A stretch of DNA of 64,000 nucleotides, from contig NZ_VWVM01000001.1 in NCBI RefSeq assembly GCF_008632075.1, positions 372,001-436,000 of the forward strand, read 5' to 3'. This DNA comes from Candidatus Pantoea gossypiicola (lineage in GTDB: Bacteria; Pseudomonadota; Gammaproteobacteria; Enterobacterales; Enterobacteriaceae). Shown here in pieces: positions 1-64,000 of the stretch. Made by a program: the position numbers and the translations under genes. Below the pieces are notes generated by a model. It worked only from the letters and a program-made list of their open reading frames with translations, was not told the origin of the DNA and made no database searches. Position 1 is the stretch's first letter. Every line of letters starts with the position of its first letter.

Positions 1-254
1 GCATGAAAAACATGCAAATAATTAATTAACTTATTGTTATTTATAGAAGTTACCCAAAAAAGTTTAGCAGATGCACATCTGATGAAAATGAATGGAGGTT
101 TGATGATATTTAACTTCATATGGATATACTACTGTAGTCTTAGCTTGGATAAACTGTAGCATTTATCTTAGTCACTGCCTTTAGCTCTATATTTTATAAA
201 GGCTTTAACATTAAATTTTATAATAAATTTTCATAGAGTAATGGAGTAAAATCT
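1..254. other. AT-rich non-coding stretch
   Basis: Very AT-rich sequence with no open frame of note on either strand. It includes the leader of the small gene starting at 255. I see no RNA gene or clear repeat in it. Confidence 0.5.
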
Positions 255-497
255 GTGAGTGATAATAAAAGCAACAATAGAAATAAAAACATAATTGAGA
301 AAATACGCAATTATGACTTTAAGAAGGCAAAAGAAAAAACTGTAACTTTCTTAAAACTGAAGAAAACAATTTTTATTTTATTTTTTGTTTATTTAATATC
401 TCTTTTGCTTATGGCAGGATTCTGGCCTGTTTTTTATATATTTTGCTTTATACCATCTTTAATTGCTTTATTTACTTATAAAAAATGGCAAAAATAA
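255..497 (+). CDS. small hypothetical membrane protein
   Basis: An 80-residue ORF that begins with GTG about 11 bases after a weak GGAG-like site. The first 35 residues are charged and lysine-rich. Residues about 37-72 form one long or two short hydrophobic segments with many Phe, Ile and Leu, and the C-terminus is basic. It overlaps the next ORF by 13 bases, which suggests translational coupling. I do not recognise a family. The AT-rich codon use matches the surrounding island rather than the chromosome to the right. Confidence 0.5.
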   Translation: MSDNKSNNRNKNIIEKIRNYDFKKAKEKTVTFLKLKKTIFILFFVYLISLLLMAGFWPVFYIFCFIPSLIALFTYKKWQK

Positions 498-742
498 ATG
501 CTAAGTTTTTAAAAAACATCAATGACACAACTTTATATCTTTTTGCTTCATGTAAAGCATTTACATTTGCCGCTAACGATGTAGGTTCAGAGAAAGTTAA
601 GTCAATTGCTAACTTTTTTGAAACCGGAAATATTGCAATAATAATTTGGATAATAATACTCTCCTGCACTTTTCTAAAAACAATAATTCATGGTATAGAA
701 AGCTATCGTTCTATTTCTGATACAGAACAACCTAAACAGTAG
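485..742 (+). CDS. small hypothetical membrane-anchored protein
   Basis: An 85-residue ORF whose ATG lies inside the end of the preceding small membrane ORF. It is mainly polar in its first half, with one clear hydrophobic segment at about residues 49-66, rich in Ile, and a polar tail. The pair looks like a two-gene unit of membrane proteins immediately upstream of the mobilization region. No family recognised. A role in entry exclusion or as a toxin pair is possible but is speculation. Confidence 0.45.
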   Translation: MAKINAKFLKNINDTTLYLFASCKAFTFAANDVGSEKVKSIANFFETGNIAIIIWIIILSCTFLKTIIHGIESYRSISDTEQPKQ

Positions 743-918
743 GCCATCTAAATTCGCATCAAATAATTAATTGAGGAAAAAAATCAATAGTATTGTGGAT
801 AAGTAAATCAATGACATTAATATTGCTATGCAGTGTGACATATTAAACCTCCAGATTTTAAAAGAATTAGTTTTTATTTTTATAATTCATTAAATTATTA
901 AGTCAACTGTTAAATAAT

Positions 919-1078
919 AAGCAAGGGCTAACTCATAGATGCTCCGCATCTTTGAGTTGCCTTGCTTTTTCCGCCCTTCGGTTGAAAAAGAAAGATAAAA
1001 GCAAAAAAAATACCAAACCCAACCCATTGACGCGATTGATGTTTGTGGTATTTATTATAGTTAGCATATGGATATGCT
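919..1078. other. candidate origin of transfer (oriT)
   Basis: The 366 bases between the small membrane genes and the mobC-like gene hold three stacked inverted repeats. First is a long imperfect hairpin at 919-967, with arms AAGCAAGG, AACTCA and GATGC all matched on the other side. Second is a pair at 1008-1018 and 1041-1053 (AAATACCAAAC against GTTTGTGGTATTT, one bulged base). Third is AGCATAT-GG-ATATGCT at 1063-1078. Inverted repeats directly upstream of a MobC/relaxase pair are the usual setting of an oriT, with the nick beside one of the hairpins. The nick site cannot be placed by eye. The first hairpin ends in a T-run and could instead be a terminator. Confidence 0.5.
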
Positions 1079-1108
1079 TTTAATGAAATAATATCAAAAG
1101 GAGTTGAT

Positions 1109-1501
1109 ATGAAAGAACACAATATCATTTTTGACGATGAGTTCCCTTCTACATTTACCAATGACCCTGCCGTTAAAAAATCACCCCCTAATCGTCTTCG
1201 CAAACACTCAGTGACTGTCAGATTAAATGAGGTTGAGCTGAGCAAAGTAAACCAGTTCAGAGGACAGCTAAGCAGGAGCTGTTGGCTTAGATCCTCAGCT
1301 CTTCTGCAACTACCCCCTTCTGTTCCCGAAATCAACAAAGAAGCCTGGCAGGAGCTTACTGGTTCCTTACAGAAACTGAATGATCTTACTTCGTTCCTGC
1401 TTCGCAGAGGCGAAGATGCTCAGCCACTATCGCAGGAAGTAAGTGCTTTAAAAGTGAAGCTGTTGCATGTAAGAGATGCTTTGCTGACCCTTGAAAAGTG
1501 A
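1109..1501 (+). CDS. MobC-like relaxosome accessory protein
   Basis: 130 residues, with an AAGGAG ribosome site 7 bases before ATG. Residues about 30-60 (RKHSVTVRLNEVELSKV and onward) fit the ribbon-helix-helix start seen in MobC-type accessory proteins, which bind oriT and help the relaxase nick. The C-terminal half is helical with heptad-like Leu spacing (about 85-128). The gene ends 9 bases before the relaxase gene, so the two are surely co-transcribed, and the hairpin-rich candidate oriT lies just upstream. The family assignment rests on position and the RHH-like pattern, not on strong sequence signatures. Confidence 0.65.
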   Translation: MKEHNIIFDDEFPSTFTNDPAVKKSPPNRLRKHSVTVRLNEVELSKVNQFRGQLSRSCWLRSSALLQLPPSVPEINKEAWQELTGSLQKLNDLTSFLLRRGEDAQPLSQEVSALKVKLLHVRDALLTLEK

Positions 1502-1510
1502 TCATCGCTG

Positions 1511-2617
1511 ATGAAGGGTATGAATAAAATAAAAAGGGGTAAGAACTTTCGAGGAGTAATCTCGTATGCGCTTGCCCCTGCTCCTCATCATATGACTACA
1601 CCAATGGTGATTGGTGGCAATCTTGTCGGCATCACTATAGACGAGCTGACCGCTGAGTTCGCAAAGACTCAGAAGCTAAGAGAGAATGTTACGAAACCAG
1701 TTTGGCATAACTCCCTTCGTCTACCAGTAGGTGAATCACTCACTAAAGAGCAATGGAGGAAAATTGCTGACGATTACATGAAGCGAATGGGATTCTGTGA
1801 CACTCACCTCCGTTGCTATGTTCTGCATGACGACGAGGCAGGACAGCACATTCACATCATTGCTTCGCGGATAAACGTTTTAGCAGATGGCCAGCTTTAC
1901 CTGGGCAGGAACGAGAACCTTAAGAGCACTCGTGTCATTCAGGAGCTTGAAAGAGATCATCAGCTCACCAGAACGAAAGGTCCTTCTCCTACTAAACAGC
2001 CCAAAGAGCAAAGGAAGCTCACTCGTAATGAAAAGATGATGCAGGACAGGACCGGAGAGAAACCTTCTAAAAAAGTGATACAGGAAGCTATAGATGCGAT
2101 CCTTATCTTCTTCGATACCATCACAATCGAAGACTTCATAAATGAGTTACAAAAGCAAAACATATCAGCGACAGCAAACATCGCATCAACTGGCAAGATG
2201 AACGGTTTTTCATTTGAGCATCAGGGAGTCGCTTTTAAGGCATCACAGCTCGGTAAGGCATACAGTTGGTCAAACATGAGTAAACGAATCACCGTCACTC
2301 AACCAATAGAGGCTGTTGCTCCTGAATCGATTGCCGACAATGAAAACGTTTCGAATCCCATTGAAGTTCCTCCCACAGCTATACCAACACCCCTTACGGC
2401 AAATTCCAGAGAACATATCCGATCTCGCTGGTTGCAATGGATACCTTACCTTGAGGAGCTTGTTGCCAGTTTAAAAGCTGTTGGCTCAACGATTCTCAAC
2501 CCTCTCAAAAGAAACTTCATCTTGACCGTAATACGAACCAGCAACTCTGAAGCACCAGAGATTTCTGAGGTAAATTCTCAAGACTCGGCAAGAAAACCGC
2601 AATTTAAACCTCTTTAA
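1511..2617 (+). CDS. relaxase (mobilization nuclease domain, MOBP-like)
   Basis: 368 residues. The N-terminal 150 residues form a relaxase domain: Tyr near residue 18 in a GVISYAL context is the candidate nicking tyrosine, and HDDEAGQHIHIIASRIN at about 105-121 is the three-His metal motif (H-x-D-E-x-G-x-H-x-H). A basic linker (about 150-190) follows, then a domain of unknown role and a short Pro/Ser-rich tail. The protein would nick oriT and lead the strand into a recipient using a helper conjugation apparatus, since no type IV secretion genes are seen in the window. It follows the mobC-like gene by 9 bases. At 368 residues it is in the range of mobilizable-island relaxases and appears intact. 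Confidence 0.85.
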   Translation: MKGMNKIKRGKNFRGVISYALAPAPHHMTTPMVIGGNLVGITIDELTAEFAKTQKLRENVTKPVWHNSLRLPVGESLTKEQWRKIADDYMKRMGFCDTHLRCYVLHDDEAGQHIHIIASRINVLADGQLYLGRNENLKSTRVIQELERDHQLTRTKGPSPTKQPKEQRKLTRNEKMMQDRTGEKPSKKVIQEAIDAILIFFDTITIEDFINELQKQNISATANIASTGKMNGFSFEHQGVAFKASQLGKAYSWSNMSKRITVTQPIEAVAPESIADNENVSNPIEVPPTAIPTPLTANSREHIRSRWLQWIPYLEELVASLKAVGSTILNPLKRNFILTVIRTSNSEAPEISEVNSQDSARKPQFKPL

Positions 2618-2702
2618 ACGGCTAGTTTTCAGATAGTTAAAATCATTCCCTAAGGCAAACACAACAAATATTTTCATTTCAAATCAGATTGATAGATAAA
2701 AA

Positions 2703-2774
2703 CGATCGATCGTTATTACTGATCAATTACCCATTCATGATAGTCATTGACTATCGAAAGAAAGCGATCGATCG
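2703..2774. repeat. symmetric repeat cluster CGATCGATCG ... GATAGTC-ATT-GACTATC ... CGATCGATCG
   Basis: The gap after the relaxase contains two copies of the self-complementary decamer CGATCGATCG at 2703-2712 and 2765-2774. Between them is a perfect 7-bp inverted repeat with a 3-base centre (2739-2755). The arrangement resembles an operator or replication/partition site. The function is unknown. Confidence 0.5.
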
Positions 2775-2913
2775 GTATAAATGATTTGCTAGACCCTGTT
2801 TCCTAGCCGTAATGTAACTTCAAACGAAACCACATAGCACACTGATTTATCAGCAGAATAAGCTGATGCATACGTGCGCCTTTGATTCAGAGAAACTAAC
2901 CTTGGACGAACCT

Positions 2914-3495
2914 ATGACAGCAACAACTGAAGTAAAACAGCCCAACTTCCTTATGATGAAACGGGTATGGATTGCTATTGCACTTCCAATTGTCATTTTC
3001 TATTTCTCTGGAATTCAGGGGTTGGTCCAACTCGCTCTCGTATGGATTTTCGCAAGCATCATGCTCTTGATGTTTGCCTACAAAAAATTCCGCATTAAGA
3101 AGTGGAATGCCAGCACCAGAGACCATTTTGGCGAGCAAGACGGTATGTGGAGTCATGAATTTGGTTCCACTTTTATGAAGCTCGACCAGCAAAGAGGACT
3201 TATCCATCTCAAGGAAGAGAACAAACAAAAAACCTATCCGTTCTCAGCAATCAAAGAGTGGCGATACAATTTGTCTACTACGAGAGAACGGGCTGGTATC
3301 AACAAAGAACTCGACCGCACTCATGATTTTAGAGAATCGGGCTTTTACATCGCAGTGGACGATGTTCAGTATCCAGAATGGAGAGTAATGTTCTTTCCTC
3401 AAAAGGGTGACTTCAACTCGCAGGAAGGTATCCGTGATACGGAACTGCAACTTAAGCGCTGGATGCATATCTTTAATAATGTAATTAATAGATAA
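2914..3495 (+). CDS. hypothetical membrane protein
   Basis: About 193 residues from the ATG at 2914. An upstream in-frame ATG at 2866 would add 16 residues, and neither has a convincing ribosome site. Two hydrophobic helices at about residues 17-35 and 38-55 are followed by a basic stretch and a cytosolic domain rich in aromatic and charged residues (SAIKEWRYNL, PEWRVMFFP). The overall plan resembles DUF4755-type proteins of enterobacterial islands, but I am not sure of that assignment. It is followed by a strong terminator at 3526 and so is its own transcription unit. Confidence 0.6.
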   Translation: MTATTEVKQPNFLMMKRVWIAIALPIVIFYFSGIQGLVQLALVWIFASIMLLMFAYKKFRIKKWNASTRDHFGEQDGMWSHEFGSTFMKLDQQRGLIHLKEENKQKTYPFSAIKEWRYNLSTTRERAGINKELDRTHDFRESGFYIAVDDVQYPEWRVMFFPQKGDFNSQEGIRDTELQLKRWMHIFNNVINR

Positions 3496-3525
3496 ATTAA
3501 AAAATCATATTTATCAGAAACTTAA

Positions 3526-3553
3526 AAAACCAATCGCCAGATTGGTTTTTTTT
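3526..3553 (+). terminator. rho-independent terminator
   Basis: Stem AAAACCAATC (3526-3535), loop GCCA, stem GATTGGTTTT, followed by a T-run. It ends the transcript of the preceding membrane protein gene. Confidence 0.85.
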
Positions 3554-3630
3554 TACCTCTTAACTGTAAAGATAAACTTAACCATTCCGATAAGTTCTAT
3601 GTTTTCACAAAATTTTAATAGGGACTTAGA

Positions 3631-4272
3631 ATGGCTGAAGCATTAAATGAAGGCAAAATCATGCAGGCTCTTAACTGGGCTTACGATAAGGCGCTGGATG
3701 GAAGCATACCAGGAACAGACTCTGCTTATGAAATGGCCGAGAGCTATCTAAAAGGCGATGACACTTTAGTTGAAAAAGTAAACTCTCTCATTCGCTGGCA
3801 AAATACCAAATCCGCCACAACAGGGTTTGTCTCTGGACTTGGGGGAATCATAACCCTCCCTGTAGCAATCCCCGCAAGCATAGCTACAGTCATTTACGTT
3901 CAAATCCGCATGATTACAGCCATCGCTCTGATGGGCGGATATGATGTAAGAGATGATCGCGTAAAAACCATTGTCTATAGCTGCCTTGCTGGAAATGCCG
4001 CAAAAGACATACTCAAAAGCACTGGCATTATCATTGGTTCCAAAATGTCTACTCAGTTGATCAAAAGTATTTCTAAAGAAACCATTTTTGCCATCAATAA
4101 GCAGGTCGGCTTTAGGCTGCTGACGAAGTTTGGTGAAAAAGGAGCTATAAATTTAGGCAAGATGATACCTGTTGTAGGTGGGATCATCGGTGGAACTTTT
4201 GATGGTATATCTACAAATATTGTTGGAAATGTCGCCCGCAAAACATTTATTGAAAAAAGCATATTGTCATGA
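3631..4272 (+). CDS. EcsC family protein
   Basis: 213 residues. The pattern is that of the EcsC family: a polar helical start, then a Gly/Ala-rich amphipathic or membrane-associated core (GFVSGLGGIITLPVAIPAS, residues about 68-87), a second hydrophobic part (VQIRMITAIALMGGYDV), and a glycine-rich end (GKMIPVVGGIIGGTFDG) at about 178-195. EcsC proteins are poorly understood; in bacilli the name comes from an ABC-exporter operon. The gene lies 85 bases upstream of the OLD nuclease on the same strand, and the two could be co-transcribed. Start chosen at ATG 3631, shortly after a GGGACTTAG sequence. Confidence 0.75.
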   Translation: MAEALNEGKIMQALNWAYDKALDGSIPGTDSAYEMAESYLKGDDTLVEKVNSLIRWQNTKSATTGFVSGLGGIITLPVAIPASIATVIYVQIRMITAIALMGGYDVRDDRVKTIVYSCLAGNAAKDILKSTGIIIGSKMSTQLIKSISKETIFAINKQVGFRLLTKFGEKGAINLGKMIPVVGGIIGGTFDGISTNIVGNVARKTFIEKSILS

Positions 4273-4357
4273 AGTAACTCGATAAAGGACGTAAGTCTTA
4301 AAGATAAAATGACGAATTTAAGAAAAATTGCTTTTACATTGAATATGCGAGAAAAAC

Positions 4358-6181
4358 ATGAGATTAGATAAACTTACAATTAAAAACTTCAGGAAGCTTA
4401 AAAACTGCACTGTGAATTTTAGGGATACGACTTTCTTAATTGGCTCGAATAACGCGGGTAAATCGAGTGTTTTTAAGGCATTAGATTATCTCCATAAGAA
4501 CACAAATGTTTCATCTGAAGACTATGCAAAACATTATAATGAAGAACGAGATGACTTCATAAAGGCCAACGAAATAGAGATAATTGGTGAATATCATAAC
4601 CTACCTGATATTGCTAAAGAGTGGGTAGGATTCAAAGGTCGTGTTATCAAGAACAGCGCTCCTGCTGAAGGTGAGACAGATAACATGATAGTTTATAGGA
4701 AAGTATGGAAGCTCGATGCAGCAAAGCCTGAGGTTTATTTAAAGGAGTATACTAAAACCAGAGCAGGAAAATATGCTCATGCTTCTAAGCCAATGGATCT
4801 TATCAGCGAAAATTTTGATATTGATAGATTAACTGAACATTTCGGGATCGAAAATTTAGAATTACCATTCACACATAAGAACAACAAAGAAAACTTTAAT
4901 GACTTACCTGAGCTATGGGATGTTAATACGGATAGCGCTATAACGTGGGTAAAAAACCCAGGCGGAATACCTGGGAATGTATTATCTAAACTCCCCAAGG
5001 TTATTATTATTCCTGCTGAATCATGCATAGCTGAACTAACAAGTCAAAATGGAGCTTTGCTAAGTTTGTTAGTAGACCTATTCAGTGATGTGAGAAAGAA
5101 TTCACAAAATTATGCTCTGGCGCAAACATACCTCTCTGCTCTTGCGAGAGAAATGAATCCTCAAGATGAGAATACTCAATTTGGTCAGTTGATGGAAAAT
5201 CTTAATTCGATGTCGCACAATATTTTCCCAAATACATTTATACATGTATCTGCAAACCTTGATGACGCTGATAAAAGTATTAAACCACTTTTTAGCATAG
5301 AGATGGAAAGCAATGTTAAAACGGCTGTAAATTATCAAGGACATGGGATGATAAGGACAACGGTATTTCAGTTATTAAGATTCATTCAGGACTTCCTGAA
5401 CAGAGCATCCGAATGTCCAAGAAGAACTATTCTCTGCTTTGAAGAACCAGAACTATTTTTACACCCTGCCGCATCTAATCAACTCAGAGATGCTCTTTAC
5501 GATTTTTCCGGTAATAACCATCAAATTGTAGCTACCACCCACTCACCATATATGATTAACTTAGGATCTGATAAAAAAATAAGCCTTACAAAATTTTCAA
5601 TTAGCGAAAATGGATTCTCAGCCACCAAAACGTTTAATATTGAAAAAGCTTTTAAAGAATTAAAAGCCGATGAAAAGCAAAATTTAAAGATGCTTTTAAA
5701 ATTAGATGATTATATATCAAGATTATTTTTCACAAATAAATGCATATTTGTTGAAGGTGATACAGAGGAAATAATTGTTCGAGAAACAATAAAAAGATTA
5801 TCGCCGAGAGATAAATCGATAGTAATAGGAAACTGCGAACTTTTAAGAGCGAGAGGGAAAGCTGTTCTAATTTCCCTGGCAAAATACTTAAATGCTTTGG
5901 ATGTGAATTACATTATTATGCATGACAGGGATGGAGGAACTGAAAAGGCTGAAGCAATGAACCCTTTGATACTATCAGTGACTGGTGCAGAACGCAGAAT
6001 AATGGTTGAAGAATGCATTGAAGATATACTGGGCTATAAGGCTCCAAGCAGCGAAAAGCCATACAAAGCGCATAAACACATAGAAGATAATTGGTCAGAG
6101 GCATTTGAAGACTTACCAACAAACTGGCAAGAAATATTTATTAATCTTCACTCACCTCATCTCGATCATTTAGCTCTCTAA
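4358..6181 (+). CDS. OLD-family ATP-dependent endonuclease (AAA ATPase plus TOPRIM)
   Basis: 607 residues. The N-terminal SMC/RecF-like ATPase shows Walker A GSNNAGKSSV at about 29-38, a signature region near residue 330, Walker B TILCFEEPELFLHP (about 357-370), and the switch His in VATTHSPYM. The C-terminal TOPRIM domain has FVEGDTEEI (about 464-472) and the Asp pair in MHDRDGG (about 522-528). OLD nucleases are used in phage exclusion (P2 Old, GajA of Gabija, retron effectors). No GajB-like helicase follows; the next gene is on the other strand after a bidirectional terminator. This looks like a class 1 single-gene OLD protein, possibly with the EcsC gene as partner. Confidence 0.88.
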   Translation: MRLDKLTIKNFRKLKNCTVNFRDTTFLIGSNNAGKSSVFKALDYLHKNTNVSSEDYAKHYNEERDDFIKANEIEIIGEYHNLPDIAKEWVGFKGRVIKNSAPAEGETDNMIVYRKVWKLDAAKPEVYLKEYTKTRAGKYAHASKPMDLISENFDIDRLTEHFGIENLELPFTHKNNKENFNDLPELWDVNTDSAITWVKNPGGIPGNVLSKLPKVIIIPAESCIAELTSQNGALLSLLVDLFSDVRKNSQNYALAQTYLSALAREMNPQDENTQFGQLMENLNSMSHNIFPNTFIHVSANLDDADKSIKPLFSIEMESNVKTAVNYQGHGMIRTTVFQLLRFIQDFLNRASECPRRTILCFEEPELFLHPAASNQLRDALYDFSGNNHQIVATTHSPYMINLGSDKKISLTKFSISENGFSATKTFNIEKAFKELKADEKQNLKMLLKLDDYISRLFFTNKCIFVEGDTEEIIVRETIKRLSPRDKSIVIGNCELLRARGKAVLISLAKYLNALDVNYIIMHDRDGGTEKAEAMNPLILSVTGAERRIMVEECIEDILGYKAPSSEKPYKAHKHIEDNWSEAFEDLPTNWQEIFINLHSPHLDHLAL

Positions 6182-6193
6182 GCTTAAATACAA

Positions 6194-6225
6194 AAAGCTA
6201 AAATCCAGTGCGGGATTTTAGCTTT
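6194..6225. terminator. bidirectional rho-independent terminator
   Basis: A 13-bp perfect stem (AAAGCTAAAATCC / GGATTTTAGCTTT) with a 6-base loop between two convergent genes. A- and T-rich flanks lie on both sides, so it can serve the OLD gene and the HEPN-like gene. Confidence 0.85.
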
Positions 6226-6296
6226 CCATTTTTCATGCACATGAAAATATAGTTTAGCCTTATCATTTTAATTTATCTTCACTTTATTTAAATGTG

Positions 6297-6869
6297 TCAT
6301 GAATTGTATTGTTCAAAAACAGCAGAACAAAAGTGTGCAATCCATGATTCATAACTTGCTATATGTGAGCATAGTGAATGAATATCATTGATATCAAAAA
6401 CAACATAAGAAATTGAACCATGCGGCATTTTATCGCCAAAAATTTTCTTATAATCATTAGAGTCACCAGTAAGGAATATAATACCGTTTTCATCAGGAAT
6501 TTTTTTTGCTGCCCAATGAGCAAAGATATTTCGATAGTCTCTTCGAAATTTTATTTCATTAAGATTATCAATAACATCTTTTATGTCTGAAAGAGAATGA
6601 ACATAATCATGGACTGAAAATATAAGTTTCTTAATAATAAATGGGATATTGACTCTATCATTGGAACTTACCTTTATCACTCCAGCATTCTTAAGAGTAT
6701 TAAATAGTCTATTGATATTTAACTCAATATAACTATATGTTTGTATGTATTTACCTAAAACTATAAAATCATCGTCTGCCAAGCTTTCAAAATTATCTGG
6801 AAAACAAATTTCAGCTTTTCTTTTCAAATATTCTAATCGTTTAGTTTTAAATTCAGTTGGTAATCCCAT
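6297..6869 (-). CDS. hypothetical protein with HEPN-like RNxxAH motif
   Basis: 190 residues, nearly all helical in appearance. At about residues 110-118 the sequence FRRDYRNIFAHWA carries R-N-I-F-A-H, the R-x4-H arrangement typical of HEPN domains, many of which are RNases in toxin-antitoxin, Abi and other defence systems. A Tyr/Ile-rich helix near the start (YIQTYSYIELNINRLF) matches the first long helix of HEPN folds that often begins with Glu-Leu-Asn. It is convergent with the OLD nuclease gene. I cannot name a family; the HEPN call rests on the motif and helical pattern. It could also be one of the inactive AbiV/Cthe-type HEPN scaffolds. Confidence 0.55.
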   Translation of the reverse strand: MGLPTEFKTKRLEYLKRKAEICFPDNFESLADDDFIVLGKYIQTYSYIELNINRLFNTLKNAGVIKVSSNDRVNIPFIIKKLIFSVHDYVHSLSDIKDVIDNLNEIKFRRDYRNIFAHWAAKKIPDENGIIFLTGDSNDYKKIFGDKMPHGSISYVVFDINDIHSLCSHIASYESWIAHFCSAVFEQYNS

Positions 6870-7095
6870 ACCTCACCCCCTAATTTGCAGAAAGATTTAA
6901 AATAAAACTATAAACCTTAATTATTAATTTAAAAAATTACAATAAATATTTTCTATGCATTAATTGTAATTAAGATATGTCGATGAAAAGTAAGATGCCA
7001 CATAATCTATTTGCAGAACACTAATCATCCAGTTTAAGTTTAAAGTTCGTGTGGCAAACACATTATATATCATTTTGACAAGGAATATAAAACCC

Positions 7096-7503
7096 TCATA
7101 CTTTTTTCTTAACCTTAAAGTCATCTGATTTAAGCTCTGGTGAATGCGTAAGGCTCTGTTTTTGAGTAGCAAATATTCTTTCTACTTCATACTCATTCCA
7201 GATAATGTATTCGATAATAAACTTGTAGAAATACAGCACTCGTTCAAGGCTGACAGTTGAAGGTATTGTATAGAAATTTGGACTGAGCAAAGCCGAACTC
7301 AAAACTGCAATAATGTTGCTTGGTCCCTTCAGATAAGGATTCTGATAGTCTTGCTGATACTTCAAAAAGTATCCTACACAGAATAGGTAGGCATCTTTTA
7401 CGATTTTTTCTTTATTGCAGTCTGATTCATCGTATCTAAGAATGAAGCGATTGAGGAGTATCAAAAATTTCTGATCTGGCAAATATCTGTTTAATTTATT
7501 CAT
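7096..7503 (-). CDS. hypothetical protein downstream of ginD
   Basis: 135 residues, first cargo gene after the recombinase operon on the same strand, 83 bases after ginD. Rich in Tyr, Phe and Ile with alternating helical segments. The C-terminal 20 residues are highly charged and end with a run of lysines. No motif recognised. It may be the last gene of the ginABCD transcript. Confidence 0.5.
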   Translation of the reverse strand: MNKLNRYLPDQKFLILLNRFILRYDESDCNKEKIVKDAYLFCVGYFLKYQQDYQNPYLKGPSNIIAVLSSALLSPNFYTIPSTVSLERVLYFYKFIIEYIIWNEYEVERIFATQKQSLTHSPELKSDDFKVKKKV

Positions 7504-7586
7504 AGTAGCATCCTTGCTGTTGTGAATGTCATCCTGACAATTAAAGAAATATCATAATATCCAATCATGTCAATAGTTAAAACCTA

Positions 7587-8003
7587 TCAAATTTCTATTT
7601 GAATATCTTTTTTAGGTAAAGGACGATTAAGCTCATCGACTGTTATTTGCTTTAAGTGAGAGTTATACAGCCATATCTTAAACTGCTCTAAATATTTGTT
7701 ATTCAATGCTATCAAAGCTTCGTTTTCAGTTTCGAGCCTTTTTATTCTCTGACAAGCAATCTTTAAATTAGCAGGTTTAACCGCACATGTTTCTTTCACA
7801 CCAGACTTGAGAAGCATCTTTTTTGAATTAAAACAATCTACAACTTTAACATGACTACTCAAAGATTGTCTTGAAGGTCTTTTCCCAATGACCTTTATCA
7901 ACTCGTCACATAAAGCCTCCCAGGTCAGCTTCTCATCGTCATTCCAGGTATTAATAACTTTCATTATCAATTTTTCATCGTAACCAGTAATATGTTTAGC
8001 CAT
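7587..8003 (-). CDS. ginD: GinD-like small protein of the GInt recombination operon
   Basis: 138 residues. An N-terminal helical region (about 5-55) includes RPSRQSLSSHVKVV, plausibly a DNA-binding helix. A coiled coil follows at about 83-110 (ACQRIKRLETENEALIALNNKYLEQ). Its ATG directly abuts the stop of the preceding recombinase, with an AAGGAG site inside that gene's end. In GInts, ginD encodes a small helix-loop-helix protein essential for integration and excision; the similar-sized TnpC of Tn554 plays an accessory role with two tyrosine recombinases. Assignment is by position, size and composition. Confidence 0.7.
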   Translation of the reverse strand: MAKHITGYDEKLIMKVINTWNDDEKLTWEALCDELIKVIGKRPSRQSLSSHVKVVDCFNSKKMLLKSGVKETCAVKPANLKIACQRIKRLETENEALIALNNKYLEQFKIWLYNSHLKQITVDELNRPLPKKDIQIEI

Positions 8004-9635
8004 TTATTCTCCTTTTATTATTTTTGTTTGGAATTTATACCATTTATCAGCATTAACATTCCCATCATTTTTATCATAATTGGTTTTTTCAAGAATTTTA
8101 GTGTGTATCATCATTAGTTGGCCATCATCCGTTCCAGAGTCTTGTAAGGGATAATAACTACAAGGCTCAAAAACATATGAGTGCTTGCAGTAGCCATGCT
8201 TAGTGACGAGCACAGCTCCATCATTCAATAAATCGAATTCAGTTATGTCCATAACAGCTATTTCTTTTTTCCTATGGCTATTACCGGCTCCGATTGAAGT
8301 TTTATCTTTCATGAGATTGATCATTTGTAAGTGTGATCGGTGATCGTAGGAAACATTTTGTGAGACCAGCTTCCTTCCAGACCATCTGGCGATGCTAAAC
8401 TCGTCCATACCATTGATTTGAGAAAACGTATTAAGTAGATGTCTTAATTGATGGGTCCTAAGCGAATACGGGCTACCATCTTCGTTAATATAACCGTGTC
8501 TTTTAAACAAGCTTGTAGTGCCTTTGATACTTGCAAAGGCATCAATATCCGATCTAAAAAACTGAGCAGTGGGTCTGAACAAAGGTGCCAAATGATTGCT
8601 CGTTTTCTTACATAATTGTCCCTCAAATAACAGACACAAAGCATTTGAATATTTGATTTTTTTCTCTTCATCATACCAAGGAAAATTTTGAGGTTTTTTA
8701 CTAAAGAGTCCATATCTATATGACTCAGGAACCTTCCCTTCCATCGTTTTTGCAACAAACCTTGGATGGGTGGACAACTTTCTCAACCGGGCTATGGCCT
8801 TTTTAGCTACAGGGACCATTACTGAAGGAATCCATTTGATGTCTCCAGCATACCCCTTCGCTGAAAAAAACCTTAGACCATATCGTTCAATGCCGTTCTC
8901 ATCATGCTCTGTAATCTCACAATCCGCAGGAAGGCTTAATATTTCCGAGATTCGTCCTGGTGCACACATCAGCAGTGCAAGAACAGACGTTGTGAAAATA
9001 TCCCTCACAGACAGTTGGCTTTCATCTTTTGAGAAAATCTCCGCAATGGCTATGACGGACTTTATATCTGGTAATTTTGAGTGCCCTTCCAGAGAAGGTT
9101 CATAACCTTGCCAACTTTGAGTTATTTTATGCCTTAACGGATTTACCCAAAAAAAGTATGATGAGCTTGTCATTCTGTTTTCACTCAAAAATAAACATAG
9201 TTTCTCAAGTTCCTTACCAATTCCAACTGCTGTTAATTTCGTATATTTAGCCGTTGCTACTCTTACACACTCATCAAAAATGTTATTATTACACTTGACT
9301 ACATTAGCTTCACCGTATGATTTCAATAGCACAAACTCAACGATCTTCAACATTGCCAAAGCATTCTGGTTTGATTTTGACTTGTTAAACGAGTGAATAT
9401 GAAACATATAAGCCTTAGCAAAATCAATGAAGCTATCATCTAATCTATCTTTGCTGTTTCGATTATTTTTCATGTCAAACTTGTTGAATCTGTAACATCC
9501 CTTCCATATATTGCTTTCCCATGCAATGGCTAACTTAGAGTTGAAAACATTACCTTTGCAAAATTTAATAAAATCTACAACATTTAAATTTGGGTTGTTA
9601 GCATTGATTGGCTCGAATAAAATCACATTGGTCAT
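8004..9635 (-). CDS. ginC: GinC-like tyrosine recombinase (third of trio)
   Basis: 543 residues, the longest of the three. The C-terminal half carries the catalytic signature: Arg I in CAPGRISEILSLP (about 225-237), the H-x-x-R box in RTHQLRHLLNTF (about 393-404), Trp of the H/W position in IARWSGRKL, and Tyr in NVSYDH (about 429). A long extra N-terminus and an extra tail after the Tyr, with Cys/His residues (HGYCKHSYVFEPC), recall TnpB of Tn554-type elements. Its ATG overlaps the stop of ginB by 4 bases. All catalytic residues appear present, so it is probably active. Confidence 0.82.
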   Translation of the reverse strand: MTNVILFEPINANNPNLNVVDFIKFCKGNVFNSKLAIAWESNIWKGCYRFNKFDMKNNRNSKDRLDDSFIDFAKAYMFHIHSFNKSKSNQNALAMLKIVEFVLLKSYGEANVVKCNNNIFDECVRVATAKYTKLTAVGIGKELEKLCLFLSENRMTSSSYFFWVNPLRHKITQSWQGYEPSLEGHSKLPDIKSVIAIAEIFSKDESQLSVRDIFTTSVLALLMCAPGRISEILSLPADCEITEHDENGIERYGLRFFSAKGYAGDIKWIPSVMVPVAKKAIARLRKLSTHPRFVAKTMEGKVPESYRYGLFSKKPQNFPWYDEEKKIKYSNALCLLFEGQLCKKTSNHLAPLFRPTAQFFRSDIDAFASIKGTTSLFKRHGYINEDGSPYSLRTHQLRHLLNTFSQINGMDEFSIARWSGRKLVSQNVSYDHRSHLQMINLMKDKTSIGAGNSHRKKEIAVMDITEFDLLNDGAVLVTKHGYCKHSYVFEPCSYYPLQDSGTDDGQLMMIHTKILEKTNYDKNDGNVNADKWYKFQTKIIKGE

Positions 9636-10945
9636 TCAGAACTCCAGGCTCTAAAGTTTTTGCAGGTAAAACACTCTACGTGTTCGTGTTTACAATCAGT
9701 GAATCCAAAAGAATTTAAAACATATTCTGTAAAGAGCTTCTTGTTCTGTGTGCTATCGCTACCCTGAAATATCTTCGATAGAGGTTCAAAAAATGAATGA
9801 AGTTTCATATCAATATAGTGAACATTATCTGGGCTATTTTTTACGTATATCCCTGATGAGTTAATAGATTTATGGTCTAATGCTTTAGCGATCACTTCAA
9901 CTGAGGCTCCTTCCTTTGCTAAACGAGAACCAAGGGTATACCTGAATCGTCTGGCATTCAGCCTTATAGGATTATGGGTTCTTGATGACTGGATATTAAA
10001 TTTAGTGGTGATTTTATCTAATTCTTTAGAGATAAATGAATTCTTCATATGTAAAAAATCAGTTGCGATAATGGTATCTAAACTTTGACCAGACTGAATT
10101 GATACGGTTTTTTTGTAGTCCATGAATATAGGTAATTTATTTTTTATATGATTAATCTTCTGATTAATACTATCTTCGATATATTTTTGATTCATATCAA
10201 TCAAGGTTGTTAGTTTCTCATAAAGGCAGTCATCGATACTTACCAAGCTAAACTCACTTCTAAAGTCCTTCCTTTGTTTAACTTTCGGTATATTTAGAAA
10301 GCAACCTTCTCCCGTTCTGATGAGATCTTTTGCTTTTAATGAGGTTAACTGTAAAGGCCTCCTTCCCGTTGTTGCTAAAAGAATGACATAGCAATAAAGA
10401 CACATGGGAATTTTATCTTCTTTTAACAAATTGCTGATACTCTTAAGAACGACTTCCAGCTCTTCTCCAGTTAACGGTCCAGTATTTGGGTCTCTTCGTT
10501 TGACGGCTTCTCCTGTCAAATTATTTTTAACCTTTATTTTTTCCAGCATTGTTAAAGCTGAGGTTTCAACTCCTACATAACCGAGCTTTTTCCACTTCGT
10601 TAGAAACTTCTTTATAGAATTTAGTTTGTAGTTTTTCTCAGGGCCTAAACTAACATTAAATTGATAAACCGCATTAGCATCTATCGTCTTAATGTCTATC
10701 ATTCCTAACCATTGACTAAAAATCTGGTTTATGTTTTTTGTGTAACCTGCACTGTATTCAGCCGAAAAGTAAGCCAAGGTAGTAAGGTAACCAATACGCA
10801 TCGACTCTGGCATTTTGTCGGCAATTTTATATGGAAAAATACAAGTCTCTTTATCTAATTGCCATCTGATATCAGAAAGCTTGAAGCTATACCCCTGCAT
10901 TGTTGCAAAAACCAGATTCTCTTTTCTTAAATTACACGTTGCCAT
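9632..10945 (-). CDS. ginB: GinB-like tyrosine recombinase (second of trio)
   Basis: 437 residues. Arg I is in ATTGRRPLQLTSLK (about 190-203). The second box reads NARRFRYTLG where the usual form is H-x-x-R, so the His is replaced by Arg. LDHKSINSSGIYV near residues 357-369 supplies the His and the catalytic Tyr. A Cys-rich tail (DCKHEHVECFTCKNF) resembles a small zinc-binding knuckle, shared in style with the end of GinC. It overlaps ginA by 14 bases and ginC by 4, so the three are translationally coupled. The changed box suggests either a tolerated variant or a structural partner of the other two. Confidence 0.82.
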   Translation of the reverse strand: MATCNLRKENLVFATMQGYSFKLSDIRWQLDKETCIFPYKIADKMPESMRIGYLTTLAYFSAEYSAGYTKNINQIFSQWLGMIDIKTIDANAVYQFNVSLGPEKNYKLNSIKKFLTKWKKLGYVGVETSALTMLEKIKVKNNLTGEAVKRRDPNTGPLTGEELEVVLKSISNLLKEDKIPMCLYCYVILLATTGRRPLQLTSLKAKDLIRTGEGCFLNIPKVKQRKDFRSEFSLVSIDDCLYEKLTTLIDMNQKYIEDSINQKINHIKNKLPIFMDYKKTVSIQSGQSLDTIIATDFLHMKNSFISKELDKITTKFNIQSSRTHNPIRLNARRFRYTLGSRLAKEGASVEVIAKALDHKSINSSGIYVKNSPDNVHYIDMKLHSFFEPLSKIFQGSDSTQNKKLFTEYVLNSFGFTDCKHEHVECFTCKNFRAWSSE

Positions 10946-12152
10946 TATATTGACCCTCAGTTATCTTTTTCAAAGATTCATATACTCTTCCAATAACTTC
11001 TTTTTCTTTTTCTGATATATGTTTGAAATTATAGTTTTCAGACATTTTTGAGTCTTTTGACCACCCCATGAGATAGCATCTCAATCCTGTTTTACGACTG
11101 ATTTCCAAATTTGAACCATCAATTTCATTTGAATAGAAATAGTTCCATGAATGCCTCAATCTATGCCCCGATAAATTCTTTAATTCCGGGCTTGCTTTTT
11201 TAATGGTTGAAATTATTTTCTCATATGCTGAAACAGATAATGGTTCTCCTGCCGTTTTTCCTGCGCTGTGAGTTACAAACAGGAAGTCATGTTTTTTCTT
11301 TTTAGTGGTTTTACTTCTACAAGTTTGTATGTAATCGAAAATTTCCATCGCTAACTCATCTGATAATGGGATTATCCTTTCGCCAGTTTTAACTAATGGC
11401 TGATTCAGCCTCCGGTCTTCAATGCAGTCATGTCTTCTGAAGATACTCAGTGTGTTTTTTCTAAGATTTAGATCATTTACTTTAAGGTTTAGTAATTCAC
11501 CTGCTCTCAACCCACAATTCAGTAGCAAGGTAAAAATGAGCCGGTTCCTGACTTGAACCTCCTTCTGAAAAGGGTTTTGACTCCCTCCGACTTCCAACAG
11601 CTTAAACAGAGTTTTTATTTGTTCTTCACTTATCGATTTGTCAGTTCTGTCATTGATGCTGAGTGAGCGATTTCGCGGGATGTGCGCCTTTATGCTTTCA
11701 ATAAAACTTTCGACTTCATATCTGGCATGGATTCCCTTCATAGAATGGATCAATCCGCACAACCAATTTAGATAGCTTGAAAAAACGTGTATCCTGTAAC
11801 TAAAAGTTCTTGTAGCAATCTGCTTTCCTTTTAGTAATCTTACATTCGTAATTTTTTGTTGATCGAATCTTTGCTTTGCATACCGTATCAGGTCATCGAC
11901 TTCGGCTACACTTAGGAAACGCTTGGTTTCAATCCTATCAATGATGTTGATTTTCCTACTTTCCATAAAATTGCTAAGGATAAGTAGATTCGTTGCGACT
12001 ATCTCCATCGTAGATGCAGTCGCACTTCTGTTCCTGACATTAGTTGTGAGATATAGGTTCTGATAGTAAACTGGTAGCAGTGTTTCTTTGTTGAGAATTA
12101 AGCAATCGCGTTCTCCATTGCTCATAACAAATTTTTTTATTTTGAATGACAT
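10932..12152 (-). CDS. ginA: GinA-like tyrosine recombinase (first of trio)
   Basis: 406 residues, first gene of the operon, with GGAGGG 8 bases before ATG. SAM-like N-terminal domain (about 35-150), then catalytic domain: LLNCGLRAGELLNLK (Arg I, about 212-226), LSGHRLRHSWNYFY (H-x-x-R, about 326-339), Trp in MGWSKDS, and Tyr in ENYNFKH (about 373). All five expected residues are present. In GInts all four gin products are needed for site-specific integration and excision. The promoter must lie in the AT-rich 316-bp region upstream, which also contains a perfect palindrome and the probable island border. Confidence 0.85.
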   Translation of the reverse strand: MSFKIKKFVMSNGERDCLILNKETLLPVYYQNLYLTTNVRNRSATASTMEIVATNLLILSNFMESRKINIIDRIETKRFLSVAEVDDLIRYAKQRFDQQKITNVRLLKGKQIATRTFSYRIHVFSSYLNWLCGLIHSMKGIHARYEVESFIESIKAHIPRNRSLSINDRTDKSISEEQIKTLFKLLEVGGSQNPFQKEVQVRNRLIFTLLLNCGLRAGELLNLKVNDLNLRKNTLSIFRRHDCIEDRRLNQPLVKTGERIIPLSDELAMEIFDYIQTCRSKTTKKKKHDFLFVTHSAGKTAGEPLSVSAYEKIISTIKKASPELKNLSGHRLRHSWNYFYSNEIDGSNLEISRKTGLRCYLMGWSKDSKMSENYNFKHISEKEKEVIGRVYESLKKITEGQYNGNV

Positions 12153-12282
12153 TATAATAACCCTCCGAAAATTTTACATTTAGTAATCACTACGGCTTAT
12201 CATTATTTTATCGATTTAAACTTTGCAATTTTATTTTGTTATTTTTGGATTTATTTATAATCCATTTAGATACTTAAAAAAA

Positions 12283-12302
12283 TTTCTTTCACGTGAAAGA
12301 AA
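12283..12302. promoter_or_regulatory. perfect 20-bp palindrome upstream of ginA (operator or attachment core)
   Basis: TTTCTTTCAC followed by its exact complement GTGAAAGAAA, 131 bases before the ginA start, in the 316-bp gene-free stretch 12153-12468. It is either the binding site of a dimeric regulator of the gin operon or part of the recombination site at the island edge. No second copy was noticed in the window. Confidence 0.6.
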
Positions 12303-12468
12303 CCAGTACGGCTAGTTTATTGTAGTCATACCCGATTCAAGAAGAAAAACTAATAAAGCCTTATTGCATGAGTAATACAGCGGCGCCAAAAAATAATTTG
12401 GAAAGTATTCTGTTAAATTTTACTATTTTTTAATCTTAAAACTTTACATTTTTAAAATGATGATATTT

Positions 12469-13092
12469 TTAAATAGTGATTTGTATTGTTGTTCGTCCAT
12501 TGTAAATACTTTCTACTTCGTTCCAGTATTTCTCTTTAATAACTTTAACTTTACTGCGGAGTTCATCTCCCATATGAATTATCAATGCTCCTCTTTCCAA
12601 CATGTCACACAGCAAAATTTTTGTTATATCTTCAGTGCTTAGCTTAAGAAGGTCAATGTCATCTGTCATAAATGAATCTTCATCTGGCAGAAGATCCGGC
12701 ATTGTGTCAACATAATGGTTAAGCATACTTCTTTTAATACTTAAGCCACATAGCAACACATAGTCTTCGCCCTTTTCAGTCTTTTTTAATGCGATATTAA
12801 TTTCATTCTGTGTGATTTTCCTCGATAATTTTTTGAGTAGCTTATTACACTTGATTACAGACAGTATGGTTTCATAGATATAGTTTCGATTATCTTCATT
12901 TAACTCAGGTAAAAATTGGAATGGATTGTATTCGCTATCTTCGAGGTAATAGCTTAAACAGGCCACGGATTTTTTACTCAATGTATTAACAGGTAATAAC
13001 CTGATAGCTTCAGCATCAAAAATCTTATCAAAGCTTTTTTGACTAACAAGCAGCGAAAGGTTGCCAATATCTAAGAATTCTTTGATTTCCAC
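12469..13092 (-). CDS. hypothetical protein, AlpA-linked
   Basis: 207 residues, acidic and Leu/Ile-rich, apparently all helical, no motif recognised. It starts 41 bases after the AlpA-like gene on the same strand, so the pair is an operon. Its stop lies at the edge of the gene-free stretch that should contain the GInt border, so it probably belongs to an older resident element beside the GInt rather than to the GInt itself. The possibility that its 3' end was altered by the insertion cannot be excluded. Confidence 0.55.
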   Translation of the reverse strand: MEIKEFLDIGNLSLLVSQKSFDKIFDAEAIRLLPVNTLSKKSVACLSYYLEDSEYNPFQFLPELNEDNRNYIYETILSVIKCNKLLKKLSRKITQNEINIALKKTEKGEDYVLLCGLSIKRSMLNHYVDTMPDLLPDEDSFMTDDIDLLKLSTEDITKILLCDMLERGALIIHMGDELRSKVKVIKEKYWNEVESIYNGRTTIQITI

Positions 13093-13132
13093 ATTGTCCT
13101 CACTTTGTCGATGTTGTTCGTCTAGAGCCTAA

Positions 13133-13345
13133 CTATGAAGCTGTTCTCGAATTGCTAATGGTGTCAGAAATCCAATCATCGACTTCAATCTCAATGAAAG
13201 CTACAGACCTTGCTCCCAGTTTGATAGGTTTAGGGAATTTATTTTCAGAAATCAATCGGTAAATCCATGCTTTCTTGTAACCTGTTTTATGCATGACTTC
13301 TGGTAAGCGGATAAGTCGTGTGGTTTGTTTAGTAGATGTGTTCAT
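13133..13345 (-). CDS. AlpA-family transcriptional regulator
   Basis: 70 residues from the ATG at 13345, chosen over the longer frame because GAGGAG lies 8 bases upstream. The sequence RLIRLPEVMHKTGYKKAWIYRLI followed by ENKFPKPIKLGARSVAFIEIEVDDWI is the MerR-like winged helix-turn-helix of AlpA proteins. These excision or activation regulators accompany P4-type integrases and prophage remnants. No matching integrase is adjacent, which suggests a decayed older element or control of the downstream unknown gene. Confidence 0.82.
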   Translation of the reverse strand: MNTSTKQTTRLIRLPEVMHKTGYKKAWIYRLISENKFPKPIKLGARSVAFIEIEVDDWISDTISNSRTAS

Positions 13346-13704
13346 GATTGTATCTCCTCGCCTTGTCGATGAGTTGATACTAAATAGACGGGAACAGGCT
13401 TTGAAGGGATGTAGTGGACATTGTTTCATAAGAGATGAACTACTTGCGATATGCTTGATGAGAAAATTTATTTTGTTTTGTGCATTGACTTTTCAATGAT
13501 AAAATGGCATTGGATTTTTTTTATACATGAATGTCGAATTTTACTAAGCGAAATGATATGAACATTCTTTCCAAGCTATTACACAAACTATGGGATTTTT
13601 AATAAAAACCTGCGGCCAAAAATTCAAGAAATCGCTGGCACCTTCTAAAAACTTCATTTATAAATATTTATGCATTAATTTTTCTTTTAATTCTTAGATT
13701 TGGA
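13346..13704. other. AT-rich intergenic region between divergent genes
   Basis: 359 bases between the AlpA-like gene and the 661-residue gene. It is AT-rich and must hold both promoters. I see no tRNA, strong hairpin or repeated motif. Confidence 0.5.
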
Positions 13705-15690
13705 ATGATGTATATGGTTCTCAACAATAAAAGTATGCCAGCAACTGGTCCCGCAGGTGAAGGTGACTATAACTTGCCATATGACAGATTACCTGTCCCT
13801 GAAGTTTTCGAATCTTTTTGCCGCTCCTTAATTCAACTTAAGGAACAAAATCATCATAACGTATTGTCTGTAAGTGTTAAATCTACTGGTGGTAGAGGCT
13901 GTGTTCAATTAGGTGGAGATATTATAGTTAAAATTACTGACAACAATAATGAGTCAGTTAATGACTTATATGATTGCAAAGGTGGAGCAACATTATCTGT
14001 ATCCAAATACATAAAAGCAGTTGATAAATTCATTGGTAGCGTAAAAGAATGGGATTTTAAATTAAGATCTTTTAATATAATTTCAGCAAGTTTCATTTCA
14101 GCCAAAGTGCTCAATACTATATCGGAACAACAAGAGCGACTGCGTAAATTCGGTATCCTCCATGAAGTTTATGGCCGTGAAGATATTGAGTCTTGGATGA
14201 AGTCAGTTCATTCTGATAATTTGATAGTTGAGTTTTTTAGTAAGGGATATATTGAAAGACTTCGTGGTGAAGAAGGACTTTGGCAAATAAAGAATCAGGG
14301 TATCTGGGGAAAACTAAAGCAAAACTCTTGGAATAATTACCGTGGGGAGAAAGAAAATAAAGAGTCAGAACCCTATAGTTATATTAATGAGTATGTAAAT
14401 ATTGTTGCCTATTTACCCACACCAGACAGGCAATCAATTTCATGCTTTATTGATCTTAGACATCATGATTACAATCATTTGTCAGTTACTTTAAGCCAAG
14501 ATTTTCTTTTAAGTTATGCTTTCGAAGGTTCAGCAACACCACCTGAGTCCGAGTGCCGTCCGTGGCTTTTCAAATCCAACGATAATGAATTTGTATGTGA
14601 CCTTGGAAATCTACGGATATCTTTACCCTACAATAGCGTTAAAGGTATATGTAACGCTTTTGATAAACTGTGGTTTGCTTATAAAGAAAAAATCCAACAA
14701 ATTGGAAATTTATTTTGCAGTTATAACTTTGATGATGATGGCTATTGCAAAAATAGTGTTCCCATCATGAAGATTCCTCTATGGATGTGGTATAGATTGC
14801 ATAAGTTCTGTACAGATTTCGATTATGTAGAAAACGAAGGCGAATGGGCAATATTTAACGCATTGCATAATAGAATCGTGGTCTTTAATACTTTAAATTA
14901 TAATACATTCCCCTCTCGTTATGTTTCTTTTAGAATAGTGCCCCCAAAATGCATCGATGAATTCCATATTCGCGAAGCTATTATTCTATGGGAACCACCT
15001 AAATCATTTAGTCTGATTATCCAAAAACCATCTGATTTAGCTATCAGGGAAAACGTATATGCTGATGCTTTGACCACTCACGATTGGCTAAACGAATTTT
15101 TACTCCCGACAGCTCTCGATTGGTATTTGAATACAAAAAAAGTATCCTTTCTTACTAAAATTAAACCTTCATATTTATTTAGAGACAGGAATGAAGAAAG
15201 GTTTGACATTAACCTTATTTCTTCACTTTATAAAAAACCTTCTCCAACTCTTCTTTCAACCGATTATGAGATGACGGTTTTTTCTAAATTGGTAGCTGAC
15301 TTGCAAAGTTTTTATCACTGCGGTTCAGATAGCATTGCATTTCCAAGAGACGAAATGCTTTCTCTCTTCAATGCACTTTTGATATTAATAAATAATACTG
15401 AATTCAGATATTTAGGATACATCTGTGGATGCTTAAACGCATATCCATCAACTTATGAAAATTTACTATCATCGATAAATAATTTGAAAAAAAGAATTAA
15501 CGATTACGATAAAAGAACAATGTTAATTGATATGATTTTTCGCTGCTTTATTGCTTGTGAAAGAGATGGAAAGCTCGTTCTTAATAAGCATAAAATCTCA
15601 CAAATTAATAACCTACTCTCCCCATTTATTGATAAAATGCACGACAGAAATCTATTAATGAAACAAAAATTGAAAAATGGTTCCTACTGA
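13705..15690 (+). CDS. hypothetical protein with possible nuclease-like N-terminal domain
   Basis: 661 residues, no family recognised. The N-terminal 150 residues read like a restriction-endonuclease-like fold. SVSVKSTGGRGCVQLGGDIIVKI (about 54-76) puts an Asp before a beta-strand, and LYDCKGGATLS (about 88-98) supplies a D-x-K, as in PD-(D/E)xK nucleases where QCK is common. A conserved-looking helix-strand then follows (FNIISASFISAKV ... LRKFGILHEVYGREDIESWM). This is the layout of N-terminal nuclease domains in several multidomain defence proteins. The remaining 480 residues show no P-loop or other known motif. GC content is low. Start uncertain: ATGs at 13705, 13708 and 13714, with only a weak GGA before them. 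Confidence 0.6.
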   Translation: MMYMVLNNKSMPATGPAGEGDYNLPYDRLPVPEVFESFCRSLIQLKEQNHHNVLSVSVKSTGGRGCVQLGGDIIVKITDNNNESVNDLYDCKGGATLSVSKYIKAVDKFIGSVKEWDFKLRSFNIISASFISAKVLNTISEQQERLRKFGILHEVYGREDIESWMKSVHSDNLIVEFFSKGYIERLRGEEGLWQIKNQGIWGKLKQNSWNNYRGEKENKESEPYSYINEYVNIVAYLPTPDRQSISCFIDLRHHDYNHLSVTLSQDFLLSYAFEGSATPPESECRPWLFKSNDNEFVCDLGNLRISLPYNSVKGICNAFDKLWFAYKEKIQQIGNLFCSYNFDDDGYCKNSVPIMKIPLWMWYRLHKFCTDFDYVENEGEWAIFNALHNRIVVFNTLNYNTFPSRYVSFRIVPPKCIDEFHIREAIILWEPPKSFSLIIQKPSDLAIRENVYADALTTHDWLNEFLLPTALDWYLNTKKVSFLTKIKPSYLFRDRNEERFDINLISSLYKKPSPTLLSTDYEMTVFSKLVADLQSFYHCGSDSIAFPRDEMLSLFNALLILINNTEFRYLGYICGCLNAYPSTYENLLSSINNLKKRINDYDKRTMLIDMIFRCFIACERDGKLVLNKHKISQINNLLSPFIDKMHDRNLLMKQKLKNGSY

Positions 15691-15716
15691 AGATTCAACC
15701 TTTTAGTTGAATAATC
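15691..15716. terminator. weak bidirectional terminator between convergent genes
   Basis: ATTCAAC (15693-15699) pairs with GTTGAAT (15706-15712) across a short T-rich loop, in the 35-bp gap between the ends of the two convergent genes. Confidence 0.5.
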
Positions 15717-15725
15717 ATTTGCTAA

Positions 15726-16535
15726 CTATAATTTCTTTAACATTGCGAGAGTGACATCCATAAGATGACGATTCTTATTTATGAAACTCTCAACGTTCTT
15801 ACAGGTCTCACCTGACATAGCTCTCTCAGCTATTGGTCGATCTGTGTCCTTGAGTTGCTCATCTCCTCGAACCTCATCTGTGAGCTTAGGATAAAGAACT
15901 CTGGAAAGGATGGTGTTTGAAAGAGAGACATCATTTAACTTAGCCCACAAGAGCAGATCAATCATTGGAAGGATACGGTAGTCAACCAACTTTAGAATCT
16001 TTCCCAGCCCGAAAGCCTCTTGCTTCCTGCCCTTGATTCCATACTCTTTCCTCCACATAGGAAGTAGCGCACGAAGCGAGCCTATGATTTCGTCATCCGA
16101 AGAGCTTTCGAGGTCAAAGTAGGTATACACACGGCTTTCGTTTGTTCCCATAACAACGGCTCTCATACTTTGAGTAAGTGCCTTCTCCCTGACCTCTTTC
16201 TTAAGTTGATTACTACCTTTGACAAATGATTCTTGCGAGAACATTTCAAGAGATCTTCTGAGGCTTTCAATATGACCAAAAGTGACTTGTCGTATGTGCG
16301 TTTGGCTTTCTGCCAGATGAGTGTCGAGGTCAATTGTTTTACTTATTAGAGGGTTACCCGCGAGGATTTGGTTAAAATAATCATTTCCTTCCCCAAAAAA
16401 CTCAATTGAGTCGAGGATGTTCTTTCTTACCTGTAACTCCTTATGTAAGCCTTTTAAAGTGCAAGACTCAACATCAACATAGTTGTCGTAGTCAAACCAA
16501 GCCTGTAGCTCTTTGTAGATCTGAACCGTATCCAT
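15726..16535 (-). CDS. DUF6387-like protein
   Basis: 269 residues. The opening (ELQAWFDYDNY) and the C-terminal pattern LLPMWRKEYGI ... LVDYRILPMIDLLLWAKL match what I recall of DUF6387 proteins, which occur next to integrases in enterobacterial islands and have no assigned function. Mostly helical, soluble. Its GC content is higher than that of the 661-residue gene facing it, so the two may have different origins. The family name is from memory and moderately certain. Confidence 0.6.
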   Translation of the reverse strand: MDTVQIYKELQAWFDYDNYVDVESCTLKGLHKELQVRKNILDSIEFFGEGNDYFNQILAGNPLISKTIDLDTHLAESQTHIRQVTFGHIESLRRSLEMFSQESFVKGSNQLKKEVREKALTQSMRAVVMGTNESRVYTYFDLESSSDDEIIGSLRALLPMWRKEYGIKGRKQEAFGLGKILKLVDYRILPMIDLLLWAKLNDVSLSNTILSRVLYPKLTDEVRGDEQLKDTDRPIAERAMSGETCKNVESFINKNRHLMDVTLAMLKKL

Positions 16536-17030
16536 ACTGAGGCCTTACATTTGTGTTTTTATAGCTCAATGTAGAAGTCAGCACATCATCACCTTGAACC
16601 AGCTCTTCAATCAACAAGCTGTGAAACAGTAACAACGGCTGATAAAATTGAGTATAATTAAGACGCTTTTTTCAGTGTCTCACAACAGTTTTTAAGGTTA
16701 TTTTTGAGTGTTGGTATCTATGATGGTATAAAAACCTTAACTCCAACAAAAATCCTTCAAATCAGCAAGTTAACCACCAGTTCGATTTCTGCAGGGGACA
16801 CCAGACTTCTTCTCTTTAGAAAACGCCCCCATCATTTAAACCCCTTAAAAATCAACATCAGGTCATTAATGACGGCTACCCCCCTTTGCCTTTTCTCTGC
16901 TCAATTACCATTGATTGTTTAACGGCTATGGCTATGCTCTTCAGACAAATGAATGAACACCTGCGAATGCGTTGTAATCATGACCGGCCGGGTATGGGTA
17001 ATTGGCTGCATCGAATGCTTCAGATATTTT
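16536..17030. other. gene-free stretch between accessory block and T6SS remnant
   Basis: 495 bases. It holds a few inverted words (TGTTGG at 16709 and CCAACA at 16744) but no convincing gene, tRNA or long repeat. A short frame from 16927 to 17037 (37 codons) has no visible family. Base composition shifts here from AT-rich island to chromosome-like, so an island junction may lie within it. Confidence 0.4.
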
Positions 17031-18428
17031 TTATTTAGATGCATTCTGTTTTATTTCTGCATAACGGGCAGTCAGTTGCTTCAGATGCATCTCCAGCTGA
17101 GCTTTGGCAGCAGCAGGCAGAGGTTCGCCCGCGGGATTTTGTGACAATGCCCTTAGCTGCTCTTCAGCCGGTATCGATTGGCTGAAAGACTGCATGGCTG
17201 AAAAAACGACTGACTTCAGCTCACTGACCGTTATGTATTTACCTTTCTGCTCATCAAGCCCGTTAAGTCTGTCGCTGAGTGTTTGTAGCGTTGTCATTCC
17301 CTGATACCAGTCAGCAAGATGTTCTGTCGGTAATGCAATCGCATTGAGTTGCTGCTGCCAGTTTTGTGCCAGAGGTTTAGCCTGCTCTGGCGAAAGCACC
17401 TGCGCCTGTTTTACAAGCTGTCGACTGAAGTCAATATTCCAGTCAGGCGGCAACTTATCCAGCCGGGCAAGCTGCCGCTGTGTCTGTGCGATAAGATCCT
17501 GCGGTAACGGAGTCTGCTGACGCAACATCCCCAACTGTTCAGACGTAAGAGGTGCAGGGAACGGAGCCAGTGAAGCAGCAAGCTGATTCTGTAGAGGGTC
17601 TGGACGGTGTAGAAAATGCCAGCTCCACACTGAAACTATGCTTATTACCAGCATGGTACACATCCCGGCGGAGAAGGATTTCCCTTTTTTTATCGGAGTG
17701 GACATAGCAGCCAGCACTTCCACGTTCGGCTGCTGTTCCGGCTGCGCAACGTAAGCCCTCTTCACTGCACTCTCTGACATATCTTCATCCGGACCACCAG
17801 CAAAGTCTCTGGTGGATGCTGTCGCATCATTCATCACGGTGGCTGGCAGCACAATACCTGGCTGAATGTTCGACCCGGTACTATCGCTGTTTTCCAGCCG
17901 GACAGCACTGTTGTGCATCAGGGTACGCAACGTATCGAGCTGACTCAGATGCTTAAGTTCCAGACGCTGCAGTACCTCTCCGAGTCCGGTAAGCAGTTGC
18001 TCCGCCCGATACAGCTGGCTGAGGTCGCTGTAATTCAGCGGCAGCGAGCGCATCCGTTGCTGCAGGCGCTGACTCAGGCTGCTGAGGATTTCCATGCGCG
18101 CGTGGACTGGCTGCGGCCATAGCGCCCCCCACTGATGGCTTATCAGGGCCTCAAGTATCGCCAGCCCTTCATTGAGCCCGAGTAAACCGGTCAGTTGTGT
18201 ACGCGCAAGCGTATACCAGGCTGCTGTTTGCAATTCCACACCGTTCTGCTCAAACAGTGAGAGACAGAGTTTTTCGACATAATGCCAGTTCACATCCGGG
18301 CGAGCCGGATGCGTCAGCTTACTCAGTTCATGACGCAGGGTGGCATAGTCCGGTAGCGTGCGCGGGTCGCCGCCGGTTTTAATTTTTCGCGGGTTGATGT
18401 CATTCATGACCAGTTGTCCATTTGACAT
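17031..18428 (-). CDS. vasL: orphan type VI secretion VasL/ImpA-like protein
   Basis: 465 residues. The N-terminus (about 10-150; PDVNWHYVEKLCLSLFEQNGVELQTA) is the ImpA N-terminal domain of TssA-type proteins. A single membrane helix lies at about 253-270 (MCTMLVISIVSVWSWHFL), and a VasL-type C-terminal domain follows. VasL proteins are accessory components of some type VI secretion systems. No other intact T6SS gene is in the window, and the sequence just upstream is a truncated coding remnant, so this is probably the last survivor of a deleted cluster. The reading frame is intact, so decay is recent or the gene is kept for another reason. Confidence 0.78.
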   Translation of the reverse strand: MSNGQLVMNDINPRKIKTGGDPRTLPDYATLRHELSKLTHPARPDVNWHYVEKLCLSLFEQNGVELQTAAWYTLARTQLTGLLGLNEGLAILEALISHQWGALWPQPVHARMEILSSLSQRLQQRMRSLPLNYSDLSQLYRAEQLLTGLGEVLQRLELKHLSQLDTLRTLMHNSAVRLENSDSTGSNIQPGIVLPATVMNDATASTRDFAGGPDEDMSESAVKRAYVAQPEQQPNVEVLAAMSTPIKKGKSFSAGMCTMLVISIVSVWSWHFLHRPDPLQNQLAASLAPFPAPLTSEQLGMLRQQTPLPQDLIAQTQRQLARLDKLPPDWNIDFSRQLVKQAQVLSPEQAKPLAQNWQQQLNAIALPTEHLADWYQGMTTLQTLSDRLNGLDEQKGKYITVSELKSVVFSAMQSFSQSIPAEEQLRALSQNPAGEPLPAAAKAQLEMHLKQLTARYAEIKQNASK

Positions 18429-18453
18429 ATAAGGAGCTATTGAAAGTTATTGC

Positions 18454-18590
18454 TTATGCGGCTTGGCTTTCTGCATATTCGAGACTCTGCAGATACTGTA
18501 GCGCCACCGGGTCAGCAATATATTCAACCTGCCCATGATGACGCTCAACCTCATCGATTATCCGGCTGAGCTCGACCCGGAAAACGCCTT
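18454..18590 (-). pseudogene. C-terminal remnant of an unidentified gene
   Basis: Reading from about 18590 to the TAA at 18454-18456 gives some 44 coding-like residues (RVELSRIIDEVERHH, then IADPVALQYLQSLEYAE) with no start codon and a stop immediately before them in frame. It ends 25 bases before the vasL-like gene on the same strand, so it is probably the tail of a former T6SS neighbour. Parent not identified. Confidence 0.45.
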
Positions 18591-18716
18591 ACGCTGCTTA
18601 AATCGCCCATTAATATTGATTAATGCTCTTACCGCGACATAAATACCCCAGGCAATGACGCCAGGAATAACCAGGATAATACCTGCTGCATTGTCATCTT
18701 TTTTTCTTCGCGCCAT
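18558..18716 (-). CDS. small single-span membrane protein, possibly truncated by fusion
   Basis: 52 residues from ATG at 18716, with GGAAAGAG upstream. A basic N-terminus (MARRKKDD) is followed by one hydrophobic helix at about residues 11-31 and a basic stretch. The last ten residues (KAFSGSSSAG) run into the other frame of the downstream gene remnant, so the natural C-terminus may have been lost at a deletion joint. No family recognised. Confidence 0.45.
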   Translation of the reverse strand: MARRKKDDNAAGIILVIPGVIAWGIYVAVRALININGRFKQRKAFSGSSSAG

Positions 18717-18865
18717 GTTTTATCTCTTTCCTTTTTTCTTTCAATCCTGATTATTTAATCTGAATAACGGGCAAGGGACCTTTGCCATAACAGATTAATA
18801 CTGATTCCCTGAGCAAATCGGTAAATGAGTATATCCGGGCTTACTGGCCATATAGAGGGGAGCGC

Positions 18866-19381
18866 ATGTGGGCTGTCGTTGCGCTGTTCTGGCACGATCT
18901 GCGCAGCACGCAGGCCTCTGCCGGGCTGATGTGGGGCATTGGTTTGAGTGCGCTGGGCACGCTGGGATTTTCATTCGGCAATATGATCAGTCAGAGGCAT
19001 CAGCGTCTGCAACGCGACGTGCTGACAACGAACAGTTACGGCATGTTATACGGTGCGCTGATAATGGGACTGGTCTCACTGCTACAGGGTGTATCACTAC
19101 AGCCAACATGGAATGTCCAGTGGATTAGCGCATTAACCTATCTGGCTATCGTCGGATCAGTAATGGGTTTCGGGGCCTACTTTACGCTGGTGGGACGTAT
19201 CGGAGCCAGTCGGGCTGCCTACACAACGGTTCTGTTTCCGCTGGTTGCGCTGGCACTCTCGACCCGTTTTGAGGGTTATGAGTGGCATGTCAGCGCCATC
19301 CCTGGCCTTGTCATGATTCTACTGGGCAATATTGTGATGTTTGCCCGCTGGCCGACAAGCCGTCGCCAGGTAATCATCTGA
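18866..19381 (+). pseudogene. 5'-truncated DMT (EamA) family transporter
   Basis: 171 residues that begin in the middle of a drug/metabolite transporter. What remains is the second EamA repeat with about five membrane helices, including [35 protein letters not shown] and ASRAAYTTVLFPLVALALS. Full-length members have about 290-300 residues and ten helices; the first repeat is missing. Sequence before the ATG is open for a short way but is polar and unlike a transporter. An accidental GAGGGGAG lies before the ATG, so the half protein could still be translated. The break sits beside the T6SS remnant, consistent with a deletion scar near 18.72-18.87 kb. Confidence 0.75.
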
Positions 19382-19417
19382 CGCGGAGGCGGGCTCAGGC
19401 CCGCGTCCGGATGAGCA

Positions 19418-19651
19418 TTAAGCCCACTGCTGCTGAAGGAGTTTCTGTGGTTGATTAATCGCTTTACGCGCAATCCAGTAGAGCAGAACACGCTCATCGT
19501 CACTATCACGATCGGCCATCGACAAAAGCTTCAATGCCAGCGTCGATTTGGTCACAGGCTGTTGTTCTGTACTGAGTTCAATCACCGCCTGACCGATGAT
19601 GCAGCAAACTTCGTCCTCACTGGTGGTGGATTCATATGTCCGGTCTTTCAT
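19418..19651 (-). CDS. YmgB/AriR-like small regulator
   Basis: 77 residues. The pattern (CCIIGQAVIELSTEQQPVTKSTLALKLLSMADRDSDDERVLLYWIARKAI) matches the YmgB/AriR family of small helical proteins: a paired helix, an acidic loop, then a final helix. E. coli AriR affects acid resistance and biofilm. It stands alone between the transporter remnant and yhjX, with AGGAGG six bases before the start. Confidence 0.65.
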   Translation of the reverse strand: MKDRTYESTTSEDEVCCIIGQAVIELSTEQQPVTKSTLALKLLSMADRDSDDERVLLYWIARKAINQPQKLLQQQWA

Positions 19652-19816
19652 ATTTCCTCCTGATAAGTGAACTATCAGCCTGGCAAAAGATCCCCAAGCC
19701 TGCTCACATAACCGGCTCGCTGAAACATTCTATTACGGGTGGTTACGCTTATTTATTAAGCTGCCGCTTTGGTTACTTTTAACGCAATGTTGCATTATCG
19801 CTGCACACTTGCGTTG

Positions 19817-19868
19817 TGTCATTCATACCGTCTGAATGGCATTTCATTCCCTGATACGTTCCGTTCAT
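19817..19868 (+). promoter_or_regulatory. three YpdB (PyrR) boxes at 21-bp spacing upstream of yhjX
   Basis: TGTCATTCAT (19817-19826), GGCATTTCAT (19838-19847) and TTCCGTTCAT (19859-19868), each separated by exactly 11 bases. The middle copy is identical to the GGCATTTCAT half site reported for E. coli YpdB at the yhjX promoter, where two copies are 11 bases apart. All three share TTCAT on one helical face (two turns apart), as expected for a LytTR-type activator. The yhjX start is 78 bases downstream, and ypdB lies 12 kb away in the window. Confidence 0.8.
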
Positions 19869-19946
19869 ACCTTTGCTGCTCACGCGCGCGAATCACTGCT
19901 TTATTCTGACCGCAGTTTCCAGATTCCCGGACGGGAGAGATAAATT

Positions 19947-21173
19947 ATGAACCAGACTCAACAGGCTTCTTACCAGCGTTCCCGCTGGCTTACATTGTTC
20001 GGAACGGTAATCACTCAGTTTGCGCTGGGGTCAGTTTATACATGGAGTTTGTTCAACGGTCAGCTATCACAGAAGCTGGATGCACCGATCAGTCAGGTCG
20101 CATTTTCCTTTGGCCTGCTGAGCTTAGGGCTGGCTATCGCCTCTTCACTGGCTGGAAAATTACAGGAACGTTTTGGCGTACGCCGCGTCACTATCGGCGC
20201 GGGTGTACTGATGGCGCTGGGCTTCTGGCTCACCGCACACGCGAATAACCTGATGATGCTCTACTTCAGTGCCGGGCTGCTGGTCGGTCTGGCCGATGGT
20301 GCCGGTTACCTGATGACGCTGTCAAACTGCGTGAAATGGTTCCCGGAGCGTAAAGGGATGATCTCTGCCTGTGCGATTGGCGCTTACGGCCTTGGCAGTC
20401 TGGGATTCAAGTTTATCTGCGGAGCACTGCTGGCTACGGTCGGTCTGGAGCAGACCTTTATGATCTGGGGCGTGCTTGCCATGTCGATGATTATTACTGG
20501 TGCGCTGCTGATGCGTGAAGCGCCACTGCAGCAGACCCGGACCATCACCCCAGGTCAGCAACATGCGCGGGATTACACGCTGGCACAGTCAGTGCGTCTG
20601 CCGCAGTACTGGATGCTGGCGCTGATGTTCCTGACCGCCTGTATGAGTGGACTCTATGTGATAGGGGTTGCCAAAGATATCGGCGAAGGTCTGGTGCATC
20701 TCTCCACGCAGACTGCTGCCAGCGCAGTTACGGTGATAGCGATTGCTAATCTGAGTGGTCGTCTGGTGCTGGGCGTGCTTTCTGACAAAATGCTGCGTAT
20801 CCGGGTCATTTCGCTGGCGCAAATTGTGTCACTGATCGGGATGAGCGTGCTGCTGTTCACCCGAATGAATGAGATGACCTTCTTCCTGTCACTCGCCTGT
20901 GTGGCCTTTAGCTTTGGCGGGACCATCACGGTGTTCCCATCACTGGTCAGTGATTTTTTCGGCCTCAACAACCTGACAAAAAACTATGGCCTGCTCTATC
21001 TGGGCTTTGGTATCGGAAGCGTGCTGGGCTCGCTGGTCGCCTCGCTGTTTGGTGGTTTCACCGTTACCTTCAGCCTGATTATGACGCTGCTGGTCATCTC
21101 CCTGTTCCTGTCGCTCACCATCCGACTGCCGCAGAGTTCCGTAACAGCAGAACCGGTGTTACAACGCCACTAA
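19947..21173 (+). CDS. yhjX: MFS transporter YhjX (pyruvate-inducible, OFA-type)
   Basis: 408 residues, 12 membrane helices, nearly colinear with E. coli YhjX: RSRWLTLFGTVITQFALGSVYTWSLFN at the start, then QVAFSFGLLSLGLA, YLMTLSNCVKWFPERKGMIS (the MFS loop) and GGTITVFPSLVSDFFGLNNL. It belongs to the oxalate/formate antiporter branch; E. coli YhjX is the main target of the pyruvate-sensing YpdA/YpdB system. Three matching YpdB boxes lie upstream. GGGAGA precedes the ATG. In E. coli this gene is far from ypdAB, whereas here they are within 11 kb. Confidence 0.9.
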   Translation: MNQTQQASYQRSRWLTLFGTVITQFALGSVYTWSLFNGQLSQKLDAPISQVAFSFGLLSLGLAIASSLAGKLQERFGVRRVTIGAGVLMALGFWLTAHANNLMMLYFSAGLLVGLADGAGYLMTLSNCVKWFPERKGMISACAIGAYGLGSLGFKFICGALLATVGLEQTFMIWGVLAMSMIITGALLMREAPLQQTRTITPGQQHARDYTLAQSVRLPQYWMLALMFLTACMSGLYVIGVAKDIGEGLVHLSTQTAASAVTVIAIANLSGRLVLGVLSDKMLRIRVISLAQIVSLIGMSVLLFTRMNEMTFFLSLACVAFSFGGTITVFPSLVSDFFGLNNLTKNYGLLYLGFGIGSVLGSLVASLFGGFTVTFSLIMTLLVISLFLSLTIRLPQSSVTAEPVLQRH

Positions 21174-21186
21174 CTTTACGGGCAAC

Positions 21187-21218
21187 GTTAACGGGCCGCC
21201 ATTGCGCGGCCCGCTAAC
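21187..21218. terminator. hairpin terminator between convergent genes
   Basis: A 13-bp stem with one mismatch (GTTAACGGGCCGC / GCGGCCCGCTAAC) between the ends of yhjX and the lactonase gene. The T-run is weak on both strands. Confidence 0.6.
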
Positions 21219-21220
21219 CT

Positions 21221-22096
21221 TTAGCCGCGGAATCGCGGCTCTGCTATTCCCGCCACCGCGACGTCCACGGCAAAGATATCGCCTGACTGCGGATAGCGTG
21301 CCAGTTCCTCTTCAGTGCGATCTTCCCGTGAACTGGTGATAAACAGCGTTTTAAGATCGGCACCGCCAAAGGCCACCATAGTTGGCCACTTCACCGGCAG
21401 CAGGATCTCATCAACGATTTCGCTGCTCTGGGGATCGATACGCACCACGCGTCCGCCATCAAACTGTGCAGACCAGTAGAAACCTTCGCTATCCACCGCG
21501 GCACCATCCGGTAATCCCCCTTTCGCGTCAAAACGACGGAACAGCGTGCGTTCACCCGGTTCGCCCTGCTCGTTTAACGGATAGCGATAGAGCGACTCAT
21601 TCGGTGTATCGCTGTGATACATCCATTGCCGGTCCGGAGAAAATGCCAGCCCGTTGGAAATTTTAATGTCCTGCGCCTTCACTTCCAGTTTCAGGTCAGG
21701 CGTTACGCGGCACAGCAGCCCGCCGTTTTTGTCCTGCGGTTCCCACAGGCTGCCGCACCAGAAGTTACCCCATGGATCCACACGGCCATCATTAAAGCGA
21801 CTTTGTGCCGCCACACCGGGATTCTCTGCAATCTTTTTCTCTGGTTTACCCTGCGCATCCAGCAGCCAGACACCATTGCGCAATGCGGCTATCAGCCCGC
21901 CCTGTTCACGCAGACCGATGCATCCTACCTCTTCCGCCTGCGGGAAGGTCTGCAATTCACTGCTGACCGGATCAAAACGGTGAATGGCCGGAGCCAGAAT
22001 ATCGACGCAATAGAGTACCTGTTCTTCTACTGACCAGAGCGGGCATTCCCCCAGTTCAGCCTGTAACGCCAGAATATTTTTTACGTTATGCGCCAT
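21221..22096 (-). CDS. SMP-30/gluconolactonase family lactonase
   Basis: 291 residues, the usual size for SMP-30/regucalcin-like six-bladed beta-propellers. Metal-site markers are visible: Glu in LGECPLWS near residue 17, Asn/Asp in NDGRVDPWGNFWCGSL (about 102-117), ISNGLAFSPDRQWMYHSDT (about 146-164) and PDGAAVDSEGFYWSA (about 195-209). Such enzymes open sugar or other lactones, using one divalent metal. The gene stands alone on the minus strand, so the substrate cannot be told from context. Confidence 0.88.
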   Translation of the reverse strand: MAHNVKNILALQAELGECPLWSVEEQVLYCVDILAPAIHRFDPVSSELQTFPQAEEVGCIGLREQGGLIAALRNGVWLLDAQGKPEKKIAENPGVAAQSRFNDGRVDPWGNFWCGSLWEPQDKNGGLLCRVTPDLKLEVKAQDIKISNGLAFSPDRQWMYHSDTPNESLYRYPLNEQGEPGERTLFRRFDAKGGLPDGAAVDSEGFYWSAQFDGGRVVRIDPQSSEIVDEILLPVKWPTMVAFGGADLKTLFITSSREDRTEEELARYPQSGDIFAVDVAVAGIAEPRFRG

Positions 22097-22359
22097 GTTT
22101 CTCTCCCATTAAAATGACATGCTAATAATGTAGTGGTAAAAACTTTCAAATGAGAATTATTTTCTCTTGATTTTAAGACTATTCTCTTTGATAGTATTTA
22201 ATATTCAGCTCATTCCGATTTTCTTATTTACCGCCGCGGAAAAATAGATCACTCTGAAATATTCCGTCATATCTTCTTAAATAACTCTACAAAGCCTGCA
22301 TCTTCACTCCACTTTTCCAGCGTAGTGTCGTAGTCATTGGAAAAGAGGAGAGGCTTCCG

Positions 22360-22533
22360 ATGAAAAGATCAATTAAAGTCGCTTCGGTGATTGTGCTGAT
22401 GACATTATTAAGCGGTTGTATCATCAGCCCCAGACACGACAATGGCTGGCACCGCGGGGGTGGCGGCGGATATCATGGAGGCTACTATGGAGGTTATCAC
22501 GGTGGGTATCACGGCGGTCACCATCGCCACTAA
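22360..22533 (+). CDS. small Gly/His-rich lipoprotein
   Basis: 57 residues. The signal peptide ends in a lipobox LLSGC (Cys 20). The mature part is built from repeated GGY/YHGG units and ends HHRH. Start at ATG 22360, with GAGGAG 10 bases upstream. A palindromic terminator follows at 22580. Short Gly/Tyr/His-rich envelope lipoproteins occur widely in Pantoea and Erwinia; the His clusters could bind metal. No known function. Confidence 0.7.
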   Translation: MKRSIKVASVIVLMTLLSGCIISPRHDNGWHRGGGGGYHGGYYGGYHGGYHGGHHRH

Positions 22534-22577
22534 CGGGCAAAGATGTCACACAGCATAAAATAAAAGCATTAAACTTT

Positions 22578-22606
22578 AAGGGCGGGATAATTATCCCGCC
22601 CGTTTT
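22578..22606. terminator. rho-independent terminator
   Basis: Perfect palindrome GGGCGGGATAA / TTATCCCGCCC (22580-22601) followed by GTTTTATT, between two convergent lipoprotein genes. It is flanked by AAACTTTAA on the other side, so it can act in both directions. Confidence 0.85.
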
Positions 22607-22608
22607 AT

Positions 22609-22890
22609 TCAGCTTTTCAGCGCATAATTACACTGAAACCAGACTTTCTTCAGCCCCGGAATATGACTTTCCTGGGCAGGCAGCGCCTCAACTTTATCAA
22701 ATCCTTTATTGCTGCAGTAATTCGCCAGATCGATATCCATCGCATCACGATTAACCTTTACCGGGTCATAACGGTATTGCACGGTATTCGAGCTGGGATC
22801 TTCATCAACGCGTTCAAATGCCCCGGGTTTGCTGGCAGTACATCCACTCAGCAGAATCAGCGCCAGTGCGCCGGTAATTAATTTTTTCAT
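22609..22890 (-). CDS. YecR-like small lipoprotein
   Basis: 93 residues. The signal peptide has lipobox LLSGC (Cys 17). The mature domain contains EDPSSNTVQYRYDP, then two Cys residues (ANYCSNKG and WFQCNYAL) that may form a disulfide. The layout resembles the YecR-type lipoproteins of enterobacteria (structural protein of unknown role, FlhDC-linked in E. coli). Assigned by similarity of pattern only. Confidence 0.6.
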   Translation of the reverse strand: MKKLITGALALILLSGCTASKPGAFERVDEDPSSNTVQYRYDPVKVNRDAMDIDLANYCSNKGFDKVEALPAQESHIPGLKKVWFQCNYALKS

Positions 22891-22970
22891 TTAGTTATCC
22901 TCACGTTGCCACGCAGTGTATGACGCAGCATGCCGCGCATCCATAGGATTAATGCGCGAAAAATCAAAAC

Positions 22971-23140
22971 TTGATAAGATTTTACCGATTAATGTAATAC
23001 GATTAAACGGCTATCACTATCATTCTAAACGTGACAGGATGTAATCAGACCAAACGAAGACTGCACCACACCAGGAAATGTCAAAAATAAGAAATCTGTT
23101 CCTCTCTCTTCCCTGCCCGCGCTTAGCGGGCTTTTTTTCG
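22971..23140 (+). ncRNA. candidate orphan small RNA
   Basis: A strong plus-strand terminator (GCCCGC-gctta-GCGGGC then seven T, 23115-23138) has no plus-strand gene before it. About 110-130 bases upstream is a promoter-like pair, TTGATA (22971) and TAATAC (22995) with an 18-base spacer. The predicted transcript is about 130 bases from near 23007, with a pyrimidine-rich stretch (CCTCTCTCTTCCC) just before the terminator, as in many Hfq-bound sRNAs. A GATAGT/GATAGC pair on the other strand at 23009-23027 could be a poor Fur box. No known sRNA recognised. Confidence 0.4.
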
Positions 23141-23156
23141 CCCGCTGTACGCTGAT

Positions 23157-23963
23157 TTACTGGCCTGTCATAGCAACCATTCTACGTAACAGATTAGCGG
23201 CGCGCTTGTCAGGTAATGCCAGAATGGCACTGTAGAGATCAATCGACATGGCACACAGCGAAGAGCGATCCACCGCCGTGTCGGCAGGCATATTCAGCTG
23301 CTGCAGCTTGTCGCCCCACTTCAGATAAAGCCGACCGACAATCTTTTGCAGATCATCCTGCGCCTGGATCTTTTCAAGGGGCTGTTCGGGTGGCGGGCTA
23401 TTGAGCAGCAACAGCTCCATGGCATCAGCCTCTTTCTGATTCAGCGACGCTGAGAGTGTGGTCTGCAAATTGATGCCACCACTCACCTGCGGATAGAGAT
23501 AACGGAAGCAGAGGCCCGGATCGATTTGGTTCAGTGCCCGCATCTCTTCAACCGAGACGCTGATATAGTTAACGACCGCCGCATCTGTTCCGCGCATCAG
23601 TCGCTGATTAATCACCTCAATCAGCCAGCCACGCAGTTCACCCGTCGCCCTGTCAGGCTGCTCGCCCGCACGGATCCGTCTGGTGAGTTCCTGAGTCAGT
23701 AACAGCCATAATGCCGGTTCCTGCGTCTGCAATACCCGATAGCCAGGCATCTTTGCCAGTTGATTCACCGCCTGCTCATGCTGAGCAGTCTGCTGCTGAT
23801 GCGGCGCGACCCAGCTGAACCAGAGCAGATTTGCCACTATCAGTGGCAGCAGAAAGAGGATCAGCCCCTGCCACAAACGCAGCCGGGTGGTTCTGATGAG
23901 CACAATGACAATCAGCGCCAGCAGCGCAAACGCGGCCAGCGTAATAAAAAGCAGAGAATTCAT
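23157..23963 (-). CDS. hypothetical membrane-anchored protein
   Basis: 268 residues. Two hydrophobic helices (about 3-24 and 31-51) at the N-terminus are followed by a soluble, helical domain (60-268) rich in Gln and Leu, with no recognised motif. It ends beside the sRNA-like terminator and starts 9 bases after the stop of the universal stress gene, so both are probably in one transcript. Function unknown. Confidence 0.65.
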   Translation of the reverse strand: MNSLLFITLAAFALLALIVIVLIRTTRLRLWQGLILFLLPLIVANLLWFSWVAPHQQQTAQHEQAVNQLAKMPGYRVLQTQEPALWLLLTQELTRRIRAGEQPDRATGELRGWLIEVINQRLMRGTDAAVVNYISVSVEEMRALNQIDPGLCFRYLYPQVSGGINLQTTLSASLNQKEADAMELLLLNSPPPEQPLEKIQAQDDLQKIVGRLYLKWGDKLQQLNMPADTAVDRSSLCAMSIDLYSAILALPDKRAANLLRRMVAMTGQ

Positions 23964-23972
23964 ACTGCGGGA

Positions 23973-24425
23973 TTAATCCTTACGCACATCGATCAGCACA
24001 GGACAGTGAGCACGCTCAATAACTGATGCGCTGACCGAGCCTTTTAACAGCCGATTAAAAGAAGAGAGATGGCGACGTCCCATGATAATCATGCTGGCTT
24101 TAAGCTGTTGCGACTGGGCAACGATGGTGTCTGCTGCGTCACCTGCCAGAATCATGCCACGCGCATTAATGCCCGCGCGCAATAACGGTGCCAGCGCATG
24201 GCGCACCACCATTTCTGCTGTATTCTGCTCATCCTGCGCCGCCACAAAATCGGCGGGATCTTCACCAGCATCGATTTCCATTGGCTGATTGCAGGAGGAG
24301 TAAGCAGGATCAACACAGCACAGCACCACCACATCGGCGCGATGCGCCAGCGCTTCTTCAATGGTTAAGGCAACCACTTTCTCCGCGACCGGAGAGTGAT
24401 CAATAGCCATCAGCAGGGTTTTCAT
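23973..24425 (-). CDS. universal stress protein (UspA superfamily)
   Basis: 150 residues. It starts MKTLLMAIDHSPVAEKVV, the nucleotide-binding first strand of Usp proteins with Asp 9. The C-terminal ATP loop reads MGRRHLSSFNRLLKGSVSASVI, where the usual form is G-x2-G-x9-G-S; the second Gly is His here, so ATP binding may be altered. It sits between the IclR regulator and the membrane-anchored unknown on the same strand. Cytosolic; role in stress survival inferred from the family only. Confidence 0.85.
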   Translation of the reverse strand: MKTLLMAIDHSPVAEKVVALTIEEALAHRADVVVLCCVDPAYSSCNQPMEIDAGEDPADFVAAQDEQNTAEMVVRHALAPLLRAGINARGMILAGDAADTIVAQSQQLKASMIIMGRRHLSSFNRLLKGSVSASVIERAHCPVLIDVRKD

Positions 24426-24432
24426 CAGATGC

Positions 24433-25218
24433 TTATCCTTCTATCGCGGCGACTTTGCCGATTTCACGCACCAGCGCCTCTTTGCACTTCAGCATCTCGT
24501 CACGAAAACGGGCTTCGTGACGCAGAAAACGTGCAGAGGGCACCAGCAAAGAGACAGAAAAGCGACCAAACAGTGTATCCAGTGCAAACGCCATGGTAGA
24601 GATACCTTCCAGCGTTTCACCGCGATCCACAGCGATACCGGTTTCGCGCACTTCCCTGATAAGTTGCAGTAACTGCGGCAGTGTTTTCACCGTCATATCG
24701 GTTAACTCCTGCCAGGCGTCACCGACGATCGTCCGCACATCTTTTTCACACTCCAGCGCCAGCAGTGCCCGTCCACCGGAGGTGCTGTAGAGCGGCAGAT
24801 TGAGTCCCATATGCGGAACGACCCGCAGCTCCCGCGACGCGACCACGTGGTGAATAATTGCCAGCTGGCTGCCGCTGGCGCGCGCCAGCGAGACGGTTTC
24901 ATTGGTATCGGAAGAGAGTTTTTCCAGCAGCGGACTGACCAGGTCGACCACATCGGTGTGGACGCTGGAGATCAGTTTTAACAGTGCCGGCCCCAGCCGC
25001 AATCCGCCTGCCCCGCTGCTGCGCACCAGCTCGGCGCTGTCGAGCGCGGCAACGATACGCTGCACCGTTGAACGGGGCAGTTCTACTGCCTGAGCAATCT
25101 CGCCGAGGCTCATGCCGCCCGGCTGTTCGCCCAGCGCATTAAGAATTTTTGCCGCACGGGCGATGACCTGAATACCGCCCGTTTTTTCATCCTCACGGCT
25201 GGAGGGTTGATGTGCCAT
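24433..25218 (-). CDS. IclR-family transcriptional regulator
   Basis: 261 residues from the ATG at 25218, preferred over a longer frame because AGGACG precedes it and the length then fits the family. Winged helix-turn-helix at about 20-80 (GGMSLGEIAQAVELPRSTVQRIVAAL), then the IclR effector domain (about 95-255; SLARASGSQLAIIHHVVASRELR and GRALLAL). Divergent from an MFS/HlyD efflux pair, with two 19-bp direct repeats in between, so it probably controls that pump. Ligand unknown. Confidence 0.88.
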   Translation of the reverse strand: MAHQPSSREDEKTGGIQVIARAAKILNALGEQPGGMSLGEIAQAVELPRSTVQRIVAALDSAELVRSSGAGGLRLGPALLKLISSVHTDVVDLVSPLLEKLSSDTNETVSLARASGSQLAIIHHVVASRELRVVPHMGLNLPLYSTSGGRALLALECEKDVRTIVGDAWQELTDMTVKTLPQLLQLIREVRETGIAVDRGETLEGISTMAFALDTLFGRFSVSLLVPSARFLRHEARFRDEMLKCKEALVREIGKVAAIEG

Positions 25219-25275
25219 AGCGTCGTCCTGTTTGAGCTGCCTTACTGTAGCGCGAATGCCGCACTTTTTACAGCC

Positions 25276-25339
25276 TGTACCACATTGCAATACAGCATAC
25301 CGGGATGTAATATCACGCCCTGTATCACATCGCAGTACA
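25276..25339. promoter_or_regulatory. 19-bp direct repeat, candidate IclR operator
   Basis: TGTACCACATTGCAATACA (25276-25294) and TGTATCACATCGCAGTACA (25321-25339) differ at three positions and lie 45 bp apart between the regulator and the efflux genes. Each has TGTA and TACA at its ends, as in the semi-palindromic sites of IclR-type regulators. Confidence 0.65.
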
Positions 25340-25367
25340 CTGCATCATAATAACGAGATCGCCTGCA

Positions 25368-26966
25368 ATGAACGCTAAGCCTGCCACCGCGCCGGCCCCT
25401 CATCCTTTTACACTGCGACTGGCGCTTGGCCTGGTCGGCGTACTCATTGCTGCCCTGACCTCCGGGCTGAATGATCGCGTCAGTGATATCGCACTGGCCG
25501 ATATCCGGGCTGCCATTGGCATCGGTTACGATCAGGGTAGCTGGATCATTTCTGGTTATCAGGCCGCCGAAGTCGCTGCCATGATGATCGCGCCCTGGTT
25601 TGCCGTCACGCTGTCGCTGCGGCGTTTCACCCTTGGCGTATCGGCAGGATTTATGCTGACCGGCATTCTGCTGCCGCTGGTGCCTGACCCAACGCTGTTT
25701 ATCAGCCTGCGCGTACTGCAGGGCCTGTTTGGTGGCGCACTGCCGCCGATGCTGATGACCGTCGCCCTGCGCTTTCTGCCGCCGCCCTTTAAGCTGTTTG
25801 GCCTGGCGGGCTATGCCCTGACCGCGACATTTGGCCCCAATATGGCGGCCTCACTGGCGTCGTTATGGACCGATCATGTCAGCTGGATGATGGTGTTCTG
25901 GCAGGTCGTGCCATTAATGCTCATTGCCATGGTGCTGATTAGCTGGGGGATACCGCAGGACCCGCTGCGTCCGGAACGCTTTCAGCAGATCGATCTGTCT
26001 GGCATGGTGACCGGCTGCAGCGCGGTTGCGCTGCTGGTTCTGGTGCTGACTCAGGGTGAGCGTCTCGACTGGCTGAACTCGCCATTGATCGCCGGTATGC
26101 TGCTGACGGCGCTGCCGCTGCTGCTGGTTTTCCTGATTAATGAGTGGTTTCACCCGCTGCCCCTGTTTAAATTGCAGATGCTGCGGCGGCCCAATCTGGC
26201 GCACGGCTTGCTGGGACTGGCCTGCGTGCTCATCCTTGGTCTGTCTGGCTCCGCTCTGCCTTCGGCCTATTTTGCGCAGGTCAGCGGTTTTCCCACCCTG
26301 GAGTTTGCCCCGCTGGCGCTGGCGGTCGGCCTGCCGCAACTGCTGATCGCACCGCTAATTGCGGCACTGCTGAATATTCGGTGGATTGATTGCCGCTGGA
26401 TGCTGACGGCGGGCGTCGGCCTGCTGGTAACGTCCTGTCTGCTGGGCTCGCAAATTACCAGTGACTGGGCGCGCCAGAATTTCTGGCTGCTGCAGATTCT
26501 GCAGGCGTTCGGCCAACCGATGATAATTCTGCCGATACTGATGAGCGCCACCAGCGTGGTGGCTCCCCCTGAAGGCCCGTTTGCCTCGGCGATGTTTAAT
26601 ACAGTACGCGGCTTCTCCAGCATCGCCGCCTCCACGCTGGTTGAGGTGTTCCTCTCCCATCGTGAGCAGTTTCACTCCAGTGTTCTGATTGATCAGGCCG
26701 CCAGTCGCAGCTGGCTGATGACCGCGCCGACGGCCGATCAGGCCAGCGGCAGTTTGCCATTGTTGCCGGATGGCAGCATCAGCGCCAGCGATAATCTCAG
26801 CGGATTCGCCACGCTGGTCCGGCATCAGGCCACGGTGCTGAGCCTGAGCGACAGCTGGCTGATGCTCACCGGTTTTGCCGCCTGCCTGTTACTGCTTACC
26901 GCCATCCTGCCAAAACGGGTCTGGCCGCCTCAAACTTTGCTTCAAAACCCCTCCCGGAATAACTGA
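25368..26966 (+). CDS. MFS multidrug efflux transporter (EmrB/QacA-type, DHA2)
   Basis: 532 residues with about 14 hydrophobic helices, typical of DHA2 drug:proton antiporters. The start has GLNDRVSDIALADIRAAIGIGYDQGSWIISGYQAAEVAAM, the helix 1-2 region where this branch usually carries the Asp-Gly-ser-W element. It is followed after 2 bases by a HlyD-type adaptor gene, together forming an EmrAB-like pump that would work with an outer membrane TolC. Divergent from an IclR regulator. Substrate unknown; aromatic acids are common for IclR-controlled pumps, but that is inference. Confidence 0.88.
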   Translation: MNAKPATAPAPHPFTLRLALGLVGVLIAALTSGLNDRVSDIALADIRAAIGIGYDQGSWIISGYQAAEVAAMMIAPWFAVTLSLRRFTLGVSAGFMLTGILLPLVPDPTLFISLRVLQGLFGGALPPMLMTVALRFLPPPFKLFGLAGYALTATFGPNMAASLASLWTDHVSWMMVFWQVVPLMLIAMVLISWGIPQDPLRPERFQQIDLSGMVTGCSAVALLVLVLTQGERLDWLNSPLIAGMLLTALPLLLVFLINEWFHPLPLFKLQMLRRPNLAHGLLGLACVLILGLSGSALPSAYFAQVSGFPTLEFAPLALAVGLPQLLIAPLIAALLNIRWIDCRWMLTAGVGLLVTSCLLGSQITSDWARQNFWLLQILQAFGQPMIILPILMSATSVVAPPEGPFASAMFNTVRGFSSIAASTLVEVFLSHREQFHSSVLIDQAASRSWLMTAPTADQASGSLPLLPDGSISASDNLSGFATLVRHQATVLSLSDSWLMLTGFAACLLLLTAILPKRVWPPQTLLQNPSRNN

Positions 26967-26968
26967 AT

Positions 26969-27997
26969 ATGCGTGCTTTCGAAATGAAAAGAACTCTGGT
27001 GCTCACACTGCTGCTGCTGGTGTTACTGGCCATCGCTTTTGGAGTCTGGTCACTGATGAGCGGCAACGATCACCGCACCAACGACGCCTACGTCAATGCG
27101 GATTACACTCTGGTGGCACCAAAAGTCTCCGGCTACATCAGCAATGTGCAGGTGCAGGATAATCAGCAGGTCAAAGCCGGTCAGCTGCTGGCAACACTGG
27201 ACGACCGTGACTATCGTGTGGCGCTGGAGAGTGCCGAGGCTGACCTGCAGGTGAGTCAGGCGAAACTGCTAAGCAGCCAGGCCCAGCTTGAACAGCAGCA
27301 GTCGGTGATTGATCAGCAGAAAGCCAGCGTTGCGGCCAGCCAGGCGTCCGCGCAGTATGCCGGTCAGAGTGCCGATCGCTACAACCGACTCTATAAAAGC
27401 GGTACCGTAGCCGCCGACGATCAGCAGAAAGCCAGCTCGAACCAACGTTCAGCCCTGGCAGCCGTGCATCAGAGTCAGGCTGCGTTAGTGTCGGCAGTGA
27501 AACAGGTCGGCGTATTACAGGCTGCGGTGCGTTCAGCGGAAGCGGATGTCGCAGCGGCTAAAGCCAGCGTCGATCAGGCCAGACTGAACCTCTCCTACAC
27601 GCGTATTACGGCACCTGTTGACGGGATGGTGGGTCAGCGCTCGGTGCGGACTGGCGCTTACGTGTCAGCCGGAACCCGTCTGCTGGCGGTGGTACCCCTG
27701 CAGCAAACCTACATTACCGCTAACTACCTTGAAACGCAGTTAAGCGATGTACGTCCGGGTCAGCGGGTTCAGATTCGTATCGATGCCCTGCCAGGCAAGA
27801 CCTTCACCGGTCACGTGGATAGCATCGCGCCGGCCACCGGCGCAACTTTTTCCGCGATCGCCCCCGATAACGCCACCGGCAACTACACTAAAGTCGTTCA
27901 ACGTCTGCCGGTTAAAATTGTGCTGGATAGTGACCAACAGCATCTGGCTCAGTTACGTGTCGGCATGTCGGCGATCCCGGAAATTCAGGTGCCGTAA
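26969..27997 (+). CDS. HlyD/EmrA-family membrane fusion protein
   Basis: 342 residues. One N-terminal membrane helix (about 8-28), then the biotinyl-lipoyl-like beta-barrel start (TNDAYVNADYTLVAPKVSGYISNVQVQDNQQVKAGQLLATLD, about 42-83). A long Gln/Ala-rich coiled-coil hairpin (85-200) follows, and then the return lipoyl half (YTRITAPVDGMVGQRSVRTGAYVSAG). This is the periplasmic adaptor that bridges the MFS pump and TolC. ATG 26969 is used; an internal ATG five codons later is possible. Confidence 0.9.
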   Translation: MRAFEMKRTLVLTLLLLVLLAIAFGVWSLMSGNDHRTNDAYVNADYTLVAPKVSGYISNVQVQDNQQVKAGQLLATLDDRDYRVALESAEADLQVSQAKLLSSQAQLEQQQSVIDQQKASVAASQASAQYAGQSADRYNRLYKSGTVAADDQQKASSNQRSALAAVHQSQAALVSAVKQVGVLQAAVRSAEADVAAAKASVDQARLNLSYTRITAPVDGMVGQRSVRTGAYVSAGTRLLAVVPLQQTYITANYLETQLSDVRPGQRVQIRIDALPGKTFTGHVDSIAPATGATFSAIAPDNATGNYTKVVQRLPVKIVLDSDQQHLAQLRVGMSAIPEIQVP

Positions 27998-28198
27998 AAT
28001 TGTGAGCAATATCTCAGAACGGACCTATTTCATTTAGGCGGGATTACGCGTAAATTAGCGCCTGATCCTGTTCTGAGTTATTCAGATCGACCCGGAAATG
28101 AGCAGACCATTATTGAAATGGCGATCTCTTTTCCACAGCTGTTCGCGTTGCACTGGTTTGGGATCGCCATCATCGTAACCGCTCAGAGGAGTTGCTTT

Positions 28199-28273
28199 GT
28201 GAAATATGCCTTGATGGGAATATCTTTTTTCGCATTACTTTGGTTCGGAACCTTTGTTCTGCTGCTGAAGTAA
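28199..28273 (+). CDS. ypdK: small membrane protein YpdK
   Basis: 24 residues, GTG start with AGAGGA 8 bases upstream. It reads M(V)KYALMGISFFALLWFGTF, then VLLLK: a single hydrophobic helix. It closely follows the pattern of E. coli YpdK (also starting MKY..MGISF and containing W-G-T-F), a 23-residue membrane protein encoded next to alaC. The same neighbour is present here (alaC, convergent). Function unknown. Confidence 0.82.
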   Translation: MKYALMGISFFALLWFGTFVLLLK

Positions 28274-28324
28274 TGGCGTGACAGTGCCGCCACGGGGCGA
28301 CCATTGCGTCGCCCCTGCTGGCTG

Positions 28325-29557
28325 TCAGTGCTCTTCTTCCGTTTTCATGCTGCCAGGCAAAACGCCATCGGCACGAAACATCGCTTTAATTCCCCGTACC
28401 GCCTGACGAATGCGATCGCTGTTTTCAATCAGTGCAAAACGCACGTGCGTATCACCATAGTCGCCAAACCCGATACCGGGCGAAACACAGACTTTCGCCT
28501 CCTGCAGCATATGTTTGGCAAACTCCAGGGAGCCCAGATGCGCATAGTGGTCCGGAATTTTTGCCCAGACATACATCGAGGCTTTCGGGTTATCGACCAT
28601 CCAGCCCGCTTCATGCAATCCCTTGACCAGCACATCACGACGCCGTTTGTACTGCTCTGCGATGTCGCGAACACACTGTTGGTCCCCTTCCAGCGCCGCA
28701 ATCGCCGCCACCTGCAGCGGCGTAAAGGTGCCGTAGTCATGGTAACTTTTAATGCGTGCCAGCGCGGCGACCAGCTCTTTGTTGCCCACCATGAAACCGA
28801 TGCGCCAGCCCGCCATGTTGTAGCTTTTTGACAGGGTGAAAAACTCGACGGCAACGTCACGTGCGCCCGGCACCTGCATAATGGACGGCGCTTTCCAGCC
28901 ATCGTAGACGATGTCGGCATAAGCCAGATCGTGGATCACCAGCACGTTGTATTGTTTTGCCAGCGCAATCACCCGCTCGAAAAAGTCGAGCTCTACACAC
29001 TGTGAGGTGGGGTTTGACGGGAAGCCAAGGATCATCATTTTTGGCTTGGGATAGCTCTCACGAATGGCGCGTTCCAGCTCATTGAAGAAGTCGACACCTG
29101 CCACCAGCGGCACCGAGCGCACCTGCGCTCCGGCAATCACTGCACCGTAAATATGAATCGGATAGCTGGGATTGGGCACCAGCACGGTATCCCCATGATC
29201 CAGCGTCGCCAGCATCAGATGCGCCAGTCCCTCTTTGGAACCGATGGTAACAATCGCCTCAGATTCAGGATCGATCTCCACCTGATATCGCTCGGCGTAC
29301 CAGCGCGAGATCGCCCGCCGCAGGCGCGGAATGCCGCGTGAGGTGGAATAACCGTGGGTGTCGTCGCGCTGCGCTACCTGGCATAACTTTTCGACGATGT
29401 GCGGCGGGGTCGGGCCATCAGGGTTGCCCATTGAAAAGTCGATGATATCTTCGCCGCGCCGGCGCGCAGCCATCTTCAGTTCAGCGGTGATGTTGAAAAC
29501 GTAAGGGGGTAAACGTTCAATACGTGAGAAACGACGGGGTGTGCTGTTATCAGCCAT
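28325..29557 (-). CDS. alaC: glutamate-pyruvate aminotransferase AlaC
   Basis: 410 residues, class I/II PLP aminotransferase. Landmarks: [18 protein letters not shown] at the start, [19 protein letters not shown] (about 117-135), [12 protein letters not shown] (Asn of the active site, about 178-189), [12 protein letters not shown] (about 215-226), and the PLP lysine in [16 protein letters not shown] (about 246-261). It makes alanine from pyruvate and glutamate. Its position between ypdK and ypdA is the E. coli arrangement. Confidence 0.93.
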
Positions 29558-29673
29558 GATGTCCTCTGGATTACGTAAGCGCCCGGACCGTCCGAGCGAC
29601 GCGGGTCACTGCGGTGACCCGTTACGAACATAACGCGGTGAAGATCATTTTGTCGAGGGGGCAGAAAATATTT

Positions 29674-30198
29674 TTATTTTTGCGGATTCAGTCGTCCCAG
29701 CAGCCAATCGTTCACCCAGCAGCCGTTCAGCAGATAATTATCCCGTAGCGTGCCCTCCAGCTGGAAGCCGTTTTTCTCCAGAATCCGGCGCGACGCCCAG
29801 TTACCTTCAACCACCATTGCCTTGAGTTTGTGGAAATCGGCTTCAAGCAGAAACTGACACAGCGCCGCCAGTGCCTCACTGCCATAGCCCTGGCCGCAGT
29901 GGCGATGAAGCAGCATATAGCCTACTTCAGCCTGACGATGTGGCTCCCATTCGGGGCTGCAGCCAAACAGGCCAATCGGCTCACCGCTGTCGCGGCGTCG
30001 TGCCACCAGGCAGAGCATATGAAAACTGCCCGGCTGCCAGGGTGCCAGACGCGTGTTGAAGCGCTGACGGATATCCGCTTCATCGGGGATTTCGCTCACC
30101 CACGTCATGGTGTCGCGATCTTCATGGACGGCACGAAACAGTTGCCAGTCTTCTGGCTGTAATTTATTCAGGGTTAATCTGGCGGTGACAAGTTGCAT
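29674..30198 (-). CDS. GNAT-family N-acetyltransferase (RimJ/RimL-like)
   Basis: 174 residues from the ATG at 30198, which has GGGAGC upstream; a longer frame adds 20 poor residues. Acetyl-CoA loop: EVGYMLLHRHCGQGYGSEALAALCQF (R/Q-x-x-G-x-G/A is H-C-G-Q-G-Y-G here), then the late motif VVEGNWASRRILEKNGFQLEG typical of RimJ/RimL-like enzymes with an Asn-x-x-S-x-x-x-x-E-K-x-G-F sequence. Substrate unknown. It is between alaC and ypdA, an insertion relative to E. coli. Confidence 0.85.
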   Translation of the reverse strand: MQLVTARLTLNKLQPEDWQLFRAVHEDRDTMTWVSEIPDEADIRQRFNTRLAPWQPGSFHMLCLVARRRDSGEPIGLFGCSPEWEPHRQAEVGYMLLHRHCGQGYGSEALAALCQFLLEADFHKLKAMVVEGNWASRRILEKNGFQLEGTLRDNYLLNGCWVNDWLLGRLNPQK

Positions 30199-30458
30199 CT
30201 GCTGCTCCCGATGGGCGTGGTTTTCCAGCAGTCGCTGGCGCGCGTCATCGCGCAACATAGCAAAACGGCATCACAGCGACCAGCGCTGACAGGATGAAAA
30301 ACCGTTCCCCTTTATTGCACTCAACCTTTCCCCTTTTTATGCACAGGCCTTAAAAATTGATCTGAAACACGAAGTCCCGGCGTGATTGTGCGGGGCGCTA
30401 GCGGTTCGCGATCACATTTTTTATCATAGAGACACTTTCCCTTGCCGACGAGCCGCCT

Positions 30459-32147
30459 GTGTCCTCCCACTTCACGATGTTACTGGCAGTATTTGACCGC
30501 GCCGCCCTGATGTTGATCTGCCTGTTCTTCCTGACGCGCACCCGCCCTTTTCGTCAGCTGCTGCAAAAAGATGAACACACGCGCGCAGAAAAAATAGCGG
30601 TAACCGCCATCTTTTCCCTGTTTGCGCTGTTCAGTACCTGGTCTGGGGTCAATGTCGACGGTTCGCTGCTGAATGTGCGGGTGATTGCCGTGATGGCAGG
30701 CGGCATTCTGTTTGGTCCCTGGGTCGGCATCGCCACCGGGGTGATTGCGGGCCTGCACCGTTTTCTGATCGATATTCACGGCGTAACCTCCGTACCCTGC
30801 CTGATCACCAGCATCATTGCCGGTGTCGTCTCGGGCGGCATTAATCGCCGGGTGCTGAAAGAGCATCGCTGGCGCGCCGGTATCGTCGGCGGCATGCTGT
30901 GTGAAGCCCTGACGATGTTGCTGATCGTGCTGTGGGCGCGCCCAACCTCACTCGGGCTGGCGATTGTGTCAGAGATTGCCCTGCCGATGATCCTCGGTGC
31001 CTCCAGTATCGGTATCATTGTGTTGCTGGTGCAGAGCGTCGAAGGAGAGAAAGAGGCGATTGCCGCCCGTCAGGCCAAACTGGCACTGGAGATCGCCAAC
31101 AAAACCCTGCCGCTGTTTCGTCAGGTGAACAGCGACTCGCTGCGCAACATCTGTGACATTATCCGACGGGAGATCAAAGCCGATGCGGTGGCGATGACCG
31201 ATAAAAAGCAGATACTGGCCTACGTCGGCTATGGCGAACACAACTATCAACATGGGGATGATGGCATCAGTCCCACCACGGCGCAGTCGATTGCCAGTGG
31301 CAAAATTATTATTAAAAACAACGATGAAGCGCACCGCACTAAAGATATCCATTCGATGATCGTCATTCCTCTATGGGAAAAAGGCAAAGTCACCGGCACG
31401 CTGAAAATCTACTATCGCCGTGCGCACCGTATTACCGGCTCGCTGAAAGAGATGGCCATCGGCCTGTCACAAATCATCTCTACCCAGCTTGAAGTGTCAC
31501 GTGCCGAGCAGCTACGTGAGATGGCCAATAAAGCGGAACTACGGGCGCTGCAAAGTAAAATAAATCCCCATTTCCTGTTCAACGCCCTTAATGCCATCTC
31601 CTCTTCTATCCGTCTCAATCCCGATACCGCCCGCCAGCTGGTGATTAACCTGTCACGCTACCTGCGCTACAACCTGGAGCTGAATGATGATGAGCTGATT
31701 GATATTCGTAAGGAGCTGTGGCAGGTCAAAGATTACATCGCCATTGAGCAGGCGCGGTTTGGCGACAAGCTGACGATGATCTATGACGTCGACGAAGATC
31801 TTCATTTTCTGCTGCCCAGTCTGCTGATCCAGCCGCTGGTGGAGAATGCGATTGTCCACGGTATCCAGCCCTGTAAAGGTAAAGGCGTGGTGACACTGAG
31901 CGTCCGGGATCGGGGCGATAGCGTGCGCATCTCGGTGCGGGACACCGGCCAGGGCATCAGTGACGAAGTCGTGGCAAGAGTGGCGCGCAATGAGATGCCC
32001 GGAAATAAAATCGGCCTGCTCAATGTGCATCATCGGGTAAAACTTCTTTCAGGTCAGGGACTGAACATCGTACGGCACCAGCCGGGAACCGAGATTTCCT
32101 TTACGCTGAGTAAGAATGGCCAGCGCCTGGCGGAGAATCTGTTATGA
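30459..32147 (+). CDS. ypdA: sensor histidine kinase YpdA (PyrS), pyruvate sensing
   Basis: 562 residues, GTG start. The N-terminal 5TM-LytTR module (about 1-195; [38 protein letters not shown]) is followed by a GAF domain (about 225-345), then the His_kinase domain with [26 protein letters not shown] (phospho-His in NPHFLFN) and an ATPase domain ([27 protein letters not shown]-like). Long identical runs to E. coli YpdA. Its stop overlaps the ypdB start by 4 bases (ATGA). With YpdB it senses extracellular pyruvate and turns on yhjX. Confidence 0.94.
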
Positions 32148-32872
32148 AAGCCATTATTGTGGAAGATGAATTCCTGGCGCAGCAGGAGCTGAGCTGGATG
32201 ATTCAGCATCACAGCAAAATCGAGATTGAAGCCTGCTTCGACGATGGCCTCGATGTGCTGAAGTATTTGCAACAGCATCGGGTTGATGTGATTTTTCTCG
32301 ACATCAACATTCCTTCGCTGGATGGCATGCTGCTGGCACAGAATATCCATCAGTTTGCGCATAAGCCGCTGATTGTCTTTATCACCGCGTGGAAAGAGCA
32401 CGCGGTGGAGGCGTTTGAGCTGGAGGCGTTTGACTACATTCTCAAGCCTTATCAGGAGTCGCGGATTGTCACCATGCTGAACAAGCTGGAAGCCACTGCA
32501 CAGGCGCAGCAGGCGGTCAGCCATCTCAGCGCCACGCCAGCGCCGCAGACAGTCAACCTGATCAAAGATGAGCGCATTATCGTCACGGACGTGAACGACA
32601 TTTACTACGTAGAGGCCCATGAAAAGCTGACGTTTGTGTACACGCGGCGCGAGTCTTATGTGATGTCGATGAATATTACCGAATTCTGTTCACGTCTGCC
32701 GGAACAGCAGTTCTTCCGCTGCCACCGCTCTTACTGCGTCAGCCTTAGCAAGATCCGAGAAATTGAGCCGTGGTTTAACAACACCTATCTGCTGAAGCTG
32801 CGCGATCTGGAGTTTCAGGTGCCGGTGAGCCGCAGCAAGGTGAAGCAGTTTCGGCAGCTGATGCGCCTGTAG
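32144..32872 (+). CDS. ypdB: LytTR response regulator YpdB (PyrR)
   Basis: 242 residues. Receiver domain: acidic pair EDE at 8-10, phospho-Asp in [15 protein letters not shown] (about 53), Lys in [10 protein letters not shown]. The C-terminal LytTR DNA-binding domain (about 140-240) includes [20 protein letters not shown] and [29 protein letters not shown]. LytTR activators bind direct repeats two helical turns apart, and exactly such a repeat (three boxes) is present upstream of yhjX at 19.8 kb. Confidence 0.94.
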
Positions 32873-33006
32873 CGCTGGAGTGGTGAATATTTCAGGAGAA
32901 CGTGTGGTGAAGCAGAGGATGATTTCCCGAACCTGCCCTGCTGAAGCAGGCAGGCCAGGAAAATCGAACGCGCGCAAAGTGGCCGTGCGCGCGAGGTGTC
33001 ACTGAA

Positions 33007-33972
33007 TCAGATAATGCGACCCAGCGTCTGACGCAGATGCGCGCCCGCGCCCAGAAGCCCAGGCTGATCGTGCGTGATCATATAGACAGGGATGCTGGCA
33101 ACATAGTCGCGGAAGCGGCCTTTATCTTCGAAAGCGGCACGGAAACCTGACGCCTTAAAGAACTCCAGGAAACGTGGCACGATGCCACCCGCAATATAGA
33201 CGCCACCAAAGGTGCCGAGGTTCAATGCCAGATTGCCACCGAAACGGCCCATGATGACGCAGAACATCGACAGCGCCCGACGGCAGTCGATGCAGCTGTC
33301 ATCCAGCGCACGCTGGCTGACATCTTTAGGCTTCAGGTTTTCCGGCACACGATTATCGACTTTAACGATCGCACGATAGAGGTTAACCAGACCGGCACCC
33401 GACAGGATACGTTCTGCTGAAACATGGCCCAGCTCTTCACGCAGCACTTCCAGAATCTGATCTTCTTCTTCGCTGTTGGCGGCAAAATCGACATGACCGC
33501 CCTCGCCAGGCAGGCTGACCCAACGTTTGTCCACGTGCACCAGATGGCTGACACCTAATCCGGTTCCGGCACCATAAATCGCGATAGGCTTGTCTTTAAC
33601 CGGGGCTGTGCCGCCAAACTGAATCACGTTGTCGGCGGTCAGCATCGGAATCGCCATGGATACCGCAGTAAAGTCGTTAATGATTTCCAGGTGTTCAAAA
33701 CCGATGTTCTCTTTGAGCTTGCGTGTCGAAAACGCCCAGTCATGGTTGGTCATTTCAACCCAGTCATCGGTAATCGGGCAGGCGATAGCGATACAGCCAT
33801 CTTTAACATCCTGCTGTTGTTCATCAAGATAGTGGCGGATGACGGCTTCGAGGCTGTCGTATTCTGATGTTGAGAATGTTTTGGCCTGGGTGATGCTGCC
33901 GCTTTCCACCTCACACAGGGCGAGGCGTGCGTTAGTACCGCCGACATCGCCGACCAAGGCATAGGTTGTCAT
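33007..33972 (-). CDS. glk: glucokinase
   Basis: 321 residues, same length as E. coli Glk. ATP phosphate loop [18 protein letters not shown] at residues 4-21, catalytic region [12 protein letters not shown] with Asp near 100, sugar-binding [13 protein letters not shown] (about 154-166; Glu/His), and adenosine motif [17 protein letters not shown] (about 257-273). It phosphorylates free glucose in the cytosol. Position next to ypdB and ypeC/mntH agrees with E. coli, apart from the inserted ipdC and aldo-keto reductase genes. Confidence 0.95.
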
Positions 33973-34029
33973 TCTTCTGTTGCTCCGCTTGGGGTCTTAA
34001 GAGTTGGAGGACACTATAAATTTCTGCCC

Positions 34030-34067
34030 ATAAAACAACAACGCTCACCGGTGCGATTGGTGAGCGT
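34030..34067 (-). terminator. terminator of ipdC
   Basis: Stem ACGCTCACC / GGTGAGCGT (34041-34067) followed on the minus strand by a T-rich run, 66 bases after the ipdC stop. Confidence 0.7.
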
Positions 34068-34132
34068 CTTACTCAGGTGCGCTACAGCCTAACCGCGATA
34101 GTCCACCCTGCACAGCGGCAACTATCTGAATC

Positions 34133-35785
34133 TTAGCCGCCGTTGCGTTGATTCAGGCAGGCGGTGACTTTTCGTAGCAGTGGCGGCAAATCCTCTTTCT
34201 GCATGACCACCTCAACCAGCGACAGCCATTGAGGCGCGGAAAGTCGCGCCATCACCTCGTCTAACTGCACCGTTTCACTGATGCGCCAGCTCTGCGCCTG
34301 GCCCTGCAGACTCAGTGCGTGCGGTAAAGCTGTCCAGTTCCACTGAGCAATATCATTATAACGCTGTGTTGCGCCATGAATGGCCCGTTCGACGGTATAG
34401 CCTTCATTATTCAGCAAAAAGAGTGTCAGTCGCTGCTCATCCCGCAGCATTGAACCCAGTTCCTGAATCGTCAGCTGCGCCGAACCGTCGCCGATAATCA
34501 GGATAACCCGGCGATCAGGATCAGCGGTCTGCGCGCCAAACGCTGCCGGAAGAGTATAGCCGATTGATCCCCATAATGGCTGAACCACCAGCTGTGCCTG
34601 CGAGGGCAGTCGCAACGCAGCGGCACCAAAAGCGGCTGTCCCCTGCTCCGCCAGAATCAGGTCGCCGGGTTGCAGAAATTTCTGCATCGCCTGCCAGAAA
34701 GCCTGCTGACTGATCATGGCGGCCGGTTCCGCCGGCTGCACGGCAGACGGTGCTATGGCGGGCTGCCACTGCTGGCCGTAGTGTTCAAACAGTGGTTGCA
34801 GCTCGCTAAGCGCATCCGCCATCGACAACGGTGCAAAATGTTCCCTGCCCACGCTGGCACTGAAGGGTTGCAGATCGATCAGTCGCTCAGGCGCAAACTG
34901 TTGCGTGAAGCCTGCAGTAATGGTGTCGGTGAAACGTACCCCGACGCAGACAGCCACATCCACCTGCTCAATCTGCCCGCACACCTGCCCTGCGCTGGCT
35001 TCACCGGCATAAGTCCCCACATACCCCGGCTGCTGCTCATCCAGTACGCCTTTGCCCATCAGCAGGCTGGCGCAGGGAATCGCACTCTGTTCACGCAGCG
35101 CGGCCAGGGCGGACTGCTGCTGCCAGCGCAGTGCGAGAAAATCGGCCAGCAGTGAAACGCGCTCTGCCGGTGCCAGCAACCGTTCCGCCGCCTCGCGGAA
35201 AGCGCGGCGCGCATCGGGCGAAGAGGATTGATGAGGGTTCAGGGGCTGAACAGGTGGCTGCACCTCGATGGCTGCCACGTCAACGGCCAGCGACAGATAG
35301 CCGGGACGACGGGCCTGTAACGCGTGCTCTATTACCCTGTCAATCTCAGCAGTGGCATTATCGGCCGTAAGCTGGGCCGTTGCCGCACTGACTTCGGCGG
35401 CCATGCGTATGAAATGCCGGAAATCGCCATCGCCCAGAGAATGGTGAACACAGTCACCCTGTAATTGTGCTGAAGTCGCTGGCGCGCCAACGATATGGAT
35501 CACCGGCAGATACTCAGCATAACTGCCTGCAATGCCGTTAATCGCGCTGAGTTCGCCAACACCAAAGGTGGTTAACAGCGCCCCAGCCCCCTTACAGCGT
35601 GCATAGCCGTCCGCCGCATAGGCGGCATTAAGCTCATTGGCACAGCCCACCCAGCTGATTTCCGGATGGTCGATAACGCAGTCAAGAAACTGCAGGTTAT
35701 AGTCGCCCGGCACGCCAAACAGATGCTTAATACCTATCTCCTGCAGACGGGTCAGCAGGTAGTCTCCAACAGTGAATGTGCACAT
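34133..35785 (-). CDS. ipdC: indolepyruvate/phenylpyruvate decarboxylase
   Basis: 550 residues, the typical length. TPP-dependent enzyme: HLFGVPGDYNLQFLD and NELNAAYAADGYAR (catalytic Glu about 52), paired His in DCVHHSLGDGDF (about 113-114), C-terminal TPP motif IIGDGSAQLTIQELGSMLRDEQRLTLFLLNNEGY (GDG ... NN, about 430-460). It turns indole-3-pyruvate into indole-3-acetaldehyde, the key step to the auxin IAA in Pantoea and Enterobacter. It stands alone on the minus strand, divergent from an aldo-keto reductase. A clear TyrR box was not found upstream. Confidence 0.9.
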   Translation of the reverse strand: MCTFTVGDYLLTRLQEIGIKHLFGVPGDYNLQFLDCVIDHPEISWVGCANELNAAYAADGYARCKGAGALLTTFGVGELSAINGIAGSYAEYLPVIHIVGAPATSAQLQGDCVHHSLGDGDFRHFIRMAAEVSAATAQLTADNATAEIDRVIEHALQARRPGYLSLAVDVAAIEVQPPVQPLNPHQSSSPDARRAFREAAERLLAPAERVSLLADFLALRWQQQSALAALREQSAIPCASLLMGKGVLDEQQPGYVGTYAGEASAGQVCGQIEQVDVAVCVGVRFTDTITAGFTQQFAPERLIDLQPFSASVGREHFAPLSMADALSELQPLFEHYGQQWQPAIAPSAVQPAEPAAMISQQAFWQAMQKFLQPGDLILAEQGTAAFGAAALRLPSQAQLVVQPLWGSIGYTLPAAFGAQTADPDRRVILIIGDGSAQLTIQELGSMLRDEQRLTLFLLNNEGYTVERAIHGATQRYNDIAQWNWTALPHALSLQGQAQSWRISETVQLDEVMARLSAPQWLSLVEVVMQKEDLPPLLRKVTACLNQRNGG

Positions 35786-35941
35786 TGCGCAATCCTTTCA
35801 GGGAAGAGTTGGGTTAAGTATCTGACAGCCGATGAAATTAGCGAGGAGTGCCACGCTTTTCGCCAGCCACAATGGCTGGAAAGGCGGCGTTACGCTGGCA
35901 GAATATTCTGTAAAAACGCGAACTGCTGCGCGCTGTCACTG

Positions 35942-35959
35942 AGTGTAACCGTATACACT
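35942..35959. promoter_or_regulatory. perfect inverted repeat AGTGTA-N6-TACACT
   Basis: An 18-bp operator-like site 46 bases before the gpr start, in the region shared with the divergent ipdC gene. TATACACTGATAG could include the gpr -10 element. The cognate regulator is unknown. Confidence 0.5.
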
Positions 35960-36004
35960 GATAGACTTTTGGCACATATCCCCGTTTTTACTCAGGAGCG
36001 CTGA

Positions 36005-36994
36005 ATGTCCTCTTTCCCCCGTCCCGAACGCTATCAACAGATGGAATACCGTCGCAGCGGCCGCAGCGGCATTAAACTGCCCGCCATTTCGCTGGGACTG
36101 TGGCACAACTTTGGTGACAGTACCCGGGTCGATAACAGCCGTGAGCTGCTGCGCCATGCGTTTGACCTCGGCATCACCCACTTCGACTTAGCGAATAACT
36201 ACGGTCCGCCGCCGGGCTCAGCAGAAGAGAATTTTGGTCGTATTCTGCGGGAAGATTTTCGCGCCCATCGTGATGAGCTGATTATCTCTACCAAAGCGGG
36301 CTATACCATGTGGCAGGGACCGTATGGCGACTGGGGTTCGCGTAAGTATCTTGTCGCCAGCCTGGATCAGAGCCTGAAGCGCATGGGACTGGAGTATGTA
36401 GATATTTTTTATCATCACCGCCCCGATCCGGAAACGCCGCTGGAAGAGACCATGCGTGCGCTGGATCATGTGGTGCGCCAGGGTAAAGCGCTTTATGCTG
36501 CCCTGTCTAACTATCCGGCCAATCTTGCTGCCGAGGCGATCGCTATCCTGCGCGATCTCGGCACCCCTTGTCTGATCCACCAGCCGCGCTATTCGATGTT
36601 TGAACGTACGCCTGAACAGGGATTGATTCAGACGCTGGATGATGCGGGTGTCGGCTGTATCGCCTTCTCGCCGCTGGCAGGCGGCGTGCTCACCGATCGC
36701 TACCTGCAGGGCATCCCGGAAGATTCGCGTGCGGCCAGCGGCAGCAAGTTCCTGAGTGAAAGCCAACTGACCGAAGAGAAGATGGAGAGGGTCCGCAGGC
36801 TGAATGTGATTGCGCAGCAACGTGAACAGAAGCTGGCGCAGATGGCGCTGGCGTGGGTGTTGCGCGACGATCGCGTCACCTCGGTGCTGATTGGTGCCAG
36901 TAAAACGGCTCAGATTGATGACGCGATGGCAATGCTCGCCCGACGTCAGTTCAGCGACGCGGAGTTAACGGCGATTGACACGGCCCTGCTGTAA
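36005..36994 (+). CDS. gpr: aldo-keto reductase, L-glyceraldehyde 3-phosphate reductase type (YghZ)
   Basis: 329 residues. Aldo-keto reductase tetrad: Asp and Tyr in ITHFDLANNYGPPPGSAE (about 58-75), Lys in IISTKAGYTMWQGPYGDWGSRK (about 97-118), His in DIFYHHRPDPETP. The wording GYTMWxGPYGDWGSRKYLVASLDQSLKRM is specific to the YghZ/GprA branch, which detoxifies L-glyceraldehyde 3-phosphate and other aldehydes with NADPH. Starts 7 bases after an AGGAGCG site and is followed by a hairpin at 37002. Confidence 0.9.
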   Translation: MSSFPRPERYQQMEYRRSGRSGIKLPAISLGLWHNFGDSTRVDNSRELLRHAFDLGITHFDLANNYGPPPGSAEENFGRILREDFRAHRDELIISTKAGYTMWQGPYGDWGSRKYLVASLDQSLKRMGLEYVDIFYHHRPDPETPLEETMRALDHVVRQGKALYAALSNYPANLAAEAIAILRDLGTPCLIHQPRYSMFERTPEQGLIQTLDDAGVGCIAFSPLAGGVLTDRYLQGIPEDSRAASGSKFLSESQLTEEKMERVRRLNVIAQQREQKLAQMALAWVLRDDRVTSVLIGASKTAQIDDAMAMLARRQFSDAELTAIDTALL

Positions 36995-37001
36995 TTTTTC
37001 C

Positions 37002-37027
37002 CCGCCCGGTGCAGGCCGGGTGTTTTC
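37002..37027 (+). terminator. terminator of gpr
   Basis: GCCCGG / CCGGGT stem with a 6-base loop, then GTTTTCT, eight bases after the gpr stop. Confidence 0.65.
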
Positions 37028-37164
37028 TCACCAGAATAGTCTCAATCCCCTTTCTCTCCCCAATTTCCTCACAATCTTCCGACACAATGATGCGGTAACG
37101 ACAGCATTACGCAGGCATAATCACTGCGCCGCAACAGCATCAGACTGTTGATGAGGAGAATATA

Positions 37165-37578
37165 ATGAAAAGAGCACTTATTTTTGCTGCCCTGCTGGCG
37201 GTGTTGTCGCCGCTGGCAAACCACACAGCTGAGGCCTCCAGTGCCTCTATTACTCTGGCCCCCGGCGTTACGCTGAATCTGGGCGATCGCGACAATCGTG
37301 GTTATTACTGGGATGGCGGTCGCTGGCGTGAACCACGCTGGTGGAATGATCGTTATACCTATAACGAACGCCGCTGGTGGCGACACGAAGAGTGGCGTCG
37401 TCAGAAGCAATGGGAGCGTGAACGCCGCTGGCATGAGCGCGACCGTGAGCGCCGCTGGGAACATCAGCATCGCCGCGATCGTGACTGGGATCGTCATGAC
37501 CGTGGTGGTCCTGGCCCGCGTGGTTTTGGCCCTCATGGACCCGGTGGACCCGGCCCGCATGGCCACGATCGTCACTAA
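37165..37578 (+). CDS. ypeC: DUF2502 protein YpeC
   Basis: 137 residues. Signal peptide to about residue 24 (ending AEA). Then SITLAPGVTLNLGDRDNRGYYWDGGRWREPRWW, the DUF2502 signature shared with E. coli YpeC, and a long Arg/Trp/His/Asp-rich low-complexity tail with Pro-Gly-Pro-His repeats at the end. Periplasmic. Always near mntH in enterobacteria, as here. The tail is longer than in E. coli (108 residues there). Function unknown. Confidence 0.85.
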   Translation: MKRALIFAALLAVLSPLANHTAEASSASITLAPGVTLNLGDRDNRGYYWDGGRWREPRWWNDRYTYNERRWWRHEEWRRQKQWERERRWHERDRERRWEHQHRRDRDWDRHDRGGPGPRGFGPHGPGGPGPHGHDRH

Positions 37579-37668
37579 TAAAAACGCCCGACAGGATGAA
37601 TCTGACCGCAACGGATAAACTCAACGCGCAGGTACTGTCTTAAAGCGATGCAGGCCAGACCGCCTGAA

Positions 37669-37700
37669 CAAAAAACGCCCGGCTATGCCGGGCGTTTTTT
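37669..37700. terminator. bidirectional terminator
   Basis: AAAAAACGCCCGGC-TAT-GCCGGGCGTTTTTT between the convergent ypeC and mntH genes, a strong hairpin with U-runs on both strands. Confidence 0.9.
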
Positions 37701-37710
37701 CCCCCGCCCC

Positions 37711-38952
37711 TTATAGCCCCAGCGCTTCGCCCACCAGCAGATAAAGATTCAGCGCAATGACCAGCAGCACGATCAGTCGTCCGGTGTTCTGCATCAGGCG
37801 CGAGTTCACCATATCTTCGCCCATCAGCTCGCGGTTGCCGGTAAAGGAGAGCAGCGGAATCAGCGCCAGCGCGATACCGAAGCTCAGCAGCACCTGACTC
37901 ATCACCAGAACACGTGTCGGATCCCATCCTGCCCAGATAACAATAAAGGAAGGCAGCATGGTGACAGTTCGCCTCACCCAGAGCGGAATATGGAAACGGA
38001 TAAAGCCCTGCATGACTACCTGTCCCGCCAGCGTGCCGACCACCGTTGAGGAGAGGCCAGCAGCCACCAGGCTCAGACCAAATACTGTTGCCGCCGCCTG
38101 ACCTAACAACGGTTGCAGCGTCAGATAGGCCTGGTCAAGCTCAGCGATTTTGCTGTGGCCGCTGAAGTGGAAGGCCGCTGCCGCGGTCGCCATCATCGCC
38201 AGATTAACAAATCCGGCGATGGTCATCGCAATCGCAACGTCCAGCTTGGTTGAAGAGTAACGCTGGCTTTTGCTGTCCTCGCTTTTGCCCTGCGTCAGTG
38301 CGGAGTGCAGATAGATTACGTGCGGCATAATGGTCGCACCCAGCACACCGGCTGCCAGGAAGACGGCATCCGACGTCGGTAGCGCGGGCAGCGCCATGCC
38401 GACTACCAGCTCTTTGACGTTGGGCTGAGAAAAGAAGAGTTCGACGATATAGGCCGCCGCCACAAACAGCAGCAGTCCGCCAATCACCCTCTCCAGCGGT
38501 TTCTGACCGCGGCTCTGTAACATCAATATCAGGAACGTGGCGATGCCGGTCAGCACCGCGCCCTGCATCATCGAGATGCCGAGCAAGAGTTTGAAGCCCA
38601 GCGCCGCGCCGATAAACTCCGCGAGGTCGGTGGCCATCGCAATAATTTCTGCCTGCACCCAGTAAAACCAGACGGCTGGACGTGGAAAGCGATCGCGGAT
38701 GTGTTCAGCGAGATTTTTGCCGGTGGCGATACCCAGCTTGGCGGACATCAGCTGGATAAGCATGGCCATGATGTTGGCCCATACCACTACCCACAGCAAT
38801 TTGTAGCCGTAAGCAGCGCCCGCCTGAATGTTGGTCGCAAAGTTGCCCGGATCGATATAGCCGATAGCGGCAATAAAGGCGGGGCCCAGCAGTGCGAGTT
38901 TGACTTTTCTGACTCCGCGAGCGGCGCGCTCGGCGGTACGACTTTCAAACAT
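37711..38952 (-). CDS. mntH: Mn(II)/H+ symporter MntH (Nramp)
   Basis: 413 residues, eleven membrane helices. Nramp signatures: [16 protein letters not shown] (DPGN metal motif, helix 1, about 36-51) and [16 protein letters not shown] (MPH motif, helix 6, about 209-224), plus the transport signature around [16 protein letters not shown]. It imports manganese across the inner membrane using protons. An MntR-type operator lies 103 bases upstream. Convergent with ypeC as in E. coli. Confidence 0.95.
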
Positions 38953-39056
38953 ATCCGGTACCCTGTCTGAACATTTGCCTGCCCCGGCAGCTTAGGGGTT
39001 AGCATGTGCAAGTGAAATTCGTTTATTGTAATCGGTGTAATAGATGCTGCTATAAA

Positions 39057-39074
39057 GTATAGCCATTGCTATAC
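39057..39074. promoter_or_regulatory. MntR-type operator
   Basis: GTATAGC-CATT-GCTATAC, a perfect 7-bp inverted repeat 105 bases before mntH. It matches the ATAGC-n-GCTAT core of enterobacterial MntR boxes, so manganese probably represses mntH here. Confidence 0.75.
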
Positions 39075-39263
39075 ATTACAGTAAAGGAGGTGATTGCTAA
39101 AAATGTGAGCAATAGTGTCACTCTACGCCTCGTGTAAAATATAGACAATAAATATGTGGTTATCTGGAGTGAATGATTTGTAAACAGGACGTGATCTCTG
39201 GAACTTTTCTGGAAAATATAGCGATAGCGAATACTTATATTGTGGTTCAGATCTCGTTTTTAA

Positions 39264-39275
39264 GTAACGCGTTAC
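39264..39275. promoter_or_regulatory. palindrome GTAACGCGTTAC upstream of nupC
   Basis: A perfect 12-bp palindrome 46 bases before the nupC start, of the kind used by LacI/GalR-family repressors. CytR controls nupC in E. coli, but this is not the usual CytR octamer pair, so the regulator is uncertain. A weak CRP-like TGTGG-N6-TCTCG lies just upstream at 39241-39256. Confidence 0.45.
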
Positions 39276-39321
39276 ATAGAATACGCAACAAAATACAACC
39301 CTCCTCAAATTTGGAGCAACC

Positions 39322-40512
39322 ATGTCCCATATTTTGCAATTTCTTTTAGCACTGGTGGTGGTCGGAATACTCTCCTTGCTGGTCAGTCACGATCGTAAAA
39401 GCATTCGCATTCGCTACATTATACAGCTACTGGTGATTGAAATTGTGCTCGCCTGGTTCTTCCTGAACTCAGAAGCGGGGCTGGGTTTCGTCAAAGGCTT
39501 CGCGGGCTTCTTTGACCATCTGCTGAAGTATGCGGCTCAGGGAACCAACTTTGTCTTCGGCAACATGAGTGATAAAGGCCTGGCCTTCTTCTTCCTTAAC
39601 GTACTGTGCCCAATCGTCTTTATCTCTGCACTGATCGGTATTCTGCAGCATTTCCGTATCCTGCCATGGGTTATCCGCGGTATTGGTACCGTGCTGTCGA
39701 AAGTCAATGGCATGGGAAAACTGGAATCTTTCAACGCCGTGAGTTCTCTGATACTGGGACAGTCAGAAAACTTCATCGCCTATAAAGATATTCTCGGCAA
39801 GATGTCACAGCGCCGCATGTACACCATGGCTGCGACCGCAATGTCGACGGTATCAATGTCTATCGTCGGAGCCTATATGACGATGCTGCAGCCAAAATAT
39901 GTGGTCGCTGCACTGGTACTCAACATGTTCAGTACCTTTATCGTGCTGTCGCTGATCAACCCGTACCGCGTTGAGAACGAAGAAGATCTGCAACTGCAGG
40001 ATCTGCATAAAGGTCAAAGCTTCTTCGAGATGCTGGGCGAATATATCCTGGCTGGCTTCCGCGTCGCGATTATCGTAGCCGCCATGCTGATTGGCTTTAT
40101 CGCGCTGATTTCAGGCCTGAATGCGCTGTTTGATCTGATCTTCGGCATCAGCTTCCAGGGCGTTCTCGGCTTTGTCTTCTATCCCTTTGCCTGGATGATG
40201 GGTGTGCCTTCTGGCGAAGCGTTGCAGGTCGGCAGCATTATGGCGACCAAGCTGGTATCGAATGAGTTTGTCGCCATGATGGATCTGCAGAAAATCGCGG
40301 GTCAGCTGTCGCCAAATTCAGAAGGTATTCTGTCCGTGTTCCTGGTGTCGTTCGCCAACTTCTCTTCAATCGGCATCGTAGCGGGTGCGATTAAAGGTCT
40401 GAACGAAGAACAGGGTAACGTGGTTTCCCGCTTCGGCCTGAAGCTGCTGTACGGCTCTACGCTGGTCAGCGTGCTCTCCGCCGCTATCGCCGGTCTGGTT
40501 CTGGCGTTCTGA
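39322..40512 (+). CDS. nupC: nucleoside:H+ symporter NupC
   Basis: 396 residues, concentrative nucleoside transporter family. Re-entrant loop motif [27 protein letters not shown] (about 129-155), [20 protein letters not shown], and the later [30 protein letters not shown] and [18 protein letters not shown] stretches that bind the nucleoside. Imports pyrimidine and other nucleosides (not guanosine in E. coli). Length and order match E. coli nupC next to mntH. Confidence 0.95.
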
Positions 40513-40530
40513 TACGGTTCTAAGCAATAA

Positions 40531-40560
40531 AGGGCGAGCGGGTCTCGCCCTTCTCTTTCC
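40531..40560 (+). terminator. terminator of nupC
   Basis: GGGCGAG-cgggt-CTCGCCC followed by TTCTCTTT, 20 bases after the stop. Confidence 0.8.
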
Positions 40561-40797
40561 GCGGCATTCCTGCTCTGCTTCCCGTTGATTCGCCCATAAA
40601 GCGTCGCTTCTCACATTACACAACAAATTCACATCTGCAGTTAACCCGTGCGCGTGAGGCAGCACCGCGTTCCGAAGGTCATGCCGGCTAAAACGTCTCA
40701 GCGTGACGTGCATAATAAAGCAATAAGGTTTTTATCCGCACGAAAAGGCGAATGAAGGGGATAGCAGGAAGGATGTTGACAGCGACGTGTCAGAAAA

Positions 40798-40873
<76 letters not shown>

Positions 40874-40917
40874 ACATCTGGAATCGTTTTTCAGTGCCAA
40901 ACTTTTGAGACGAAGTT

Positions 40918-40993
40918 TGGTGGAGCTAAGCGGGATCGAACCGCTGACCTCCTGCATGCCATGCAGGCGCTCTCCCAGCTGAGCTATAGCCCC
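40918..40993 (-). tRNA. alaW: tRNA-Ala (GGC)
   Basis: 76 bases with encoded CCA, anticodon GGC in stem CCTGCA/TGCAGG, acceptor GGGGCTA / TAGCTCC. First gene of the two-tRNA transcript. The spacer to the second copy is 44 bases. Which copy is alaW or alaX is arbitrary. Confidence 0.95.
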
Positions 40994-41028
40994 GAACCGA
41001 AAAACTGTCGCGTTAAGCGACGGACGGC

Positions 41029-41057
41029 ATAATATGAAACCGCCTCCAGGGTGTCAA
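41029..41057 (-). promoter_or_regulatory. promoter of the tRNA-Ala operon
   Basis: On the minus strand TTGACA (41057-41052) and TATTAT (41034-41029) with a 17-base spacer. It is followed by a GC-rich discriminator, as expected for a stringently controlled stable RNA promoter. Confidence 0.8.
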
Positions 41058-41352
41058 CGGCAAAATGACATTCTCTGTTTGATCGCTGAAAAAGGCGGCA
41101 ACCTGCGAAGTTTCAGCAGCATGCCGCAGCTGAAAATCGTGTCTGTTCCGGCAGGGCCGTTTTTTAACTGTTATTCAGTCTGCCGTCAGGTTAATTCCCG
41201 GTTAAATATGTTATAGGAATTTTCTTGTCTTCGTCTTTTTCGCGTGCAAAACTTAGCCCGCTAACTTAGTGGTCACCGGGATCCTCTCCCGCACACCACG
41301 CGTCCACCAGGCGTTATCGTCCCATTAATCATAAAAAAACTATTGAGATACT

Positions 41353-42141
41353 ATGTCGCTGCATACACCTAAAGAAATCGCACAACTGGCGATCCAGTCA
41401 GGCGTGGCCAAAAGCCGTGCGCCTGTCAGCATCCTCCTTATTCTCGGCTTTATGGCGGGCGCATTTATTGCGACCGGCTTCCTGCTGGATCTTCACGTGA
41501 TTAACACTCTGCCGGCTGAGTGGGGCTCATTTGGTGGCCTGTTAGGTGCAGCTGTCTTCCCTGTGGGTATCATCATGACCGTGCTGGCAGGGGGTGAGCT
41601 GCTGACCGGTAATATGATGACCCTGCCGGTAGCCTGGTTCGCCCGCCGCATCAGCTTTATGAGCGTAGCGCGGAACTGGTTCTGGGTGACCCTGGCGAAT
41701 TTCCTCGGCAGCGTGGCTGTCGCCTGGTTCTTTGGCCATATGCTGGGCATGACCGAAGGCGATTACCTGAAAAAGACCGTTGCGATTGCCTCTGCAAAAG
41801 TCCATGCCGATTTCCTGCACGCCTTTATTTCAGGCATTGGCTGTAACTGGCTGGTGTGTCTGGCGGTGTGGCTGGCGTTTGCCAGTAAAGATGTGGTCGG
41901 CAAGATCTTCGGCATGTGGTTCCCGGTTATGGCGTTTGTTGCTATTGGTTTCCAGCACGTTGTCGCCAACATGTTTATCATTCCGGCCGCCATTTTTGCC
42001 GGTCAGATGACCTGGGCAGAGTATCTCCCTAACTTTGTTGCCGTCTTCCTGGGCAATGCCGTGGGCGGTGCCGTCTTCGTTGGCCTGGCCTACTTCCTTG
42101 CCTTCCGCCCTGCCGCAGAACCTGCCAGCAACCCGCAGTAA
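41353..42141 (+). CDS. formate/nitrite transporter family protein
   Basis: 262 residues, six membrane helices of the FNT fold. Family signatures: AGAFIATGFLL (helix 1), VFPVGIIMTVLAGGELLTGNMMTLPVAWFARR (omega loop region with GGELxTGN, about 69-100), and IGCNWLVCLAVWLAFASKDVVGKIFGMWFPVMAFVAIGFQHVVANMF (N-x-L-V-C and H-x-x-x-N, about 163-209) with the central His and Thr/Asn gates. The pentamer moves formate, nitrite or similar anions. Not adjacent to pflB, nir or fdh genes, so the substrate is open. Confidence 0.9.
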   Translation: MSLHTPKEIAQLAIQSGVAKSRAPVSILLILGFMAGAFIATGFLLDLHVINTLPAEWGSFGGLLGAAVFPVGIIMTVLAGGELLTGNMMTLPVAWFARRISFMSVARNWFWVTLANFLGSVAVAWFFGHMLGMTEGDYLKKTVAIASAKVHADFLHAFISGIGCNWLVCLAVWLAFASKDVVGKIFGMWFPVMAFVAIGFQHVVANMFIIPAAIFAGQMTWAEYLPNFVAVFLGNAVGGAVFVGLAYFLAFRPAAEPASNPQ

Positions 42142-42252
42142 TCCTGTTTTGCCTTTTGTCAAAAGACAAAAGGCAATTTCAGCTTCAGTTACTTTCCCCC
42201 GTTACATTTTGCTGTAATATGTACCGCTAATGTATTTAACAGGGATAGCATC

Positions 42253-42606
42253 GTGAAAAAGGAATGGCTTACTCCCGAAGAGCTGGCTGCAGAAACGGGT
42301 TACAGTCGGCAAACGGTGAATAAATGGATTAAACGAGAGAACTGGACAACCACGCCAAAGCCCGGTGTACAAGGCGGCAAGGCACGTCTGATTCATATTG
42401 ATGAACGCGTAAAAAGTTTTATTCAGTCGACACGCAATCTTAACGAGCCCGCAGCGACCTATGGTGCAGTGGCTAACTCTTTACCTGCGTTATTGATAAG
42501 TTCCATCCAGCAAATGAGTCAGGATGAACAGGATCAGTTCACCGCGTTAATCTTACGTGAAGGGATAAAAGGCGTTTTGCAACGACTGGGCATCAGCCAG
42601 GAGTAA
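42253..42606 (+). CDS. yfeC: putative DNA-binding regulator YfeC
   Basis: 117 residues. The N-terminal helix-turn-helix (EWLTPEELAAETGYSRQTVNKWIKRENW, then KPGVQGGKARLIHI) is nearly the same as E. coli YfeC, followed by a helical C-terminal half ending in FTALILREGIKGVLQRLGI. In E. coli yfeC also lies next to gltX, in the opposite orientation. A hairpin separates the two ends here. Confidence 0.88.
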   Translation: MKKEWLTPEELAAETGYSRQTVNKWIKRENWTTTPKPGVQGGKARLIHIDERVKSFIQSTRNLNEPAATYGAVANSLPALLISSIQQMSQDEQDQFTALILREGIKGVLQRLGISQE

Positions 42607-42611
42607 AGAAA

Positions 42612-42632
42612 CCGGAAGCGTGATGCTTCCGG
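42612..42632. terminator. hairpin between yfeC and gltX
   Basis: CCGGAAGC-gtgat-GCTTCCGG in the 35-bp gap between the convergent genes. The T-run is weak. Confidence 0.65.
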
Positions 42633-42641
42633 CTGTGTTGA

Positions 42642-44057
42642 TTAAGCCTGTGCTTCACGCTCACTGATAAAGGCCAGAGCCTGCTCAATACGTGCCACAC
42701 TGCGGCTGCGGCCAATCGCTTCAACAGTGACATCCAGACCCGGTGACTGACCGGCACCGGTCACCGCCACACGCAGCGGCATGCCGACTTTACCCATCCC
42801 CACTTCCAGCTCATCTGCAGTGCTCTGAATCGCCTGATGGATGTTTTCAGCGTTCCACTCGGTGATTGCGGCCAGCTTATCACGCACGACTTCCAGCGGC
42901 TGACGCGCCACCGGACGAAGATGTTTCTTCGCGGCATCGGCATCAAACTCTGCAAAGTCTTCATAGAAGTAGCGACAGGACGCCGCCATCTCTTTCAGCG
43001 TTTTGCAGCGCTCACCCAGCAGGCTAACCAGTTTCGCCAGTTCCGGCCCGGTACGGGTATCAATTTTCTGCTCTTCAATATGCCACTGCAAATGCGTCGC
43101 CACATATTCTGGCGGCAGCGTATTGATGTAGTGATGGTTCAGCCACTGCAGTTTCTCTGTGTTGAACGCACTGGCAGACTTACTGACGGCGTCCAGCGTA
43201 AACAGCTCAGTCATTTCAGGCACGCTGAAAATTTCCTGATCGCCATGTGACCAGCCCAGACGAACCAGGTAGTTGAGCAGCGCTTCCGGCAGGTAGCCAT
43301 CATCCCGATACTGCATCACCCCTACTGCGCCATGACGCTTAGAGAGCTTTTTGCCATCGTCGCCCAGGATCATTGAAACGTGGGCATAGACCGGAACCTG
43401 CGCGCCAATCGCTTTAAGGATGTTGATCTGACGTGGTGTGTTGTTGATGTGGTCTTCACCGCGAATAACGTGCGTGATGCCCATATCCCAGTCATCCACA
43501 ACGACGCAGAAGTTATAGGTGGGGGAACCATCGGTGCGGCGGATAATCAGATCGTCGAGTTCCTGGTTGCTGAACTCGATCGGGCCGCGGATCTGATCGT
43601 CAAAGATGACCGAACCATCCTGTGGATTGCGGAAACGTACCACGCACGGCTCATCATCGGCATGATGTTCATGGCTGTCACGGCAGCGGCCGTCGTAACG
43701 CGGCTTTTCGTTGTTAGCCATCTGCTCTTCACGCAGGGCTTCCAGACGCTCTTTGGAGCAGTAGCATTTGTATGCCGTGCCCGCTTCCAGCATTTCATCA
43801 ATGACCGCGTTGTAGCGATCAAAACGCTTAGTCTGGTAGTAAGGGCCTTCATTCCAGTCCAGACTGAGCCAGTTCATGCCATCCATGATGGCTTCGATAG
43901 CTTCCGGCGTGGAGCGCTCCAGATCGGTATCTTCAATGCGCAGCACAAACTCGCCCTGGTTATGACGCGCAAAGAGCCAGGAGTAAAGTGCGGTACGGGC
44001 GCCACCAACATGCAGGTAGCCGGTTGGGCTGGGCGCGAAGCGTGTTTTGATTTTCAT
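42642..44057 (-). CDS. gltX: glutamyl-tRNA synthetase
   Basis: 471 residues, class I synthetase. HIGH-type motif [16 protein letters not shown] at 9-24, zinc Cys residues CYCSKER ... CRD with His in EHH (about 98-129), KMSKS-type motif KKLSKRHG (about 236-243). It charges tRNA-Glu. Its operon start lies 270 bases from the divergent tRNA-Val/Lys operon, the same head-to-head arrangement as in E. coli. Confidence 0.96.
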
Positions 44058-44284
44058 TGAGTATTGCCTTAGATGCGCGGGTTCTCTGTCTGGATGACAA
44101 AAAACAGGTTAGACGCGAAAAAACAGTGGGCACATTCTAGCATCTGACGGTGAATCCTCAATGCATGCCCGCGGGTTGCCCTCAGGGAAAAGGCGCTTTT
44201 CTGCCAGTAAAACCAGCACATTGACTAAAAGCGCAACAGGATGTTTAAAAATAAACCGAACGCACATTTATGTTTTAAAAAGCG

Positions 44285-44312
44285 TTGACTCAAAATCAAC
44301 TATCCCTATAAT
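44285..44312 (+). promoter_or_regulatory. promoter of the tRNA-Val/tRNA-Lys operon
   Basis: TTGACT (44285-44290) and a consensus TATAAT (44307-44312) with a 16-base spacer, followed by a GC-rich discriminator GCGACTCC. The first tRNA begins 17 bases on. Confidence 0.88.
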
Positions 44313-44329
44313 GCGACTCCACACAGCGG

Positions 44330-44405
44330 GGGTGATTAGCTCAGTTGGTAGAGCATCTCCCTTACAAGGAGGGGGTCGGCGGTTCGAACCCGTCATCACC
44401 CACCA
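44330..44405 (+). tRNA. valU: tRNA-Val (TAC)
   Basis: 76 bases with encoded CCA. Acceptor GGGTGAT / ATCACCC, anticodon TAC in TCCCT-TAC-AAGGA, T-arm GGCGGTTCGAACCCGTC. First of three identical copies. Confidence 0.97.
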
Positions 44406-44445
44406 CTCTTAACAGGGTGCCCGCAGTGAACAGGTATGAAGATAT

Positions 44446-44521
44446 GGGTGATTAGCTCAGTTGGTAGAGCATCTCCCTTACAAGGAGGGGGTCGGCGGTT
44501 CGAACCCGTCATCACCCACCA
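44446..44521 (+). tRNA. valX: tRNA-Val (TAC)
   Basis: Identical in sequence to the copy 116 bases upstream; 40-base spacer before it. Confidence 0.97.
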
Positions 44522-44555
44522 TATCTTGCCTGTTAGTAGTATCGAAGTACGAAGT

Positions 44556-44631
44556 GGGTGATTAGCTCAGTTGGTAGAGCATCTCCCTTACAAGGAGGGG
44601 GTCGGCGGTTCGAACCCGTCATCACCCACCA
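44556..44631 (+). tRNA. valY: tRNA-Val (TAC)
   Basis: Third identical copy, with CCA encoded, 4 bases before tRNA-Lys. Confidence 0.97.
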
Positions 44632-44635
44632 CTTC

Positions 44636-44711
44636 GGGTCGTTAGCTCAGTTGGTAGAGCAGTTGACTTTTAATCAATTGGTCGCAGGTTCGAATCCTGC
44701 ACGACCCACCA
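44636..44711 (+). tRNA. lysV: tRNA-Lys (TTT)
   Basis: 76 bases with CCA. Acceptor GGGTCGT / ACGACCC, anticodon TTT in TTGACT-TTT-AATCAA, T-arm GCAGGTTCGAATCCTGC. Its 3' end is the source of the repeats that follow. Confidence 0.97.
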
Positions 44712-45259
44712 ATTCAGAAAAAAGCGCCTTTTGGGCGCTTTTTTCGTTTCCGGAGCACGGACTATGCCGTGCAGGATGAGAACCTGCTGCAGGTTCGACT
44801 GAATCGCCCGGCGATTCAGGCTGATGCGACAGCATCACCCGCAGGGCGAGGCCCGGAATGGGCCGAGGCTATCCTGCACGACCCACCAATTCAGAAAAAA
44901 GCGCCTTTAAGGCGCTTTTTTCGTTTCCGAGGTACGGACTTTACCGTGCAGGATGAGAACCTGCTGCAGGTTCGACTGAATCGCCCGGCGATTCAGGCTG
45001 ATGCGACAGCATCACCCGCAGGGCGAGGCCCGGATGGGCCGAGGCTATCCTGCACGACCCACCAATTCAGAAAAAAGCGCCTTTAAGGCGCTTTTTTCGT
45101 TTCTGCCGCACAGTCATTCCCGTGCAGGATGAGAACCTGCTGCAGGTTCGACTGAATCGCCTGGCGATTCAGGCTGATGCGACAGCATCACCCGGATGGG
45201 CCGAGGCTATCCTGCACGACCCTCCCATTCCGAGAAAAGCGCCTTTTGGGCGCTTTTTT
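44694..45259 (+). repeat. tandem RtT-like repeats derived from tRNA-Lys 3' end
   Basis: The segment from the tRNA-Lys T-arm through its terminator recurs three more times. ATCCTGCAC starts at 44694, 44871, 45047 and 45209 (periods 177, 176 and 162). Each unit (44769-44879, 44946-45055, 45122-45217) opens with GTGCAGGAT and closes with its complement ATCCTGCAC. In between are hairpins GAACCTGC/GCAGGTTC, CTGAATCGCC/GGCGATTCAG, TGATGC/GCATCA and GGCCC/GGGCC. The last unit lacks about 14 bases and has a degraded tRNA end. The plan equals the rtT repeats after E. coli tyrT, which release a small RNA. Confidence 0.85.
44718..44744 (+). terminator. terminator after tRNA-Lys (first of four)
   Basis: AAAAAAGCGCC-tttt-GGGCGCTTTTTT. 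Near-identical hairpins recur at 44895-44921, 45071-45097 and 45234-45259 as part of the tandem repeat. Confidence 0.9.
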
Positions 45260-45478
45260 CGTTTCTGCGCTTTAGCCGCTTACGCGTTCAGAATCCCACT
45301 CCATTTATGCTGCCTGAGTGCCACGTTTATTTTACTGCGCCAGGCTAAGCCTGAATGACGAGTCCCCTCAGAAAGGACATTCAGGAGAAGAATCTGCTTT
45401 TTTACTCCCCTGCTCTTTTTGACACTTTAGTTATTTTCGCCTGCGCCGATAACTTTATAGACGAACTACAGGGAGAAA

Positions 45479-45829
45479 ATGATGTCCTCAATAGCCGGAG
45501 TTTTGAAAGTTATGCCGGGGGGTGGTGACAGCGGCAGTATCGCCTCGCAGATCGCCGCACTGAATAAACAGATTCAGAGCGTGATGAAAAAAATCAAAGA
45601 GCTGGCCGACAACCACGATCTCGACGAAGAACAGAAATTTAAAATAGCGCAGATGTACCAGTCGCAACTCACCATGCTATGGGCGCAGATTGCTCATCTG
45701 CAAAAGAAACAGGCTGAGCAGGCCGAGAAGGCGCAGCACAAAAACGACAGTGTTAATCCGGTCAGTGAAAGCCAGGCGAACGGTATTAACCGCCCAACTG
45801 ACAAAAATAATGTCGATGTCTATATCTAA
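45479..45829 (+). CDS. FlxA-like protein
   Basis: 116 residues. The central part ([64 protein letters not shown]) is a coiled coil typical of FlxA-like family proteins; the tail is polar. GGGAGAAA precedes a double ATG (45479 and 45482). FlxA in E. coli belongs to the flagellar regulon, but its role is unknown. It ends 4 bases inside the convergent yfeR gene. Confidence 0.75.
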
Positions 45830-46746
45830 AACGCCGGTTTAAGCGTGCGTTGTTGCGCCAGCAGCGCCGCCTGCTGGCGCACTTCCTGCCATATCGCTTC
45901 TGCGGCAGGCGTCAGCGAGCGGTTTTTCCGTTTGATTAGCGTCAGGCTGCGATTGATTTCCGGATAGAGACGCCGCACCTTGAGGGCGCGATCCGCCGGT
46001 AGCGGTAAGGCCAGCGCGGGCAGAATACTGATACCAATCCCTACCTGCACCATCGGAAACAGCGTGGCGGGATGACCAATCTCCTGCACCACTTCTGCCC
46101 TGATATTCTGCTGCTGCATTGCCGCATCAATCAAAACCCGACTGCCGGACGCGTAATCCTGCAAGACCATGGTTCGGCCCTCCAGCATCGCCCATTCAGC
46201 TCTTTCCACCATCGCCAGCGGATCATCCTCGCGACATAACAGCAGGAAAGGCTCATCCAGAATCGCGATGCTGTCGAAATCGCTGTCGCTGAGTGGCCCA
46301 ATCACGATCCCGAAATCGACTTCGGCATTACGCACACTTTGCAGCACCCATTGCTGGGCGCGATCGTGCAGGATGACTTTAATATCGGGAAAATGGTGCT
46401 GACTGGCGGCAAGACATTGCGGCATCAGATGCGCGGAAATAGTCTGGCTGGCGGCGACTCTGACGGTGCCACTGCGCTGCTCGCCAAAACTGCGGATATC
46501 CAGCAAGGTGGTATGAATCTCCTCCAGCAGGCGCTCCATGCGTGATGCCAGCTGTTTGCCTGCCTCGGTCAGCATCACCTCACGCGTAGTACGATCCAGC
46601 AACCGCACGCCGGTTTCCGCTTCAAGCTCTTTGATACTGTGGCTCACCGCCGACTGACTCAGACCTATCGCCTGCCCCGCCTGACTGAAGCCGCCATAGT
46701 GGGCCACCGCAATAAACGTCCGTAGCTGACGCAGCGTATAATTCAT
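45826..46746 (-). CDS. yfeR: LysR-family regulator YfeR
   Basis: 306 residues. N-terminal [45 protein letters not shown], then the effector domain ([62 protein letters not shown]). Strong similarity to E. coli/Salmonella YfeR, which regulates the divergent yfeH gene. The same divergent partner is found here, 95 bases away. Confidence 0.92.
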
Positions 46747-46841
46747 CGATTTTTCTCATAGATTGATTCAATAAATCAATTTTATTTCTAAAACTACTTG
46801 TCGCACAATCGTGCTATTGAAAAATTTACCGGATTTTAACA

Positions 46842-47852
46842 ATGGGCTTTTTAAAACTCGATCCGATGATGGTTAAACTCATCATCACCGTGCTGCTGGC
46901 CTCTTTCCTGCCAGCGAAAGGGATCTATGTCGATATCTTCAGCTACCTTGCGACAGCAGCAATAGCACTGCTGTTCTTTATGCACGGTGCCAAGCTCTCG
47001 CGTGAAAAGATCATCGCAGGCAGCAGTCACTGGCAGCTGCATCTTTGGATTATGTTCAGCACCTTTGTGCTGTTTCCGGCGCTGGGTCTGCTGCTGGTCT
47101 GGTGGCATCCGGTTGATGTCGGCCCGGAGATTTATACCGGCTTTATCTACCTTTGCATCCTGCCTGCGACGGTGCAGTCTGCTATCGCCTTTACCTCAAT
47201 GGCAGGCGGTAACGTTGCCGCAGCGGTGTGCAGCGCCTCGGCATCAAGCCTGCTGGGTGTCTTCATTTCACCGTTGCTGGTGAATCTGGTGATGGATATC
47301 CACAGCAGTGCGCCCAGCGATGGTCTGGAGCAGATCGGCAAGATTATGTTGCAACTGATGGTGCCTTTCATTCTGGGTCACCTTTCACGTCGCTGGATCG
47401 GTGGCTGGGTTGAGAAACACCGTAGCCTGATTGGCAAAACTGACCAGACTTCAATTCTGCTGGTGGTCTATTCCGCTTTCAGTGAAGCCGTGGTGAACGG
47501 TATCTGGCATCGTGTTGGCCTGATTACGCTGCTGTGGATTGTGGCGGGTTCTGTCATCCTGCTGACCGCCGTGCTGATTATCAACCTGCTGGCTTCGCGT
47601 CTGTTCCGCTTTAAACGCGCCGATGAGATTGTGGTGCTGTTTTGTGGCTCAAAGAAGAGCCTGGCGAATGGCGTGCCGATGGCGAACATTCTGTTTCCGG
47701 CCAGTACCGTGGGAATCATTGTGCTGCCGCTGATGATTTTCCATCAGGTACAGCTGATGGTCTGCTCGTTTATCGCCGGACGTTACAAAAGGACCAATGA
47801 GAAACAGCAGGCTCTGCAGGTGAAAGATTCGGTAATGGAGTCACAGAAGTAA
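46842..47852 (+). CDS. yfeH: bile acid:sodium symporter family protein YfeH
   Basis: 336 residues, ten membrane helices. SBF/BASS family patterns: FMHGAKLSREKI, CILPATVQSAIAFTSMAGGNVAAAVCSASASSLLGVFISPLL (the crossover helix, about 106-145) and LFCGSKKSLANGVPMANILFP (about 265-285). The branch is that of E. coli YfeH, a putative Na+-coupled transporter of unknown substrate under YfeR control. Confidence 0.92.
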   Translation: MGFLKLDPMMVKLIITVLLASFLPAKGIYVDIFSYLATAAIALLFFMHGAKLSREKIIAGSSHWQLHLWIMFSTFVLFPALGLLLVWWHPVDVGPEIYTGFIYLCILPATVQSAIAFTSMAGGNVAAAVCSASASSLLGVFISPLLVNLVMDIHSSAPSDGLEQIGKIMLQLMVPFILGHLSRRWIGGWVEKHRSLIGKTDQTSILLVVYSAFSEAVVNGIWHRVGLITLLWIVAGSVILLTAVLIINLLASRLFRFKRADEIVVLFCGSKKSLANGVPMANILFPASTVGIIVLPLMIFHQVQLMVCSFIAGRYKRTNEKQQALQVKDSVMESQK

Positions 47853-47857
47853 AACAG

Positions 47858-47879
47858 CTGCCCGCCTGCGCGGGCACTT

Positions 47880-47880
<1 letters not shown>
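47858..47880 (+). terminator. terminator of yfeH
   Basis: GCCCGC-ctgc-GCGGGC followed by ACTTTTAC, 8 bases after the stop. Confidence 0.7.
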
Positions 47881-50127
<2,247 letters not shown>

Positions 50128-50134
50128 TCAGATA

Positions 50135-50160
50135 AAAAACCCCCGACAGGCGGGGGTTTA
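50135..50160 (-). terminator. terminator of zipA
   Basis: AAACCCCCG-cctg-CGGGGGTTTTTT as read on the minus strand, between zipA and ligA. Confidence 0.85.
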
Positions 50161-50192
50161 TTTAACAATTAAGATAGCGGTCAGCGCAGGTC

Positions 50193-51191
50193 TCAGACGC
50201 CAACCACATCGCGAATACGCGCTTTGTAGGTTTCCAGCTTCTGCGGCGTCATCATACGACGCTCATCATCGAGCACGACACCGCCAACGTCATCAGCGAT
50301 ACGCTGTGCAGACTGCAGCATCAGCTTGAAGTTCTGATTCGCATCACCATAAGAAGGCACCATCATAAAGATAGAGATGCCTGGCGTGCTGAAATCAGTC
50401 ATCAGATCAGGGTTGAACGAACCCGGCTTAACCATGTTAGCCAGACTGAACAGAACCGGGCCGCTGCCTGCCGGACTCAGATGACGATGGAAAATGTTCA
50501 TTTCACCAAACTGGAAGCCCGCCTGCAGTATACCCTGCAGTAATGCCTCACCGTTCAGCTCACCGCCCGAATGGGCTGCAACATGTAGTACCAGTACCGC
50601 TTCTTTCGGTTTTTCCACTGGCGCTTTCGCTGCAGGCTGTGCAGGCGCGGGAGCCGGTGTTACTTCAGGCTGAGGCTCAGGTTCTGCCTGGTACTGCGGA
50701 GCGGGCTGGACAGATTCCAGCGGATCGAGATCCAGCAGCGGGTCAGCCTGGACTGGCGGCGCGACAAAAGTCGGCGCGGGCTGCTGACGAGCCGGTTCAG
50801 GGCGCGGCTGCGGAGCAGGCTTCGGTGCCGTATTGAAAAGCGGATCGTTTTCTGGTTCGGCTTGCGGAGCAGGTCGTGGCGCAGGCTGACGCACAGGCTC
50901 AGCAGGCGCTTGCTTACGCGGCGCTTCTGACTGTGGCTCACGAATCTCATCGAAACGCGGTTCCTGGTGTGTGCTGCGTTCAGAACGAATGCGAACCTCG
51001 CCGACGCCGTCATCTTCGTCGTCAATCAGATCCTGCTCATCATGTTCTTTACGTTGTTTCAGACGTTTATGCGGGCGATCACGGAACACTGACGAACGCT
51101 CTTTACGGCTGGTCCACAGCCCGTGAAGAAGGAGCGCTATAATGGCGATCGCGCCAACAACGATTAATATCAGACGCAAATCCTGCATCAT
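50193..51191 (-). CDS. zipA: cell division protein ZipA
   Basis: 332 residues from the ATG at 51191; a longer frame upstream (13 more codons) is unlike ZipA. N-terminal membrane anchor ([23 protein letters not shown]), a charged stretch, a long Pro/Gln/Ala-rich linker (about 85-195), and the C-terminal FtsZ-binding domain (about 200-332; [24 protein letters not shown] and onward). ZipA tethers FtsZ to the inner membrane. Divergent from cysZ, as in E. coli. Confidence 0.95.
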
Positions 51192-51408
51192 TGTATTCTC
51201 TGTTGTTCCAATACCTTGCCACCGCGGCAAACTTTATCCTCTAACTGTATTTGCCCTGCTACACAAGTGCAAGTCTGTGCACTATTTTCTGACAAATAAG
51301 ATAGGCACCCACGCTTTTTCGCTGTTTTTTTACCCAAACGGCACCTGGCCTGGAGAAAAAGCCAGGTTATAGTGGGCGCGCCTTAACACTTCCAGGAGAA
51401 ATGGCTTT

Positions 51409-52176
51409 ATGGCCTTTGAGAATTCGGTCTCAGATTTTAACGGCATGCACTACTTTAGCCAGGGCTGGAAACTGGTCCGTCTGCCTGGCATTCGCCGCTT
51501 TGTGGTGATGCCACTGCTGATTAACATTATCATGCTCGGTGGCGCATTCGTCTGGCTGTTCTATCGTCTCGGTGACTGGATCCCGCGCCTGATGACCCAT
51601 ATTCCGGACTGGCTGCAATGGCTGAGCTATCTGTTGTGGCCGTTGTCTGTGATTGCGATTGTGCTGGTGTTTAGCTACTTTTTCTCGACGCTGGCAAATC
51701 TGATAGCGGCCCCTTTCTGCGGCCTGCTGGCCGAGCAGCTCGAAGGACGCCTGACCGGTAAGCCTCTGCCCGATAGCGGCTGGGCAGGAATGATTAAAGA
51801 TGTGCCGCGTATTATGAAGCGCGAGATGCAAAAACTGGGCTATTACCTGCCCCGCGCGCTGGGACTGTTGCTGCTCTACTTTATTCCTGGTTTTGGTCAG
51901 ACGGTTGCCCCGGTGCTGTGGTTCCTGTTCAGTGCCTGGATGTTATCCATCCAGTATTGCGACTATCCGTTCGACAACCACAAAGTGCCGTTTCAGCAGA
52001 TGCGAAACGCCCTGCGTCGGCACAAAACAGCCAATATGCAGTTTGGCGCACTCACCAGCCTGTTCACTATGATTCCAGTTCTGAATCTGGTGATTATGCC
52101 CGTTGCTGTTTGCGGTGCCACCGCCATGTGGGTCGATCGCTACCGACCGCAGCTGGCACGTAATGAGGTGCGCTAG
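51409..52176 (+). CDS. cysZ: sulfate transporter CysZ
   Basis: 255 residues, DUF540/EI24 family. Hydrophobic helices at about 33-55, 68-95, 150-175 and 205-230; the motif [21 protein letters not shown] (about 96-116) is typical of CysZ. It imports sulfate for cysteine synthesis. Starts after CAGGAG and lies 141 bases before cysK. Confidence 0.94.
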
Positions 52177-52317
52177 ACTCATCAGCGCGCCTTATGCTCT
52201 TTTTCGCAGGGCTTATTGCCGGGGGACATATAGATATACGATTTCTTTCCTTCCGCCCCCAGGCAGAACAGGTATGCTCATAGGGTTCCCAATAATTCAT
52301 ACAGTTAAGGGCAGGCT

Positions 52318-53286
52318 ATGAGTAAGATCTATGAAGACAACTCTTTGACAATTGGTCATACGCCACTGGTTCGACTGAACCGCATCGGTAACGGCCGCAT
52401 TCTTGCGAAAGTTGAATCCCGTAACCCGAGCTTCAGCATTAAATGCCGTATCGGTGCCAACATGATTTGGGACGCAGAGAAACGCGGTATTCTGAAACCC
52501 GGTATTGAGTTGGTTGAACCGACCAGTGGTAACACCGGCATCGCGCTGGCCTACGTTGCCGCTGCGCGCGGTTATAAGCTTACGCTGACCATGCCGGAAA
52601 CCATGTCGGTGGAACGTCGTAAGCTGCTGAAAGCGCTGGGTGCGAAGCTGGTTCTGACCGAAGGTGCCAAAGGCATGAAAGGTGCCATCGGCAAAGCAGA
52701 AGAGATTGTCGCCAGCGACCCGGACAAATATGTGCTGCTGCAGCAGTTCAGCAACCCGGCTAACCCGGAAATCCATGAAAAGACCACCGGCCCGGAAATC
52801 TGGGAAGATACCGATGGCGAAGTGGATGTCTTTATTGCGGGTGTCGGCACAGGCGGGACGCTGACCGGCGTCAGTCGCTACATCAAAAACACCAAAGGCA
52901 AAAAAGATCTGATTACCGTCGCGGTTGAGCCGACCGATTCGCCAGTGATTGCACAGGCGCTGGCGGGTGAAGAGATCAAACCCGGCCCGCACAAAATTCA
53001 GGGTATTGGTGCAGGCTTTATTCCGGGCAATCTGGAACTGAACCTGGTTGACCGCGTGGTGGCCATTACCAATGAAGAAGCGATCAGCACGGCGCGCAGG
53101 CTGATGGAAGAAGAAGGTATCCTGGCCGGTATCTCATCCGGTGCTGCTGTCGCCGCCGCGCTGAAGCTGCAGGAAGACGAAACCTTCGCGAACAAAAACA
53201 TCGTGGTGATTCTGCCCTCCTCTGGCGAACGCTATCTGAGTACCGCGCTGTTCGCCGATCTCTTTACGGAAAAAGAGCTGCAGTAG
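52318..53286 (+). CDS. cysK: cysteine synthase A
   Basis: 322 residues. NTPLVRL-type start ([12 protein letters not shown]), the PLP Lys in [19 protein letters not shown] (about 42), [21 protein letters not shown] (about 67-87), [16 protein letters not shown] phosphate loop (about 176-191). CysK-type SFSIKCRIG rather than CysM-type SVKDR. It makes cysteine from O-acetylserine and sulfide. A promoter-like TATGCT lies about 48 bases upstream. Confidence 0.96.
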
Positions 53287-53312
53287 CTGGAGCCGATAGT
53301 CTGAAAATGTCG

Positions 53313-53340
53313 AAAAAAGCACCCATCCGGGTGCTTTTTT
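53313..53340 (+). terminator. terminator of cysK
   Basis: AAAAAAGCACCC-atcc-GGGTGCTTTTTT, 27 bases after the stop. Confidence 0.92.
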
Positions 53341-53410
53341 GTGGTGCAGATCTCACTTTCATCACCCGGCAGATTGATTTCAGTGATGCCGATCTGGTAT
53401 TCAGACTGCC

Positions 53411-53435
53411 AATTATTTCGATGCCTGAAATTAAT
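53411..53435. promoter_or_regulatory. Mlc operator upstream of ptsH
   Basis: AATTATTTCGATG followed by CCTGAAATTAAT, nearly identical to the Mlc (DgsA) site of the E. coli ptsH promoter. It should make the operon respond to glucose uptake through EIICB-Glc. Confidence 0.85.
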
Positions 53436-53473
53436 CCGCGCTTGAAGTGGATCAAGCTGAATCGATTTACGGA

Positions 53474-53502
53474 TTCAGTGAAACGGCGAATCACGGCATA
53501 AT
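53474..53502 (+). promoter_or_regulatory. ptsH promoter P0
   Basis: TTCAGT (-35) and CATAAT (-10) with a 17-base spacer, in the position of E. coli ptsH P0. A second promoter (P1-like, TAGACT at 53626-53631 in conserved CAGGCTAGACTTTAG) lies closer to the gene. Confidence 0.7.
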
Positions 53503-53673
53503 TAACCGGTGACGTGTAGAATCGGTTTTGAGACGCAACGGATTGCAGATTTGACGCATGCGCGTCTTTGGTCAGCATGAAGCTATACCCGCGCACCTAC
53601 ACAGGCTAAAGTGAAGGCTCCAGGCTAGACTTTAGATCCATAATACTCATCCTGATAACGTTGGGGAAATAGA

Positions 53674-53931
53674 ATGTTCCAGCAAGAAGTTACCATTACT
53701 GCACCAAACGGTCTGCATACTCGCCCAGCTGCGCAATTCGTTAAAGAAGCCAAAGCTTTCCAGTCAGAAATCACCGTGACCTCTAACGGCAAATCAGCGA
53801 GCGCGAAAAGCCTGTTCAAACTGCAGACGCTGGGTTTAACCCAGGGAACGGTTGTCACCCTTTCCGCGGAAGGTGAAGATGAGCAGAAAGCAGTTGAGCA
53901 TCTGGTCAAACTGATGGCTGAACTGGAGTAA
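53674..53931 (+). CDS. ptsH: phosphocarrier protein HPr
   Basis: 85 residues. Active His 15 in [19 protein letters not shown] and Ser 46 in [17 protein letters not shown], the usual HPr. It takes phosphate from enzyme I and gives it to sugar-specific EIIA proteins. TTGGGGAAATAG precedes the ATG, the same leader as in E. coli. Confidence 0.97.
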
Positions 53932-54092
53932 TCTCCGCTCAGCTCTCCAGCCAATCGACTCCTCTGCGCCATTGAGTGCAAACATCTTGATCGCGGACAA
54001 CCTGTCCGCGTTATTGCTTTCGTAAAGTACGTGTCCCGCGACAATGGCACCGCAAAGAGTCCCATCAGCCATCGTGATTAAAAGGTAGCGTT

Positions 54093-55820
54093 ATGATTTC
54101 AGGCATTTTAGCATCACCAGGTATCGCTTTCGGCAAAGCACTGCTGCTGAAAGAAGACGAGATCGTCATCAACCGCAAGAAAATTTCTGATGACCAGGTT
54201 GAGCAGGAAGTTCAGCGCTTCCTCGATGGCCGCAGCAAAGCGGCATTACAACTGGAAGCGATTCGCGTCAAAGCGGGTGAAACCCTCGGTGAAGAGAAAG
54301 CAGCCATCTTCGAAGGCCACATCATGTTGCTGGAAGATGAAGAGCTGGAGCAGGAAATCATCGACCTGATCAAAAAAGATCACGCGACTGCCGATGCTGC
54401 TGCTTACTCGGTCATTGATGGCCAGGCGAAAGCACTGGAAGAATTAGATGACGAATATCTGAAAGAGCGTGCGGCTGACGTGCGTGACATCGGTAAACGT
54501 CTGCTGCAAAACATCCTTGGTCTGCACATCGTTGACCTGAGCGCTATTCAGGACGAATCCATTCTGGTGGCCAAAGATTTAACGCCGTCAGAAACCGCAC
54601 AGCTAAACCTGAAAAAGGTGCTGGGCTTTATCACCGATCTGGGTGGCCGTACCTCACATACCTCAATCATGGCGCGCTCGCTGGAGATCCCGGCCATTGT
54701 CGGCACCGGCAATGTGACCGTCACGATTAAAAATGGCGATTTCCTGATTCTGGATGGCGTTAACAATGCCATTCACGTCAATCCTTCAGAAGCAGTTCAG
54801 GAAGAGCTTAAAGCCGTACAGAACCAGTATCTGTCGGAAAAACATGAATTAGCCAAGCTGAAAGATCTGCCAGCCGTGACGCTGGATGGTCATCAGGTTG
54901 AAGTCTGTGCCAACATCGGTACTGTACGCGATATCGCCGGTGCTGAGCGCAACGGCGCGGAAGGCGTCGGTCTCTACCGCACCGAATTCCTGTTCATGGA
55001 CCGTGATGCGCTGCCGACCGAAGAAGAGCAGTTCCAGGCGTACAAAGCGGTCGCTGAAGCGATGGGTTCCCAGGCGGTTATCGTACGTACCATGGATATC
55101 GGCGGTGACAAAGATCTGCCTTACATGAATCTGCCAAAAGAAGAGAACCCGTTCCTCGGCTGGCGTGCTATCCGTATCGCGATGGATCGCAAAGAGATTC
55201 TTCATGCACAGCTGCGTGCCATCCTGCGCGCCTCCTCCTTCGGTAAACTGCGCATCATGTTCCCGATGATCATTTCGGTTGAAGAAGTACGCAGCCTGAA
55301 AGCGGAACTGGAACTGCTGAAAGCGCAGTTGCGTGAAGAAGGTAAAGCCTTTGATGAAAGCATCGAAGTCGGCATCATGGTCGAGACCCCGGCTTCAGCC
55401 GTCATTGCCCATCATCTGGCGAAAGAGGTCGACTTCTTCAGTATTGGGACAAACGATCTGACGCAGTATACTCTGGCGGTCGATCGTGGTAATGATTTGA
55501 TCTCGCACCTGTACAACCCAATGACGCCGTCTGTGCTTAACTTAATCAAGCAAGTCATTGATGCATCTCACGCTGAAGGTAAATGGACCGGCATGTGTGG
55601 TGAGCTGGCAGGTGATGAACGTGCTACACTACTGTTACTGGGAATGGGGCTGGACGAGTTCAGTATGAGTGCCATTTCTATCCCTGGCATCAAGAAAATC
55701 ATTCGTAATACTAATTTTGAAGATGCGAAGGCATTGGCAGAGCAGGCACTGGCTCAACCGACAGCGGAAGACTTAATGAACCTTGTTAACAAGTTCATTA
55801 AAGAAAAAACGCTCTGCTAA
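54093..55820 (+). CDS. ptsI: PTS enzyme I
   Basis: 575 residues, same length as E. coli. Phospho-His 189 in [25 protein letters not shown]-binding signature [22 protein letters not shown] (about 445-466), active Cys in [12 protein letters not shown] (about 502). It moves phosphate from PEP to HPr. The gap after ptsH is 161 bases, longer than in E. coli, so an extra promoter or processing site is possible. Confidence 0.97.
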
Positions 55821-55862
55821 CCTGCATGATGCTGGCCCCAAATTACTGCTTAGGAGAAGATC

Positions 55863-56363
55863 ATGGGTTTGTTTTCTAAACTTTTTGGCGAAAAAACGGA
55901 TAGCGCTGGGACAATCGACATCGTAGCGCCTCTGTCAGGCGAAATCGTGAACATTGAAGACGTACCAGATGTAGTGTTTGCAGAAAAAATCGTGGGCGAC
56001 GGTATTGCGATCAAACCCAGCGGCAACAAAATGGTTGCGCCGGTTGATGGCACTATCGGCAAGATTTTTGAAACCAATCACGCTTTTTCGATCGAATCAG
56101 ACAACGGCATCGAGCTGTTCGTCCACTTTGGTATCGATACGGTTGAACTGAAAGGTGAAGGCTTCAAACGCATCGCTGAAGAAGGCCAGAAGGTCAAAAA
56201 AGGCGACGTGGTTATTGAGTTCGATCTGCCGTTGCTGGAAGAGAAAGCAAAATCAACCCTGACACCGGTTGTCATCTCCAACATGGATGAAATCAAGGAA
56301 TTGATTAAGCTGTCTGGTCAGGTCACCGTCGGCGAAACGCCGGTGATTCGCATCAAAAAGTAA
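55863..56363 (+). CDS. crr: PTS glucose-specific EIIA component
   Basis: 166 residues, three shorter than E. coli because of gaps near the N-terminus. Active His in [13 protein letters not shown] (about 88) and partner His in [10 protein letters not shown] (about 73). N-terminal amphipathic helix [11 protein letters not shown]. Passes phosphate to EIICB-Glc and controls adenylate cyclase and inducer exclusion. 42 bases after ptsI and followed by a terminator. Confidence 0.97.
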
Positions 56364-56380
56364 GCATTCGGATATAACAT

Positions 56381-56408
56381 AACGGCACCTGCGGGTGCCG
56401 TTATCGTT
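56381..56408. terminator. terminator of crr
   Basis: AACGGCACC-tgcg-GGTGCCGTT then ATCGTTT, 17 bases after the crr stop and just before the convergent kinase gene. Confidence 0.8.
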
Positions 56409-56424
56409 TCTGCCGGATGACGTT

Positions 56425-57765
56425 TTAACCCTGCCAGTGTGGCAGGCGCAGCGTCAGTTCAAGTCCGCCCTCTGGCCGATTCCGCGCCTCAACTTCACCA
56501 TGATGCGCCAGCACAACTTTACGCACGATAGCCAGTCCCAGACCATAACCTTTGCCCATCAGCGGCGAATTTACCCGCACAAACGGATCGAAAATGCTGG
56601 AGATTTTCTCCTCATCGACACCCGGCCCCTGATCGCGCACCTGAATCGCCAGCCACTGCTGCTCAACGCGTAAGTCGACCTCAATCCGCTGCCCTGGCAA
56701 AGAGAAGCGTAGCGCGTTGCGTAAGACGTTCTCGACCCCGCGCCGTATCAGCTCCGCATTACCCCGCACGGTGTAATCACCCCGCTCGTCAACCTGAAAA
56801 TCGACCTGCACACCGGGGATCTGTGCTTCATAGCGGACATCGGTAATGACCGCCTCCAGCAAACCGGTCAGGTCAAAATATTGCTCATCCGGGATGCTTT
56901 CATGTTCAGCCCGCGACAGCGTCAGCAGTTCACCAATCATTTTGTCCAGGCGATGCGCCTCTTCGTCAATGCGATCAAGCGAACTGTTTACGCTTTCTGG
57001 CGTCTGTCTGGCGAGTCCGGTCGCCAGCTGCAGTCGGGCCAGCGGTGAACGAAGCTCATGTGAGATATCGTGCAGCAGCTCTTCACGAGCGCGCACCAGG
57101 GTATCAAGCCGCTCAACCATGGCATCAAACGCTTCAGCGACATTTGAAATCTCGTCGTGCCGCTTACGCATAATCGGGAACAGACGCACGCTTAAATCAC
57201 CCTCGGCGACGCGGGAAAATCCCTCCCGCAACTGACGCATGGGCCGCGTCAGATTCCAGGCCAGCAGCAGACTGAACAGCAACCCCACCGACCCGGCGAA
57301 GACAAACATCGGCTCGGGGATATTCAGAAATTTTCGCGGCATCATGTTCTGTTTGCTGTTGATGCGCATGCCATTCAGGTCGTAGCGCAGCTGATATTCT
57401 TTGCCATCCGCACCCTGTACCCAGCGCACCACCTCTTCAGGGAGAGGGCCCCTGAAATCCAGGTTGCCGCTGTCCTGTGATTGTGGCGATTTAATCTGCT
57501 GCGTGACGTGAAAGAACTGACGGTCAGTTTCATCCCAGTCCGACAGCATCGCATTCAGCTCATCAGGCCCGCCCCGCTCCAGCACCGACGCAGCAGAAGT
57601 CATCTGCAGATCAATAATGCGACGGATAGCCATAATTTCAGGCGGTTCATGCCGTTTACCGGAGAGCGAAAAACCGAGCCAGATAAGCTGGCTCATGATG
57701 ACAAAAACGACCCAGAAGCCGATAAAGATCTTCCAGAACATGCGTCCACGGTAACTCTGTTTCAT
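56425..57765 (-). CDS. sensor histidine kinase (CpxA/RstB-like)
   Basis: 446 residues. Membrane helices at about 10-33 and 152-172 enclose a periplasmic sensor of about 115 residues. HAMP (about 172-225), then HisKA with phospho-His in LLHDISHELRSPLARL, and ATPase boxes ENVLRNALRFS (N), DQGPGVDEEKISSIFDPF (G1) and GKGYGLGLAIV (G2). It overlaps its response regulator by 4 bases. The pair sits between crr and cysM, where E. coli has other genes. Signal unknown; envelope-type sensor by architecture. Confidence 0.88.
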   Translation of the reverse strand: MKQSYRGRMFWKIFIGFWVVFVIMSQLIWLGFSLSGKRHEPPEIMAIRRIIDLQMTSAASVLERGGPDELNAMLSDWDETDRQFFHVTQQIKSPQSQDSGNLDFRGPLPEEVVRWVQGADGKEYQLRYDLNGMRINSKQNMMPRKFLNIPEPMFVFAGSVGLLFSLLLAWNLTRPMRQLREGFSRVAEGDLSVRLFPIMRKRHDEISNVAEAFDAMVERLDTLVRAREELLHDISHELRSPLARLQLATGLARQTPESVNSSLDRIDEEAHRLDKMIGELLTLSRAEHESIPDEQYFDLTGLLEAVITDVRYEAQIPGVQVDFQVDERGDYTVRGNAELIRRGVENVLRNALRFSLPGQRIEVDLRVEQQWLAIQVRDQGPGVDEEKISSIFDPFVRVNSPLMGKGYGLGLAIVRKVVLAHHGEVEARNRPEGGLELTLRLPHWQG

Positions 57766-58442
57766 CGAATGCGGTAACCGATGCTGCGTACGGTTTCGAT
57801 AATGATGCTGTCAGCGGTCAGTGCGCTGAGTTTCTGGCGGATGTTGCTGATGTGCACATCAACGCTGCGATCATAGGCTTCACGCGGACGTCCCAGCCCC
57901 TTTTCAGAGAGTTCATCTTTTGACACGACCCTGTCCGGCGCGCGCAGCAGCAAATCCAGCAGATTAAATTCTGATGCAGTCAGATCGAACGTTTTACCCT
58001 GCCATTCACTCATTCGGGTGGCAGGATTAAGCGTCAGGTCTCCCCAGCGCAGCGGCTCTTTAGCATCCGGCTGCGGTACCTGCTCCTCGAAACGGCGCAG
58101 TACCGCGCGCAGACGGGCGACCAGTTCACGGGGATAACAGGGTTTAGGCATATAGTCATCCGCCCCCATCTCCAGGCCGATCACGCGATCAATATTATCG
58201 CCTTTGGCAGTCAGCATGATCACCGGTATCCGGCTGTTCTGACGCACCTGACGTAACACATCGATGCCACTCATGTCGGGCAGCATAATATCCAGAATCA
58301 TGGCAGTGAAATCGCCGGAGAGCGCGCCCTGAATCCCGGCGCTGCCGGTCAGCACCAGCTGGGCATCAAATCCTTCGGCAATGAGGTACTGGCTTAACAT
58401 CGTGCCTAATTCGACATCATCATCAACAAGCAAAATTTTCAT
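57762..58442 (-). CDS. OmpR-family response regulator (CpxR-like)
   Basis: 226 residues. Receiver domain with acidic residues DDD at 7-9, phospho-Asp in AMILDIMLPDMSG (about 51), Lys in YMPKPCYPRELVARL. Winged-helix output domain at about 130-226 (LTASEFNLLDLLLRAPDRVVSKDELSEKGLGRPREAYDRSVDVHISNIRQKL), with wording close to CpxR. First gene of the two-gene operon. Targets unknown; the neighbouring cys genes are not obviously linked. Confidence 0.88.
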   Translation of the reverse strand: MKILLVDDDVELGTMLSQYLIAEGFDAQLVLTGSAGIQGALSGDFTAMILDIMLPDMSGIDVLRQVRQNSRIPVIMLTAKGDNIDRVIGLEMGADDYMPKPCYPRELVARLRAVLRRFEEQVPQPDAKEPLRWGDLTLNPATRMSEWQGKTFDLTASEFNLLDLLLRAPDRVVSKDELSEKGLGRPREAYDRSVDVHISNIRQKLSALTADSIIIETVRSIGYRIR

Positions 58443-58548
58443 GGTTATCTCTCGACAGAATTGGCGCTATTTTGTCCTGTGCCGGGCATTCGCGCAGCCT
58501 GATTTACGCGATCCTTACAGATTCAGTCTATCCGATGGGGATGCTGGC

Positions 58549-58589
58549 TAAAAAAAAGACCTGTGGGCGGTAAACGCGCGCACAGGTCT
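58549..58589 (-). terminator. terminator of cysM
   Basis: On the minus strand AGACCTGTG / CACAGGTCT with a 14-base loop followed by eight T. Confidence 0.85.
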
Positions 58590-58611
58590 GATTTCCCATC
58601 AGCAGAGATTA

Positions 58612-59493
58612 CTAATGATAGAGTCCGGTCGAGAGATAACGATCGCCACGATCGCAGGCGATCGCCACCACCACGCTTCCCGGATTTGCCTGGGCGATGC
58701 GCAGTGCACCCGCAACCGCGCCGCCTGAACTGACGCCACAGAAAATACCTTCACGGCGAGCCAGCGACCGCATGGTCTCTTCCGCTTCTTTCTGCGTCAT
58801 ATCCAACACATCATCCACTAAGTCGGGGCGGTAGATCCCCGGCAGATAGGCCAGCGGCCAGCGGCGAATGCCCGGAATGCTGCTGCCCTCGCTGGGCTGT
58901 AAGCCAATGACCTGCACGCCGGTGTTGTGCTCTTTCAGGTAACGTCCCACGCCGGTGATCGTGCCGGTGGTGCCCATGCTGGAGACAAAATGGGTCATCC
59001 GCTGGTTTGACTGCTGCCACAGCTCCGGGCCAGTGGTCTGATAATGGCCCAGCGGGTTATCGGGATTATTAAACTGATCCAGCACCCGGCCTTCACCACG
59101 CGCCGCCATCGCCAGTGCCAGATCGCGTGCGCCTTCCATGCCCTGCTCGCGCGGCACCAGAATCAGCTCTGCGCCATAAGCACGCATCGCATCCTGCCGC
59201 TCCTGACTCATGTTGTCCGGCATCAGCAGGCGAAGTCGGTAGCCTTTCATCGCCGCAATCATCGCCAGCGCAATACCGGTATTCCCACTGGTCGCTTCAA
59301 TCAGCTGATCGCCGGGTGAAATTTCACCGCGCAGCTCCGCCTGATTGATCATTGACCAGGCCGCACGATCTTTTACCGAGCCTGCCGGATTATTGCCTTC
59401 CAGCTTGAGCCAGACCTCACTGCCGTTAGCGGGCGTCAGGCGCTGCAGCTTAATCAGCGGGGTATTGCCGATGGTATGTTCAAGAGTCGTCAC
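58612..59493 (-). CDS. cysM: cysteine synthase B
   Basis: 293 residues, short as usual for CysM. NTPLIKLQRL, PLP Lys in NPAGSVKDRAAWSMI (about 41), [20 protein letters not shown], and SMGTTGTITGVGRYLK loop. It uses thiosulfate as well as sulfide. In E. coli it is the last gene of cysPTWAM. Here a perfect 10-bp stem with T-run lies between cysA and cysM, so it may be partly uncoupled. Confidence 0.95.
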   Translation of the reverse strand: MTTLEHTIGNTPLIKLQRLTPANGSEVWLKLEGNNPAGSVKDRAAWSMINQAELRGEISPGDQLIEATSGNTGIALAMIAAMKGYRLRLLMPDNMSQERQDAMRAYGAELILVPREQGMEGARDLALAMAARGEGRVLDQFNNPDNPLGHYQTTGPELWQQSNQRMTHFVSSMGTTGTITGVGRYLKEHNTGVQVIGLQPSEGSSIPGIRRWPLAYLPGIYRPDLVDDVLDMTQKEAEETMRSLARREGIFCGVSSGGAVAGALRIAQANPGSVVVAIACDRGDRYLSTGLYH

Positions 59494-59527
59494 GGTGCAG
59501 TTCCTGGCATCTTACAAACGAGAGGCG

Positions 59528-59555
59528 AAAAAAAGGCGGGAGTGACACTCCCGCC
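59528..59555 (-). terminator. strong hairpin with T-run between cysA and cysM
   Basis: GGCGGGAGTG-t-CACTCCCGCC followed by seven T on the minus strand (59555 down to 59528), 20 bases after the cysA stop. Confidence 0.85.
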
Positions 59556-59575
59556 CGGGTGTTGATGAGAAAATA

Positions 59576-60664
59576 TCAGGCGCTTTGTGCAAAGGCAACT
59601 GCGCGCAGCGGCGTGTCGCCCTTATAGAGCCGCGCCTGCTGCAAGCCAACAAACAGACGCTCGCCGCGAATCGGGGCTGTCTGCTCACCTTCAAACACCA
59701 GCGAGAACGGCTCGCTCTGCCAGCCAGCAGGCTGAACCACCAGCTGCCAGAAGTGTCCACGCGGGCTGACTTCCAGCACCTGCACCGGCAGCGGCGTTTC
59801 TAAACTGCTGCGGCGTGACACGTCGACTTCCCACGGACGCAGGAACAGCTCAACCGCGCCCTGATGAGCTGAGGTATAACCCAGCGGCCAGTGGTGCGCG
59901 CCGACATGGAACTGCGATCCCTGAATTTCGCCATCAAAGCGATTCACTTCACCCAGGAACTCCAGCACAAAGCGGGTCGCCGGATCGCGCCATACATCAT
60001 CTGGCGTGCCAACCTGCTCAATGTTGCCCTGGCTCATCACCACCACGCGATCTGCGACTTCCATCGCCTCTTCCTGGTCGTGGGTCACGAACACGCTGGT
60101 GAATTTAATCTCTTCATGCAGCTGACGCAGCCAGCGGCGCAGCTCTTTACGCACCTGAGCATCCAGCGCACCAAAAGGTTCATCCAGCAGCAGAATCTGC
60201 GGTTCAACCGCTAATGCACGCGCCAGCGCCACACGCTGCTTCTGGCCGCCTGACAGCTGTGCCGGGAAGCGGTTCGCCAGATGCGCCAGCTGCACCATCT
60301 CCAGCAGACGGGTTACACGCTGTTTGATCTCCGCCGCTGAAGGACGTTCACGGCGTGGTAGTACGGTCAGGCCAAAGGCGATGTTGTCGAACACCGTCAT
60401 GTGACGGAACAGCGCATAGTGCTGGAAGACAAAGCCGACCTGACGATCGCGCGCATGCAGGCGGCTGACATCGTTGCCGTGAAAACGGATCTGACCGCTG
60501 TTCTGATGCTCCAGCCCGGCAATAATGCGCAGCAGCGTGGTTTTACCCGAGCCTGATGGGCCAAGCAGCGCCACCATTTCACCTGAGGCAATATCCAGAG
60601 AGATATCGTTCAGCACCGAGGTGCGACCAAAGGACTTGTTGATCTTGTTAATCTCAATGCTCAT
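59576..60664 (-). CDS. cysA: sulfate/thiosulfate ABC transporter ATPase CysA
   Basis: 362 residues. Walker [16 protein letters not shown] (about 33-47), signature [15 protein letters not shown] (about 135-149), Walker [13 protein letters not shown], switch His in [16 protein letters not shown], and a C-terminal regulatory domain. Overlaps cysW by 11 bases. Energises uptake by CysT and CysW. Confidence 0.96.
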
Positions 60665-61529
60665 GATTTCCCTCCTGTTGCAGGCGTTTGTGCTGTTGCT
60701 CTAAACGCCACTGCACAATACTTTTCAGAAACAGCGTCACAATTGCCATCAGGGTTAACAGGGCGGCGGCGGTAAACGCGCCAACGGTGTTGTAGTCCTG
60801 ATGCAATAATTCAACCTGAAGCGGGAGCGTATAGGTCTCACCGCGAATCGATCCCGATACCACCGAGACCGCACCAAATTCACCAATCGCACGGGCATTG
60901 GTCAGGACGATGCCATACAGCAGCGCCCAGCGAATGTTCGGCAGCGTCACACGACGGAACATCTGCCAGCCGGACGCGCCTAGCAGCACCGCCGCTTCAT
61001 CTTCATGACTGCCCTGGCTCAGCATCACCGGCACCAGTTCGCGCACGACAAACGGGCAGGTCACAAACACCGTCGCCAGCACCATGCCAGGCCAGGCAAA
61101 CATAATCTGAATATTATGCGCATCCAGCCAGCCGCCTGCCGGGCCATTCACGCCCCAGAACAGCAGATACATCAGACCGGCTACGACGGGCGACACGGCA
61201 AAAGGAATATCAAACAGGGTCAGCAGCAACTGACGGCCCGGAAAGGTAAAGCGTGTTACCAGCCACGCGAGCAGCGTGCCGAACACCAGGTTCACCGGAA
61301 CGGTAATCAGCGCCACCAGCACAGTCAGCCAGATAGCGTGCAGCATGTCCGGATCGGCCAGATTGCTGAGCGCAACAATCAGCCCCTGATTCAGCGCTTC
61401 CCAGAAAATGGAGGCCATCGGAACGACCAGCAGCAGAATCGAGATCAGCGCGCCGATACCGATCAGCAGCCATTTGCCCCAGTTCACAGGCTGATGAGCC
61501 GTGTGATTAAGTTGTGAAACCTCGGCCAT
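60654..61529 (-). CDS. cysW: sulfate ABC transporter permease CysW
   Basis: 291 residues, six helices. EAA loop LREL-type: [31 protein letters not shown] (about 177-207). Partner of CysT. Its start overlaps the cysT stop by one base. Confidence 0.95.
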
Positions 61530-62362
61530 TAGTGACCTCCCAGACGACGGCCAAAGCGGCTCTGCAATGTATTAATCGCGAATAACAGAATCAGCGATGC
61601 CGCCAGGATCACCGAGGCGATAGCGCTGGCTGCCGGATAGTCGAACTCCTGCAGCCGGACAAAAATCATCAGCGAGGTGACTTCCGTCTTCCAGGCGATG
61701 TTACCGGCAATAAAGATTACCGCACCAAACTCACCCAGGCTGCGGGTAAAGGAGAGCGCCGTACCGGCCAGCAGCGCAGGCGCGACTTCCGGCAGCACGA
61801 CGCGGCGGAAGCTCTGCCACGGCGTGGCACCCAGCGTTTCGGCGGCTTCTTCATACTCCGGGCCTAACTCTTCCAGCACTGGCTGCACGGTACGCACAAC
61901 AAACGGAATGCTGGTAAAGGCCATGGCAATGGCGATACCAATCCAGGTGTAAGAAATTTTGATGTCGAACTGGGCGAACCACTGTCCGTACCAGCCGTTA
62001 ACCGAAAAGAGTCCGGCCAGGGTCAGGCCGGCTACCGCAGTCGGCAGTGCAAACGGCAGATCCATCAGGCCATCCAGCAGTGTCCGGCCTGGAAAACGAT
62101 AACGGGTCAGGATCCATGCCATCAGCATGCCGAACACCGCGTTAAAAAGAGAGGCGACACCGGCAGAGAGCAGTGTCACCTTGTAGGCGGCAACCAGCTG
62201 AGGGTTGGTCACGACATCCCAGTACTGCTGCAGCGTCATCTGCGACAGCTGCATGATCACCGCGCTAATCGGCAGCAGCAGGATCAGACAGGTAAAGAGC
62301 AGGCTGGTGCCAAGGCTGAGACTGAAGCCGGGCAACACGCGTTTATGGCTGGCTGCAAACAT
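61529..62362 (-). CDS. cysT: sulfate ABC transporter permease CysT (CysU)
   Basis: 277 residues, six helices. EAA loop YEEAAETLGATPWQSFRRVVLPEVAPALLAG (about 175-205). It forms the membrane channel with CysW. The start codon shares its first base with the end of cysP. Confidence 0.95.
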   Translation of the reverse strand: MFAASHKRVLPGFSLSLGTSLLFTCLILLLPISAVIMQLSQMTLQQYWDVVTNPQLVAAYKVTLLSAGVASLFNAVFGMLMAWILTRYRFPGRTLLDGLMDLPFALPTAVAGLTLAGLFSVNGWYGQWFAQFDIKISYTWIGIAIAMAFTSIPFVVRTVQPVLEELGPEYEEAAETLGATPWQSFRRVVLPEVAPALLAGTALSFTRSLGEFGAVIFIAGNIAWKTEVTSLMIFVRLQEFDYPAASAIASVILAASLILLFAINTLQSRFGRRLGGH

Positions 62363-63378
62363 TATCCGCGCCCCGCCGCTAACAATTTATCCAGCTCACC
62401 GCCGCTGACAAAATGCGTCTGCATCACCTTATCCCAGCCGCCAAAGGCATCTTCGACCCGGAACAGGCTGGTCTGCGGGAAGCGATCTTTCTGCTCTGCC
62501 ATCAGCTGTGGGTTGTTCACACGATAATAGTAGTGAGTAATAATATTCTGCGCTTCTGGCGTGTAGAGATAGTTCAGATAGGCGCTGGCCGCATCAGCGG
62601 TTTTATTCGTCGCGACGTTCTTATCCACCCATGCCACCGGAAACTCCGCCAGAATGTTGGTTTTCGGCACCACTACTTCGTATTCATCTTTACCGTACTG
62701 ATTACGGATGTTATTCACTTCCGACTCAAAGCTAATCAGTACGTCGCCCAGGCCGCGTTCAGCAAATGTGGTGGTCGCGCCGCGACCGCCGGTGTCGAAC
62801 ACTTCCACGTTTTTCAGGAACTGCGTCATAAAGGCACGGGTTTTAGCCTGATCGCCGCCGTCCGCTTTATCTGCTGCGCCCCAGGCGGCCAGGTAAGTGT
62901 AGCGACCATTACCCGAGGTTTTCGGGTTCGGAAAAATCAGCTTCACATCACTGCGGGTCAAATCTGACCAGTCATGAATCTGCTTTGGATTCCCTTTGCG
63001 CACCAGAAACGCCATGGTGGAGTAGAAAGGCGAGCTGTTGTTCGGCAGACGGCTTTTCCAGTCAGCCGCAATGAGATTGCCTTTATCATGCAGCACCTGT
63101 ACATCTGTTACCTGGTTGTACGTGACCACATCTGCGCGCAGTCCCTGCAGGATAGCCAGCGCCTGCTTCGATGAACCGGCGTGCGACATCTTAATGGTCA
63201 GGGGATCAGCGGGGTGACTGGCATCCCACTGTTTAACAAACGGAGCATTCAGGGCGACAAACAGCTCCCGCGACACATCGTATGAGCTATTAAGAAGTTC
63301 AGTGGCATTGGCTGCGCCGGCCAGGCTCAGCGACAACGCGATACCGCTCACGATTTTTTTCATCGCTTGTAATGTCAT
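62362..63378 (-). CDS. cysP: thiosulfate/sulfate-binding protein CysP
   Basis: 338 residues. Signal peptide to about residue 25 (ending GAANA), then [51 protein letters not shown], and [29 protein letters not shown], all typical of CysP. Periplasmic receptor. AGGGTG 6 bases before the ATG. The region 63379-63631 upstream holds an AT-rich promoter where CysB would act; no exact site was picked out. Confidence 0.96.
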
Positions 63379-63631
63379 TTGGCACCCTGAAAAAGTTTGA
63401 TGCGGATCTTACCCGCTGAGGCATCAGTTTATTTATAACTCAGTGAAAACCAGTAACGGTTTTATATATCGTTTGATGATTTCAAAGTCGAAAAAAGCAT
63501 AAGACGACGGCAGAGTTTATGCAGAAATCAGCAAAAGCCGATGGAAGAGAGGACCCGCGTGCAGCCCGTTCTGGCGGGGGTTTTAAGAGGCGTCAGCGGC
63601 CGCCTGGGGAGCGGCGCGCTGAAGAAAAAGA

Positions 63632-64000
63632 TTAACGCTGCCAGACAATCTTGCTGATTTTCCAGTTTTTCAGGGTATCGTCTGACGGCATTAATCCCTC
63701 CGGCCCGTGCCAGTCACCCTGATAGACATAGGTCAGATGCTGACTGCCTGGCGCACGGCACGCTACATCACGCGCATCGGTGCCACTGGCGAGTGTGCAG
63801 TTGTCGAAGGCTTTGCTGAACTTATTACTGAAGGCGTCGCCCACTTTGCTGCCGTCACTGCTGGCAATCGCGCTGTCCATAACCTCAATACGCTCGACCT
63901 GCGACTGCCCGTAAATCACCAGCTTAACTTTGCCGTCATCCAGCGCCTGCCAGAAAGAGACTACCTGGCCGTTCTGGCTGCGCATGCCCTGACGCAGGGT
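63632..64000 (-). CDS. yfeY: RpoE-regulated lipoprotein YfeY (partial)
   Basis: The C-terminal 123 codons of a DUF1131 protein; the frame stays open to the window edge, so the start and the lipoprotein signal lie outside. YGQSQVERIEVMDSAIASSDGSKVGDAFSNKF and HLTYVYQGDWHGPEGLMPSDDTLKNWKISKIVW match E. coli YfeY, an outer-membrane lipoprotein under sigma E control. Order cysP-yfeY agrees with related genomes. An internal ATG at 63985 is not the true start. Confidence 0.9.
   Translation of the reverse strand, partial: TLRQGMRSQNGQVVSFWQALDDGKVKLVIYGQSQVERIEVMDSAIASSDGSKVGDAFSNKFSKAFDNCTLASGTDARDVACRAPGSQHLTYVYQGDWHGPEGLMPSDDTLKNWKISKIVWQR

Follow-up and report, generated by a model that had tools for sequence, protein, structure and literature searches.

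The window analyzed here, a 64,000-nucleotide stretch of a Candidatus Pantoea gossypiicola contig, contains most of an island of about 27.5 kb that is housed in a tRNA-Arg(CCT) gene. The left end of the island is the tRNA-Arg itself, at L003:9319, 10.7 kb to the left of the window; the right end lies at window position 16803, and 15-bp repeats (attL and attR) bound the intervening DNA. Positions below are those of the window unless stated otherwise.

L003:9319-20000 (= G000:C1:361319-372000), left 10.7 kb of a putative integrative mobilizable element (IME), outside the window
1..16803, no strand, right 16.8 kb of the putative IME, delimited by the 15-bp attL/attR repeat and by empty sites
919..967, + strand, hairpin, oriT candidate; the conserved block extends to about 995, GCCCTTCGGTTG
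1109..1501, + strand, MobC/NikA-like relaxosome accessory protein, 130 aa
1511..2617, + strand, MOBP-like relaxase with intact three-His motif (PF03432, E 1.3e-24)
2866..3495, + strand, DUF4755 gene, frequently 3' of the relaxase by synteny
3631-4272, no strand given, EcsC-family cargo gene (PADLOC PDC-S29), first of the cargo block 3631..6869
4358-6181, no strand given, OLD/GajA-like ATPase-TOPRIM cargo gene, same block
6297-6869, no strand given, cargo open reading frame, same block
7096..7503, - strand, conserved 135-aa gene (orf7096), follows ginD in many members
7587..8003, - strand, ginD-like small gene, 138 aa
8004..9635, - strand, ginC-like, a large gene of recombinase fold (543 aa) that lacks a Pfam match; the name follows its size and place in the operon
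9632..10945, - strand, ginB-like tyrosine recombinase (PF00589)
10932..12152, - strand, ginA-like tyrosine recombinase (PF00589, E 5.8e-21)
12305..12332, - strand, closed 11-6-11 site of the gin trio, GGTATGACTAC-AATAAA-CTAGCCGTACT, beside ginA, between alpA and ginA
12469..13092, - strand, 207-aa gene in the alpA-ginA interval, with homologues in some other members
13133..13429, - strand, AlpA-like regulator (PF05930, E 1.4e-20)
13705..15690, + strand, 661-aa cargo gene with a weak LmuA match
15726..16535, - strand, DUF6387 gene (PF19924, E 7.8e-74), usually a neighbour of AlpA by synteny
16789..16803, + strand, attR, CTGCAGGGGACACCA, duplicate of the tRNA-Arg 3' end

Borders and mobilization genes of the island

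The tRNA-Arg site is empty in three of the seven same-genus loci that were inspected (G288, G746 and G781). A P4-type integrase, the single integrase of the island's own as judged by identified integrase domains, is encoded at the tRNA end, and the AlpA-like protein, likely a directionality factor, is encoded close to the opposite end. With its own integrase, tRNA-Arg repeats at both ends and AlpA near the other end, the island looks, by its anatomy, like an IME. A conjugation apparatus is lacking as far as VirB4, the sole type IV secretion marker examined, can tell: no VirB4-family gene is found in the island, and the only such match in the genome, a secretion ATPase gene, resides on contig C43. 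No plasmid-borne relatives were detected at the megablast level. The same plan recurs in five other islands with att repeats of 18–32 bp, four of them at tRNA-Pro (G011, G354, L007 and L009) and one at tRNA-Thr (G210); an att repeat was not found for G015 or G016, and searching with 12-mers likewise revealed none at the ssrA island L008.

The MobC-like gene, the three-His relaxase and the oriT-like hairpin reported in the initial annotation are all present. The accessory protein itself has no Pfam match; the NikA-like model PF21983 weakly matches six of ten family members (best E 0.0017). The relaxase scores 67 bits against NF041893, under the cut-off of 250; its motif reads HDDxxGQHIHI, with the three histidines invariant in all nine aligned members, and a sequence search returned no solved structural relative. 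The hairpin folds as DNA at -19.3 kcal/mol (z -4.08; none of 200 shuffles equal), and of 25 related units, 18 yielded it 5' of the relaxase in a motif search. On the basis of this conserved hairpin, we consider the segment a putative oriT.

The gin operon and its linkage to the relaxase

The four gin genes, all open in the window, three of them encoding recombinases and one small, form at 7587-12152 an operon in the GInt layout, an assignment made independently of the published DSM 4166 sequences; the ginB-like product scores 328 bits against NF041502, under the cut-off of 350. Positions 919-12468 had been annotated as one GInt with a border near 12.4 kb, carrying the mobilization genes as cargo and excised by the trio as a whole circle from its own borders. 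The co-residence of the mobilization genes and the trio in one mobile element held up: a GInt border separating ginD from the mobilization genes, which that annotation had itself envisaged, was looked for and not found, and extension to the left, as it had proposed, reached the other border at the tRNA-Arg with the mobilization genes inside. The identity of the element did not. The operon lies inside the island rather than at its border, the ends are tRNA-Arg repeats served by a P4-type integrase, 4.5 kb past ginA, and in place of an element end with short imperfect repeats the ginA side has a site closed on both sides. A second full site was not found in the island: elsewhere in L003 or the window no match to the full dyad has fewer than six mismatches, and with at most one mismatch per arm both arms occur only between alpA and ginA, with a lone arm at 2803. 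A looser single-arm search (up to two mismatches) for a second trio site or a GInt right end gave many scattered matches. Together with the empty sites, which largely refute it, these data make the single-GInt reading very improbable.

Among 362 Enterobacteriaceae genomes, mobC and the relaxase are present at 18 of 21 evaluable trio loci. The remaining three adjoin ssb, carry the same ginABCD operon and resemble classic GInts; they show no such relaxase, as judged from readable sequence only. The finding therefore does not explain the spread of GInts in general, contrary to what had been suggested. In an order-level sample of 394 genomes, with the subfamily cut placed at a gap in the scores, the relaxase and trio subfamilies each occur in five genomes, four of them common (p 2.5e-8), and the lone relaxase-only genome retains remnants of ginA and ginB. 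A by-eye comparison restricted to PF03432 among MOB families found this domain near distant GinC matches in none of the other 31 genomes of that sample. The pairing of trio and relaxase is conserved, being found repeatedly in related bacteria from guts and plants.

The closed site and its six-base spacer

Across 19 sites that share the subtype of this island, the arms hardly vary and no two of the six-base spacers are alike. Six disjoint close pairs show 10 differences over 492 flank positions and 21 over 36 spacer positions (p 9e-21). Spacer variability is lower in another subtype, with three distinct among seven, and the spacers of L108 and L109 are identical. Eight of 47 loci fall outside the five site patterns, namely the three ssb GInts, a half-site in G016, and L037, L099, L106 and L111, the last four having nothing closer to the site than diverged look-alikes.

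In two comparisons, homology changes over exactly at the spacer. Between the E. coli islands L007 and L009, similarity is 99.6% and 99.0% on the two sides of a gin segment of about 5 kb and 68% within it; the right edge of this swap is the spacer, and the left edge, within orf7096, looks like ordinary homologous recombination. The homology of G016 to the island stops at 12317, within the spacer, where foreign DNA is joined; a search of 61 genus genomes for an uninterrupted copy of that DNA returned G016 itself only. The DUF6387 gene is missing at this locus and was not found elsewhere in that one genome. The G016 half-site apart, trio-integrated copies of this subtype were not encountered, and ginA without the alpA side was not seen among the 60 E. 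coli matches listed of 906 records. These patterns point to a second recombination system with a spacer that would record past exchanges, although a site so diversified need not still be active.

Could the trio be a passenger without present function, its spacer differences being old or the product of gene conversion? The trio is decayed in G354, inside an otherwise tRNA-bounded island, and stops interrupt ginB in G016 and ginC in G011, as such a reading would have it; drift or gene conversion would not, however, confine change to six bases between preserved 11-bp arms, and none of the four genes is interrupted in the window, so we regard this as quite unlikely. The trio might also insert circular cargo, as in an integron, at its closed, attI-like site adjoining the recombinase genes, and the G016 junction with foreign DNA falls exactly at the spacer. 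Yet the interval between alpA and the site is empty or holds one conserved small gene in most members, with the cargo elsewhere, which makes a capture platform very improbable.

A true GInt could instead have inserted beside alpA within an older IME, the alpA-side arm being its target. The distances of DUF6387 are hardly correlated with those of ginA (r 0.04) and weakly with those of ginD (r 0.23), and relaxase distances are moderately correlated (r 0.46-0.54), against r 0.95 within the trio; divergent trios occupy the same place, and island L063 has none. A fixed target would nevertheless give a fixed spacer, contrary to the 19 distinct ones, an attR with the other half-target was not found, and L063 has neither such a site nor a target-like site beside alpA. 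Nesting is therefore unlikely.

On the sequence data, the locus is probably a 27.5-kb IME in which the gin trio constitutes a second recombination system with its own dyad site. Given the borders and gene content, the P4-type integrase, probably with AlpA, would excise and integrate the island at the 3' end of tRNA-Arg(CCT). Once circular, the island would be nicked by MobC and the relaxase at the conserved hairpin, the putative oriT, and the strand would be moved by a conjugation system resident in the same cell. The ginABCD products, to judge from the spacer pattern, would act at the closed dyad between alpA and ginA, where strand exchange with heterologous partners (the site of another element or a secondary target) would replace the 6-bp spacer and leave the arms intact, and could bring in another gin operon or attach new DNA. 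More tentatively, and possible rather than probable, the element may be dual-mode, a mobilizable island entering the tRNA via one integrase, or loosely specified sites and resident sister islands via the trio, the spacer then being a record of the last trio-driven exchange.

Relation to known systems

As the gin module resides mostly in relaxase-bearing islands in the sampled Enterobacteriaceae, it would have a testable route between cells, and the variable spacer between invariant arms would allow trio activity to be followed by sequencing. Genes that are annotated for anti-phage defence, or are similar to such genes, occur in some islands of this group, so the mobility of these islands is relevant to how defence genes spread. 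Searches of the open-licence literature yielded no paper joining GInt-type trios with relaxases.

In Tn916-type elements, coupling sequences form a short junction between conserved arms that changes with each move. The site described here shares the conserved arms and the variable short junction, but it is associated with three recombinases and a small protein, and its movement is a prediction.

The likeness to the GInt/Tn6571 family (Bardaji 2017, PMC5385486) lies in the ginABCD gene order and sizes, a 6-nt crossover and, for three relatives, insertion against the ssb 3' end, which that paper describes as a target. Our operon differs in being internal to an IME, with a closed site, a separate P4-type integrase at tRNA-Arg, and mobC, relaxase and oriT candidate. 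In the GInt paper, transfer could not be shown (PMC5385486), and GInts were later termed putatively non-mobilizable (PMC10214605). The strand-biased circularizing elements (SE) treated in PMC10214605 likewise have a multi-recombinase operon, intA-tfp-intB-srap, and a 6-bp footprint, but are reported as a separate protein group, a distinction that follows the published description rather than a comparison of SE proteins.

ROD21-like (EARL) islands (PMC6035254) are also Enterobacteriaceae tRNA islands with a P4-like integrase and mobilization genes; they insert in Asn-tRNA and mostly encode a MobA/MobL relaxase, whereas tRNA-Arg(CCT) and a PF03432 relaxase are found here. A trio-less E. coli relative has a gene named SEN1984 family. 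Canonical IMEs with MOBP relaxases, as reviewed in PMC5704250, share the integrase, relaxase, accessory protein, oriT candidate and absence of a VirB4-family gene, and to these the present island adds a second, four-gene recombination system and its site.

Borders and contents of the island

The mobilization genes and the gin operon lie to the right of a tRNA gene in L003, the 20-kb stretch directly left of the window, which itself covers G000:C1:372001-436000:

L003:9259-9333, tRNA-Arg(CCT)
window 919-967, hairpin, candidate oriT
window 1109-1501, mobC
window 1511-2617, relaxase
window 7587-12152, minus strand, gin operon (ginABCD: a trio of recombinase genes and the small ginD)
window 12305-12332, dyad site
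window 13133-13429, AlpA
window 15726-16535, DUF6387
window 16789-16803, border repeat

Next after the tRNA-Arg(CCT) stands a P4-type integrase with Arm-DNA-bind_3 and Phage_integrase domains, and the last 15 bases of the tRNA gene are repeated at window 16789-16803. Of seven same-genus loci inspected, three (G288, G746, G781) are empty sites, in which a whole tRNA-Arg runs directly into our right flank at the 15-base repeat (the G288 flank being 96% identical to ours); of the remaining four, two have just the final part of the tRNA, one has a tRNA-Arg next to a different stretch, and one has no tRNA in the stretch. The repeat at both ends and the empty sites thus delimit an island of about 27.5 kb. 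The initial annotation had equated the element with window 919-12468 and set its right border at about 12.4 kb; by the same evidence that segment becomes the island's interior, and the right border moves to window 16803. Directly left of the tRNA-Arg is a second integrase (L003:7894-9156, minus strand), which comes from a neighbouring phage-like region.

The relaxase belongs to PF03432, with the three-His motif invariant in all nine homologues, and for the small protein encoded upstream of it a NikA-like identity comes from weak matches, which 6 of 10 homologues give and the window's own copy does not. The hairpin at 919-967, which folds far better than shuffled sequences (z = -4.08), is a candidate oriT; allowing one mismatch, its motif occurs within 800 bp upstream of the relaxase in 18 of 25 units and was not found there in the other seven. 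A VirB4-family gene on contig C43 means that the genome itself holds a possible helper. Between the relaxase and DUF4755, a lone arm-like CTAGCCGTAAT (window 2803-2813) is present in L031 too.

The cargo includes an OLD/GajA-like ATPase-TOPRIM protein adjoining an EcsC-family protein that matches the candidate defence family PDC-S29 (window 3631-6181). At L003:14655-19478 are the His-Xaa-Ser genes hxsA, hxsC and hxsB, named after the annotated E. coli genes they resemble, with a DUF6119 gene, a cargo common to several sister islands. A large serine recombinase followed by two ParB-like genes (L003:11199-14484) forms the island's third recombinase module, also found in sister islands G016, G021, G210 and G612 and annotated likewise in L067. 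Relative to the tRNA-proximal integrase, the interior from serine recombinase to DUF6387 is oppositely oriented in our island and G210 (L059-L061).

Association of the trio with the relaxase

The order DUF6387, AlpA, ginABCD, orf7096 (a conserved 135-aa gene after ginD), cargo, relaxase, mobC recurs in E. coli, Klebsiella, Citrobacter, Enterobacter, Pantoea, Erwinia, Kosakonia and Pectobacterium. Islands of this plan adjoin tRNA-Pro, tRNA-Leu, tRNA-Thr, tRNA-Arg or ssrA and have varied integrases; direct att repeats bound ours and five others (G011, G354, L007, L009, G210), a count in which many loci were covered without their far end, and none were found at G015, G016 and L008. Among 5426 complete E. 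coli genomes, 337 contain 80% or more of the ginA-AlpA-DUF6387 end. Many of the matches listed belong to O157:H7; L065, the one examined, adjoins ypjA.

GinA matches occur at 25 places in 22 of 362 family-level genomes, four of them unjudgeable (the contig runs out at G562, G297 and G496, and of ginA in G729 just a fragment is present). Within the survey, which covered our own relaxase family, mobC and the relaxase accompany 18 of the 21 evaluable trios (18 versus 3, p = 7.5e-4); in G041 the operon is split over two contigs, with the link visible on C60, and in G480 a distance of 16 kb separates the relaxase from ginD. At the three trios lacking them (G424, G505, G626) ginA abuts an SSB gene, identified by Pfam, the contigs of G505 and G626 running out after 8-9.5 kb. 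A contig scan gave mobC and relaxase at 9 of 12 named loci, the other three contigs stopping 1-7.5 kb past ginC. Among 394 genomes of the order, with subfamily cuts placed at score gaps, close GinC and relaxase subfamilies occur in five genomes each, four shared (p = 2.5e-8); in the GinC-only genome the sequence stops 1.6 kb beyond ginD, and remnants of ginA/ginB persist in the relaxase-only one. Distances (Mantel) correlate strongly for ginA-ginD (r = 0.95), moderately for relaxase-ginD (0.54), relaxase-DUF6387 (0.52) and relaxase-ginA (0.46; p = 5e-4 for each relaxase pair), weakly for DUF6387-ginD (0.23, p = 0.018) and hardly at all for ginA-DUF6387 (0.04, p = 0.35). On these counts and correlations, the relaxase-trio partnership looks old, with swaps.

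A second trio type adjoins mutS, and neither AlpA nor DUF6387 was detected with it there. The interval from mutS to ginA at L038, L040, L041 and L103 holds a different integrase, an HTH protein and an H-NS homologue; Pfam confirmed the domains and MutS in L040 alone.

The dyad site and probable recombination at its spacer

Upstream of ginA, at a distance of about 130-210 bp, is a dyad whose two 11-bp arms enclose six bases; it reads GGTATGACTAC-AATAAA-CTAGCCGTACT in the window and GGTAAATAGAA-N6-TTCTATCTACC in the second trio type. Five dyad patterns scanned over 47 loci matched 39; the eight without a match are three ssb-inserted GInts, a half-site in G016, and L037, L099, L106 and L111, which hold diverged look-alikes at most. 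In one island without the trio, L063, no such site was found. By eye, a palindrome CTTTCACGTGAAAG lies on the ginA side of our site (window ~12285-12305) and GTAAAG/CTTTAC-like repeats on the alpA side (~12333-12460), possible binding sites for GinD or AlpA. Also by eye, just downstream of orf7096 (~6950-7040), our island, G016, L031 and G021 share a similar inverted-repeat stretch around GTGTTCTGCAAA, a candidate terminator, small RNA or recombination feature.

The spacer is the variable part. All 19 non-redundant sites of our type have distinct spacers, and across six disjoint pairs whose flanks are nearly identical, differences affect 21 of 36 spacer positions as against 10 of 492 flank positions; in the second type all five spacers differ. 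A third type has just three distinct spacers among seven, and one spacer is common to L108 and L109; both results count against a uniform reading. Two breaks fall at the spacer itself. L007 and L009 are near-identical islands at the same location. Across a gin segment of ~5 kb their similarity is 68%, against 99.6% over the 13.3 kb to its left and 99.0% over the 2.1 kb to its right; on the alpA side identity returns exactly past the spacer, and the other edge lies within orf7096. In G016, whose island adjoins the same tRNA-Arg, the stretch homologous to ours breaks off at window 12317, within the spacer, beyond which lie foreign DNA and a second mobC-relaxase unit.

Beyond what is observed (borders, gene content, conserved linkage, site pattern and the two breaks), a mechanism can be proposed in which the trio would still act, strand exchange with mismatched partners would change the spacer, AlpA would be the directionality factor and a helper would transfer the circle.

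Comparison with known elements

In ssb-inserted GInts the end of ssb occupies, by eye, the position of the alpA-side arm, so that the site borne by islands such as ours resembles the closed site of a circle junction; the element as a whole would then look like a GInt circle that a different integrase keeps in the chromosome. The island is not an EARL island. It contains a GInt operon within borders other than those of a GInt, and in the features that sequence allows to be examined it agrees with an integrative and mobilizable element (IME); the most apt description is an IME in which a GInt-type recombination module is embedded.
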